From the NCBI GenBank assembly GCA_025917655.1, contig CP084619.1:930001-994000 (forward strand): a stretch of DNA of 64,000 nucleotides, in the 5' to 3' direction. The DNA is from Chlorella sorokiniana (taxonomy: Eukaryota > Chlorophyta > Trebouxiophyceae > Chlorellales > Chlorellaceae). The position numbers and the translations under genes are program-made. The notes under the pieces were generated by a model, which saw nothing but the letters and a program-made list of their open reading frames with translations, ran no database searches and was not told where the DNA came from. Shown here piece by piece: positions 1-64,000 of the stretch (within the stretch, counting starts at the first letter, position 1; the number at the start of each line of letters is the position of its first letter).

Positions 1-3000
1 GCGTGGCCTCCAGGACCGCCGAGGTGTACCTGTACAAGCAAGAGAAGCTTGCAACGTGAGCACCGGCGGCAGGCAGGGGTGCAGCGAGTCCCGCAGGAAG
101 GAGGGGGCGCCCCAGCCAGCTAACTCACAGATCCATTGTGTGGAAGGCGCTCTCCTTCTCGCCAAACTGCTGCTCCATCACCTCTCCCTGCAGGCATACG
201 TTGCCAGGTGCAGGCATGAGGAGGAGAACCACTTGAGACACACTGGAAATGTGCTGCATTATTCTGTAACCCACCTGCACCGTCACGCGGATGCTGCCCC
301 GGATGGTCCCTGGCGGCTGCGACAGCACGGCGAGGTGTGCGGGGCCACCGCCGCGCCCCACGGTGCCGCCGCGGCCGTGGAAGAGCGTCATGCGCACGCC
401 AAACTCGTCGGCCACCTTGGTCAGCCGCTCCTGCACCTCGTACAGGCCCCAGGCCGCCGCCAGGCGCCCGCGTCCTGCCGGAGTCGCTGTAGCCGATCAT
501 GCACTCCTGCGGTCGAGCAAGACGCAGCCCTGGGCACCCTGCCGACAGCTGCTCCCAAAAGCGATTCAGGAACGTCCCCAGGCAGTGACACCGAGCATCC
601 GGCCCCCGGCCCCGCACCTGCTGGCCCTGGATGTGCGCCAGGTACCATGGGTCGCTGAACAGCTGGCGCATCGCGGTCTCGGCGTAATGCAGATCGTCCA
701 GCGTCTCAAACAGCGGCACCACCCGCAGCATGTTCTTGACTGCGGGGCGAATGGGGCAGGGCACGCCATGGCGGGGCTGTGCATAGGGGTACTCCAAGGC
801 AAGGTGTTGCGTGCAAAGCGTCATGCTGCATTGCTCCACGAACTGTGTGCTGCGCTGGCCATCCGGCTCACCGCCGCACTCCTTCTGCAGCAGCACCACG
901 GCCAGCACGTCGGAGGCGGTGTGGCTCATGGAGATGATGTAGGCTCCAAGGGAGTCGGAGGGCAGCTGCGACAGCATGCGGAAGGTGCCAATCACGTCCG
1001 CCACCTGCATGACAAAGGGCAGCCAGCATGTGTGACTGGGCCAGCAAGAGCGCGACGCGTGCGCCAGCCAGGCACTCGCCCAGCCTGCCACATCTGGCCT
1101 CACCTCTGGGGTCATGGGCAGGTCGGGCGGCAGCAGCGGGCGCTTGCCCGTCAGCGCACCGAGCAGGAACTCCATGCGCTTGGCCTCGTCCCACTCCCTG
1201 CAGCAGGCACGGCATGACCGCGCCGCCGTCTTCTCCCGTCCCGCACCTGCCCCCTGCCCACAGCCCCCCAAATCTGCCCCCAGCACGGTACAGGGCCTGC
1301 CTGGGCCTGTTTCCCACGGAATGCAACAAACACGCAGCAGGAGCAGCGGCACCATGCGCCCTCGCCCCCGCCTGCAGCGCTCACTTGTAGCTGCCCAGGC
1401 CCAGGTAGGTGGTGATGGCGTCCATCGCCTCGGTGTGCTTCACGCTCTCCTGCCGGATGTCCAGCTTGCACAAAAACAGGCCAAAGACGTGTGCCTGCCC
1501 GGGGGGGTGCGGCCGGAGGGCATGGGGCGCAGCAACACAAACAAGGGAGCCCGGCAAAGTCTGCGGGACGGCTCGCACAGACCACTAGGCTGGCGTCCCT
1601 TCCAGCAGATGCCAGCAGCACTGCGATCCACCCGAGAGAACCTTGCTCCTGACCTGGACAGCGCCTGCGACGAAACCCGCACCACCACTCCTACCCCCTG
1701 CCCCCCACCTACAGCACCCACCTGGCGGAGCACATCCAGCAGCTGGGAGTTGGCGATGTGGACGTCACCAGTGGCAATGAGCGAATCGTAGCACATGCGC
1801 AGCGTGCCCAGCAGCTCGGCTGCAGGCGGACACAACAGCAAGAGTGCTTTGGCAAAGCGGGCTCACGGCGCAGAGCAGGTCTGGGCCGTCCAACCTGTCA
1901 GAAGCGGGTTCATCACCCCCCACACACACACACACACCACTGCAGGCGCGCATGCCTTCCACTCACTCTCGTCGCGGTACGCCTCCGGGTCAGCCTCCAG
2001 CGCCTCGGCCACATTCACGCTGGGGTGCTCCAGGCAGTGGTGCAGCACGTCCCTGCAGGGCGGCAGTGGAGCGTGCGTTGGTGCCCAGGCAGAAGACAGA
2101 GGTGGGGGCGAACTGGCGCCGGGTGAACGGGTCCAAGAGGCGCCTCGCCACTGGCGCGGCGCAAGCAAAAAGCCAGCGAGAGCATGGCACTCACTTGGTG
2201 CGGTGCAGGCGGGCGCGCACGTCCGACAGCACTAGGCGGTACGGCTCGTTGATGGACATGAACACCACATCGTACGTGTTCTTCTTTGTCTCCAGAAACT
2301 CACCCTCCCCGCCGTTGTGCCGCGCCTGCACCTGCTGCGCACGCGCCTGCAATATGGCGGCGCAAGAAAGCTGTGAATGAGGGCGCGGGGCCGTCTGGTG
2401 GATGTCTGGCAAGCATCGAGCAGAACAAGCAGGAGTGCCACCGAGGCCATTCGACTTGCTGCGGCGTGCCTTAAGCTCTGGAGTGGCACGCCACATGGAC
2501 AGCTCGTACATCAGCTTCTCCACCTGCTCAGTCATCAGGCTCGTGGCACTGCGGACACAAGGCAGGGCAGCCATGGGTACAAAGATGTGGCGTGCTTGGT
2601 GGGCAGACATGCCGCATGCAGCCTGGCTCATGAAGATCACACCAGACATACACGCAAGTGCTTCAAAGCAAGCCAAACAACACCCCAAGTGCGCAAGTAA
2701 GGCATACGAGCGCGAAGATAAACGATAGGCTTACTGACCTGAGGCGCGCCCCAATGACGACATCGCGTGTGGTGTCTGGGGTGACAAACGGGTTGCCGTC
2801 CCGGTCGCCACCCATCCAGGCGCCTGGCGCAGGGATAGATACCAGCAACAACCTCAATGCCACAGCATACGACAGGTCTCAGACAGGCCTGTTGCTCCCC
2901 TGCCTCACAACCGCAGATGTTCCGAGTGCTACCAGCCCGGCACAGCCTGTTTGCACATCCCAATGCCGCAGGGCCAGAGGCCGTGCCAGCAGCACGCACC

Positions 3001-4776
3001 AAAGGAGAAGAGGCGGGCATCCAGGGGCAGCATTGGCTGGCCGATGTTCTTCAGCGCGGTGTCGATTCGACGCAGGAAAACCGGCAGGCCCAGGTAAATG
3101 GTTTCGTGGAAGTACGTCAGCCCCTCCCGCGACTCATCCTGCGGCGAGGGCTTGCGCCGCCTGATCTCGTCCGTGCGCCAGGCACCCTGGATCTGGCTAC
3201 GCCATGAATACATGGGGGTCGGGGACAAGACAGGTATTTAGCTCTAAGCATACGCAAGCTCAGATGAACAACGTGGGGCAATTTAAGCCCTGTTTGGTTT
3301 CACTCAACACAGCAGCTCAAAAGGCAGCTTCATGCCAAAACCATGCATGAAGTCCTGCCCCTGCCCACCGCCGATGTGCACTCGCTCAGCCCACCTGCGG
3401 ATTTCGTCCAGGCACTCCAGTCGCTCGTAGTTACTAAGCCGAGTGTTGTGCAGGCGGTCCATGGCATGCCGGATCTCGCCGTACTTCTTCAGCAAGGACT
3501 GGCGCGTGGCCTGCATGAGGAGAGGAGGGGGCAGATGCGCGCGCGCGTAAGTCCACATCAAGCACAGCAGGGTTTGGGAGGGCGCAAGCCATGCACATGT
3601 GATGGACCAGACATCGGTGGTGGGTGCAACGCGCAAGAAAGAGGTGCCCACGGCCGCCCCCTGCCCAGCCTCCACGCTCCCCTCCCAGCCCTGCACCTGG
3701 GTTGGGTGGGCGGTGAAGACCAGGCCCACAGTCTGCTTGCACAGAGTGGCGTAGATGTCCTCGGGCTTCAGCCCCTTGAGGTTCACCAGCCGCTGCAGCG
3801 ACTTGTTGGTGGACCGAGTGGCCTGCTCAACCTGCACACACCCAAGGCCGCAAACAACGCCCCACAGGCATTCATTTCCGGCGCTAGCTGCCAAATTGCT
3901 GGAAGTAATATGGAAGTAATAGCCGTACGCAGGTTTGGACACGCAGGTGCAGGCAAATTGCCAGCACAGGCATCCACATACCTCGCCGAGGCGCGCCGCC
4001 TTCTCCACCCTGGCAGTGATTGACTCTTCCGTCACGTTGTGCAGATTGAGCAGCTGAGAAAAAGCGCTCGACACCTGCATCCATTGACAACCTCCGAGTT
4101 ACGTGGGATGAGGTTGAGGCCAGGAGAGGGCGGGTTGGAAAGGGTGCAGGAAGCGCGAGCAGTGCTCTGCCCCTCACCAGGATGGATTCATCCGGGGTCA
4201 GCGCCTCCAAGCGCTTCTCCAGCATCTCGAAGTCGCTGTCGCTCTCAGACATGCACCAGGCCTGCATCAGGTGGTGTTTGAGCATTGCCGGTGGGCCCAG
4301 CTGGGCTGACCAGGCCGTGCGACGCACGCAGGCGGCTGGCAAGTCTGGCGACTATGCGGGATGTCCCACCTGGGACAAAGCGAAGATGACATCAACCTTG
4401 TTGGCCAGCTGCAACATGAGAGAAGCTTTCCAATGTGTTGATGAAAAAGCGGAGCACAAACAGCTTCGTGAATGGACACGCCGCCGCTGCTGACGACGGC
4501 TCACCTGCGGGTGGTGCTCCCTGAAGACCGACAAGAACGTCTGGCGCAGCAGATCATCATCTTCCTTCAACAGCGCCTGGTTCACCTGCAGGACAGCATG
4601 AACGACGTTCGCTTCGGGGAACGAGACAGACATGGCATGCGGATGCGGTAGGGCTAGGGCTTGATGTAGGTCAGTTGGACCCTCGGCATTTCAGCGCTGC
4701 TTACCTCCAAGGCATAGCTAGAAATACCCAGATTGCCCGCACCAGGGCCGCTGGGCAGCGGCGAAAGCGATGTCAT
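1..4776 (-). CDS. PPC: Phosphoenolpyruvate carboxylase, plant type, multi-exon (C-terminus outside window)
   Basis: Catalyses PEP + bicarbonate to oxaloacetate + phosphate, the anaplerotic entry to the TCA cycle, in the cytosol. The proposed start is the ATG at 4776-4774. Phase-0 exons follow at 4705-4776, 4505-4585, 4370-4408 and 4178-4261, and about a dozen more run down to the window edge. Family motifs appear in order: LVFTAHPTQ (about 3700-3730, active-site His), [14 protein letters not shown] (about 2780-2825), FMSINEPYR (about 2250), LDIRQES (about 1460), MIGYSDSG (about 480-505) and [14 protein letters not shown] (about 340-390, catalytic Arg and Gly-rich loop). The N-terminus has no obvious plant phosphorylation motif around a serine. 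The last visible exon (about 1-31) continues off the window, so the terminal QNTG-type tail cannot be checked. Two single-base deletions near 466-476 break the frame between MIGYSDSG and the FHGRGG loop. The family assignment is secure. Confidence 0.97.
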
Positions 4777-5085
4777 ACAACAACCTCTGGAGGAGACTGC
4801 GGCTGTCACTGCTAGTGATTGACAGAAAAGTCCCCAGAGCCTTTCCACAGAGTGTAGAGACCTGCAATTCCTCTGAGGGCAAATCCCCAAACCAGCGGAA
4901 AAAAGGAGACACCCTCTGCACGTTGCAGGGATCAGGATCAGGAGAAAATGGATGTAAACGGAAATGTGTGCACAATCAACCCAAACTGAGGTCGTTTGCA
5001 GGACAGGTGGAAGTACACAGCATGCCAGTTCTTTCATTGGACGCTTTGAATGCTTTAGCATCATTCGGAGAGCTACAGCGCGCAG
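4777..5085. promoter_or_regulatory. Shared divergent promoter region of PEPC and the DUF579 gene
   Basis: The two proposed start codons face away from each other across 309 bp, so this interval must hold both 5' UTRs and both promoters. No TATA box or other specific element was identified with confidence. The call rests only on gene geometry. Confidence 0.4.
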
Positions 5086-6019
5086 ATGCCGTCTCGTCAG
5101 TTCCGACGCCGTTTTCGGTTTCCTGTCGCTGAAGCCTTGGTTTCGCTGCTCTTCTGTCTTGCCGTTGGCTATTTCGTTGGACAGCGAGTAGGCAGAAAGG
5201 GGTGCCCCACTGATACACATTCTCAGCGCAGAGTTGCCTCTGGGGCCCCTGGGTGCAGTCCGTACGGTGACATTGTCCAGCAAGCCGTTGAGCGCTCCCC
5301 AGCGCCTCAGCTGAATCAAGCCCAGCTTCTTTGGATTGCTTCCCTGCTGAATTCACAATCTTGGAACCTAGCTCGTGCCCTGAATTTTCTCGTGTTTGGA
5401 CTGGGCCACGACTCCAATGTTTGGCACAGCATCAACTGTCAAGGCCGCACCGTGTTTGTGGAAAATTCTGATGAATGGCTGCACAAAATCACGAGTGCTT
5501 ATCCCCAACTAGAGGTCAGTGCTGCATGACGTGCCTGCGCTGCTCATTGTCACACTGACATGGAGCTGTCATGATGCAGGCCTATCATGTGACGTATCGG
5601 GGCAAAATTGAAGCAGCTCGTGACTTTTTGCTGCTCCGTGGGTAATGGAGATGCCGCCAGCGATTGCAAACCTCTGTTTCGACATCATCCTCGTGGACGC
5701 TCCTGAAGGTTGGAAAGCAGGCGTACCAGGTCGCATGGAAAGCAGCTTCTACGCGATGCACAATGCAAGGCACTGTTTGGCAACTGGGCAAGTGGTAAGG
5801 GAGCCCAAGGAAGCTAAATTGTGATCAAAAGGAGCCATGATCTTATAATGGTTTAGTGTTACTTTTGTGCAGGCAAACGTTGTGATTTTTCTGCACGATG
5901 TTGGTCGCCCAGTAGAGAAGGAGATTGTGCAGCAGTATTTCTCCAACAATACCATAAACCTGGGAATTGTGCGTGGGCCAGCAGGCGACTTGGCAGCATT
6001 TTTGATACAGCCTCTGTAA
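5086..6019 (+). CDS. DUF579 / glucuronoxylan 4-O-methyltransferase-like (IRX15/GXM family) protein
   Basis: Three exons: 5086-5514, 5580-5794 and 5873-6019. A basic N-terminus and one hydrophobic segment (about residues 14-32) give a type II Golgi-style anchor. The lumenal domain carries the DUF579 marks: NFLVFGLGHDS, then GRTVFVENSDEW, then AYHVTYRGK, then FDIILVDAPEGW with downstream PGRM, then VVIFLHDVGRPVE in exon 3. Characterised land-plant members transfer a methyl group from SAM to glucuronic acid on xylan (GXM) or affect xylan chain length (IRX15). The algal substrate is unknown. Exon 2 has a frame break around 5640-5646: GGG TAA is read before the frame resumes at ATG GAG. One missing base in the G run explains this. 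The gene may be intact with a sequence error, or broken. Family confidence is high, substrate confidence low. Confidence 0.85.
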
Positions 6020-6847
6020 AGATAACTGATTGATTGATTGCCTATGTTGAGGCAGAGCATCAAGCATTAGCTCAGTTCAGGGTCGCATGTGCCATAAACT
6101 TGCTGGCCGCCCGTTGCTGTTGGCGGGAGCACATGAAGCCGCAGGCCATCTGCAGCGTCCAGCAATGAAGTGGCTAGTAGCAACGAAGTGGCTAGCCCAG
6201 CACGCCCTGGCCCTCTGCAGTCTAGACCCTCAGATAAATACGGCATGTATTGGGGTGACCGGCGGTCTTCAGCGCTGCCAAGCACGGCAACCTCAGCGGG
6301 GCATAGAGGTCCACTGCCAGTGCAGCACTGCATAGAAATGGGGCTTCAACAGGGACTGGCGCTGGCTGGACTGGCGGCTCAAGCAGCACCTCATGCCGGC
6401 GGGGCAGGCGGTCGATGGCTGTTGTACAGATGTACAAGCGCCAGACTGCAGAACAAGCCCTGTGGCCGTTTCATCGATCAGGCAACCCTGATCCGCCCCT
6501 GTTTCTCGCCATTCTTTTCTGAAACCTCCTGAGCCTCTGTGTCCGTGGGAGTTGAAAGCAGATTGAAGCGCCCCAAACGGTGCGGAATTGGAAGCGTGGT
6601 AGGCCCTAGAGGTCGATGTACCAACTCTTCTTGGGAGGCCTGAGGGTAACCGTGCATCTCGCCTTTTTAGAACCCCACTTGATTGCTGGGCGGGCTGCAA
6701 CGAGCTTGCAAAAGAAATGCTTAAAACGTTTGCACAGTGCGGCATGCACCATCGGCTCGCCCGCTCTCCAGCAGCCCACTCCTATCCGCCCGCAACTGCT
6801 GCCGCAGGAACCGTCTGTACTCTTAGCTGCTGCTGCTTCTTGGCGCA
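6020..6847. other. Intergenic region: DUF579 3' UTR and SEH1 5' region
   Basis: Open frames here show no family resemblance and no splice-linked coding pattern on either strand. It probably holds the DUF579 3' UTR and the SEH1 promoter and leader. No repeat or RNA gene was recognised. Confidence 0.35.
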
Positions 6848-7961
6848 ATGAGCCCCCTCAATGCTGGCGCCACAGCTGTGGCTTATGATAGTACGCATAC
6901 TCGCCTGGCGGTGTTTGATGCGAAGGCCGCACGGTTGGCCGTCTACCAGCGCAGCTCCCCTGGCGGCAAGGGCTGGACTCTGAGCAGCAGCGTGCCCACT
7001 GCTGGCCTGCATGTCACAGTGCTATGCTGGGCGCCCTGTGAGTATGGAAGCGTGATCGCGGGCGGCGCTGTTGATGGCAGCCTGGGGATCTGGGCCGAGG
7101 CGCCGGGAGAGGGCAGCAAGTTGCAGCTGGTGGCTTCGCCCAGGGAGGCCACGCTGGCGGTGCAGGACGTTGCCTTTGCTCCGGCAGAGCTGGGTCCGCT
7201 GCTTGCAGTGGCTTACGCAGATGGATTTGTACGGTGCGTATGGACCGGGCTGGGCACATGTGCAGCCATGTCAGGTTGATTCCTGCTGCATGACAGCCCA
7301 CTCTGGATGCTGCTGTCTTGGCCTTGTAGGTTTTTGCGGCATCAGAGGTGCTGGATGCACATCACTGGCAGATGCAAAACACATTACGGATACGCGGCGG
7401 GGCAGCTACATCTTTGAGCTGGCGGAATCCTGGACCAGGCCTGCCTCCCCTGCTCTTGGTTGGCACAGCAACTGCCGGAGCGCAAGTATGGTTGTATCGA
7501 CAGCAGCTCATGCGCTGGGAGCTAGCAGCTTCGCTGGGCAGCTCACAGGTAGGATAACGTGCTGAGCCTCAGGCTCAAGAGTAGCAAGCATGGGGTTGCA
7601 TGGCTCATGATGATGAAAGCACCTAGCCGCATGAGGCCACACTGTTCGGATACCCACTGCAGGAGTGTGGGGGCAACCAATAGCAGACGTGGCGTGGGCG
7701 CCACAGATGGGGCGCCCGCATGATGTGGTAGCGGTGGCAGCAGGGCCGAGTGTGCTGCTGTGGAAGCTCGAGGGGCCAGCCGATGCGCTGCGAGCAGACA
7801 AGTTGGCGCGGCTGCAGCATTCTGCTGGCGTGTGGCAGGTGGAATGGAATGTGCTGGGCAGCTGGCTGGCGGCATCCACCGAGGCGGGCGAGATATGCCT
7901 CTGGAGGCCCGACTTGAGTGGCGAGTGGCTGCTGCTCAGCCGTGTTGTCAGCAACAAATGA
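6848..7961 (+). CDS. SEH1: SEH1-like WD40 nucleoporin
   Basis: SEH1 is a seven-bladed WD40 protein of the nuclear-pore Y (Nup107-160) complex; it also scaffolds the SEACAT/GATOR2 complex upstream of TORC1. Three exons: 6848 to about 7233, about 7330-7548, and 7663-7961. Diagnostic stretches are an early AYDSTHTRLAVFD blade, then CEYGSVIAGGAVDGSLGIW, YADGFVR, EVLDAHHWQMQ (the SEH1-specific linker after blade 3), GVWQVEWNVLGSWLAASTEAG and ICLWRPDLSGEW, with the stop soon after, as in the family. The length of about 300 residues fits SEH1, not SEC13: the EVLDAxxxxxW segment and the short C-terminus decide between them. Both splice junctions leave the frame one base short (near 7330 and 7663), each beside a G run, so sequence undercalls are suspected there. 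Confidence 0.87.
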
Positions 7962-8775
7962 GCTTCACAGCTTTGTGGGTGCGATTATGATCGTAATGGT
8001 TCCTTCTCACTTCGACTTAGCTGCCTGCTGCTTTTGCCCTTGGGGCACAAGAAGCAGTGCGGTGCTTGTTCCACATCATCATCAGCTGCCGACAGTGAAT
8101 GCCTGGCTCCCACAAGCTGTGCCGCCCTCCTTGCGGCCCTGGCAGAGACGGAGCCAATCAGCCACTCGCAGCTTTGCCAGCAGCTAGCTGCACAGCAGCT
8201 CCTCTGGCATTTTGTATTGCAGCACCCAGTCAGAAGGTCGGTGAAGGCGCAGCGCCGCTGCAACATGTGCAATGTAGGGACAATATAGGCTAACGAACTC
8301 CTTCACGGGCCTCAGAAAGGAAGTTCGTGTTGGAGGGGCTCAGCCCCTGCCTTTGGTGAGAAGCGAAAACGGGAAGGTGGCTTTGTTGCGATAGATACGT
8401 GGTTGTTAATCGCAGGACTTGTCTATACGTGGAGAAGAAGAAGAAGAACAACAAGAATGTTTCAAGTGTCAGTACACGTGGTACAAATGTCTGGAACGAT
8501 GGCTTTTCATGTTTTCATCCTGCGCGAAAGTGCGCGTCTCCTTACTGCTGGTTTTCGAGCGTGGCATCATCTGATCACGGCTGCCAACCCGATAGCTCTG
8601 TCGAACTTGAAAATCGGATTACGACATCGAGGGAAGTCCCTTGCCTGCCCCAGGCAACCAGGCCTTGTGGCGCTGATCGCAAGGGGGAGGCTCTTCTGGC
8701 GCCGCTTGCGCCGCGTGCAAAGTTCCGTTGAACCCTGCTTGCGCCGCCCTTCATCTTCTGGGCAGTGCAAACAAA
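7962..8775. other. Intergenic region between SEH1 and the 18-mer repeat membrane protein
   Basis: No coding signal was recognised on either strand. There is a short purine-rich AAG/AAC stretch near 8432-8455. The interval probably holds the SEH1 3' UTR and the promoter of the next gene. Confidence 0.35.
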
Positions 8776-11012
8776 ATGCCGCCGCCCTCGCTTCCTGAAG
8801 AAAAAGCCCTGCTGGCGGCCTGATCGCCTCCTATTCGCCAGTTTCCAATCCATTTTCGGCTCGACCAACTTCACGGACATCTGCTGGCATCCAACTTGCG
8901 GCCTCGAGCCCACCAGACAGCGCTGCGTCGCCCGGCCCCAATGCGTCCGGTATGCCCTTGGGAGTTGCACGAATGCAGAGCCGGTTATCTATATGCCCTG
9001 GTGTTCTGAGACGAAACGGCGAACCCCTCTTGCACTCCGTCCCTCTGTCCGCAGCTGTTGCAACTGCCAAGCGCTGGTTGGGCCGCCAGGCCAGGTCCCC
9101 CGCGATGCCACCCTCGCGGCCCGCACCTCGGCCGAAGCTGCGAGTGGCGGCCAGGCCGGCAGCGGGGCCTCCACACCCCGCCTGACGCCCCGCGGCGCCC
9201 TCACGCCCCGCGTGGCGCTGTCAGCGGGTCAGCTGACGCCATCGCCCTCCTCGCAGTGGCCTTGCTCCTTCCCGCTGGAGGGCGCCACGACGCCCCCACC
9301 AGCCAGGGCTGCGGCCCGCCTGTCGACTATCACCCAGGCTTTCTCCTCCAAGGCCGCAACTAGGGTGGCCCTGCCCCTGGAGCCCGGCAAGCCTGCCGCT
9401 GCAGCCCCAAAGAAGCGCGGCCTCCTGCTTGCCGCCCTGCTCGCGCTATGCCTGCTTGCAGGCGTCGGCCTGGCGGCGCTGGCGGTGCTTCCTCCCGCTG
9501 CCACTGCTCCGCTGTCAGGCAAGGCCTGCGCTGGTCGAAGAGCCATAAGTCGTTGTTTGCCACGCACTGCCACATCGGCAGGAAGCTCAACTCCGCGACG
9601 CCTGCCTGCATCCCTCCTGTTTCAGGATTCCGTCTGCGCCACGCCACCAACTTAACACGCCACCTCGTGCTCAGCGCACGTGACATGACCCAGAGCGCTT
9701 ACGCCCAGCTGAGCGCAGGGCCCCTCTGCAAGCAGTTGCAGGCCTCTGCGTCGCACCACCGGGCCCAGCTCGCCTCCCTGCACCAGCATGCACAGACGTC
9801 GCTGATCCGCCTGCAGCTTGAGCTCGTGCTGCACTACCAGCACGCCCGCTCCTGGGCCGTGCAACAGCGGCTGAAGCTGGCGCCCCTTCAACAGCGTGCC
9901 CTCTCCTGGGTGGCCCACGAACGGCTGCAGCTCATGGCACACCTGCAGCATGCCAGCGCATCAGCTGCCTACCAACGAGTGAGCACCTCATCGGCGCGCT
10001 TGCGGCTGAAGGCTGCGGCAGCCTACCAGGGCCTCAAGTCAGCCGCCAGCAAGCACTGGCGGGCAGCCCAACTCCGCCTGCGGTCTTCGGCTGCATGGCA
10101 ACAGCTTCTTCTGACCATCCAGCGGCTTGTGCTGGCACTGCAGGGTGCTGCAGAGCACCTTCGTGCACTGTTTGGCGCTCCTCAATCATCGACTTCACGC
10201 CCAGAGGCCCTGCCTGAGGCTGGCCCCAACCCTACTGCCACAGCGCCGCGGTCTCCCGAGCTGACTGCTGTCGCCAAGCCAGCACAGCTGCCAGCCCGCA
10301 TCAACCTGGCACCTGCCAGCGCAGCCCCTATCACGCTGACCTCTCTGCTGGGTCGCAAGCCTGGCAGCTCCAAGCCGTCGGCTGCCGGCAAGTCCACTGT
10401 CGCTGCCGTGCCAGACATCCGCCCCGCGCTCCCTGCCAGCATCAGGCTGCAGGCGTATTGGCGTCAGCTGCACCTGCGTCTGCCAAACCCTGTGGCCAGG
10501 CTGGCCGCAACTTCCAAGACGGATCTTATGCAAGCGGAGGCAGCTCAGCATGACGAGCACCTCACCACCATCTGGGCTGTGCTTGCCGCTGCCACTGGCG
10601 TGGGGGCTGCTATTGTGCTCTACGCCATGCTAAGCGCCGGAAATGGCGGAGAGCTGCCCCCGTCCAGCACGCCTGCCGTGGGCGGGCGCGTAAGGTGGGT
10701 CAATGCAGCATCTTGTGGCTGGGTCAACGCAGCGTCCCGTGGCTGAAGCCATATCGAAACTTTGCAAGCAAATGTGCCGATGCAATGATCACCATGTCTG
10801 CTTGCAGGTCTCGCCGCCAGAGCGCATTGGCGCAGCTTGACTTGCCCCTACCTGCCGTGCGTCGGCCAGGGTCGCGAAACGCACGTGAACCCTCTGCGCG
10901 CGCCACCCCACATACCCCAACCCGGTCCCAGCGCCGCTCCACTGCAACCGAGGAGCTGGCAACGGACTCTGTGCGGCGGCGCTCAGCCCGCTTTGTGGGG
11001 GCCGCTGCCTAA
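8776..11012 (+). CDS. Unrecognised membrane protein with exact 18-residue amphipathic repeats
   Basis: Not assigned to any family. The proposed start is the ATG at 8776 (MPPPSLPEEKALLAA). The frame then breaks at 8819-8821 but resumes in a Ser/Pro-rich segment if one C is missing. Later parts: an A/P/S/T-rich region with SGASTPRLTPRG (about 9150-9290), a first transmembrane segment GLLLAALLALCLLAGVGLAA (about 9418-9480), an intron that best fits a GC..AG pair (about 9520-9627), and a long exon to 10694. Within that exon, 9772-10095 encodes six consecutive 18-residue units rich in Leu, Ala, Gln, His and Arg with a recurring HAxSW-like core. A Pro/Ala/Ser spacer follows, then a second hydrophobic segment, TIWAVLAAATGVGAAIVLYA (about 10567-10626). 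The donor at 10695 (AAG|GTGGGT) joins in frame to 10808-11012, a basic Arg/Ser/Thr tail. This could be a chloroplast- or ER-membrane shaping or tethering protein, but that is speculation. Confidence 0.6.
9772..10095 (+). repeat. Six protein-level 18-residue (54 bp) tandem repeats
   Basis: Successive 18-residue blocks align without gaps, for example VLHYQHARSWAVQQRLKL and APLQQRALSWVAHERLQL. Conserved positions are the HA/RA pair near position 6-7, SW at 9-10, and RL(K/Q)L at the end. DNA identity between units is low, so the repeat is old or under selection at protein level. Eighteen residues equal five alpha-helical turns, which would give one straight amphipathic helix. Confidence 0.7.
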
Positions 11013-11479
11013 CGGTGGCTGCCTTCTGTGGCGGCCATTGCTGTTGCTGCTGTTGTAGAGTGATGAACCACCCCACCCCCCGTCCTTCGTCCCGCCTGTC
11101 CTGCCGCCCGAGAAATGTGGCTGGCTGCAGTGTTGTGTTGCAATTGGCCATTTCTGTCCCATACCGCTGTGAAGCACGCCAAGTGCCAGACAGGATGCTG
11201 TTGAGCACAAAGGTTTCGGCGCTGTCGGCATCACGGGCACCTCCCGGTGCGCGGGGGCCATCGCGGCAGCGTGCTATCGCGACTGTTCCGCGAGCGAGCA
11301 GCAAACAGGCGTATGTGAGCCCGTCATCGCGACTTCGAGCACGGAGCTCGAGAGATTGGAGGCCCTGTCCACGGTTGGTGCCGTTTCGCGTCGATTTGGG
11401 CCTCACGAAACTTTGAAAGCATTTGGTTCTAGTGTATCCACTTCCGAGAACACAAGCACCCTGATTGCCTTTCTCCGGA
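11013..11479. other. Intergenic region before the transaldolase-like gene
   Basis: A short GCTGTTGCTGCTGTTG run lies at about 11036-11055. No gene was recognised. It probably holds the upstream 3' UTR and the transaldolase-like promoter. Confidence 0.35.
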
Positions 11480-13852
11480 ATGGCTCGGCGCTTGCAGGTT
11501 GTTCCTGACGTGCTGCTCAGCCAGAGCCTGCAGCAAGTGGAGGCTCCCAAAGCCGCCACCAGCTCGCGGTCAGTGCTGGCGGGCATCATGGGCAACCCAG
11601 TGAGCATGCGCCGATACAAGGTGACTCGACCTTATCCCCTGGGCCCCAAGGGGCCCCCTGTCATGTGCACAGGCTGTCGCTCGTCAGTTTTAAAACACCT
11701 CAACTGTTTTGCCGGGCGCCCCGCAGTTTGCCGTGGAGCAAGCACGCTTTTACGACAAATGCAACCTGGAGGCCGGTGGCGATAAGACCAGTTGCCAGGT
11801 GCGGCCTGCTGCTGCCCGCCCTCAGGCTCAGGATGAAGGCACTCGCAGTGTAAACTCTTGAGGTTCGCCTTGCATTTGCATACAGTACCTTTGCCGCCAT
11901 TTGAAGCAAATGCACTTTTGGGGGGCTGCCGCTTGCCGGGCACTTGTTACTGCTCCATCTTTCCTGCGGCGTCATCCTTTGCCTCCAGGTGGACAAGGCG
12001 CTGGTGAATGTGGGGAGCATGTTTCTGGAGACGGTGACGGGGCGGGTAAGCACAGAGGTGGACCCCCGCATAGCGTTCGACTCAGGTGGGTGTACAGTGC
12101 GCTGGCAGATGGGTAGGGAGGGCAGGCCGGGCGCCTTGATGGCGACGCACCCCGTGAGGCCTGACATGATTTACTGGCAATGTTTGCCTGGCACGTTGGC
12201 TGGCTTGGTTACTGCCGTTTGGGCCACGGCCTGCGCGGCTCCAACAAAGCCCTGCCCCTTGCTGCTTTGGCCCTGCAGGCAAGCTGCTGGCACGTGGGCG
12301 ACAGCTGGTGGCCATGTATGAGGAGGTGGGGGTGGCTCGGGACCGCGTGCTGCTGCGCATGCCCGCCACGTGGGCCGCCATCCAGGCAGGGAAGCAGCTG
12401 GAGACTGAGGGCATCTCCTGCCACTTGGTGCTCGTGTACAGGTGGGGCAGAAGAGCAGGCAGCTGGGCCCACCGCCGCCTGGGATCACTGGCTCTGCATG
12501 CAGCAGCGTGCAGCGCTCGAGCTTGGGCTGACTTTGCTGAAACATCATTCTTCGTTCGTTGCCTGCGCAATTCTCGCTGCCCCTCCCCATGCCTCAGTTT
12601 CGTGCAAGGCGCGGCGGCAGCCCAGAACGGCATCAGCGTGGTTCAGCCCAACGTGGGCCGTCTGCATGATTGGTACAACCGCCACCCAGGCGTGATCCGC
12701 GACCCAAGCGTGCGTTTCACGCTGAATGCCGCAGCCTTTTGGCTTCCTTCCTGCGGAGGGTGTCATCCATCTGCACAGCCACTGGTGCAATGCACAGCCA
12801 CACTTCAGCAGTGCTTTGCTGCTGGTCCTGTGCCTGCACCACAGTTTCATTGCATTCTGCGCATGGTGCTGCAGGCGCCCCGTGAGATGGCGGCAATGGC
12901 CAAGGCAGGGTATGGCGCCAATGCCATCAATCCAGGCCTCCTGCTGGTGGAGAAAATCTACAGCTACATCCAGGTGTGAGGCCACTGGAGGGCTTACAGA
13001 GTGCCGCTGCCTGCGCCGAGCACGGGGTGCCTCCGAGCCCTGGCGCTTGCCACAAAGCTGTGCGCCCCCTCCTCCCTGCTCCCCTGCAGAAGTACCATGG
13101 TGGCCGCACAAAGGTGATGGCTTCGGGGCTGCGCACCAAGGCCGAGGCGCTGGCGCTGGCGGGGTGCGACTTCTTGGTGGTGGTGAGCGGCTGCCCTGCC
13201 GGCTTGCACGTCGCCGGCGGCCTGCATGTGTGCCAGCTGAACCCAGGCGTGCATGATGGTTGCAGTTAGGATGGTGAATGCACACCCCCTGGCCACAGCT
13301 TGAGCTCCCAATTGTGTGGTGCCCAGCCAAACCGCTTGCCCTCCCCGCCCCGCCGGCGCAGGGCCCCAAGGTGCTCACCGGGCTGGCCGCCGCTGCCACC
13401 CTGGACGGCTACAACACGGGGTTGTCGGCTGAAGAGGAGGTGCCTGGTGGCGTGGAGCGACGGCTGAGCCCCGAGGCTGCCCAGCACGCCGATTTCCTGC
13501 CGCTGGAGCTGGACACCGTGGACGGTGCGCCTGCCTGCGTGCACGTAGCTTTGCTGGTCTGGTGCAACCCCTGTGAGGGCGGTATACACAACTCAATCTG
13601 CTTGTATGCCCGTCCCTGCGCATTCCCTTCTCCCTGCTGTCCTCTTGGGCCCCTTCTCGTCCCCAACCCCGCCCGTCCCCCCCCCCCCCATGCTCACAAA
13701 CCCTGCCTTCACTGCTGAGCGCAGAGGGTCGGTTCAACGAGTACCTGGGCATGGCTGGTCGGGATCTGCTGCACGAGGGCATCCAGCGCCTGGTGGAGGA
13801 CGCAAACCGCCTCGAACCGTTCTTCCTTAACCTGGCTGGCGGCCAGGAATGA
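11480..13852 (+). CDS. Transaldolase-like protein lacking the Schiff-base lysine
   Basis: Transaldolases (EC 2.2.1.2) move a dihydroxyacetone unit in the pentose phosphate pathway through a Schiff base on a conserved lysine. This gene has about nine exons: 11480-11620, about 11729-11800, 11990-12086, about 12281-12441, about 12598-12711, about 12874-12974, about 13091-13182, about 13362-13524 and about 13726-13852. The fold is clear: VSTEVDPRIAFD (about residues 90-101), MYEEVGVARDRVLL, TWAAIQAGKQLETEGISCHL, QPNVGRLHDWY, NPGLLLVEKIYSYI, KVMASGLRTKAEALALAGCDF and GPKVLTGL. The catalytic position (Lys132 of E. coli TalB, in a KxxxTW context) is Arg at about residue 130 (RMPATW, codon CGC). The N-terminal TTNPS-type motif and its Asn are not visible. 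STEVD, with the conserved Glu, remains. No frame break was found, so the gene looks intact but probably lacks normal activity. Plastid targeting is not obvious. Confidence 0.9.
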
Positions 13853-14146
13853 GCATGCTATGCGGGCATGACCCACTCATGAAGATCAGCCTGTGTTACT
13901 TTTGGTTGCCAAGTGCCCCGGGGTGAACTTACAACATCTTCAGGGAAGGCATATACATAGTGTCGGGAAGGGGGAACGCAACACGGGGCGCGCGAGTGTG
14001 GTGGTTGGGTGTGTGTTTGGGGGCCAGCGCCAGGGGGGCAGGTACAGCGCGGAAAGGTGAGCAGCGCCGCCTGTTGTCAGAGTACAGAATACAGAACTGT
14101 CAGGCTACAATACAAGGGAACTGTAACTCATCGATGTTCCACGTTT

Positions 14147-15248
<1,102 letters not shown>

Positions 15249-15457
15249 GACGATACAACAGGGTCAATGGCCTGTGCAAGAATCGGAAGGACAGATGCTT
15301 TCACCCGCAAGGACGACATTTTCCGGCGGGATTTCGCCTTGTGTACTTCTTAAAGGTAGTGCCTGCTGGTAAAGCTGGAGCCCTGCCAGGAGTGCAGCTG
15401 CTTAAATCGGTTGATTACAAGGGCAGGAGTCTGCCCAAGGGTGTCTCAATACCATGC

Positions 15458-16990
15458 CTACGCCCCTTGCCTTTTGCCATACACCACGAAGAACGGATTA
15501 AGGACGTTCTCCTTGTTGTACCGCAGGGGCTGCTGCTCGGCCAGCACCGCCTGCACAGTGGAAGGCAGGAGAGCAGGCAACCTCGTTTGTCGTGACGTAC
15601 CAGTGGCCACAGGCACTTGGTGAATCGTTGCTGTGTGCCTTTCTTACCTTCCAGTCCTCCAGCAGCTGGCCCTTGCTGTCGCACAGGCCAGCCTGCAGCA
15701 CCACGCCCCAGCCTCCTCCACAATGGCATGGGCTGCCGCCGTGTCCCATTCGCAAGTGGGCGCCAGCCGCGGGTAGATGTGAGCCACGCCTTCAGCCACC
15801 TGCACAGAGGAGTAATGGTGGTTTTGAGTGTATGACTTGAGGTGTTACCAGTCGGCCAGTGCGCATCCTTTCACTGCGACAGCGCTATCGGCACCCACCA
15901 TCAGCAGCTTGAGCGAGCTGCCCAGCTGCTTGAAGGTAGGCTGCTGGAGCTGCGACACAAAGTCTTGCGTTTCCGGCGACAGGTGGCTGGAGGAGCCTAC
16001 CACCACCAAGCCCGGCTGCGTCAGGTCCACATCGGCGCACCGCAGTGCCTGAGGCTGCTGCCCAGGCCGCTGCACGTATGCGCCCTGCCCCTTAACAGCC
16101 CAATAGACAGAACCCTGCATGCAAGGCGGTTGACCTGGGCTGGTTTGGGCAGCCCTGGAAAAAAAAAGTTTCATCAGCAGGCCCACAAGTCCCATCAGAA
16201 GCGGTGCTCACGTCCACGGGGACTGCCACCACGCCGAGCACGGGGTGGCTGCCTTTGAGCAGCGCAATGTTCACGGTGAACTGGCCGTTGCGCTTCAAAA
16301 ATTCCTTCGTGCCGTCCAGCGGGTCAACGCACCAGCTGTACTGGTAGCCCTGTGCAGGTGAGGCCGCACCTTCGACAGGGCTGGTGTGCGCAAGTAGGCG
16401 CGCAAAAGAGGCAGCAGGGTTGGGCAAGACCCAAGCCGCTGGCATTCAAGGGCGGCCGCACCTTGCGCGTTTCAAATGCCACCTGTCGGTTTTCCTCAGA
16501 CACAATGGGGATGTGGGGAGCTGCAGGGCGTAAAATGTCGTAGCAGACAGTAAATAATTGGTGCCGCAAGCAGCTGCCAGCCTCACGTGAGTCCAGCGCT
16601 GCTGCTCACCAATGCGTGTGAGGCCTTCACAAATGATGTTGTTGGCCTCCCTGTCTGCCCTGGTCAAGGGAGAATGGTCGGCCTTGCACTCCACATCCCA
16701 AGTCTCTGCCTGCATTCCAGCACAGGCCGGCTGTGCATTCAAGCGTGGCAGCAGGCGTGCAAGAGTCCGTCCCTAACTTGTGCAGCATGCCTATTTGAAG
16801 CCCAGGATTGAATCGTAGCGCTGATCAATAAGGGCACGTTGGGACTCAGAACACACACGCCAGCAAGCTGCAGCAAAGAAGTAGTCACCTCTGTGTTGTA
16901 AACCGCAAGTATCGCGTCACATGCGTGTTTAGCTATATCCACTACTTGCTGGCAGTCAACCTGCTGGGACAGTTCAATGCCCAGCGACAT
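15458..16990 (-). CDS. SAL1: 3'(2'),5'-bisphosphate nucleotidase (SAL1/HAL2/CysQ family)
   Basis: Hydrolyses PAP to AMP (and PAPS to APS), clearing a by-product of sulfation. In plants PAP acts as a chloroplast-to-nucleus stress signal that SAL1 degrades. The start is the ATG at 16990-16988 ([20 protein letters not shown]). Metal-binding inositol-phosphatase motifs follow in order: [11 protein letters not shown] (about 16660), [10 protein letters not shown] (about 16500), [18 protein letters not shown] (about 16290-16340), GVVAVPV (about 16220) and [18 protein letters not shown] (about 15715-15765). The last exon ends [16 protein letters not shown] with TAG at 15460-15458. Between EEAG and [13 protein letters not shown] the frame shifts in a C4 run (plus strand 15706-15709); one missing base would restore it. 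No transit peptide was recognised in front of the chosen ATG. Sulfated wall glycans are common in green algae, which may bear on PAP turnover here (inference). Confidence 0.93.
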
Positions 16991-18588
16991 TGCCGCCTCG
17001 ATGTGATCAATGATCAACAGAAAGCACAGCGTAGCTGCCAGGGCCGACGCGGGTTACGATGTCAAGGAAGCGGACGTGATGTGTAATCAACGCGATGTGC
17101 CGGGTCTCCCACAGGCCAGCGGCTAACAGCAGTACAGAACGGAACGGTGGCCATTCTGCAGTCCTTTCAACCCTATGACTCATGCCATTATTTGACAATG
17201 TTGGTGTGGGGTTCTGCAATCCCTAAAGGGCATCAAACAAGATGTGAACTCCGTGCATCGCCGTTTTATGCTCTGGCATAACCAAGCAGAGTAAAATTAT
17301 GTATCGCAACAGAATGACTGCCAGGAGGCTGCCACGCTGTGAACAGTGTTGCAAGTGATCCGCGTGGTGACGCCGCCATCAGCCCTGCTTGCGCTCATGC
17401 AGCCTCCTGTTGCTGTATGTTACAATCTTTTGGTGCAAAGGGGGCGTAGGATAGCGCCAGAGGCCGCCAGCAGTAGCAGACCAGCTCTAAGCACCAGTGG
17501 CGGCAGCAGAGGCAAGCGCCCATGATGCACAGCTGAATTACAAGCAGCACTTTGCATAGTGGAAATACGGAACTACGATCAGCTCATGTTCCACAGCTTC
17601 AACAGGGGAGGGAAGAACAATTCCTCATACACTCTTGCGGCCTGTGTGCAAGTAATGTGCCCTTGGCTGAAAGCAGCACAGCAGGTGGCGCAAGTCCCAA
17701 CTCACAATGGCGGCTGCAGGGGCACTGCAAGAGGAAGCATGGCCAAGGGATGTTCACATATTCATCAAGGGTGCCAGAGGGGCAAGCAAGTGGGAAGCGA
17801 TTATGAAAGCATGTGCATTCACTTGTCAGGTCGCACAACTAACCGGACAGCAGCGATGCTGTCAAAAGGAGAGTTGGTCATCGTACAAGCCAAAGGTAAC
17901 AGGCTCAGAATGCAGGGAAACACAAACCCCTGTGTGAGCTTTGCATTTCAAATTGCATTTCATAAAAAGAAGATGCTGGGGTGGGATCCCCCGTAGAACA
18001 CTGTTTAGACCAGGCAAAGCAGACAGGAAACTAGCCACCAAGAGTGCCAGAGAACACTGTTGAAAAGACGCACAGGACTCGGACAAATCACCAGGCCACA
18101 AGCTGCTATGTGCGAGGGGCAGCCTCACGACGAAAAGCCTGTCGGGGCCCTTTTCCATCGTCAGCACAAGACCCAAACTGCATGCAAAGAAATCAGATGC
18201 AGGCCAGTACAATCCAAAATGATGGCATGCATGCAGCAGCCTTCTCTTATCAGGCCGCCCTCGGCCAAGAATGACATCAATGGGTGCTGTCAATTCGCGT
18301 CACAGGCTGGCCTCTCTGCATGACGGCCTCGCACGCTTCCGCAATTGAGCTGGCGCAATGGCGTCTTGGGAGGGCAGTGTGGGCTGCACGGCATCCTCAA
18401 CGCCAGATGTGCCATGCTCCTCGGGTGCCTCGCCAGCTTGCCCGCCAGCCTCCTCGCTGCAAAGTGCTGTCACCATGGAAACTGCAAAAGTTGTAGGCAG
18501 ACAAGCCGGCACTGGTGCCTGCATGCGGCCCGAAGGATAGACTCCAAGCCCAAAGTTCTGTCCAGCGAGGTGTGGAGTGGTTGCTAAC
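16991..18588. other. Long region with no supported gene
   Basis: About 1.6 kb between the SAL1 start and the stop of the next minus-strand gene. Long open frames exist (for example 17862-18293 minus) but show no family motif, no convincing splice pattern and no start context. It may hold the SAL1 promoter plus a long 3' UTR for the small gene at 18589, or an unrecognised lineage-specific gene. Confidence 0.35.
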
Positions 18589-18981
18589 CTAGGTGCTCCG
18601 GAGGCGGTCTAAGATTCCGTAGTGAGTCTTAAAAAGGCGGACTAAATCTGTGTCACCCCTATCCTTACACTTTGCAATCATCTTCTTGTGATGCTCCACT
18701 GCTCTCTGGTGCTCAAAATAACGGCTCTGCTGTAGAATCTGCAACCTCAAATCAAACTGCCTTGCAGCTCGCCGGTAATCTGCTGAGCTCATTGGCTCGT
18801 CTGTGGGTAAGCAAAGGCAAACACGGCTACAGCGAGGCAATTAACGGGCGCATGGGCGGGTCTCCAGATTTTCAATGATGGCAGAAATCAATATTGTGCA
18901 AACAGCAGCAACCGATAGTGTCTTGGCGTTTGCCTCACCCGATGGCGGGTCTTGGCTGCTCAAGGACGAGCCCATGGGCAT
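18589..18981 (-). CDS. Small uncharacterised single-pass membrane protein
   Basis: Not recognised. The proposed start is the ATG at 18981-18979 (MPMGSSLSSQDPPSGEANAK). A hydrophobic segment follows (LSVAAVCTILISAII) and then ENLETRPCA. A donor at about 18840 joins an acceptor just before EPMSSADYRRAARQF to give an in-frame second exon. That exon ends with a charged helical tail, including HQRAVEHHKKMIAKCKDRG and FKTHYGILDRLRST, and stops at 18589. The product would be about 110 residues: one N-terminal transmembrane helix and a basic helical domain, reminiscent in layout of small organelle assembly factors. No function can be assigned. Existence of the gene is moderately supported by the coding-like composition and splice signals. 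Confidence 0.45.
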
Positions 18982-19569
18982 GGATGCCAGATGAGCGACC
19001 CCCAGAGAGGCTGTCTCTGTCTCTACTTGTTGTAATGCTATTGTAATGCTCAAGAACCTAACGCTTGGGGGTGCACGCCTGGTTGGCACCCAAAGTTCGG
19101 ACACCAAAGTTCGGAACAAACAACCGCACGTTATGGTCCCGCTCCTGGAACAAAACCAAACGGCTAGCGAAGAAGAAGAATGAGGAGGAGGCGCGCGGGC
19201 GTAATCAAGGATTGCCTGGGTACGCACTACGCAGGAAAATTACATGTAACTGTGGCCTCACCAGGAGGGGCGCTGGTGGGCTGGGCATCATCCTCGTTGC
19301 TGGCGACTATGCACAAATGTACTGCCGCAGGCTGCAGGTTCCAGACGCTCAAACTGCCTTTTAGGCATTCTGCATCCCAGGCTGCATCCGGCACCTAATC
19401 TTTGTCCACCCACCCTCAGCATGCAGGCTGCTGCTTGCCAAGTCTGCTGCACTGCTTGCCCTGCTTGCCCAGAACTGATGCCCTGGCAGGACCACTGGGC
19501 GCCATCAATCAGCCAAAGCTGATGGCGACTCCAATTCTGCCGGGTGTAGCGTCGGGACAAATTTCAGAA

Positions 19570-21614
19570 GCTTTGCTATTGCCTTCGCTGAAGCGGCTCG
19601 AGCATGGCGTTGCAGTGCAGCAGGCACCTGTGCTTCCTATCCTCGGAAACGGACAGGTGGGCTTGTAGCATGGCTTGCATGTTCTCTAAGGGTGGGAGGG
19701 CGAGTCCGTAAGGGTGGGAGGGCGAGTCCGCGATCGAGTGTATGACCCACCCCACTCGGAGGCCTGCAGTGCCGCTGCCTGTTGAGCAGCAGACAGGTGG
19801 CAGCGGGCACACTGTGTGGGCGGTATCATTTGAACAGGGACTGCTGCCGACGCTGTGCCGAGATGGGAGCTGCTGCGGCTGGGGCCTGCTCCCTTTTTGT
19901 GCAGACTTGGTTCGCTTGGGGACCCTTTCTTATTCTGGGGGGGGTCAGGGTGCCAGCAAGGCTCACAGGAATGTTGGGTTGGATGCTTTCGACCTCTCGC
20001 GCCGGCACAACCACCACCTTGCCTCCAAAAAGCCACTGGGCGGATCCATGTGCTGCACTGCAGTGATGCGTTGGTGCATGAATTGAATGGCAGTCGTGGT
20101 GCAGCTGCCATCTCCCTGTCTGTCATATGTCTGCACATATCAGCCCAGATATGCTGCATTGAGGAAACCTGTCCATAACTAACTCTGCAGTGGTCACCAG
20201 GCTGGTCATCTTGCGGTCGAGGCTGATGAACCTTGCGGGCATTACCGCCTGCATTTGCCCCCTTCCTCTGCGCTGTGACGCCGGCAGACAAATTGATGTC
20301 CATATTGTTACTTCAGGTTTCTGCCTGAAAGGCACCGCCCTTTTGAAGGGAGGGTTGAGCAGCGGACGCATTGGGACTGGCAAGGATGGTGGCATCAATC
20401 CTCCGCCTGAGGGCTTTGGCCTTTGTCGCAACAGTATCTGCAGCAGGCAAAAGGACTAAAGACCACTGGAACATGTCAGCATTAAGCACAGAGCACAATA
20501 GTTGTACCTTTGTCTTCAGCAAGTGCTCGCATGACAAAATCCGCCACCAGATGCTTCTTCACCTCTTGATGGAACAACACGTCATCCACCTGCAACCATA
20601 TCCATGGTGACAAAGTTGCATCAAAGCGTATGCACACAGGTTTGTCATTTGATGGGTGCACTTCGAGAGGTGGGACTTGAGACGAAAGCGTACCTCATGC
20701 ACAAACACATCGGCAGGTATCAAAGCAGTGAGAACAAATATGGCTCCTGCAGCACACGTGCGGGCAGATTGAGCAACATTGTGATGCTGCGAGCAGTTTC
20801 TCAAGTGACTTGCGCTGGATGGTCCCACCTGCCGTGGGAACTGCCTGGCCACTGTCTTGGAACGCCCCTTGTTCGCTGAGCGCATTGACCAGGACTGGAA
20901 TAAGGGATGGAGACATCTGCACAGGAACTGCTATTATCCTCAACTCAATTGCCAAAAAAGACGAAGAAGGCTTGCACAAGACATCAACAGGGGCATCAAC
21001 AAGCACCTGATCAACACGATGCAGGACAACAACGCTGTTGGGCATGGCGCGAAGCTGGTATGCCAGCTTCGACTGCGGCAAGCAAAGGACACATTGATCA
21101 GCGTGGCAACAGTGTGATCCACTTCTTTCACAGAATCTGAGCGTGGCCACCACACTCTGCAAGTGCGATATGCAACTCGCCACCATCACCTGCAGAGCCC
21201 CTTTATCTTTGCCCAATTGCTGCCCATGCAGGTGGTGAATGCAAGTTTCATTGCCAGTCACTGCGTGGCTGACAGCGTCTATGGCAGCATCACAGTTTGA
21301 GGCTGCTGCGCACACCACCAGACCCACGGAGGCCTGCATATGGTGTGACAGGGCGGCATAATGAGTGTGAGGCCAATGCACGCATTCTAATGCAGTAATG
21401 CTGCACAAAGCACCTTGTCCTTAACCTCCATTCCATGGCTCGACAGAGTAGCCGCAGCCGCCCATTGGGACATGCCCAGCACACCGCCGGGTGCGATGCG
21501 TTTTAGGGCAGTCGCAGCGTCAAAATGGCAAGCTGGAGGCTTCAGTCGACTGGTACGCCCGCCTTCTTGCGACAAGGACAGCAGCTGCAAGCACACCCCA
21601 ATGGTTTGCCTCAT
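19570..21614 (-). CDS. Unidentified multi-exon helical (HEAT/ARM-like) protein gene
   Basis: Several minus-strand exons with good splice sites read as Leu/Ala/Val-rich helical protein: DAATALKRIAPGGVLGMSQW (about 21480), ASVGLVVCAAASNCDAAIDAV (about 21275-21335), KLAYQLRAMPNSVVVLHRVDQ (about 21020-21080), SPSLIPVLVNALSEQGAF (about 20860-20920), AIFVLTALIPADVFVHE (about 20696-20745), DDVLFHQEVKKHLVADFVMR (about 20530-20590), LLPAADTVATKAKALRRRI (about 20400-20460) and DRKMTSLVTTAELVMDRF (about 20165-20225). The pattern of amphipathic helices resembles ARM/HEAT solenoids, but no specific family was recognised. The start (ATG 21614) and the 3' end (near 19570-20000) are uncertain. The region may continue upstream to about 22290 as one larger gene. 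Confidence 0.4.
19687..19730. repeat. Perfect 22-bp tandem duplication
   Basis: The unit TAAGGGTGGGAGGGCGAGTCCG occurs twice head to tail (19687-19708 and 19709-19730). Too short and isolated to suggest function; it probably arose by slippage or short tandem duplication. Confidence 0.85.
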
Positions 21615-22290
21615 CTGATGGCATCACTTGCTCCGATCCTTGCAGGATGGCCCAGTTCGAGGCAGATGGACATCCTCACCCGACCCAGCGCACTCTGCCA
21701 TCGCGATTGCACTGCATCTGTGTAGACAAACAGGTGCGAGCGCAAGTGGGAGTATGCTGCTGTTGCTGCTTCAACCACTACCCCTGGCAAGCTGTGGACC
21801 TGTGCTCGGCAGTCGTGCTGCTCGCAGTACGGCGCCGCCAGGGCAGCCACTGCTACCACTGCAGCAGTCACAATCAGCATCTTGTATACAAGTGAGCTGA
21901 GTGCTGATCCGGCGACAGGTGCGGGTGGTGCAAATTGCTGGCGCCGGGACACAGACTGTTTGATGGTGCTCGCGGCGCATGTCCCTTGCTCTGGGCGGCG
22001 GTGAGCTGGCAGCGGCGTGCCGGCTGCCGCCGACAGCAGCGCTGCGGCTTCCTTGCCGATGGGGCGGCTGGTGCTGTTCTTCAACTGCAATATCAGGGGG
22101 AGTTATCTGACTATTCCCAGGCACCTCGATCCACCCCAACCGACTGGTGTTGAGGCTGCCTGTCTTCGCCTTTGCCCCTCCCTGCAGGGCTTTGCACCTG
22201 GTGCTTGCGCTCATGATCAAGGAGACGCTCAACTATATCGGTTGCTTTCCTGTGGAGATGGAGAATATTTGCCGAGTAACTGCCCCACAG
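21615..22290 (-). CDS. Possible exon(s) of an unidentified minus-strand protein with a hydrophobic segment
   Basis: After an acceptor-like ATTGCAG near 22090, the minus strand is open to about 21611. It reads through a Ser/Ala-rich stretch, SALSSLVYK, a hydrophobic run MLIVTAAVVAVAALAAPY and HSLPGVVVEAATAAYSHLRS. The frame is long and composition-biased like coding sequence here. No family was recognised and no start codon could be fixed. It may be a separate membrane protein or the 5' part of the neighbouring helical-protein gene. Confidence 0.3.
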
Positions 22291-22727
22291 CACAGGTCTC
22301 GGTAGGCGGGCCGCGGCGGCAAGGGCATGAAGGCAGCGCTAGCAGACTCACCCATTGGCCTTCAATCCCACGGCACGGGCTCGTTGTTGTAGTTCTCGAT
22401 ACGACAGCTGCTGTAGGTCCTCCGTGACGCCCATGACGAGCCGTGGCGCACGCAGCTTGAGCTGCGCAGTGATGCTGTTTTTCAATTAGCGACACACGTT
22501 GTTCCGTCTGAACTTTGATTGGATTGATACACTTCAGTTGCTCTGTACTGCTCGGCACCCATGGGGACCATTCACATCGGCGCCGCCCGTTCCGAACAGC
22601 TGTGCTGTGCACTGACCTGCAACCACAATCGTATGCGGTTTTGCCAAAGAAGACCATGTGCGACGGAATTAAATATTGAAGACCGGCGCCCGGCAGTTGT
22701 ATGCAGTCTGTGTGCTGGTAGCCCGTC
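22291..22727. other. Region upstream of glycosyltransferase copy A
   Basis: No supported coding sequence on either strand. It presumably holds promoter and leader sequence for copy A. Confidence 0.3.
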
Positions 22728-25700
22728 ATGGTGAGCTACTACCGCTGATCCAGTTCTTTAAATCAGGCAGGGGTGCCGGTGGCCGCAGCAGCGTTCACCC
22801 AGACAAGGCCCTTCCCAGTTTTTCGGGGAGGAGTGCCTTATTAGTAATGAACTGGAGGTATAGTCGATATAGCCAAGATGCAGGAATGCCTTTGCTGCGC
22901 CCCCACCCATGTCGACAGCGGCACCCAAGAACCCTTTGCGAGTTTGCGCAGTATCGAACAAGAACCAGCAACTCGTGGCGTCCTTTGATGTCACTTGTAT
23001 CAGGCTTATGCACCCATGATGATTACCACCCTGCTTGTCACCCTGCGCGCAGTTTCACCGACGGCGGTCAGGAAGTGGCCCTGAGCTTGGTCCCTACCTG
23101 CGGCTGCGCCGCTCTCTGGCAGCAGCGAGCCCTCGTTGGGTGTTCCTTTTGTTGCTGGTGGCAGTTGCCCTCATTGGGATGCACTCAGGGCATTTCAACT
23201 CGGGCGCGCTGGCGCAGCTTCAGTTGCAGCCGCCTCAAATGCCACGTCGCATGGGATTGGCAACTGCTGCAGCAGACACGGCGCTGCCATACGATAGTCT
23301 GGTCACGCTGACAAGCGATTCTGAGGTTTACTACAGCGGAAGCAACAAAACGTTGTCCTTTGACCTGTGCGGTGGCTTTGCACAGCAGCGAGTGGCGCTT
23401 GTCTCGGGTGAGCCCATATCGCTGGTACCGCCCATGGTCAGCCATTTCAAGTCCTAGCGTGCATGCGCATGATCCTGTTGCAGGCATAATATTGGCGTTA
23501 GAGCTCAACCGGACAGTGGTGCTCCCGCGTGTCCTGCTGGATGGGTCGCTGCCAAGGGAGCGTCCCTCCACTTATGCACCATTCAAGTAAGGCCCTGCTT
23601 CACTGCTGCTGCTGCTCACCCATGGTTCCGTTTGCCAATCTGCGAACAAAGCTGTGCGCTACACTGCCATGAGGCGTGCCATGAGTACGGCACGCCTCAC
23701 ATCACCCGCCGCAGGGAGCTGTTCAATGCCGACCACTTTGTGGAGCACATGCGCATTCTGGGTGTGCACATCACCGCAGACCCTCCGCCGCCTAGGGAGA
23801 TGTTCACGCTGCGACTGGGCCAGGAGTACGACCCCTTGAGGGCGCTGGCAGTGACGCATGCCAGTCGGCAACATGTCAGGTGCCACATTCGCTCATGTGC
23901 CCTGTCGCCTGCGCTGGCCGAGTCGGGATGCAAAGCAGCCACTCTTGTGGTGCATGTCGGTGGTCTGCAGAGTGGACTGTCCCGCACTCAAAGTGCCGCC
24001 TGAACTGGTAGTACGGCACGAGCAGCTTGTGTTCTCCGCTTTGGACGCTCTGCAGCCATCCAACCGGCTGGTAGACATCATCCGCATGTAAGGCTATGGA
24101 GCAAGGTCCGTTGTTTCAACTTTCTGTTGTGCCGCCACGCCATTCTGCTTTGCTGTGCAGGGTTGAAGGACATCTGCAAGGCTTGAGTGACATAAACAGC
24201 TACAACACGTTGCATATTCGTATGGAGGGCGAGTGGCTTGCTTATTGCACTGGCTGGCAGCACCCCACTGCCAGTGGTACGTAAGAGGACTGTTACAATA
24301 TTTTCTTGGTGTATGCTTGGTTGACATGAGAGCATCTCAACGGCATTACTTGCAGGCGTCGTGCATGATAACTGCATGAACAACACGGCGACTGTCGGTG
24401 ACCAGCTGAGCCTCCATCGAGTGGACCCGCAGGTGATATCCCGATCCCCATGTCCTTCTTGCTGCAGGCTTGGCTAACCTCTAACGCTAACCATTGCTTT
24501 GCCGGCAGGTACCTCTTCTAGTATCAATCCATGTGCTGGAGGCGGACGGCGGCCTGCTTCGGCAGGCAATCAAAAGTCTCAAAGCTCAAGAGTGTGTATT
24601 ACTGTGCAGTCATCCTACGCGTTTCTTGGTTTGGTAAATGTTCTCCTCCGTACATGCAGCTACAAAGTTGTACTGCGCGACGAAGTGCTAACGGACAGCC
24701 TTAATTTGCCGTCTCTTGCTCGTGAAGAACTTGCTCTGGTGAGTCACAATAATGAACAGGGAGAGGCTTGATCAATGAATTATATCCTGTCAGGCTGTTG
24801 TAGCTGTTCCTCTTAGCAAGCTTCTCTCATGTGAGTTGCAGGTGGACTACTACCTGGCGCTGGGCTGCCAGCAGTTTGTGGGCAACAGTGTATCGGTGTC
24901 AAGCGCCCTGCTGATCATGGAGCGGTGGCACGCGGGCCGGTTTGCCACCTACTACAATGGTGGCAACATCCCCCTGGAGGCCTTCATGCCGCTGTTCCAG
25001 TGAGGCTGTGCCTTGTGGAAAGCCTGTTTCAGGAAGCTGCAGGATGCATGCGCTGCTGTCTGAACATGAACTGCATTTACCTGTCGCCCTGCCTGCAGGA
25101 TGCCATGGGTGTTCACTTACAACGACTGGTCTGCTGGCACTGAGTACGACTACATGGTGAAGGCGGCTGTTACATCTGGCATCGAGGTTGCTCGCATGAA
25201 GCCGTACTGCATGTACAGCGGCAGCACAACGTCCGAGATGTACCAGTGGTTCCTGAGCAAGGGCGTGACCATCATCCAGGTTGCTGGGGGCTGGGGTTCA
25301 GGGCTGCAGTGTGCCGCTGCCGCTCATGGGGCAAACTCCTGGTTGCCCCGATGTCCGGCAGAAAATTGCAACTGTGTTTTTGTTTGCTTTACCTTTGCAG
25401 CACGAGCCTGCGTGGCGGGATGCGTTGGTCAAGGAGGGTGCACGCAACAAGGAGGCCAACTTGGCGCACTCCCACCTGTACAAGACGGGCGGCACGCTGG
25501 TTGGCACCTTCCAGCGCATCGACATCCCCATCCTGCGGCAATTTGACCAGTACAACTACGTGCTTTTCACTGGTGGGCAGCTGGTCTGCCGTCGCTGTTG
25601 CTTGTATTTGGGCTGTCGCGTGCTGGCCTGGGCGCCTCAAACGCGTGGCATGACGCTGCTGCTTCGTACCTGTGCTGGGGCCTGACAGCATGCGTCTTCC

Positions 25701-26701
25701 TGTGCAGACTGTGATGTGTACTTCCGGCAACAGATGAAGCTTGTTGATTGGGGCACGCCGCTGCCCACAGCAGTGGGCATGGGGTGAGCACAGATCTGGG
25801 ATTAAGATCACTTTGGTTGAATGTTTGCTGCTTTGCGACATCTCCTCATGCCTGATGGTGAGCCACTCATCATCACATCACCCTGTTTGAGTCATGCAGG
25901 TATGAGGGCCAGGATGTTTTCCCTTACAACGGGGATCATGCTCATGAACATGCCCTACATGCGCAAGACCAATGAAGATTTCTTGAATTGGATTTTATCT
26001 CAGAAGAACGGCTTGTACTACCCCGGCGAGTATATGGGGGTGCAAACTCCCCTCTTCGATTTTGTATGACACACCGTGGAAACATGGGAAAAAATGTCGG
26101 CCTGCCCCTGTTGTGTAGGCTACGGACCTCTGGATCAGGGCGCTTTCAATCAGTATTATGAGGAAGAGATAAGGGACAGGCCCATTAGCAAGGTAAACAG
26201 TATATGCTTCACATGCGGGCCAGTTTGGTGGGTGGACGTGAAATCTGAGTCGTAGGCTGCTTGTTAAGCTTGTTCAAGTAAAGCTTTTGCAGAACTTTAA
26301 TGCCATGATGTTCCATCCCTTCCGGCCAGATGCGCGCATTGTGCACATGAATGGGTGAGTTCAGAGCAACTTTGCCCTACATATTTTCTGCCATTGAACA
26401 TCATCATAACACTTGTGCTTCCTCTATGCAGGCCCAAGCCCAATCATTACTTGCAATGGCTGTCTACAGGCACATGCGCATTTCGCGACATGTGCGAAAT
26501 GGTAAGCAGCATGTTGCCATTTTGTTGCCACTGAGCTCTGCACCCTGAAGTCTTCTGAGTTTTCTGCTGATGCAGGGAATCTATAATGGTGCTTGTAAGT
26601 ATGCTATGGAATACGTTGAGTTTGCCCCGCAATGGGAAGTAGCAACCACTTTGCGGAAGCTTTGCGGCAACTTGCAAGCTGGAATATGGCATGCAGGCTA
26701 G
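22728..26701 (+). CDS. Two-domain glycosyltransferase copy A: O-fucosyltransferase-like + GT8-like
   Basis: About 17 exons. The first secure exon starts at about 23053 after GCGCAG; a candidate initiator ATG|GTGAGC lies at 22728. A type II anchor (WVFLLLLVAVALIGMHSG, about 23140-23190) is followed by an O-fucosyltransferase-like domain: DLCGGFAQQRVALVSG, LALELNRTVVLPRVLLDG, ELFNADHFVEHMR, VDCPALKVPPELVVRHE, LHIRMEGEWLAYC (the HxRxExDW-like nucleotide-binding block), NCMNNTATVGDQ and CQQFVGNSVSV. From about 25100 a GT-A domain follows: MPWVFTYNDWSAG, YNYVLFTDCDVYFRQQM (DxD), NAGIMLMNMPYMRKTN, GPLDQGAFNQYYEEE, RIVHMNGPKPNHYLQW (GT8-type HxxGxxKP), ending about 60 residues later. Inferred role: a Golgi enzyme adding sugars to a wall or secreted glycan. 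Donor and acceptor are unknown. Exons of the middle part (24839-25789) are nearly identical to copies B and C including introns, unlike the rest of the gene. No frame break was found. Confidence 0.75.
24839..25789 (+). repeat. Near-identical tract shared with copies B and C (gene-conversion candidate)
   Basis: This segment, with two complete introns and parts of flanking ones, matches copy B at a constant offset of 4311 bp and copy C at about 12417 bp, with only a few base differences seen by eye (for example near 25172, 25310, 25749 and 25764). Identity falls away sharply on both sides, at the splice acceptor before GTGGACTACTAC and just after the donor GGGGTGAGC. Confidence 0.8.
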
Positions 26702-27089
26702 CTTCAGGCTTTGCTTGTCCTGTAAACTCCTGTAAAGTTTGATTTCATGGTTCGTACGTAGTCCATGCAAGAACATTAAAAACAGTCGACATCATCGGCA
26801 AGGTACACGTCGTACTTCGGCAGGTGGTAATCCAAATACATCGGTTCACCCGGACTACGAGCGACTTCTGGTTCCCATGGGGGCCCATGCTCGCAGCACG
26901 ACCTGTTAATTTAACGCCCAACTGCCATGTCCAGAGTCCACGCGGTGGGTAGCGCAACTGCCGCCGGTGTCTGTTCTGAAGGTTTCATTCGTTGGGAGGT
27001 CAGACATTTGGGGAAAGCCAGCGATGCGCGGCAAGGACTTTATACCTGCCCAGATCGGTGGTTAGGTGGCTGGTTTCCGCCTTGTTCCC
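26702..27089. other. Intergenic region between glycosyltransferase copies A and B
   Basis: No other gene was recognised. It includes a possible short upstream coding start for copy B near 27024 (ATGCGCGGCAAGG). Confidence 0.3.
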
Positions 27090-30000
27090 ATGCAGTTTGA
27101 CAAACGCACCGCTGAGGCCGCGTACCTCCGTGATGTGGCAAGCGAGGTCGCCTCCCGAGAGAAGCAGGGCGGCCGGCAGGGACGGCGTCGTGGCACCAGC
27201 GGTGGCGCACGATTGTTGTTGTCCCTTCTGCTGCTGGCCTTCTGTGCGGCACTGCTTTATGCGGGGCCGATTTACCCAAGCACTGTTCAGCAGCTGCACC
27301 TGCATCTACGCCTACCCCAGGCTTCACAAAACCTAGAGGTCAACCTGGGAGCAGGCGGGTTGCTGGCCGCAGACAGCGTACGAACTGCAGTCACAGCAGC
27401 GGTTAGTGGAGCCAGCACCAGCACTCTGTCTTTTGAGGTGTGCAGTGGCTTTGCACATCAGCGAGTGGATATAGTGTCTGGTGAGTCTCGCTATTCTAAA
27501 GCTGCCACTCTGCGCTTTGAGGGCTTGCCTGCATGCAAATGCCTTGGACGGGCACCTCCCATCTCCTGGCCCCCAGCATCACTCCTGTGGCCGCTACTCT
27601 GCTATTGCGATGCAGGCTTGATCCTCGCGGTCGAGTTGAATCGCACGCTGGTGCTGCCGCGGTTGTTGCTGGACGGCAGCCAGCCCAGCGATGGCCAGGA
27701 TAGCGATGACGACTCCGTGGGGTCTGTGGAGTTTGGGTGAGAGCAGGCAGAGGTGCATGTTTTTCGGTTGTCTGGTAGCAATGTAGTAAGCGGAACTGGG
27801 GGATAGAATCATTGCCAGGCTCCATGCCCTTGGTTTTTGCACTGTCGTTTGCAGGGAAATGTTTGATGTCAATGCGTTTTTGAGCCGTTTGAGCGCTCTG
27901 GGCGTGCACGCTTCAGTCAACTTTCCACCGCCCTCAAGAACCACTGCTGGCCGTTTGGCGGACTTTGACAGCGTGCAAGCGTTGCGCAGCTTTTACGCAT
28001 CAAGACAACACTTAAGGTGAGGTTATTGTAGCCAGCAGCATTGCTGTTGACTGGAGGCCATTCTGTTCCTTTGGTGCTTGCCCTGCAATATCGGCAGGGG
28101 TGACCATTCTCATCTTTTGTGGTCCCGTCTGCGGCTGCAGGGTGGATTGCCCAGCTTTCCGAGTTCCTGCGGAACTGGTCACAAGGCATGAGAAGCTTGT
28201 GTTTGCAGCATTGGATGCCCTGCGTCCAGCTCAACCCCTGCAGGCCATAATCGACAGGCAAGAGTTGTGGCCCGGCATGCAGCGCCGTGCAGGGCAGGAT
28301 GTTGTGTGGCTTCTCTTGCAAGCTTGTATTTTAAGCTCTAGCTACCACACCACCCGATGAATGCTGAGGTGGAGCTGTGCACGTGCAGGGCTGAAGAGCA
28401 GCTGCGCAGCATGAGCGGCAGTCACGCTTTCAACGTTTTACAATTGAGGGCTGAGGATGAGTGGCTGTCGCATTGTGCCAACTGGGAATCCATTGGGGAC
28501 GGTGCGTTTTGCACTGCTTGATGCAGCCCTGGTTGGGACTTGTTTACACAAGCTTGCAGGGAAATTTTGTGCATCTCATGTTTGATCCTGCATTGTGCAG
28601 GTGTTGTTCGGAACAATTGCATGAATAACACCGCGAGAGTTGGCAACCAGTTGCGGCTGCATCGTGTCGACCGCCAGGCACGGTTTGGGGGATGTGGAGA
28701 TCAGTGCTTGTCTTTGGACCGTGACTTGCATTGGCGCTTCATTGTGTTGCAATTTGCAACAAAAGAGCCAGGCTTTGCAAAGTTTGAGCCTTGTAGATGT
28801 CATGTGCCGCAGGTGCCGTTGTTGCTATCCATCCGTAAGGGTAGCATGAGCTCTAGCTTGGTCCAACAGGCTCTGCAGAACCTTGAAGCGCACAGGTGCT
28901 CAGCTGACCATCTTTCATCTTCATGCTTTTGGCCTTGGCAATACATTTGATCACGATCCTCATCAAGACTTTGTTGACCTGTTTGGCATCTGCAGCTACA
29001 AGGTTGTAGTGCACAGCGACATTTTTGGGCGCGCCATGAAGGTGCCAGTGCTGTCAAGGGAAGAAGCGGAGTTGGTGAGCTTTTAAAGTCCTTCCGGCCC
29101 ATCTGATGTCCGTCAGGTGCAGTCCTGAACTTGTGCACTTTTTCTCATTCAGGTGGACTACTACCTGGCGCTGGGCTGCCAGCAGTTTGTGGGCAACAGT
29201 GTATCGGTGTCAAGCGCCCTGCTGATCATGGAGCGGTGGCACGCGGGCCGGTTTGCCACCTACTACAATGGTGGCAACATCCCCCTGGAGGCCTTCATGC
29301 CGCTGTTCCAGTGAGGCTGTGCCTTGTGGAAAGCCTGTTTCAGGAAGCTGCAGGATGCATGCGCTGCTGTCTGAACATGAACTGCATTTACCTGTCGCCC
29401 TGCCTGCAGGATGCCATGGGTGTTCACTTACAACGACTGGTCTGCTGGCACTGAGTACGACTACATGGTGAAGGCGGCTGTGACATCTGGCATCGAGGTT
29501 GCTCGCATGAAGCCGTACTGCATGTACAGCGGCAGCACAACGTCCGAGATGTACCAGTGGTTCCTGAGCAAGGGCGTGACCATCATCCAGGTTGCTGGGG
29601 GCTGGGGTTCAGGGCTGCAGCGTGCCGCTGCCGCTCATGGGGCAAACTCCTGGTTGCCCCGATGTCCGGCAGAAAATTGCAACTGTGTTTTTGTTTGCTT
29701 TACCTTTGCAGCACGAGCCTGCGTGGCGGGATGCGTTGGTCAAGGAGGGTGCACGCAACAAGGAGGCCAACTTGGCGCACTCCCACCTGTACAAGACGGG
29801 CGGCACGCTGGTTGGCACCTTCCAGCGCATCGACATCCCCATCCTGCGGCAATTTGACCAGTACAACTACGTGCTTTTCACTGGTGGGCAGCTGGTCTGC
29901 CGTCGCTGTTGCTTGTATTTGGGCTGTCGCGTGCTGGCCTGGGCGCCTCAAACGCGTGGCATGACGCTGCTGCTTCGTACCTGTGCTGGGGCCTGACAGC

Positions 30001-31283
30001 ATGCGTCTTCCTGTGCAGACTGTGATGTGTACTTCCGGCAACAGATGAAGCTTGTTGACTGGGGCACGCCGCTCCCCACAGCAGTGGGCATGGGGTGAGC
30101 TTTGCGAGACACACCTTACATGATACTGTTGAACAGGCCACTGTCACAGCACATGTGCGGCTTGACTCTTCCTTCACTGTTGTGTCATTGCAATTGCAGT
30201 TTTGAGGGGCAAGACATTTTCCCCTACAATGCGGGGATCATGCTCATGAACATGCCCTACATGCGTAAGACCAACAAGAAGTTCCTGAGTTGGATTCTGT
30301 CTCAGAAGAATGGCTTGTACTATCCAGGCAAGCTGCAAGCGTGATGGCCTGACGGCACAGAAGGGATAACCGCGTGTGCCCAGGCGCGACAGCTGTGTAG
30401 ACTAATTTGTAGACTACTTTGCTACTGCTTGCTTTCAGGCTATGGACCTCTTGACCAGGGCGCTCTGAACCAATTTTATGAGGCACAAGTCAAAGGCAGG
30501 CCCATTAGCAAGGTGGGGCGAGGGCTTGTGTTGGGGGCGGAAGGTGGCCTGCCTTTGATGGGAGCAGTAGACGCCCAGGTTGAGGAAATGATCATTTGAA
30601 GCCTTTGTGTACCTGTTGTCGCTGTAGGACTTCAACGCCATGTTGTTCCATCAGTACCGTCAAAATGCGCGCATTGTGCATATGAACGGGTGAGTGTGAT
30701 ATGGGCTTTTCATGGCATCACAACAAAGTGTGTGCTTTATGTTTGTCGCCTGCATCCTCATCTGGTTCGTTGCAGCCCCAAGCCAAATCACTACCTGGAG
30801 TGGTTAGAAAACAGGACATGCGCATTTGGCGACATGTGTAAAATGGTGAGCGACTCACACTGCTGCTGGGTCGGCCAAGCACGGCCGGTGCACCCGCCTG
30901 CCTCACTCCCCACTCTCAGATGGCCCGCTGCGTGACTCTCATGCTGTCCGGCAATCTGTCCGCTGCAGGGCCTCGGTAATGGGGTGTGCCAGTACATTGC
31001 AGAGTATGTGCAGTTCACGGCAAACTGGGATGTTCCCGCCAGATTGCACAAGCTTTGCGCCAGTGGTGCAGCCGCGCAGGCGCTGCAGCAAGCGAGCGCT
31101 GCCCAACAGGCAGCTGCCGCAGCGGTGGAGCCTCAGCAGGCTGCTGTTGCAGAGCATCAAGACGAGGATGCGGATGATGCTGACATTAATGTCGATCAAG
31201 AGGCCCCTTTGACACTGCAGCCTTCAAGAAGCCACGTGAAGGACGACAAACAGAGCTTACGACACAGAACAAACAAGGAATAA
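27090..31283 (+). CDS. Two-domain glycosyltransferase copy B: O-fucosyltransferase-like + GT8-like
   Basis: About 17 exons and about 800 residues, the best-preserved copy. The start is taken as the ATG at 27090 (MQFDKRTAEA), though ATGCAG|TTTGAC could also be a splice acceptor fed by an upstream exon. The anchor is LLLSLLLLAFCAALLYAG. Domain 1 shows EVCSGFAHQRVDIVSG, LAVELNRTLVLPRLLLDG, EMFDVNAFLSRLSALGVHA, VDCPAFRVPAELVTRHEKL, LQLRAEDEWLSHC, NCMNNTARVGNQL, QQFVGNSVSVSSALL and YYNGGNIPLEAF. Domain 2 shows VFTYNDWSAGTEYDYM, VLFTDCDVYFRQQMK (the DxD block is split by a phase-1 intron), PYNAGIMLMN, GPLDQGALNQFYEAQ and RIVHMNGPKPNHYLEW. After the catalytic core comes an Ala/Gln-rich then acidic tail that differs from copy C. 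Localisation is inferred to be Golgi lumen; the reaction is unproven. Confidence 0.78.
27205..31182 (+). repeat. Left member of a roughly 4-kb near-identical direct repeat (copy B)
   Basis: Matches 35311-39287 at an offset of about 8106 bp, introns included, with scattered substitutions and a few 1-3 bp indels (for example near 27800 and 30935). Identity starts inside the anchor-encoding exon and ends inside the acidic tail exon at GATGATGCTGA, after which the two copies are unrelated. Confidence 0.85.
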
Positions 31284-31500
31284 CGATACAGTGTTGCAGC
31301 TTTCTCCATGCCAATCCTTGTTTTGCGAGCGCCAGCTGTGGTTTTTCCTCTACTTGTTCTGTGTTGTTTATGTGAGCTTGCTCTTACGCGTCCTTTCTGC
31401 ATTTGTACGTTAAATGCATCTTTCACCATGTGGAACCAAAAAACAATCAGTACAACTATATGTAAACACGGTTTTGGAAATGTTGTTGTGTGATTGTGGA

Positions 31501-33186
31501 CTAGCTTTTGCTCTTTGCTATGACAAAGACAACACCTGCAAGAGTGCCTACCAGGATGGACAGCAAGTTAGGCACCGTCCATGGGACATTAAATGCCAGG
31601 AGGCCGATCAGCGCGAGCGGAACTTTATTTAGGCTGCCAACCAAGGAGTAGATGCTTGGCGTCGTGGTGCTGAGGAACCAAAGCGAGCTGAAGCTGCAGG
31701 CCAGGTACACAAAGAGTGGTGAGCTGTACACAACCCATGCCTCTCAATCCTCCAACACAGACTCTGTCAGCTCCCAGCAAACAGACTCGCCTGATTGCAA
31801 AGCCTATCAATCCACTGAAATTTGCCACAAGCAGGAAAGCTGTATTACGAAGGTCAGGCTCATCCCACACACGGTGAAGCTCCCCAGTAATAGCCATCAG
31901 GACAACACAGCAGGGCAGGCTCAGCAGGTTGTTATAGAAGACCTGCAAAGGGAGCACGACAGGATCAATGCTACAAGCATGACTATCACACTGCTGACCC
32001 CGGCTAAGCCCACCATTGAAAACTCGCCAAGCCGCTTGCCATCGCTTGTGTGCTGCGCCACTCTATCCATTGCTGATCGCATGTATAGTGAATAGGCAGC
32101 CGTGAACAGGCAGTTCAATATCTGCCAGAAGTAGCCGATGGCATTGAACGAAAGGTCGGTGGCGGCGCCACACAGCGCTGACAAAACCATCAGCCCAACA
32201 CAACCCCAGACATTGAGCTTGTAAGTGCGGCCATACAGGAAGTAGTCGCCCCCAAGTGTGAAAAGGTTTGTCAGGTTTTTGAGGACTGCAGGCCGGGGAG
32301 AAAAGATGCACCTAACGGGTTACAAGGTGGACAAAACAACAACGCATCTCAATGCCAATGCACACACACCTGTCACCATCCCAACGTTTAGGCTGCGCAA
32401 TGCCCAGAAGCTGGTGCCAATCATGCCCACAAACACCTGCACAGCGCCGGCACAACAACCACATCTGCGCTTCCCTTGCAGGCTGTATACTTGCACAAGA
32501 GCGCCATTAGCAGAGTGTGCACCTTATCACGGGAAAGCGCAGCATTGCGGTGACAAGGATATTCTCGCTGTGCAAGCAGCTGAGCCAAGCTGAAGCAGTG
32601 GCCACCCACCAGGTTGACCGGCATCCAGATCCGTATAATGTTCCAGTTCAGGGGCTCCACCTTGACCAGCCCAGCTGCTTTACATGCTTGCACCAATACC
32701 ACGCACAGCAAGCACTGGAACAGGAGAAGTGCGTTTGGGGATTCAAAGTGGAAGGATGATAGCGCAACCTTGTTAAGAAGCACCTGCAGTGCAAGAGAGG
32801 CAGACGGAATTGGGAGCAAAGGTTGATGCAAAGCAGAGATTTCAAGCCCTAGACAAGCCAGCAAGGTTCGCAGTCCGCTCCTGCTTGGTACAGCCCAAAG
32901 TGCGCGCCACCTAACCAACCCATGGCGCCGGTCCGACCGCTGTGCGAACGCTCACCATTGACACCGAAGCTGAGCAGTAGGCTGCTCCAGCCACTGCACT
33001 TAAGGGCAAGCCAAACAGGTGGCGCTGTTTGCGCTCCTCCAAGGAAAGACTGGGCTGCACTAGGTTGTTCTGGGAGCCAAACATGGTGCCGGACGGTGAT
33101 GGTGGCGGCGCCTTGCCCTCAACCCTTGGCGAGCTGACCACTACATCAAAGCTGCCTTTTGAGCCTCTGCCGAGCCTTTGTTCCAT
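31501..33186 (-). CDS. GDP-sugar (GDP-mannose/GDP-fucose) Golgi transporter, GONST family
   Basis: A multi-spanning drug/metabolite-transporter fold protein that exchanges GDP-sugars for GMP across the Golgi membrane. The conservative start is the ATG at 33186-33184 (MEQRLGRGSKGSF). The open frame extends upstream to an acceptor near 33310, and an ATG-led exon at about 33669 could be the true first exon. Exons in order: ERKQRHLFGLPLSAVAGAAY, LLNKVALSSFHFESPNALLL, FVGMIGTSFWALRSLNVGM, VLKNLTNLFTLGGDYFLYG, LCGAATDLSFNAIGYFWQIL, FYNNLLSLPCCVVLMAITG, SSLWFLSTTTPSIYSLVGSL, then NKVPLALIGLLAFNVPW and LVGTLAGVVFVIAKSKS with the stop at 31501. The GSLNK motif matches the GALNK/GSLNK nucleotide-binding motif of GDP-mannose and GONST transporters, which favours GDP-sugars over UDP-sugars. 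It lies antisense between copies B and C, whose first domains resemble enzymes that use GDP-fucose. Confidence 0.92.
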
Positions 33187-34136
33187 GTCCGGCCGGCGAG
33201 GGGTCGCGTCGTTGTCGGGCTCCGCAGAGCCCTCCAACAGTAAGCGTTGGCGCTCAATGATCGCAGCGTAGCAGGAAGTTCGCAGGGGCGCAACGAAGGA
33301 GAACAGCTGGGAACAAACAAAGTGGCGGTGTGGAATGCACGCCTGCCCGAAGAAGAATTTGTTATTGCATGGGCATGGCTGTCACGCGAACAACCTGTTG
33401 CGGGTCGAATGTTGACCCTCGTTTAAGTACGTTTTCGTGTACTGTTTTGGTCCCATGCGCAAATGTTAGCGACTCCCAGATGGTGTCGGTGCATCTGCGC
33501 ATATTATTTCCGTTGCCAGCACCTCGGGATCGAATTCGTCGAAGCTGGGAATGCGCTGGGCGAAGTTCTCGCTTGACTGTCCCGCCTGGGCTGTCTTCGT
33601 TCTTTCGTTCAAGCAGCCTGCTGATGCTTCATTAGCCCGCACGGTCAACGCAACAAATTGTGCAACCATTGTTCGTTCGTTCGTCTTGTAGTTAAGGGCA
33701 GGTCGGAATCAGACACTTGGCGTGGGCATGCCCCGGCTGCATTTCTGTCTACCGAAGCAGTAGCAGAATCTGGGCGAATACATCTGCTCCAGCTGGCGGC
33801 CAGACCCGACCAGCAGGGCGTCCCTCGCCCTTCGCAGGGCGTCGGTGAATGTTGACAGGGTTATCAAGCTGGTCTGATGCCAACAGTATCCGCATTGTAA
33901 AACAACTTTACAGCTTCGCACAAAGAGCTTCAACTTTGACACTATACATACCGATTAAAAATCGCTGCAGCGTCCCTTGATTTCCCAATCGCTGTAACGT
34001 GTGGGCTCTGGACCTGCATAGCCGCCAATCTCCTGTTTTCTCTTGCGCTCTGGGTCTGATGGTGCATCCTGCAAGTGACTGGGCCAAGAAACGCGCTAAA
34101 GATATCTACTTGATGCAAGATCACTTTCATTGGGAA
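33187..34136. other. Region upstream of the transporter, possible 5' exon
   Basis: The minus strand has an ATG-led 67-codon frame at 33466-33669 (MVAQFVALTVRANEASAG...). It could be a first exon of the transporter or an unrelated small frame. Nothing else is recognisable. Confidence 0.3.
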
Positions 34137-34571
34137 TCAGATTGTTGAGCAGCTCTCGCAGCGAAAGCGCTCTGTCACCTGTGGCGTGGCCGGTGTATCA
34201 GCCGTCGACTGCTGGGTCGGCTTGGACATGAGGTTGTGAAGGTCCACCTCTGCCCTGCGCTGCTCTTCAGCAGCAAACAGGCTGCCAGGATCTGCATCTG
34301 AAATCCTTTGTGTGGACGCTGAAGGAACTGCACCCTGCTGTTCGCTGGCAGCCGTGCTGTCAGGCGACACCGCTATTTTCTGCGCGACATCTTGACCGGA
34401 TTCTGACGACACCCATCGAAACAGCGTGAAAGGCACAGTGTGTGGACCTCTGAACACCCCCGCCCGCTGCCCTGTCTTTACCCAGCGTAACCTCATACAG
34501 ACTGTGCCTTTTGGCAACTCAGAATGTAACAGGGAAACCAGCAAATGGTGCACGGTTTTCCTGGTTGTCAT
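34137..34571 (-). CDS. Uncharacterised 144-codon open reading frame
   Basis: ATG at 34571-34569, open to a stop at 34137. The N-terminal half is basic and could target an organelle (MTTRKTVHHLLVSLLHSELP). It is followed by RLRWVKTGQRAGVFRGPHT, a Ser/Gln/Ala-rich spacer, AAEEQRRAEVDLHNLMSKP and a short C-terminal ERFRCESCSTI containing a CxxC pair. No family was recognised. The frame is longer than expected by chance for its composition and sits in the block flanked by the near-identical copies B and C, so it could have travelled with that duplication. Introns cannot be excluded. Confidence 0.35.
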   Translation of the reverse strand: MTTRKTVHHLLVSLLHSELPKGTVCMRLRWVKTGQRAGVFRGPHTVPFTLFRWVSSESGQDVAQKIAVSPDSTAASEQQGAVPSASTQRISDADPGSLFAAEEQRRAEVDLHNLMSKPTQQSTADTPATPQVTERFRCESCSTI

Positions 34572-35042
34572 TCATGCCAGTGGGTCGACGACCTGGCTGA
34601 AATGTCGGTCACAGGTGTGTGCAGATGAAGACGTCAATCATCCAGCTTCCAGGGTCCTGCTGACTATCATGATACTGTTCACTGTCTGAATAGCACCTCA
34701 CAGTGCAGCTGAGATGGCAGATGCACACACAGCGCAGACAGCTGACCAGCGGGCCGCATCAAGAGGCAGCAGTTTGCAAAGAACGAAGTTTAAAGATACA
34801 GTTGCATGCAGATATTGCTGTATATCTTCTGTATGAGCTCTGCAAATCTGCAGCTGAGGCAAATGCACGCGCGTGCTGTGTGCATTCGCCCTGTCCTGCA
34901 TTCGCCTGCCGTGCGGCGTCCTGCTGGCCACGACCGTCACCGCGTTGTCCTGATTGCGGCTAACAGGCGCTTGGTAAGCTTTGAATTAAAAACCTGCAGC
35001 AACCACGTATGGGGAGGAGGCCCTGAAAAGGGCGTGTCAGGC
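34572..35042. other. Intergenic region before copy C
   Basis: Open frames lack family motifs. It probably contains the promoter of copy C. Confidence 0.3.
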
Positions 35043-38000
35043 ATGTGGCGCAACCCCGGGGTGAGCACCGCTTTAGAGCGTGTGGCACCCGGCCCTCTTG
35101 CGCACAGATGCTGCACTCGCTCTTATCACGACGTGCTTCACTCCTCCCCACGGCACTGCGTAATGAAACCCTTGCCCTGAATGCTTTTGCCCCTTAATGT
35201 GTAGCTGGACAAACGCATTGTTGAAGCCACGTACATTCGCGATGCACCCAGCGACCTAGGCCCGCCGCAGAAACAGGGTGGCATGCAGGGGGCGGCGGCG
35301 CGGCCCGCCAGGCAGCGTGTTGCTGTCCCTTCTGCTGCTGGCCGTCTTTGCGGCACTGCTTTATGCGGGGCCAATCTACCCTAGCACTGTTCAGCAGCTG
35401 CACCTGCATCTACGCCTACCCCAGGCTTCACAGAACCTAGAGGTCAACCTGGGAGCAGGCGGGTTGTTGGCCGCAGACAGCGTGCGAACTGCAGTCATAG
35501 CCGCGGTCAGTGGAGCCAGCACCAACACTCTGTCTTTTGAGGTGTGCAGTGGCTTTGCACATCAGCGAGTGGATATAGTGTCTGGTGAGTCTCGCTATTC
35601 TAAAGCTGCCACTCTGCGCTTTGAGGGCTTGCCTGCATGCAAATGCCTTGGACGGGCACCTCCCATCTCCTGGCCCCCAGCATCACTCCTGTGGCCGCTA
35701 CTCTGCTATTGCGATGCAGGCTTGATCCTCGCGGTCGAGTTGAATCGCACGCTGGTGCTGCCGCGGTTGTTGCTGGACCGCAGCCGGGCCAGCGATGGCC
35801 AGGATAGCGATGACGACTCCGTGGGGTCTGTGGAGTTTGGGTGAGGGCAGGTAGAGCTGCATGTTTTTCGGTTGTCTGGTAGCAATGTAGTAAGCGGAAC
35901 TTGGGGGAATAGAATCATTGCCAGGCTCCATGCCCTTGGTTTTTGCACTGTCGTTTGCAGGGAAATGTTTGATGTCAATGCGTTTTTGAGCCGTTTGAGC
36001 GCTCTGGGCGTGCACGCTTCAGTCAACTTTCCACCGCCCTCAAGAACCACCGCTGGCCGTTTGGCGGACTTTGACAGCGTGCAAGCGTTACGCAGCTTTT
36101 ACGCATCAAGACAACATCTAAGGTGAGGGTATTGTAGCCAGCAGCATTGCTGTTGACTGGAGGCCATTCTGTTCCTTTGGTGCTTGCCTTGCAATATCGG
36201 CAGGGGTGACCATTCTCATCTTTTGTGGTCCCGTCTGCGGCTGCAGGGTGGATTGCCCAGCTTTCCGAGTTCCTGCGGAACTGGTCACAAGGCATGAGAA
36301 GCTTGTGTTTGCAGCATTGGATGCCCTGCGTCCAGCTCAACCCCTGCAGGCCATAATCGACAGGCAAGAGTTGTGGCCCGGCATGCAGCGTCGTGCAGGG
36401 CAGGATGTTGTGTGGCTTCTCTTGCAAGCTTGTATTTTTAGCTCTAGCTACCACACCACCTGATAAATGCTGAGGTGGAGTTGTGCACGTGCAGGGCTGA
36501 AGAGCAGCTGCGCAGCATGAGCGGCAGTCACGCTTTCAACGTTTTACAATTGAGGGCTGAGGATGAGTGGCTGTCGCATTGTGCCAACTGGGAATCCATT
36601 GGGGACGGTGCGTTTTGCACTGCTTGATGCAGCCCTGGTTGGGACTTGTTTACACAAGCTTGCAGGGAAATTTTGTGCATCTCATGTTTGATCCTGCATT
36701 GTGCAGGTGTTGTTCGGAACAATTGCATGAATAACACCGCGAGAGTTGGCAACCAGTTGCGGCTGCATCGTGTCGACCGCCAGGCACGGTTTGGGGGATG
36801 TGGAGATCAGTGCTTGTCTTTGGACCGTGACTTGCATTGGCGCTTCATTGTGTTGCAATTTGCAACAAAAGAGCCAGGCTTTGCAAAGTTTGAGCCTTGT
36901 AGATGTCATGTGCCGCAGGTGCCGTTGTTGCTATCCATCCGTAAGGGTAGCATGAGCTCTAGCTTGGTCCAACAGGCTCTGCAGAACCTTGAAGCGCACA
37001 GGTGCTCAGCTGACCATCTTTCATCTTCATGCTTTTGGCCTTGGCAATACATTTGATCACGATCCTCATCAAGACTTTGTTGACCTGTTTGGCATCTGCA
37101 GCTACAAGGTTGTGGTGCACAGCGACATTTTTGGGCGCGCCATGAAGGTGCCAGTGCTGTCAAGGGAAGAAGCGGAGTTGGTGAGCTTTTGAAGTCCTTC
37201 CGGCCCATCTGATGTCCGTCAGGTGCAGTCCTGAACTTGTGCACTTTTTCTCACTCAGGTGGACTACTACCTGGCGCTGGGCTGCCAGCAGTTTGTGGGC
37301 AACAGTGTATCGGTGTCGAGCGCCCTGCTGATCATGGAGCGGTGGCACGCAGGCCGGTTTGCCACCTACTACAATGGTGGCAACATCCCCCTGGAGGCCT
37401 TCATGCCGCTGTTCCAGTGAGGCTGTGCCTTGTGGAAAGCCTGTTTCAGGAAGCTGCAGGATGAATGGGCTGCTTTCTGAACATGAACTGCATTTACCTG
37501 TCGCCCTGCCTGCAGGATGCCATGGGTGTTCACTTACAACGACTGGTCTGCTGGCACTGAGTACGACTACATGGTGAAGGCGGCTGTGACATCTGGCATC
37601 GAGGTTGCTCGCATGAAGCCGTACTGCATGTACAGCGGCAGCACAACGTCCGAGATGTACCAGTGGTTCCTGAGCAAGGGCGTGACCATCATCCAGGTTG
37701 CTGGGGGCTGGGGTTCAGGGCTGCAGCGTGCCGCTGCCGCTCATGGGGCAAACTCCTGGTTGCCCCGATGTCCGGCAGAAAATTGCAACTGTGTTTTTGT
37801 TTGCTTTACCTTTGCAGCACGAGCCTGCGTGGCGGGATGCGTTGGTCAAGGAGGGTGCACGCAACAAGGAGGCCAACTTGGCGCACTCCCACCTGTACAA
37901 GACGGGCGGCACGCTGGTTGGCACCTTCCAGCGCATCGACATCCCCATCCTGCGGCAATTTGACCAGTACAACTACGTGCTTTTCACTGGTGGGCAGCTG

Positions 38001-39399
38001 GTCTGCCGTCGCTGTTGCTTGTATTTGGGCTGTCGCGTGCTGGCCTGGGCGCCTCAAACGCGCGGCATGACGCTGCTGCTTCGTACCTGTGCTGGGGCCT
38101 GACAGCATGCGTCTTCCTGTGCAGACTGTGATGTGTACTTCCGGCAACAGATGAAGCTTGTTGACTGGGGCACGCCGCTCCCCACAGCAGTGGGCATGGG
38201 GTGAGCTTTGCGAGACACACCTTACATGATACTGTTGAACAGGCCACTGTCACAGCACATGTGCGGCTTGACTCTTCCTTCACTGTTGTGTCATTGCAAT
38301 TGCAGTTTTGAGGGGCAAGACATTTTCCCCTACAATGCGGGGATCATGCTCATGAACATGCCCTACATGCGTAAGACCAACAAGAAGTTCCTGAGTTGGA
38401 TTCTGTCTCAGAAGAATGGCTTGTACTATCCAGGCAAGCTGCAAGCGTGATGGCCTGACGGCACAGAAGGGATAACCGCGTGTGCCCAGGCGCGACAGCT
38501 GTGTAGACTAATTTGTAGACTACTTTGCTACTGCTTGCTTTCAGGCTATGGACCTCTTGACCAGGGCGCTCTGAACCAATTTTATGAGGCACAAGTCAAA
38601 GGCAGGCCCATTAGCAAGGTGGGGCGAGGGCTTGTGTTGGGGGCGGAAGGTGGCCTGCCTTTGATGGGAGCAGTAGACGCCCAGGTTGAGGAAATGATCA
38701 TTTGAAGCCTTTGTGTACCTGTTGTCGCTGTAGGACTTCAACGCCATGTTGTTCCATCAGTACCGTCAAAATGCGCGCATTGTGCATATGAACGGGTGAG
38801 TGTGATATGGGCTTTTCATGGCATCACAACAAAGTGTGTGCTTTATGTTTGTCGCCTGCATCCTCATCTGGTTCGTTGCAGCCCCAAGCCAAATCACTAC
38901 CTGGAGTGGTTAGAAAACAGGACATGCGCATTTGGCGACATGTGTAAAATGGTGAGCGACTCACACTGCTGCTGGGTCGGCCAAGCACGGCCGGTGCACC
39001 CGCCTGCCTCACTCCCCACTCTCAGAAGGCCCGCTGCGACCCTCATGCTGTCCGATAATCTGTCCGCTGCAGGGCCTCGGTAATGGGGTGTGCCAGTACA
39101 TTGCAGAGTATGTGCAGTTCACGGCAAACTGGGATGTTCCCGCCAGATTGCACAAGCTTTGCGCCAGTGGTGCAGCCGCGCAGGCGCTGCAGCAAGCGAG
39201 CGCTGCCCAACAGGCAGCTGTCGCAGCGGTGGAGCCTCAGCAGGCTGCTGTTGCAGAGCAGCAAGACGAGGATGCGGATGATGCTGAGGGTGCCGGTGAC
39301 GCCATCAACACAGCTGCGATCAGAGCAGATGCTGGTGATGACCATGCGACCCCAGGCCACAAGGATCAGTCAAGAACGGCCAATCCCAAGCTAAACTAA
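35043..39399 (+). CDS. Two-domain glycosyltransferase copy C: O-fucosyltransferase-like + GT8-like
   Basis: Nearly a duplicate of copy B. A plausible first exon is 35043-35060 (MWRNPG, donor GGTGAGC) joined to an acceptor GTGTAG at 35204, giving LDKRIVEATYIRDAPSD in the position of copy B's FDKRTAEAAYLRDVASE. In that exon the frame breaks at a G5 run (35288-35292). Four Gs would restore GRRRGPPGSVLLSLLLLAVF, the anchor. All catalytic blocks match copy B, including LQLRAEDEWLSHC, FTDCDVYFRQQMK, GPLDQGALNQFY and HMNGPKPNHYLEW. The C-terminal tail after ADDAE differs from B and ends PGHKDQSRTANPKLN. Either the extra G is a sequence error and the gene is active, or C is a recent pseudogene with a damaged anchor. 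Intact downstream exons favour the first. Confidence 0.72.
35311..39287 (+). repeat. Right member of the roughly 4-kb near-identical direct repeat (copy C)
   Basis: Partner of 27205-31182. The intervening 4.1 kb holds the GDP-sugar transporter and a small open frame. Intron sequences are as conserved as exons, which points to recent duplication or conversion rather than purifying selection. Confidence 0.85.
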
Positions 39400-40603
39400 A
39401 CAACTCGAATGCTCCTTCCTTCATTGATGGTCAGCTTGCCTGTACATTGCCCTGTATGGCTACGTTGCATTAGTGCAACCCCAAGGGTAAAGTTCAAATA
39501 AAACCAAAGCAAGCACCAAAGTAAACAACTTTTGCCTTTGCGTCGCTCCAAAGCAAACTTTCCAAGGCGATATTGCCTTGGAGGAAATACCGCTGCAGCT
39601 CAAAGCCTATCAAAATGCAACTCAGACCACATCGAGTTTGGGCTCCAGAGAGCAAAACAACCTGTGCCCAGCCGCCTCCACCCTGCAAACACCTCTCCTT
39701 GTCCTCCATAAGCACATGCTCTAATGCCTCCCATCAGTCCTGCTTCTCTTTTGCTTTCCATCCTGTCTCCCTTTGCCTAGGGGTCTGGGATGGGATGGCG
39801 AAGCCCTCGCATGAGGGGACGATGCTGAAAACGAGGTTTGCTGCCCTCCCTCAGGCTTCTATCCAAGTTTGGTGCTGCCTCTCCGAGCGCCCTTCTGATT
39901 CTGACATCAATCAATACGCAGTTCCAGATGGAACTGCGTATTGGCCCCCTTAAAGTAGGCGTTGCAGTAGCCCGAGTCCGCCCTCAAAAGTAAAAACTAG
40001 GCTCGAGTAAGAGTTCGGTGGCTCTACGCCTGACTACGCCTGCTGTAGCACTTTGAGCAACCCAGCACCGCCCACGTGCGTCCAACGACAGGGCCCTGCG
40101 TGTTGTATATTGCTCTTGCAGTCAGTGAGTTCACTGCAATGGATGCCTTTTTCCATAACTTGAGGAAGTACAGTCCTGCGGATGAATGACGCGACAATGC
40201 CACAGCACATGCCAACTCCCTCGAGCGATTTACCGTTCACAAGCTACTTCGTGCAACTGACTTGTACCCTTGAATGACAGAGCTCAGTGCAACCGCCAGC
40301 GCGCTTCTGGCTCCCTGCGCCAGTGGTGTACGGGCCTGACAGCCGCGCCGCGCTGCAGCATAGGCGCGCTGCCTGAGGGGTCTCTTGGAAGCGGTCTCTT
40401 TGAAGGGGAACCCAACGCAGCGGTGATTCTGTTGCAACACGGCCTGAGTTTGCGTGAAAAGTTTGCGCGCGATGGTGTTGAAACCATCTGTATCAGCAAA
40501 GTCGCTCCTGGCATCCGGAGCAGCACCGTCAGTTAGGCGACAGTACAAGGTGCGGCCCAGAGCTCGCCTTTTGTCGTGTAGAGACCCAGTGAGGACTGCA
40601 ATC
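39400..40603. other. Intergenic region with a 32-bp palindrome
   Basis: No gene was recognised on either strand. Apart from the palindrome at 39912-39943 nothing stands out; it probably holds the copy C 3' UTR and the copy D promoter. Confidence 0.35.
39912..39943. repeat. Perfect inverted repeat, 15-bp arms, 2-bp spacer
   Basis: CAATACGCAGTTCCA, then GA, then the exact reverse complement. It could form a tight hairpin in RNA (termination or processing) or a cruciform, or be a transposon footprint. It lies about 510 bp after the copy C stop. Confidence 0.85.
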
Positions 40604-42774
40604 ATGGCACAGTGTCTAATGTTGCTGCAGGTCAGGGCACTAGGGGTGGCGCTGTTGGCTGTGCTGCTCATGTGGGCACGGTATCAGCAGACGCTGACCC
40701 TGAGCAGCAGGAAGGGCCCGCTGCGGCAGTCACCAGCATCTGGCGGCTTACTACTGCGTTCGGCAGAGAATGCATTCACGCTTCAGTTTGAGGTCTGCAA
40801 TGGGTTTACGAACCAGCGGATAGCGCTGATGTCAGGTTAGAGCTTGGTACAGCTGTGCTGCCCTCCCCCATGGAACCGCTTCAACATCTCACTGCTCTTC
40901 CTTTTACTACGGTATTCTCTCCTCGCTCCTGACTTGCTGCAGGCCTGATACTAGCTGCAATAGCAAAGCGCACTGTGGTGCTGCCCGACTTTTGCTCAAC
41001 GGCATGCAGCCAGATGACATGCAGACAGTCACCGCAAATGAGGCAGACACGGTGCAGTTCGGGTCAGTGCTCGCTCAGCGCCCGCCCTGCCCTCACTAGG
41101 CGCCGTGGGGCTGTCGTCTCGCCTGCTGCCGTGCAGACCCCTTGTCTGGCCTGATCGCCCCTTTTCCTGCGGTGACCTGTGTGTGCAGGGAGTGGTTTGA
41201 TGAGCAGGCGTTTGCCGAGTCGATTGCAGCACACGGTGTCGAGGTTGTCGTTGGGCGGACCCCCAACGCAACCCTGGTCTCTGTCAAGGAATTTGACAGC
41301 AACTCCAAGCCATCAGCCATCATTTCCCACTTTAGGAAGCAAAAGTCACACCAGCATATCAGGTGCCGGCCTGCTGGTGGCCAAGGCCGTTGGCTGGCAG
41401 CTGAGCAGCAGCTGTGCTGGGAACACACGCGCACATGCACGCCGTCCCGCCCCGCCACCACCACCACAAATACACACACGCGCCCCCCCGCAGCACCGCT
41501 GCCATCACTTTGGCAGTCTTGCAGCCTTCGTAGTGCCCCTGCCAACCTGTTCCCCACGTGAGGCCTGCCCGCAGGATCCCCTGCCCCGCCTTCCGCCTTC
41601 CCGGCAGCATGATGCGCAAGCACGCGGCCCTGCTGCGTGCGGCAGTGGAGGGACTACAACCTGCCCCCGCTTCCAATCCTTGCTGGCAGCGCGGCGGCAG
41701 CAGGTGGAGGCGCTCACAGGGTCGTCCGCCTACAACCTGCTGCACCTGCGGGTGGAGAAGGACTGGTTTGCGCTGTGCAAGCTGTGGGAGAACCCTGGCG
41801 AGGGGCGCAACAACTGCATGAACAACACTGTCACGGTCGGCGATGCGCTGCAGCGGGACGGCTTCGACCCGGGGGTGAGCGGGGGCGCTTTGCTGCCTCC
41901 TGCCTGCCAGCCTGGAAGCGCCGCAGCCGCATGTTAGCGGCCTGCTGGTGGGAGCCGGGGCCCGCAGCCCATGACGCTGGTGCAGAGCAGTTGTCCCATC
42001 GGGGCCTGGCTGGCTCAAGCCCCCACATCGCACTGCGCACCCACCACCCCGCACAGGTGCCCTTGGTGGTGGTGACCTCCTGGCCCGATGCAGTGCCCGA
42101 TGTGCTGGACAAGGCGCTCAAGTCCCTCAAGCAGCACAACTACACCGTGCTGCTGGGAAGCCAGTTGGTGCAGGCGGGGGAGGAGCTGACGAGGGAGGAA
42201 AGCGCGCTGGTGGGCAGTTGCAGGGCGGCTGCTGGCTCCCTGTGGCCTCAGTAGCCCACCCAACATCCCAGGCTGCCGTGCTCCCCGTTGTTGACCTGCC
42301 ACCTTGACGCCATGGGCGGTCATGTAGGCACAGCCATCGATGCGCTGCATTCCCAACCTCAAACGCCCTCCGCCCCCACTCCCACGCTCATCCCAGACTG
42401 ATTACTACCTTGCCCGCGAGGCAGCCAAGTTCACGGGCAACTCGGTCTCCACCTTCACGGCCTTCCTCATCCTTGAGCGACAGTGGCTGGGAAGGTGAGC
42501 GTCCAGGGCGCTGCGGTGCCGTCTGGCAGCCGCTGGGGTTGGCAGTCACAGGGCGCCAGCAAGCCAGCCAGAAAGCGGAGCGCGGGCATGCCGCCCCCAC
42601 CCAATCCCTCACTGACCCCACCCATCAACCCACACATGCACACACTCCTGCAGGCCGTCCGCGCACTACAACGGCGGCATCGTGCCTCTGGCCACATTTT
42701 TTCCCCTGTATGAGGAAGCGAAGGAGGGCGACAAGTTCCAGAAAGCCGACCCAGCGCTGCCCTCTTCACTCTGA
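40604..42774 (+). CDS. Diverged glycosyltransferase copy D: O-fucosyltransferase-like domain only
   Basis: The start ATG at 40604 gives MAQCLMLLQVRALGVALLAV, a type II anchor. Exons at about 40604-40837, 40944-41061, 41189-41361, 41574-41875 and later reproduce domain 1 of the neighbouring copies: FEVCNGFTNQRIALMSG, KRTVVLPD followed by LLNGMQPDDMQ, EWFDEQAFAESIAAHGVEV, NLLHLRVEKDWFALC (the LRxExDW block), NNCMNNTVTVGDAL, DYYLAREAAKFTGNSVS and AHYNGGIVPLATFFPLYEE. It then ends FQKADPALPSSL with TGA at 42772-42774. The GT8-like second domain is absent, so D is either an ancestral single-domain form or a truncated copy. Two frame breaks (after 40989 and in the C5 run 41664-41668) each fit one missing base. 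Confidence 0.72.
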
Positions 42775-43152
42775 CTCTGCCGTACGTTTACCAGAGCTGC
42801 ACCTTCTATCTGTTCTTTCTTTCTGTTATCCACACCTGTCCCCTTCCTTTTCCCTGATCTTGTCACCACCAAGCAATCTTCCCTTTCCTTTCCCCTCCTA
42901 ACACCCTACCAAAAACAATCCAAATCAATTACACAGAGGTATGTGGAAACCATAGCAATGAAAGCGGAGTATATTTGCAGCAGAGCAGCACATGGAAGTT
43001 ATAGCAAATGGGGAGAGGCAAGCAGCAACCAGAGGCAGATGTGTTCAAGGGCTGCAAAGCAGGCTGCCAGCGGGGCAGGCAAGCGTGAGACAGGCTGACA
43101 GCAGCGCTTGCTTTTGCAGCCAGGCAAGCTGAGAAGGAGGCGGGGCCGCTCC
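42775..43152. other. Convergent 3' region between copy D and ABCF1
   Basis: A pyrimidine-rich stretch (about 42795-42900) and A-rich sequence; no coding signal. It fits two converging 3' UTRs. Confidence 0.35.
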
Positions 43153-46100
43153 CTACGCCAGGTCATCGCGCTTGTTCAGCGCAGCGTGCGTCTTCCTCAG
43201 GTGCTCCTTGTACGACACGATGTCGCCGCCCCAGCGGCTCACGGTGCCCTTGTCCACCACCCAGATTTCGTTGGCCACCTGGCTGATGAGGCGGAAGTCG
43301 TGGCTGACCAGCACCAGGCCGCCGTCCCAGTCTGCAGGGGTGGGGGGGATGGGGAGGGGGCATGTTGCGGCAGGGACACGCGGGGGATGGCGGGTCGCGA
43401 CAGGGGGCCAGCGGAGCAGCAGCACGGGCTGGTGTGTGGCCGAGGGCACGGAGCACCCCGGCTGCAGCTTGCACGCGCCCAAGGGCGCGTGGGCAGCCCC
43501 GGCGCCACGTGAGCAGAGCAGGCAGGCCGGCGCTCACTGTTGATTGCCACCGCCAGCGAGTCGATCGTCTCCATGTCCAGGTGGTTGGTGGGCTCGTCCA
43601 GCAGCAGCATGTGGGGGTGCGGTGCGCCAGCCACGCAAACACCACGCGCGACTTGAGCCCGTCGGACAGCTTCTTCATGGTCAGCGTCTGCACGTGGGCG
43701 GCGGGTGCAGGCGGGGGCGCAGGCGAGGCTGACGGTGAGGAGGGGGATTGCGCGCACACAGCCGCAGTGCCGGCAGCCTCGGAGGCAGGCGCTGGCAGGG
43801 GTGCCAGCGCGCCGCACCTGCTGCGGCCCCGTGATGCCAAAGCGGCCGATGACCGCGCGCATCTTCTCCTCCCCCTGGTCCTGCCCAAACTCCCGCAGCA
43901 TGTACTCCAGCGGGGTCAGGTCCTCGGGCAGCAGCTCCGTGAGGTGCTGGTGGTACTGCCCGATGCGCAGGTGGTTGTGCCGCTTGACCATGCCGTCCAG
44001 CGGGTCCAGCTGCCCAGTCATCAGCTTCAGCAGCGTCGACTTGCCCGCGCCGTTGGGGCCCACCTGCGCGCAGGCAGCGCGGCAGCGCGCAGGTCGGCCA
44101 GGTGAGTCAGGCAGGACCGCGCGGCGCCCACCACCCCACCAAGGCTCCGCACAGCAGGCGCGGGCGTGCGGGCTGGGGCAAGGGGGCGGCGGAACGCGGC
44201 ACAGCCCGGGCAGGACAAGACCGTCGCGGGGGCAGCCAGCTGCGCAGCAGCGGCGCCTCACGATGGCCACTCGAGAGTCCAGGTCCGCGCCCAGGTCCAC
44301 GTGGGAGTAGAGCACCTTGTCGGGCGAGTAGCCAAAGGTGACGTCGGTGAACTGGAGCACCGGCGGCGGCAGCGTGCCCACGTTCTCAAACTTGAACTTG
44401 ACCACGCGGTCGGTCTCCACCTTCTCCGTCAGCCCCTCCCGCACCATCTTTGCAAGCACCTTCTCCTTGGACTGCACACGGATGCGGCGGTGGGGTGGTG
44501 CGTGGGCGCATGGTGTGGGATGGGCGGGTGTGAGAGGGTGTCTTGCAGGGGGTGGGGTGTGAACGTGTGTGCGGGGGTGGAGGGAGTGGGGGGCGAGCGC
44601 AAGCAACGGAGCAGGGCTGGAGAGAAGACGGCAGGAGAGATTCGCGGCGACGCAGCCAGCGCATGCTGCTGCAACAGCTGCCCCATGCAATGTCGAACCG
44701 CAGTCAGCGCATGCTGCTGCAACAGCTGCCGCATGCAATGTCGAAACGCAGTCAGCGCATGCTGCTGCAGCCTGCCGCGGCGCCGCCCCGCACCTGCGCC
44801 TGGCGTGCCAGCTTGGCGGAGCCGTGGCCGAAGCGCGCGATGTACTCCTTCATGTTGGCAATCTGCTCCTGCTCCCACTTGTACTTCTTCATCTGGTTCT
44901 CCTCCAGCTCGGCGCGGGTGCGCACGTACGTGTCGTAGTCGCCTGCAGGGAGGCAGGCGGGGGGGGGGTGCGGGGGGGGGGCCGGCCGGCGGGCAGGAGA
45001 GGGGCAGTGAGGAGAAGCAGGGATGGGTTGGGGCTGAGGTGATGGTGCATGGGCGGCTGGAGTTGCAGTCAGTACGACGCCAGGCAGCGTCGAGATGAGC
45101 CAAGCAGGGTGCTGAGGACGAGATTGGTTGTTGGGCAGCACGGCATGCTCAGGGTGCAGATGCGGGCGCTGCGGTTGCTGAGAGAGCGGTCAGAAGCCAA
45201 GCGTTCAAGCTGCTGGTGGTTTCATGACGCGCAGCGGGTCGTTTGATCCATCGTCCCGGCTGCTCAAAAGAGTGCAACTCGTCATCCCGCTCTCTCTAGG
45301 CGCTGGCGTGGCCATGTGCAACGGCGGCGAATGCATGGGCGGCTCAAGCAACCGTGCTCCGTAGCGGGGACAGCGGCGCGGCAGGGAGTGGGAGCGGCGC
45401 CGGAAGCCCGGCGCAGCAGGAATGGCGGCTGGGCGGGCATGCATGGGCCCACCTGCGTAGTACTTGAGCTGCTTCTGGTGCATGTGGATGATGTTGGTGC
45501 ACACGCCGTTCAAAAAGTCCTGCGGGCAGACGCAAGAGCGCCAGCGGGGCAGGGCGTGGCATGCGCTCGGCAACACAGTGCGGCAACAGGCTTGGCTTCA
45601 GCAAGCGCACAGCCCTCCGGTGGCCTCCCAGCTGGTGGTCAAACCCCCAGCTGGCGGTGCTACAGCCCCGGTAGGCTCAGCAGCCCAGCCGCGCCGCGCC
45701 GCGCCGACCCAGGGGTCACCCACGGCAGGGGGCAGCGCGGGCGCAGCTCGCCTGCGAGTGCGACACGAGCAGCAGGATGCGCTTCCAGTTCTTGAGCGTG
45801 TCCTCCAGCCACACGCACGCCTCCAGGTCCAGGTGGTTGGTGGGCTCGTCCAGGATCAGAAAGGTGGGCTCCACAAACAGCGCCCGCGCCAGCGCGATGC
45901 GCATGCGCCACCCCCCGCTGAAGTCGCGAGTCGCCTTGTTCTGCGGCAGAGCGAGTGCACAGGCGTGGGTGGATGGGTGGGTGGGTGGGTGGGCGGCCGG
46001 ATGGGCGAGTGGGAGCGCGTGAGGTGGGGTGGGACACGCGGCGCCATGGCGTAGGTGCGCAGCAGGGTCGGGGGCTGGTGGGGGCAACCTGGTGCGCTTA

Positions 46101-47711
46101 TGCGCGCAGCCTGGCCACCAGCCCATGCGGGCACAGTGCGGGCAGCGGTACGGGCGGTACCCCCACCTGCATGTCCTTGTCGAAGCCGAGGCCGTGCAGG
46201 ATGGAGGCCGCCCGCACCTCCGCCATGTCAGACTCCAGCGCGTCCAGCCTGCAAGCAGCGGCGTACAGGGCAGCGGCAGGCGGGGCTCAGGCAGGGGGGC
46301 TTGTACGCGCATGGGCGCGCAGCTCGCCCACCAGGGCTGGCGGGGAGCGCAGGCCGGTCCTGCCGAGTGCGTGGAGGCTGCCCTGCCGGGCCCCCGCTCC
46401 CGTGACCACCCACACCCGCGCGGTCCCGGCCCGCCCCAGCCGCAGCCCACCGCTCGTAGATGTCCTCCAGGCGCGCCTCCACCTCCTCCCCCTGCTGCTC
46501 CGCCAGCGCCTCCGCCTCCGCCTCCAGCCGCGCGCGCTCCGCATCCACGCTCTTTACGGCCTGCGGGCAGAAACATGAGGAGGGGGGGCAGGGGCATGAG
46601 CTGCCTGCCCAGCCTGAAAGGCAGCACACAGCAACACTGCCCACTCGGCTGGCGGGCGGCTGGCACTCTCCCGCCCGCCAGCCCTGCTCGCGGGCCCCCA
46701 TCCGCGGCGCGACCACAGCAGGACAAAGCATGGCACAGAGCCAGCCAGGTCACAGAGGAGACGCTGTGAGAAGGTTTGCGTCCTGTGCCCTGCCTTCACC
46801 CTGGCAGCAGGGCGCGCAGGCGGCACTGCGGCAGCAGGGGCGGCCGCAGGCGGCTGGCGGCGGCGGCGCTTTCCTCCAGGGCGGTCATGTCTGTGCCGGG
46901 TATCTCGCGGTCCAGCAGGTAGACGTCTATGTGCTCTGGGATGGGCAGGTCGCGCGCCCCCAGCGCCTTGAGCAGGCAGCTCTTGCCGCAGCCGTTCGGG
47001 CCGATGAGGCCGTAGCGCCTGCGCAGGGCGGGGAGGGGGCGACGTCGAGCGCGGCGCAGCAGGGCAGCAGCCGGCCTGCGCAAGAACTGGGCTGGGCTGG
47101 GCTGGGCTGGGCTGGGGCCTCCCCACACCACGGGTTCCGCCCCAGCTTCCAGCCCAGTTGGAGCCGCTCAGCGAGGGGGCCCGAGGGCGTGGCGCCTCCA
47201 GATCCACACACCGAGACATTTTTGCTGCACGTGCCCCAGCTAGCCGTGCACATCTGCTGCGCAGCGCGGAAAGGCTGCAGCGCCCACCTGCCGTAGTTCA
47301 GCTCCAGCCGCGTGTCGGTGAGCAGCTCGTGGCCGTGGAACAGCAGGCTGAACGACTCAAAGTGGATGTCGCGCGACTGCGGGTGGCTGGTCAGCACACC
47401 AGTGGTGGAGCGGTCGTTGAGCTCAAACTCGGCGAGGGCTGCGGCCATGCCGTTGACATCGAGCCCGCCGTTCACCGCGCTGTTCTCCGCCTCAGACAGC
47501 TGCCCGGCGCTGGCGACGCCCTTCAGAGACGCCTTGCTGCCGGCCTTCTTCATCGCCGCCTTTTTCTTCTTGGAATCAGACGGCCTGAGGACGCACAGTG
47601 AAGCCAGCACAGGCTCAGGCCGTGCAGCAGCGCACAGGTGCATGCGAGGACACCAAAGGGCTGGAAACAATGAGTTACACGGCTTTCACCAAATCTAACG
47701 TGTGCTCACAT
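43153..47711 (-). CDS. ABCF1: ABC-F ATPase ABCF1 (GCN20-type, soluble twin-ATPase)
   Basis: ABC-F proteins have two ATP-binding cassettes and no membrane domain and act on ribosomes; the GCN20 branch takes part in eIF2alpha kinase signalling. The start codon appears to be split by an intron: exon 1 ends AT at 47710 before GTGAGC, and exon 2 begins G at 47584, giving [18 protein letters not shown]. Then come [35 protein letters not shown] (Walker A 1), [19 protein letters not shown] (signature 1), [20 protein letters not shown] (Walker B 1), [72 protein letters not shown] (Walker A 2), [17 protein letters not shown] (signature 2, with Leu where Gln is usual), [19 protein letters not shown] (Walker B 2), [17 protein letters not shown] and the C-terminus. 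One base is missing near 43617-43622, before Walker B 2. Introns hold 48-bp and GGGCT tandem repeats. Confidence 0.97.
44657..44770. repeat. 48-bp tandem repeat, about 2.4 units, in an ABCF1 intron
   Basis: Units begin CAGCGCATGCTGCTGCAACA at 44657 and 44705, with a partial third at 44753. Units differ by single substitutions. It lies within an intron by the ABCF1 gene model. Confidence 0.8.
47089..47120. repeat. GGGCT pentamer microsatellite in an ABCF1 intron
   Basis: Five to six consecutive GGGCT units, intronic by the gene model. The unit is not the plant telomere motif. Slippage is the simplest origin. Confidence 0.75.
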
Positions 47712-48190
47712 GATGTGCTGCCTTGACTCCTACTCGAAAAGAGTGGCGGCCGCCGGCCGCTCGCGCCAAAACTGTGGCTGTGCAAACTCTGCTGGTGGTG
47801 GTAGTCTCAATACTCTGAGTCAGGCAATCTTAGAATAAAGAAGCACGTGTGTCAGCCGCAAATTGCATCAATTTTCCATGTTGTACAGCTCGTCCTGCCA
47901 AGGGACTTCAGCGGGCGCACAGGGCTGAGGCTGTTGGCTGGCGGGTGATCGCGACGAAGGACTCTTTACCAAAGAACGGGGAACGCGCGACTGTAGCCAC
48001 ACCAGGCCCGCGAAGGTAGCCGCGTGGCCCCCAGCTAGGGGTTTCAGGCGAGCGGAACCGCCCCGCTCCACGGTCTCCTGTCGACAAAGCGATGGTGGGG
48101 CCCGGCAGTCAGCAGTAAACAGCACCCGCGACACTTGGTGCTGCGCGAAGCGCCAGCAGCGTGTGAACAGGCCGGCGGGTGTTCTGGACG
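47712..48190. promoter_or_regulatory. Divergent promoter region of ABCF1 and casein kinase 1
   Basis: The two genes point away from each other and their proposed start codons lie about 480 bp apart. It must contain both leaders and promoters. No individual element was resolved. Confidence 0.35.
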
Positions 48191-50618
<2,428 letters not shown>

Positions 50619-51289
50619 CCGCGCCCTCCCACCTCCGGGCAGCAGGCGGGGGCGGCAGGCGGCGCAGAGCGCGAGGACAGCCACCTGCGCAGCCGCCCCC
50701 AGCCATTTTGCTGCTGCTCACTGTGCCTGGAGCGCCCCGGCAGCATGCGCTGCTGGGAGCAGCACCGCGCGGCGAAGGCTGACAGTAGATGACTGGCTGG
50801 GCGCAGCCAGGATGCTGATGACAGCCCAGTGTACAGTATTCACTGACCCTGCAGACCATCGCGCTGCACTTTGACCATTGCTAGATGTTGTGGCTGGCAC
50901 GCCATCTTCCGCATCGGTGCCTACGACGCATCAGTCCCCCTGTAATGCAGCAGCATTGATCATCTGGCAAAGCGTGGGTGTACCTTCCCACTGGCCTCCA
51001 CAGTACGGCACTGAGTGACCATCTTGAACCGCGCTCGGCATTGTGACCTGATCCAAGAAGCCAGGTCTTATATGAGCAGCCAAGGCATTGGTGTCCAGCA
51101 GTCAGGCCAGCTTTTACACGCACTCCCGGCGGCGAGGAGTAGGCAGACACAGTCGGTGTCGCTTCTATATTCAGGTAGCACTCATGATATTTTCTGCGTT
51201 GATCGGGTAATCAGTAGCTGATTTCCCCCATGCCATGTTCTCGATGCCTGCAGTTCCGTTCTTCGTCCGTTAAACTTTTCTGTACTCAA
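50619..51289. other. Intergenic region between CK1 and CCDC124
   Basis: No supported gene. It presumably contains the CK1 3' UTR and the CCDC124 promoter. Confidence 0.35.
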
Positions 51290-52613
51290 ATGGGTCCTCG
51301 TAACGTCAATGAGAAAGTGGCGGAGGCCAGAAACAGGAAGGCCAGTGCCAAGCAGCAGGCGGCGGCAGCGGCAGAGGCAGCAAAGGTGAGCCCTGATGTT
51401 TTCTTGTCGGGGTTTGTCCACAAGCAGTTCATTGCGAAACAAGTCCAGATCCTGATGGTTTTGTCATTTGGAATGCAGGAGGATGCTTACTGGGACGCGC
51501 ATGCCAACCCAAAGGCCAAGCGGGATGCTAAGCGGGAGGAGCAGGCATGAACTGCTGCTGCTACTGCCGACTCGCGCAGTGCGGGGACTGTAACTTTCAA
51601 ATTCCCTAATTGCTGTGCAGGAACGGCAGCGAGAAGAGGCAGCCAAGAAGAAAGCCGAGGCAAAGCGGCTGGCAGCGGAGGAGGAGGCAGCCTTGGCGGC
51701 TGCCAGCAAGAAGAGCGCAAACAAGGCTGCCGCATCAAAGGTTGGCCTGGCCGGGCAGCCGATGCCCGGTCCATCTGCTTGTGCCCACTTATGCCTGTTC
51801 TGTGGGTGTCATCGCCTCGAGTTGCTGCTTGTTTAAAAGCATCCGCCCTGCCGTGCAGTTGACCGCACACCAGCTGGCGCAGCAGCGGGAGCGGGATCTT
51901 GCCGAGCAGCAGCGGCTGGCCGAGCAGCGCAGCCTTGAAACCAAGCGTATGGTGTCTGCGGATGAGTACGCGGCGGCCATAGAGGTGCAGAACCGCAACA
52001 GGTGCGAGGGCATGACCTGCAAGCTCAGACAGTGTACTGCTGGGCGCTGGCCAAGCTCTGGGAGGCGTCTGCTGCTGCACGGGGCAGGAGCCAGGCGGGA
52101 CGGCATAGCTACTGACTCCTGCACATAACGTGGCCGCCGCTGCAGGGAGGAGGGCGTGGTGGAGGCGCACGGCATCGAGGCAGCCATCGAAGTGCTGTCG
52201 CTGGACGGCCAGCCCGCCGACAGGCACCCCGAGAAACGCGCCAAGGCGGCCTTCAAGGACTACTACGATGCGGAGCTGCCGCTGTTGAAGCAGGAGAAGC
52301 CAGGGTTGCGGCTAATGCAGGTGGGGCCGCAGTGCGGGGCAGGGTGTGTGCCTGCCGCTGTGTAGGCGCTTCTGGGAGCATCGCACCCATGCTCTGCGCT
52401 GCTGTTACCGCTGAACTGCTTGTTGTCAACTGCCTTGCTTTGCAGTACAAGTCTATTCTGTTTGAACGGTGGCAGCGTGACCCCGCAACCCGCGCAATCA
52501 GGTGGACAGCAAATGAAGGCTTCGCGGCTCCCCGCCGTGCTGCTTGCGTGCATTTTATGTACATCCTGCACAATGCTGTAAGAAGCATGGATCAGGAATT
52601 AACAGTGACATGA
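51290..52613 (+). CDS. CCDC124: CCDC124-like ribosome-associated coiled-coil protein
   Basis: CCDC124 (related to yeast Lso2) binds ribosomes, sits in the intersubunit space of idle ribosomes and helps recovery from stress. The ATG at 51290 gives MGPRNVNEKVAEARNRKAS and an Ala/Lys-rich helix. Exons then encode EDAYWDAHANPKAKRDAKRE (the family EDAYW motif), ERQREEAAKKKAEAKRLAAE and onward, LTAHQLAQQRERDLAEQQRL, VQNRNREEGVVEAHGIEAAI, EVLSLDGQPADRHPEKRAKA, AFKDYYDAELPLLKQEKPGL, RLMQ and YKSILFERWQRDP, corresponding to the conserved LPxLKxExPxLRxxQxKxxLxxxWxxSP end. The frame then runs a further 40 or so residues to TGA at 52611-52613. The family normally ends soon after WxxSP, so the true C-terminus may be spliced. 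No frame errors were seen. Confidence 0.93.
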
Positions 52614-52838
52614 ACAAAGATTACAGTTGCATTGGGTGCAAAACCAACACAGTACAAGTACTTTGCCACGACTTGTGAGAGCAGCAATGTTGGCGCCACC
52701 GAGGCAATAACCACTGGTGGCTGCTGGGCTGCGTCCTTTGGACCGCTATGCTGTAGATGCATTTGACTTACTTGCTGCGACTTTCGTAAGGCATCGTCCT
52801 GCTGAAGTTCTCCCGTGCAACACTCCCCGATTGCAAGC

Positions 52839-55299
52839 ATGCTGCCGTCAACAAAGGTGAGCGGCGTGTTTCATTTGCGTCGAAGGGAACGACACTTGAA
52901 GGGTTGGCTCTCGAAAACAGCGGACCAAACTCACACCTCCCTCTTGCCTTGACGGATGTAGCCTGGCCACCACGGCGCTCCCTGCTTCCCTCCCTCCCAG
53001 GGCCACCTGAAAGTCGCCCTGGGCATAGAAGGCAGCGCAAACAAGATTGGTGTGGGGATTGTGCGCGAAGATGGCGAGATTCTGAGCAACCCGCGGCACA
53101 CGTGAGCCGCAGTGCAGCCGCTGCGTCTCACGCACCGCACACCGCCTCCTCAACGTGGCCGCGACAACACGTCACTTGCCGTTCCTTTACCTTGCACGCC
53201 TTGCGCAGGTTCATCACGCCGCCCGGCCAGGGTTTCCTTCCACGGGAGACCGCGCTGCATCACCAGGAGTGGGCGGTGAAGCTGGTGCAGCAGGCGCTGG
53301 CGGAGGCGGGCGTCACTCCCAGCCAGATCAGCCTCATCGCCTTTACCAAGGTAAGTCGGCCCTGCGGCCCAGGCAGCAGCAAACCCACCGCTCACAGGCA
53401 TCCAGGGCGCAGCGGCGTGGCATGGCTTGCTGGACACCTCAAGCGTGCGGCGGCGCTGCCAGGCTGGCACACCTCGACCCAACCGCTCCACCTCACCACC
53501 AGCGCCGTGACGCTGCCCGTGGCCGCCACCCTCGCAGGGCCCCGGCATGGGCGGCCCGCTTGTGTCGTGCGCCGTGGTGGCGCGCATGCTGTCGCAGCTG
53601 TGGCAGGTGCCCATCGTGGGCGTGAACCACTGCGTGGGGCACGTTGAGATGGGCCGCCTGGTCACCGGCGCACGCGACCCGGTCGTCCTCTACGTCTCCG
53701 GCGGCAACACCCAGGCACGCACCCGCGGCAACCCGCCCTCCCCCGCATGCAGACGTGGCTGTGCAGCGCAGCGGCGGCGGCCGCCCCCAGCGCAGCCGTG
53801 CTGCGCGCGCTTGTTGGCCCGCGCCCTTGTGGACGCCCCCTCGCGGCTTGCGGCTCATGCCGCCGTCCGATGCGTCGCAGACGCCCATGCACCCACGTGC
53901 GGGTTGTCAGCGCCTTCCCCTCCTTTGAGACGCCCCCCTCTCCTTCCCCTCTGAAGGTGATTGCGTACGCCGATCGGCGGTACCGCATCTTTGGGGAGAC
54001 GATAGACATCGCTGTGGGCAACTGCCTCGACCGCTTTGCGCGCGTGCTGGGCCTGCCCAACGACCCCGCCCGGGCTATAACATAGAGCAGCTGGCCAAGC
54101 AGGTGGGGAGGGGCCTGAGAGTTTTCTTACGTGCCTGCTGGGTGCGTGTGAGTGGCAGTGTTGGGGGTGTGGTGGGGGTGTGCGGGGAGATGTACAGCCT
54201 GCGTATGAAACAGGGGTCCACATGTGTGTGATGGCGGAGCGTGTTGGGGGAGGTGGTCAGGCGACGGAGCGGCCGCCTGGCCCCGGCTCGAGCACCGTGT
54301 GGGCCCGCTCTGTACGCCGCCCTTCCTGCCCGGCCGCCTTCCTGCGCCGTGCAGGGCACCCGCCTGGTTGAGCTGCCGTACGTGGTGAAGGGCATGGACG
54401 TTTCCTTCTCCGGCATCCTCTCCTACATCGAGAGCGCCGCAAAGGATCTGATCGCCAAGGTGGGGCCCCCGCCCCCGCCAGGCTGGCCAACGGTTGCTGC
54501 GAGGCACCCAGGGCACGCGTTGGATTGGGGCTCCTGCCGCCCTGCCCGCCTCTCTGAGCCCCTTCCGGCCCAAAAGCTCCGTGGGGCCCTCCCGCACCGC
54601 AACCACCCACTCGTGCGCCGGTGCACACACTCCTTACCCTGTCCTTCCGTTCCGCCGCCGCCCTCCCCGCAGGGCGAGGCCACCCCCGCGGACCTGTGCT
54701 TCTCCCTGCAGGAGACCATCTTTGCGATGCTGGTGGAGATCACGGAGCGGGCCATGGCGCACTGCTGCGCACCAGACGTCCTCATCGTGGGCGGGGTGGG
54801 CTGCAACCTGCGCCTGCAGGAGATGATGGCGGTGCGTGTGTGTGTTGCTGTTGGAGGGGGAGGGGGCGGGGGTCTGTGGCGGAATGATGGGACGCCTGGA
54901 CATTGCATGGGGCTCAGCACTTTATTTCATCCATCCACAATGCTGTCCCATGGTTGAGGACCACTCCCCTGCCCAGATGCAATCGGCCTGGCTGCTGTAC
55001 CCAATTTGCACCCCTCCACTGGCGCCTCTCTCCTGAGCCCACACTCCTCCTGCGTACATGGACAGCCTTACTCCCCCGCCCCCACCTATGCCCCCCCCCC
55101 CCCGAGTGCAGGTGATGGTGGGTGAGCGGGGTGGCCGCCTGTACGCAACCGACGACCGCTACTGCATCGACAACGGCGCCATGATCGCGTGGCCTGGGCT
55201 GCTGGCGCTGCGGGCGGCGGACGCGGCGCAGCGCTATCAGAGACGCGGTGCACGCAGCGGTACCGCACGGACGAGGTTCTGGTGACGTGGCGGGACTGA
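52839..55299 (+). CDS. KAE1: KAE1/OSGEP tRNA N6-adenosine threonylcarbamoyltransferase
   Basis: The catalytic subunit of the KEOPS complex, which adds threonylcarbamoyl to A37 of ANN-reading tRNAs (t6A). The short first exon 52839-52856 (MLPSTK) joins to 53001: [33 protein letters not shown]. Then [70 protein letters not shown] (metal-binding HxxxH), [13 protein letters not shown] (nucleotide loop), [98 protein letters not shown], and a C-terminus [15 protein letters not shown] with TGA at 55297-55299. Two one-base breaks: in the C run at 54069-54071 (between GLPNDPA and [10 protein letters not shown]) and near 55240 (before the TQRYRTDE end). Both fit missing bases. Cytosolic or nuclear, not the organellar Qri7 form: it has KAE1-type [11 protein letters not shown] and GYNIE. 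Confidence 0.96.
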
Positions 55300-55577
55300 G
55301 CAGTTACACAGGAACAGGATGGCGCCAGCTGTGGCCCGGCTTGCCCTGTGTGATGCCTTTGCTGTGCGCGCGCCTGCGCCTGTAAGTCAACAACCTCGAT
55401 CACTGCGGCTTGATGCCACGCGCGCGCCGGCAGCCTCGACCTTACAGGAGTACCCTGCATGCTTGCTCAGCGGGAGTCGCGCTTGCAGGGGCTGGCGGGC
55501 ATCGGCACATGCATGTGCGCTCAGCGGCGCAAGCCCGGCATGCCAGCAGAAGCGCCCAGCCGCGGCCGCGCTTCTTC

Positions 55578-57766
55578 TCACTTGCCGCCCGCCACGCCGC
55601 CGTGCAGCACTGTGGCCGACAGGATGAAGCCGCCGCCGTGGTTCATGTTCATGGAGGGGTGGGTGCGCAGGGGAAGCACCTGGAGGCGGGGGGGGGGCCG
55701 GGAGAGGCAGCCCAGGCTCACAGACACGTGGGAGTGGACGGAAGGGTGGCTGGGGGCGGCGGCCAGCTTGGAGGACTGGCGAGCAGCTGGCACCGGCAGC
55801 GGTGCACAGCAAAGAAGGGGTTCTGCTGCTGTCGGCCCCTCCTCCTTCCCACAACATATGCACACACCACACGCCATTGATTGCGCGACCAAATGCTACA
55901 AGCAAGTCAGGGGCACCCCCCAGACACACGAACAAAGAAACCTGCGCACCTGCATCTCGCGCCACCACGTCTCCTGCAGCACCAGCCCGGCCACCTGGCC
56001 CTGCCCCCGCAGCGCATCCAGCGCCTCCGCCAGCGGCTGCTGCCACGGGCTGTACACCGCCAGGGCCGAGGAGGGCGCCATCAGCGGCAGCACCGCGCGG
56101 ATGAGCGCCAGCGGGCTCAGCGCGGGCGCCGCCAGGATGCAGCTGGTGAAGGGCGGACGCTGCAGCTGTTGCGGGAGGCGGGCTGGGGGCCTGGGGGCCA
56201 CCAGCTCCGGGGGAGCGCTGCCCTCGCCTGCTGCCTGCGCCTGCAGCTGCGCCTGCTGCGCCTGCGCCTGCGCCTCTGAAGCAGCACCCTCCGGCGACCC
56301 CACCTCCATCGGTGCCGCTGTGCTGCTGCCGCCGCTCCCCTCTGCTTGCTGCTGCTGCTGCTGCGGCGGCTGTCCCGCTGCTTCCGCCGCTTGAGCTGAG
56401 TCGCCGGGCTGTACCGCGGGAGGCTGCGCCCCTTCCTGCTGCTGCTGCTGGTGCTGCTGAAGCCGCTCTGCCTGTAGCTCGTGCAGCGGCGCAAAGCGCA
56501 GCGTGTCGCGCTGCGGGGGCTCAGGTTCATCTGCCTCCACACAGACAGGCTGGGCTGCTTGGTGCCGGGGCGCCCGGCCACGCCGCCACCACGCCGCCGT
56601 GCCCGCCCAGCCGCTCCGCAGCAGCCGCCAGCACCAGCCCGCCGCAGCCCTCCACCACCAGCACGCGGGCGTGGGCCGCCACGTTGGCCAGGCTGAGCAG
56701 CAGGGCCAGCGCATCGGCACGCAGGTAGCCGGTGCGGGAGGGGCAGTTTGCAAAGTAGGCCTCGCACACGGCGGCCGCCGTGGGGCGCCGCACCGTAGCA
56801 ATCTGGATGTACTTCCGCGCCTTCTTCTTCCTGCGGGTGGTCGCGATGCAGAGGGGCGGGTGTGCGAGAAGGAAGTGGAGGAGGGGTGCGTAGGAGAGGG
56901 GCGGGTGGTGTCAGTTGGGCGCCGAGCAAGAGCGAGCGCCCGGCGTCGTGGGCAGGCGCCCTCAACCTCGCCCTGCTGCGCTTAGAGTGAGCGGTCTGCC
57001 TGACGATGGCCGTGCGCTCCTGCGCCGGTCTGAACTGCTGCTGACACGTACGCCGCTTCAACCTGTATCCGCAAAACCCGCACCGCCTACCCCCCCCCCC
57101 CACCTGTGCGCGTTCCCCCTCCCGCCCACCCACCCACCTGTACTTCTCCTGTGAAAACTCCGTCTTGGCGGCAAAGGTGGCGCTGTTCTCGGTGAGGGCG
57201 GCCACTATCTCTGCCCCCTGCTCCGCCGGCCTTCATCGCCTCAATGTCGGCTGCCGTCAGTGCCTGGTTGGCGCCGCTCTCCACCAGCTGTGCGTTGGTG
57301 CGCGTGTTGAAATCGGGCGCCTGCTCCGGCGTGGGAAGGTCCCAGTCTGAGAGCGGCACGCTGCAGTCAAGTGCGGGGAGAGGGCAGCAGGATGAGCGGG
57401 CATCAGCAGCCCGTGCCAAGTCGGCCTGCAGCCGGCAGAGGCAGCAGCGCAGCAGCAGCTGGCAGCGGCTCACTACTCCACGCGCTCCAGGGACTTGCCA
57501 TCGGCGGCCATACCGAACATAGCGCCGAAGGGGCAGCCGATGAGGGGCTCCGCGGAGCAGAAAACCTTGCCAAGCTTCACCTTGCTGCATGCGGCCCAGC
57601 AGAGAGCGCGTTAAGCGGCCCGCATGCATCTTGAATAAAATCTAAAGAGCGTTACAACTCACGTTTTGGCATCCAGGGTGACAAAAGCCTGCCGCTCGCC
57701 GTTCACATCCCAAATTATGGTGTCTCCAAGCCGCACAGTGGCCGGATAGGGCGTGGAGGAAGCCAT
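55578..57766 (-). CDS. TRM6: TRM6 (GCD10), non-catalytic subunit of tRNA m1A58 methyltransferase
   Basis: TRM6 pairs with TRM61 to methylate A58 of tRNA, including initiator tRNA; TRM6 binds the tRNA. The ATG at 57766-57764 opens MASSTPYPATVRLGDTIIWD, then NGERQAFVTLDAK, KLGKVFCSAEPLIGCPFGAM, DFNTRTNAQLVESGANQALT, DIEAMKAGGAG, EIVAALTENSATFAAKTEFS, QEKY|KKKARKYIQIATVRRPTA and onward, SRTGYLRADALALLLSLANV, RVLVVEGCGGLVLAAAAERL, a Gln/Ala-rich insert (about 56230-56470), FTSCILAAPALSPLALIRAV, and the C-terminal VLPLRTHPSMNMNHGGGFIL with the stop at 55578. The family marks are FGAMF near the start, TENSATFxxKTEFSQEKYxKKK, and LPxRTHPxMxMxxxGG at the end. An extra base in a five-C run at 57214-57218 (plus strand) disrupts GAEIVAAL. 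Convergent with KAE1 across about 280 bp. Confidence 0.92.
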
Positions 57767-57906
57767 GAATGCAGGTTCAGTAAATTGGGAAGGCTGTGCT
57801 TTCAGTTATGCGCTCCATCCACGGTTTTAATGCTGACATGGCCGAGGGCCGGTAGCGGCATGGGATGGTGCAAAGCTGAGGGACTCGTGTGCTTGCATGG
57901 TGTGGT

Positions 57907-60900
57907 CTAACTTGCGCCCCTGTCAGTGCATGCACATGCAGCTGGAGGCAATGATGCACTGCTTATTGAAACAACAGCCACCCGCCCCGCTTCTGGTTGC
58001 ACTGGTCTTGGAGAAGCCCGCCCCCGCCGCCCCCACACACACACAAAACCCACCTCCCCAAACAAAACTAGAGCCATGATTCCACTTTTTGCTGCTTTCA
58101 AGAAGCCTTTGCCTGGGCTTACTACGGCGTACAGCAGCAGCACTTGCTTTTCGGGAGAGACAAGTTCTCTTTGTCTAATGGACAGCCACTGCTGGACGGG
58201 AGAAATTGAGAGATGCACTTCGAGCTGTCGCTGGCAGCCGCCAGCCCCACGTGCGCGCCCCCTAGCCGCCCCCACAAACTTTGCCATGTTGGTGTCTGCG
58301 CTGGCGCCAAACGCGTGCTGAGCGGCGTCGCCGGCCGCCTCGGCCGCAACAGCAGCCGCGGCTGCAGTGGCGTTGCGCAGGAATGCGCAGGGGTGGTTGG
58401 GCAGGCGGGCCCACTTGTCGTTGTTGTGCTGGGAGCTCACTCGGTCGCACCAGTCGGGCGCTTCAAGCTTTGGGGGCTGCCACGGCTGCCACCCCTCTGC
58501 ACAGTGGGCAAGGTGGAAAGCAGATGGACGAAGAAATTCTGCCATTATGGCTAAAATCAGCGCAAGCGTGCCCGCTGTCCATGCCACACCAACAACTGGA
58601 GCTGCCGTGCACTCAGCATCCTCCACATTGAACTCAGGCGGCGCCTGCCCAACCTCCACACCCACCCCACCTCGCCCCCACACCCTTGCCTGCCAGCGGC
58701 GGTGGCATGCGGTACGGCATCTTGCGCATGGGCCCGGCATCAGCGTCGCCCCACGACATGCAGCACCAAAAGGGGGTGTCCCCAAAGGTGGTGACGGCGG
58801 TGCGGAAGAGCGCATCAAAAGCGGCTGCGGCGGCGGGGTCGTCAAAGCCTCCTAGGAAGCCGGGGACGCGGCCTCTGCGCTTTGGAAGGGGGTGGGGAGG
58901 GTGAAACCCTGCCAGCCCTCAGGCCCCGTCAAAGCGGGCAGGAGCGGCAGCGGGCCCATACCAGGCTCTGTTCCAGCTGCGGTGCACGGTTCGTACAGAA
59001 CGCCGCGTGCTGGCCGCACGCTTGCTGTGCCGCACAGCAGCTGCAGCACAGCAACGCGACAGCAGACGACCCACCGTGCCGCTGCAAAGTGCCAACTGCC
59101 AGCAGCTTCACTCGCCTTAGATGCAGCACTGCTTCCCCTTCAAGCGGCTCCACCGCCCGCAGCAGCTCCCCCTCCTTGATGCCCGGCCAGGCCTGCGCCG
59201 CGTAGCCGACTGTGGCAGACGGCTTGGGAAAAGGGGTGTCGGGCGTTCTGCCGCTATTACCACCAATGATTTGGCCTTGCGCACTGTCACCGGCACCTGC
59301 GCACGGGTGAGGAGGCACAAAGAGGGGCGTATAGCAGGGATGGCTGGGTCAGACGGGGTGCAAGGGCAGCACATCGACTGGGCGCAGCACGGCACTCCCG
59401 TTGCTGGGCGGCTGTCGGCAGCCTGTCGGCAAGCACGGTCTACCGACGCGACGGCGATGGCGCACCTGCGGCAGAGTCAGGAAGCCAGGGGGTCGGTAGT
59501 CTACCCCCGAGGCATCGAGGTCTTTCAGGGGCAGCAGGTAGTCGAGCGGGCACTGGAAGGGCTGCTCCAAATCGCTCCCCCTGCAGGGAGGGCGCATGGC
59601 AGGCAAGGGAAGGCAGGACTGTTGATAGCGAGAGCAGGCAGGAGGGGCAGGAGGGCGCCGAGCAGCACGAAAAGGCGCCTCAAAGCGGGCAGCAAAGCAG
59701 GCGCGCAGGGAAGGCAAAGCCAGCAGTCAAGAGGAATACTCAGCAAGAGACGGGACATCCAGTGAACAGGTCGAGCGGGCATGGCAGGCGCAGCAAGCCC
59801 AGCGTGCGCAGCAGACGCAGCGGGGCCACACACTTGATGCGGCACGTCTCCAGCACGTCGGGTGACTCGTCAAAGTCGCACCAACACCACAGCCGGGGCA
59901 GCAGCAGCGTGCGGTTGAGCATGCGCGCGGCCGCCAGCGCATCCCTGCGTGCAGAGGCCGGCAGCGGCAGGGGCGCGCAGATTGCAGGAGGCCGACCAAT
60001 GTGGCGGTTGCGCAGCAGCGCTTTCGTGATTGCCTGCCTCGCCATCGCCCCCTTGCTGTCCCTCCACAGATACGCGCGCGCGCCGTCGCATGCAGCAGCT
60101 CAATTCCACCCATCGACCCGCCCCTTTTCCCCCATACACCCACCTGAAGGCCGCCAGCTGGTAGCTCATGCCCAGCCAGTGCTTCTCAAAGGGCGGCATG
60201 CGGCCGCCGGTGCCAATCCCAGCGCCACCGTACCGCGCAGCCTCCAGCTCCGCCACAAACGCCAGCACCTCGCCGCCGTCGTCGTACGCCAGAGCGCGGA
60301 AGCCAAACTGGCCATCGCTGGCGCGGCGTGCCAGCGCGGGCCCCTCCTCCTCCTCACGCAGCGAGCCATAGTAGGCGGGGGTCCACGTGCCACAGCCCAA
60401 ACTCGCGGAGGCGCGCTCGTTTGCCGGGGCCCTGGAAGCGCTGGAAGGTGGCGTGGATGGCGATGGGGACGGTGCCCAGCCTGCGGCGCAGCGCGCAGCA
60501 GCGTGCGGCACAACAAGAACGGGGTGGGGCATGCAAGCGTGGTGCGGCAGGCATCCGCACGGAGGGCGGCAGCGTCGGCTGGGCGGGGCAAGCGGCGCAG
60601 GCCACAGCCGCCCGTGCGGCTGTGAAGAAGGCGCACAGCGGTGCCAGGCATGCTGGGCGCCCACCTCCAGGGTGTGCGCTGCACAAAGGCGACGTGGCCG
60701 TTGGAGAAGAGGGCCACCGGCAGCGTGTGCACAGTCAGCGAGCGGTTCCACACCCGGATGGCGCGGGGCGAGTCTGCAAGGGCGGCACGCGTGGGGCAGG
60801 GAGCGCATGTGTCAGGGATGGCCACGGTGGGGCCACCAAACGTGAAGGAAAGTGGAAGGGGGGTGCGAGGGCAGCCTTGATGACACCTCCTGCAGCACCC

Positions 60901-62776
60901 AGCCGCAGCTGCACCGAGGCGCCTGCAGGAGGTCGCATTGGCGGATGCGGCAGTCCGCCAGGAAACACCCTGCGCCGCACCCGCCCCGGCGCCTCGATGC
61001 CCCCTGCCTCAAACAGCAGGTTCAGCGCCATTTGGTCGTCGATGCCGCGCTGCTCCGCATCGCTGTGCCGCTCGCGGGCGGGGTCGGTCAGCATGTCCGC
61101 CCACGCAGCTAGGAAGGCCTTGGCCGCGGGGGTGTTGCGCGCGGCAAAGAGGCCGGTGTTGAAGGCGCGGCCGCTGCGCGAGCGGACGGGGGTGGGGACC
61201 GACAAGCGGCATGTGGGGTTGGCTGTGAATGAGTGCGTGGGTTGGCGGCGGGAAGGGCGCAGGTGACCTGGGGGCCTGTAGGCCCAGCGGCAGGCGGCCT
61301 TGGGGAGCACACAGCAGTCCCCCCCGGGCAGCAGCAGAGAGCGCACAAGTGGTTTCCCGTCACGTGGCCGCAGCGCGGCTGGTTGTGCGCCGGCAACCAC
61401 TCCTCCTCCACCTGCCAAACACAGGGAGGCAGCCTTGCAGCGGGCGCGGGCAGCGGTGACAGCATGCATCCAGCAGGCTGAGCAGCCTGCCTCACAACCT
61501 GAGCACCCGATCCCAACCTGCATGCACACGTCACATGAGCCAGGCATGCAGAGCAGCCGCCACCCCCACAGCCCAACCTGGCGCCGCACCTTGACGCTTA
61601 GGCAGTCTGTGGACACAAAGAAGTCGGCGTTGGGCCGCTGAGACAGCCAGTTCCAAGGTTGGCGCAGCCAGACCACGTCGCTGTCGCTGACCACCACCAG
61701 CGACAGCTGCGGGTGGCGATCAAGCTGGTCCAGCACAAACCGGATCTGCAGTGTGTGTGTATGTGTGTGTGGGTGGTGGTGGGGGAGGGCGCAGCGGGTG
61801 AAATTATTATTGCGAAGCGAAACGGTGAGCAGCTGCAATTAAAGCAGTCCATGCCCTCACGCCCTCCCCACCCTTCCAGCACGCTGCACCGGTTCAGCCC
61901 TGCCATTCAAGCGCATTGCACAGCGAGAGGCATGCAGCCGCCGTGCCCACGCGCCTTGAGCGCCCCCATGCGCCGGAAGGCGGCAAAATCGCCGCGGAAG
62001 TTGTCGCTGTGGGTGCCCAGCTCGGCGCGAGTGCAGGGAAGGCCGTGCTCGCTGCACCGCCCCAGCATCGGCTCATCAAAGGCTGCAGGCAAGCGAGGGG
62101 GGCACAGCACAGAAAGGGGGTCACCACTTACGCTCATGTGTGTGGTGGTGATTCAAGACGGGGATGGCTGGGGCAAGCAGCCGGCTCCGGCAGGGTGGCA
62201 GCGCTGCCCAGTCTAGTGACTGCTGAGCAGGTGGATAGCGGGCACATGCAGCAAGCCGTCCATGCCTCTTCCCTTCCCTTCCTGCCTTGCCTGCAATGAG
62301 GAAAGGAGTGTCTTGCAGACCCATGACGCTATGCGCCCAGTTCTGCACCAGCTCAAAGTATGCAGAGTTGCCGAAGCTGACCATGAGCCGCGATGCGCTG
62401 TCCAAGTCAGGCGGGACAATGGGCGGCAGGGGTGGCGGCCGTTTTGCCGCTGCCTGCGCCCACACGCTGCCGCTGCCCCGTGCTTGTGCAGTGCTGCCCG
62501 TGGATGAGTCATTCTCGGACAGCTGGCCAGGTAGGGAGCGGGCAGACGCCTCCAGGTGTGCTTCACTGCAGCGCATGATGACGACCATACAGCTGTCTGT
62601 GATATTCCTGTAACATTTGCGCAACTGGTTTGGTGTCATGCCTAGTCCATCTCCCAGCACTGCCCACCTGTGCTTCTGATGGCCTGCAAAAAGCATTAGC
62701 GTCACTGCCACGCCCGCAACAAACCCCGCCGCAGCGGTGCTGCCCCGAAAGCTGGTCTTGCCGATGCCGAGCTTCA
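57907..62776 (-). CDS. GT77 arabinosyltransferase-like protein (XEG113 type)
   Basis: Land-plant XEG113 is a Golgi GT77 enzyme that extends arabinose chains on extensin-type hydroxyproline-rich proteins. The ATG at 62776-62774 opens MKLGIGKTSFRGS with an anchor TAAAGFVAGVAVTLMLFAGH. Then LMVSFGNSAYFELVQNWAHS, IRFVLDQLDRHPQLSLVVVS, DSDVVWLRQPWNWLSQRPNA (DxD block), FFVSTDCLS, AFNTGLFAARNTPAAKAFLA, GIDDQMALNLLFEAGG, TLPVALFSNGHVAFVQRTPW, VPIAIHATFQRFQGPGKRAR, LREFGLWHVDP|AYYGSL, HWLGMSYQLAAFRWV, DALAAARMLNRTLLLPRLWC, PFQCPLDYLLPLKDLD, FDALFRTAVTTFGDTPFWCC and EGWQPWQPPKLEAPDWCDRV. The stretches around HATFQxxxxxGKRxRLRE and LNRTLLLPRxWC match XEG113 more closely than the short RRA proteins. One extra base is suspected in the G5 run at 60377-60381. 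The stop is uncertain (between about 58250 and 57907). Algae also hydroxylate and arabinosylate wall glycoproteins, so the role is plausible. Confidence 0.87.
61748..61790. repeat. GT-rich microsatellite in an intron of the GT77 gene
   Basis: GTGTGTGTGTATGTGTGTGT followed by GGTGGTGG. Intronic by the gene model; a simple repeat. Confidence 0.7.
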
Positions 62777-63649
62777 TTGATGTTGGTTGGGTTACTGTTT
62801 TGACCTCATATGCTTTGCTTGGGCCTTGCAAGGGCTCCGGCTGCAACACAAGTGCCGTTCATCTCAGATGTGCGGCGCCTTTATATCTGTAGCTGGCACT
62901 GACGGCATTGTGGCATTCACAGTAACAAACAATTGCGATATTCACTGCTGGAAGGATGAGTTAAGACGCGGGGCTCTCAAAAGCGCACTCAGGACGACTA
63001 GGGGTGAAACATTGAATCATCAGGTTGAACAATTTGCCATTAATACTTACATGAGGAGCTCGCGTCATTCACACGCTCAACCGCCCCTGGGCTGCTATGG
63101 CGGCGCCACATCCCACACAATTTACATTGTGTCGATCAAGGGATTTACATCAAGGAATGTAAATCCCTTGATGTGGCGCCGCCATGATAGACAAATGCAG
63201 GCTTCTTGCAAGTGAGAAACACTGTACGAATTGCAGCAGCAAATAAAGTGCTGGCCAATCAGCAGCTTTTAACCGTCCAAAGCCTTTGCAAGAATTGTTG
63301 GGACCAATTCAGCCCACGTGAGCTATGGGTTTGCTGGCGCCAGGCGCAGCCACTTCCAACTACATTTACATGTATGCATCCAGCCGTGGTGAGAAAGAAA
63401 GATGTCGACCCTAGGCAGCGCCGCCCGTATGCAGGGCGGCAGCCAGCGCTGGCGTCCCAAGGGTTGGGCCGGCGCAGCGCGTCACGACCCCAAGAAGTAC
63501 GTCAAGTCGCGAGCAGGCCAGTGGTAAGACAGACATGGAGTGCAGGCGTCATGCGATGGTAAGGCTGTCAGTGCAGAGTCAGTCGGTCAGCACATGCAAG
63601 CGGCAAGGTCAGCGGGGATGCCTGCACCCGGCACGCCGCCCCGCGCCGC
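62777..63649. other. Region between the GT77 start and the beta-tubulin stop, no supported gene
   Basis: Both flanking genes are on the minus strand, so this holds the GT77 promoter and the tubulin 3' UTR. The only structure is the nested inverted repeat at 63097-63185. No coding signal was recognised. Confidence 0.4.
63097..63185. repeat. Nested inverted repeat (MITE-like or RNA-structure element)
   Basis: Outer arms of 16 bp (ATGGCGGCGCCACATC at 63097-63112 and its exact complement at 63170-63185) enclose a second pair of 16-bp arms (ATCAAGGGATTTACAT at 63135-63150, complement at 63157-63172, 6-base loop). They also enclose a 7-bp hairpin ACACAAT-TTAC-ATTGTGT at 63115-63132. Inner and outer right arms overlap by three bases. 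No flanking target-site duplication was evident. Confidence 0.85.

Positions 63650-64000
<351 letters not shown>

Follow-up and report, generated by a model that had tools for sequence, protein, structure and literature searches.

Introduction

To our knowledge, the enzymes that build green-algal walls and secreted glycans are poorly known. POFUT1 (protein O-fucosyltransferase 1; CAZy family GT65) is a single-domain enzyme with GDP-fucose as donor and EGF repeats as acceptor. Chains carrying more than one glycosyltransferase are also a known kind: LARGE1 joins a GT8-fold half to a second transferase other than an O-fucosyltransferase (O-FucT), and WbbM (PDB 6u4b) is a bifunctional bacterial polysaccharide glycosyltransferase whose partner domain differs from that of the algal chain described here. 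PgtA of Dictyostelium and Toxoplasma is reported to combine GT74 and GT2 domains, families unlike the algal pair, in a single chain that adds galactose and fucose successively and to be cytoplasmic in Dictyostelium (PMC6939170). PBCV-1, a chlorovirus of chlorella-like algae in which glycosylation is said to run outside the ER-Golgi, has in A111/114R a single chain with three putative transferase domains, including a fucosyltransferase (PMC7826918).

A first-pass annotation of a locus in Chlorella sorokiniana knew of no named family joining O-FucT-like and GT8-like domains. This stands for the pair itself among the literature matches listed, where no O-FucT plus GT8 chain appeared in titles or abstracts (mostly without subscription journals), but multi-glycosyltransferase chains are an established kind. 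The algal pair is best read as a new combination within that kind, alongside LARGE1, PgtA, WbbM and A111/114R.

The locus and its gene models

The window examined is a 64,000 nt stretch of C. sorokiniana contig CP084619.1. Gene models and sequence confirmed that three adjacent + strand genes, A (22,728–26,701), B (27,090–31,283) and C (35,290–39,399), bear both motif sets. Gene B is intact, with 17 exons, no stops and a product of 792 aa in which a hydrophobic anchor (residues 43–61) is followed by the O-FucT-like domain (113–434) and the GT8-like domain (from 435). The exons of gene A were modelled from 23,053, with a putative tiny ATG-only first exon at 22,728, the start given in the annotation, and its NAGIMLMN block, listed among the motifs originally reported, is unreadable due to a 2-base frame break at 25,930. 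Gene C is a near-copy of B (98.8 % identity over 3,972 bp) and has no in-frame ATG upstream of the anchor, so that an unseen 5′ exon would be needed.

The interval originally annotated as a fused-gene locus (22,728–42,774) contains these three genes, but its end is the stop of a single-domain gene, F (40,604–42,774, + strand, gene model), encoding a membrane-anchored protein with the O-FucT-like domain only. It also includes a GDP-mannose-transporter-like gene on the − strand between B and C (31,501–33,186; 6 exons, 362 aa, GSLNK motif), the product of which matched Pfam TPT (48.1 bits, cut-off 30) and PDB entries 9s35 (E 1.4e-33) and 5oge (E 1.2e-31).

Beyond the locus, the nuclear genome contains two further fused copies (D and E) and one further lone O-FucT gene (G), which is intact; no lone GT8-like copy was found in it. 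Because D and E, which lie far from the locus, repeat the block order of A–C, the fusion is beyond chance. A search of the whole genome, exon by exon, with profile PF10250 gave no matches, and likewise none for the 14 controls.

The O-FucT-like half

The products of A, B, E and G were scanned against PF10250, and all four scored above the gathering cut-off of 31.5 bits (50.6, 46.3, 57.9 and 66.0 bits, respectively), with the O-FucT half of B, scanned alone, covering profile positions 4–323 of 326. NCBIfam gave no match for G. The nearest solved fold is that of POFUT1, matched by profile A1 (5ux6, 6.7e-10) with the best stretch at positions 146–305 of 320 and a weak N-terminal part; as a single sequence, the half from B reached POFUT1 only at E 0.17, ranked behind noise. 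The resemblance to POFUT1 includes the HLR...W and GNxVSxFxA...ER blocks. The algal proteins differ from it in being anchored and, in A–E, in being fused to a second transferase and having the H and/or D of the H-x-R-x3-D-W signature altered. That signature is intact, as in POFUT1, in both lone copies (HLRVEKDW in F). In the fused copies H is replaced by Q in B, C and D, and D by E in A–D, while the product of gene E carries K in place of R and G in place of D.

The first-pass annotation had proposed a bifunctional chain. The GT8-like half retains its catalytic set, but the altered signature in all five fused O-FucT halves leaves the other activity less certain. A possible, though distinctly less favoured, explanation is that the chain has one active site, with the GT8-like half catalytic and the O-FucT half binding the acceptor or stabilizing the chain. 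Loss of the complete signature in every fused copy while both lone copies keep it, the Lys in place of the signature Arg in E and the tighter constraint on the GT8-like half are all consistent with this. However, the signature Arg is retained in A–D, the glutamine of the GFxxQ block does not vary among the six aligned rows, and the O-FucT half is still under purifying selection, as is the GT8-like half (dN/dS for the O-FucT half of 0.10–0.28 in six comparisons among A, B, D and E).

The GT8-like half and its bacterial relatives

The GT8-like halves of B (scanned alone) and E fell below the PF01501 cut-off of 24.3 bits, scoring 21.0 (E 2.9e-4) and 17.2 bits, respectively. A first scan of bacteria, with patterns that were too narrow, found no relatives, and a second scan, with a plasmid relative added, found 54 loci. 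Five of the nine bacterial relatives scanned against PF01501 pass (P0002, 32.8; L047, 39.9; L048, 37.1; L056, 35.7; L050, 28.0 bits) and P0001, L077, L093 and L099 fail, as does L054, which was scanned as a whole chain. The GT8-like half is a member of this bacterial family, and the bacterial relatives bridge it to GT8.

The fold of one bacterial relative, from L047, resembles those of glycogenin and LgtC and is a GT-A fold of the GT8 type. Residues D118, D120, H228, K233 and P234, corresponding to the DxD and the distal His/Lys-Pro motif (in GT8 presumably HxxGxxKP), are invariant in 10 of 10 rows. The likeness to GT8 enzymes (glycogenin, LgtC, GlyE and the Skp1 alpha-galactosyltransferase) thus comprises the fold of the bacterial relative and the DxD and distal H..G.KP of the algal half, which differs from them in scoring under the Pfam cut-off as its own subfamily and in having four extra conserved, alga-specific cysteines in its tail. 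It lacks any hydrophobic stretch. Against the PDB, the algal half had no match by profile and by sequence only matches to designed repeat proteins, which were taken as noise. NCBIfam gave no match for the half from B, and for an Azospirillum protein a single match that stayed under the threshold.

A tree of 55 rows was built from the algal halves of A, B, D and E, 50 of the 54 bacterial loci and the Azospirillum plasmid protein, omitting L053, L088, L095 and L100 (short or broken) and an E. coli plasmid protein. With midpoint rooting, the algal clade lies outside the bacterial rows on a very long branch; hence the tree points to no donor lineage and does not demonstrate transfer. A viral origin was rejected, as three viral scans with both halves and a scan of phages with the GT8-like half produced no relative, which also sets the algal proteins apart from the viral A111/114R.

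Two cyanobacterial proteins, L054 and L056, carry the same GT8-like domain in one chain with GT11 fucosyltransferase-family and GT92-like domains. They differ from the algal chain in having GT11 instead of O-FucT and an extra methyltransferase domain, and no profile link to O-FucT was found for the L056 chain.

The fusion joint

In B the two halves are joined at intron 9 (29,311–29,409, + strand, 99 nt; CCA|GTGAGG...CTGCAG|GATGCC), which links ...PLFQ to MPWVFTYNDW. This phase-2 GT-AG intron is kept in all five fused copies. Its donor is weak because the exon ends in A, scoring in the lowest 1–2 % against 86 other modelled introns, and the acceptor in E is in the lowest 5 % of modelled introns. 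Retention of intron 9 would lead to an immediate stop (CAG TGA) in each of the five copies.

Together with the weak donor, this stop could point to separate products, with the anchored O-FucT terminating at PLFQ and the GT8-like protein initiated at MPWV, made from a bicistronic mRNA or two transcripts. In 42 of the 54 bacterial loci the frame is matched from its residue 0 or 1 onwards, with the Met aligned to that of MPWV, and green algae do produce bicistronic mRNAs (PMC11892635). We nevertheless consider separate proteins unlikely. The stop is not a sign of two genes, as any phase-2 GTGAG intron yields one; introns 2, 3, 12 and 15 of B are of this type and have the same read-through stop. 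The joint in E preserves GTGAG and CAG| although the intron as a whole is only 62 % identical to that of B (shuffle control 55 %, sd 3; flanking exons 77 and 81 %). The ORF1 of green-algal bicistronic loci is described as AUG-depleted and short, with medians of 357 and 291 nt (PMC11892635), whereas here it is 1,206–1,302 nt as modelled, with 16–27 ATGs against 16–19 expected. The locus thus lacks the short, AUG-depleted first frame, which argues against leaky-scanning bicistronic expression. The four extra cysteines would also suit a lumenal domain, and the GT8-like half has no hydrophobic stretch. The open frame, the splice anatomy, the purifying selection acting on each half and the alga-specific cysteines of the GT8-like half give good support to a single anchored chain with two glycosyltransferase folds.

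A proposed two-domain enzyme

The architecture, the joint, the selection, the relatives and the fold of a bacterial relative are directly established. From the sequences, A–E probably each encode a single two-domain chain in the Golgi lumen, most likely using two donors to place two sugars successively. The chain would run from a short N-terminal tail and membrane anchor through the O-FucT-superfamily GT-B domain and the phase-2 intron joint to the GT8-like GT-A domain, and the anchor, together with the four additional cysteines towards the end of the GT8-like half, suggests that both domains are lumenal. The first domain would be inverting, with GDP- or another NDP-deoxyhexose as the donor, and the second of the retaining type, using a UDP-sugar with Mn2+; inversion in O-FucT, retention in GT8 and Mn2+ are general family properties. 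Both domains are presumed active, in that order, on a wall or secreted glycan. As the fused pair hints at adjacent sugars, one expressed protein could reveal the linkage.

The GT8-like half starts at the initiator Met of the bacterial family and hence resembles a bacterial-type enzyme that formerly stood alone, apparently acquired as a whole frame and wired via one intron into a secretory-type enzyme. This would be a further route to two-headed glycosyltransferases, beside LARGE1, PgtA and WbbM. Since the weak joint donor is conserved and retention would halt translation after the O-FucT half, one gene could give both a one- and a two-headed enzyme. The wider proposal, a new eukaryotic bifunctional class in which POFUT1-like and bacterial-type GT8-like domains build a novel two-sugar unit and the fusion is tunable via intron 9, we regard as doubtful.

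Frame integrity and duplication

Frame breaks were found in A (1), D (1), E (3) and F (2; one base each at 40,994 and 41,668, in homopolymer runs), and the C-terminal tail of D is interrupted by a TAG. These breaks and the lack of a clear start in C could indicate that most copies are decaying pseudogenes of a formerly fused gene. The chaperonin genes of the same genome, used as a control (55 exon hits, 9,039 nt), had no hit pair less than 95 nt apart and thus no sign of frame breaks, so that errors throughout the assembly seem a less likely cause. However, homopolymer runs hold five of the seven breaks, a pattern that sequence error in repeated genes would equally explain. With B and G intact and dN/dS low, general decay is very unlikely.

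The family probably grew by tandem and dispersed duplication, with homogenization by gene conversion. A 951 bp tract of A (24,839–25,789, + strand) is 99.6 % identical to B at 29,150–30,100, introns and joint included, despite a dS of 1.2 between A and B across the entire O-FucT half, indicating gene conversion between the two.

Members of the fused gene family

The genome searched comprised 38.8 Mb in 15 contigs, with the window forming part of contig C2; its introns mark it as eukaryotic. Exon models were assembled manually, guided by GT-AG and GC-AG sites and by how well the copies agreed. The gene family is real, and one or more of its fused members are intact. The intact gene, B, is a complete 792-residue frame in 17 exons (27,090-31,283), with a single strongly hydrophobic stretch at residues 43-61 and an O-FucT-like half followed by a GT8-like half. 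The exon plan of B is common to A and C, the latter a near-copy of B (98.8% over 3,972 bp), consistent with the three neighbouring fused genes proposed in the first-pass annotation, but the interval proposed for them (22728-42774) is closed by a single-domain gene, F (40,604-42,774), which contains the O-FucT half alone. Two further fused copies, D and E, are also on contig C2, at approximately 309-313 kb and 392-396 kb, and G, again an O-FucT half alone, adjoins E on the upstream side. The genome search revealed no GT8-like gene standing alone; among the matches listed, all were in A-E, and the counts are lower bounds.

Frame breaks were found in A (one), D (one), E (three) and F (two), with five of the seven in homopolymer runs. 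For comparison, the 55 exon hits (9,039 nt) to chaperonin genes in this genome were never closer together than 95 nt, and hence there was no sign of a frame break there, though small pieces below the threshold would escape. GC donors were present in 11 of the 91 hand-modelled introns of A-G, among them introns 4, 6 and 13 of B, C and D alike; this exceeds the usual share of a few percent or less.

The O-FucT half

The Pfam O-FucT profile spans the first half end to end and passed the curated cut-off in A, B, E and G, the four copies to which it was applied, confirming the earlier assignment of this half. A single-sequence search with the O-FucT half of B reached POFUT1 only at an E value of 0.17, after unrelated matches; with a six-sequence profile, POFUT1 structures were the sole matches at E ≤1 (four distinct sequences, best 6.7e-10). 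At the place of the POFUT1 block HLRIGSDW, the lone copies F and G both have HLRVEKDW; of the fused copies, A has HIRMEGEW, B and C share QLRAEDEW, D has QLRADDEW and E has HLKAEAGW. The signature is therefore kept in the lone copies and altered in all five fused copies, most in E. The Arg of this block is presumably the key donor-binding residue. It is plausible that both halves are active in one chain.

One chain or two products

Bicistronic mRNAs occur in green algae; their first frame, ORF1, is short, with median lengths of 357 and 291 nt, and AUG-depleted (PMC11892635). The would-be ORF1 of the fused genes is 1,206-1,302 nt as modelled and contains 16 (C), 18 (A and B), 26 (E) or 27 (D) ATGs, against 16-19 expected. 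Near its C-terminal end the GT half has four cysteines that all five algal copies share and that the eight bacterial rows compared lack. At intron 9, which separates the halves, exon 9 ends in ...CCGCTGTTCCA and exon 10 starts with GATGCCATGGGTG, giving PLFQ-MPWV in A, B and C; in D the joint is split between CA and A with the Gln retained, and in E it reads PLYQ-MPWV. Because ORF1 is long and not AUG-depleted, and given the shared cysteines and the retained splice sites, one chain is favoured, and the fused genes likely encode a single chain.

The joint intron is 85-101 nt long, compared with a median of 105 nt for the 91 modelled introns. Among 86 other introns its acceptor ranked at 76% in A-C, at 33% in D and at 5% in E. 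Its donor, which has A at -1, ranked at 1-2%; the splice-site training set included one wrong acceptor of E. These ranks count against a single chain, and they also underlie the idea that splicing at the joint may be regulated. Between B and E, identity was 77% in exon 9, 81% in exon 10 and 62% in intron 9, the last slightly above the shuffled level (55%, sd 3), with GTGAG and CAG retained.

Selection and gene conversion

By the Nei-Gojobori method, dN/dS between B and D was 0.17 in the O-FucT half (dS 0.31) and 0.09 in the GT half (dS 0.23). The B-E values, 0.17 (dS 2.6) and 0.07 (dS 3.1), respectively, are rough because dS is near saturation. The F-G value was 0.11, and that for the GT half of B and C was 0.80, with few changes and differing C-terminal tails. 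A 951-bp tract of A (24839-25789) and B (29150-30100), covering introns, exons 9-12 and the joint, is 99.6% identical, in contrast to a dS of 1.2 across the whole O-FucT half, which identifies it as a product of gene conversion between these copies. The tract stops shortly before the frame break of A at 25,930.

Other multi-transferase chains

LARGE1 and WbbM are chains with several transferase domains, and both were also among the fold matches of a bacterial GT8-like relative. Two cyanobacterial proteins of more than 1,500 residues (L054 2-4936; L056 299-4972) combine FkbM methyltransferase, GT11, GT92/GT2-like and GT8-like domains in one chain; they resemble A-E in the GT8-like subfamily, here joined to GT11 and GT92-like domains. 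PF01501 was passed only in L056 of these two, and the GT8-like domain of L054 was placed by the bacterial-locus scan. In the E. coli plasmid pEC81-2 (L045 3932-5062), a relative of the GT8-like domain lies in a stretch that also has several insertion sequences and a gene for a nucleotide sugar dehydrogenase. PgtA is described as one chain with GT74 and GT2 (PMC6939170), and A111/114R of PBCV-1 as a chain with several transferase domains (PMC7826918). A search of titles and abstracts did not find the O-FucT and GT8-like pair among the matches listed, and the pairing is probably new.

Neighbouring genes

A GDP-mannose-transporter-like gene (362 residues, GSLNK motif; best match 9s35, 1.4e-33) lies between B and C on the minus strand (31501-33186), and the genome contains one strong copy and one weak match on contig C9. 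A GDP-sugar transporter adjoining O-FucT genes is suggestive, but a single adjacency is weak evidence and such transporters are widespread. Ordinary neighbours identified with Pfam were pieces of genes for phosphoenolpyruvate carboxylase (123-4098, minus strand), an ABC ATPase (43242-46795, minus strand) and TsaD (52790-54954, plus strand). Beyond the cluster, an open frame on the minus strand (60738-61838) matched the nucleotide-diphospho-sugar transferase family PF03407 (39.0 bits against a cut-off of 22) and represents a further glycosyltransferase of the window.
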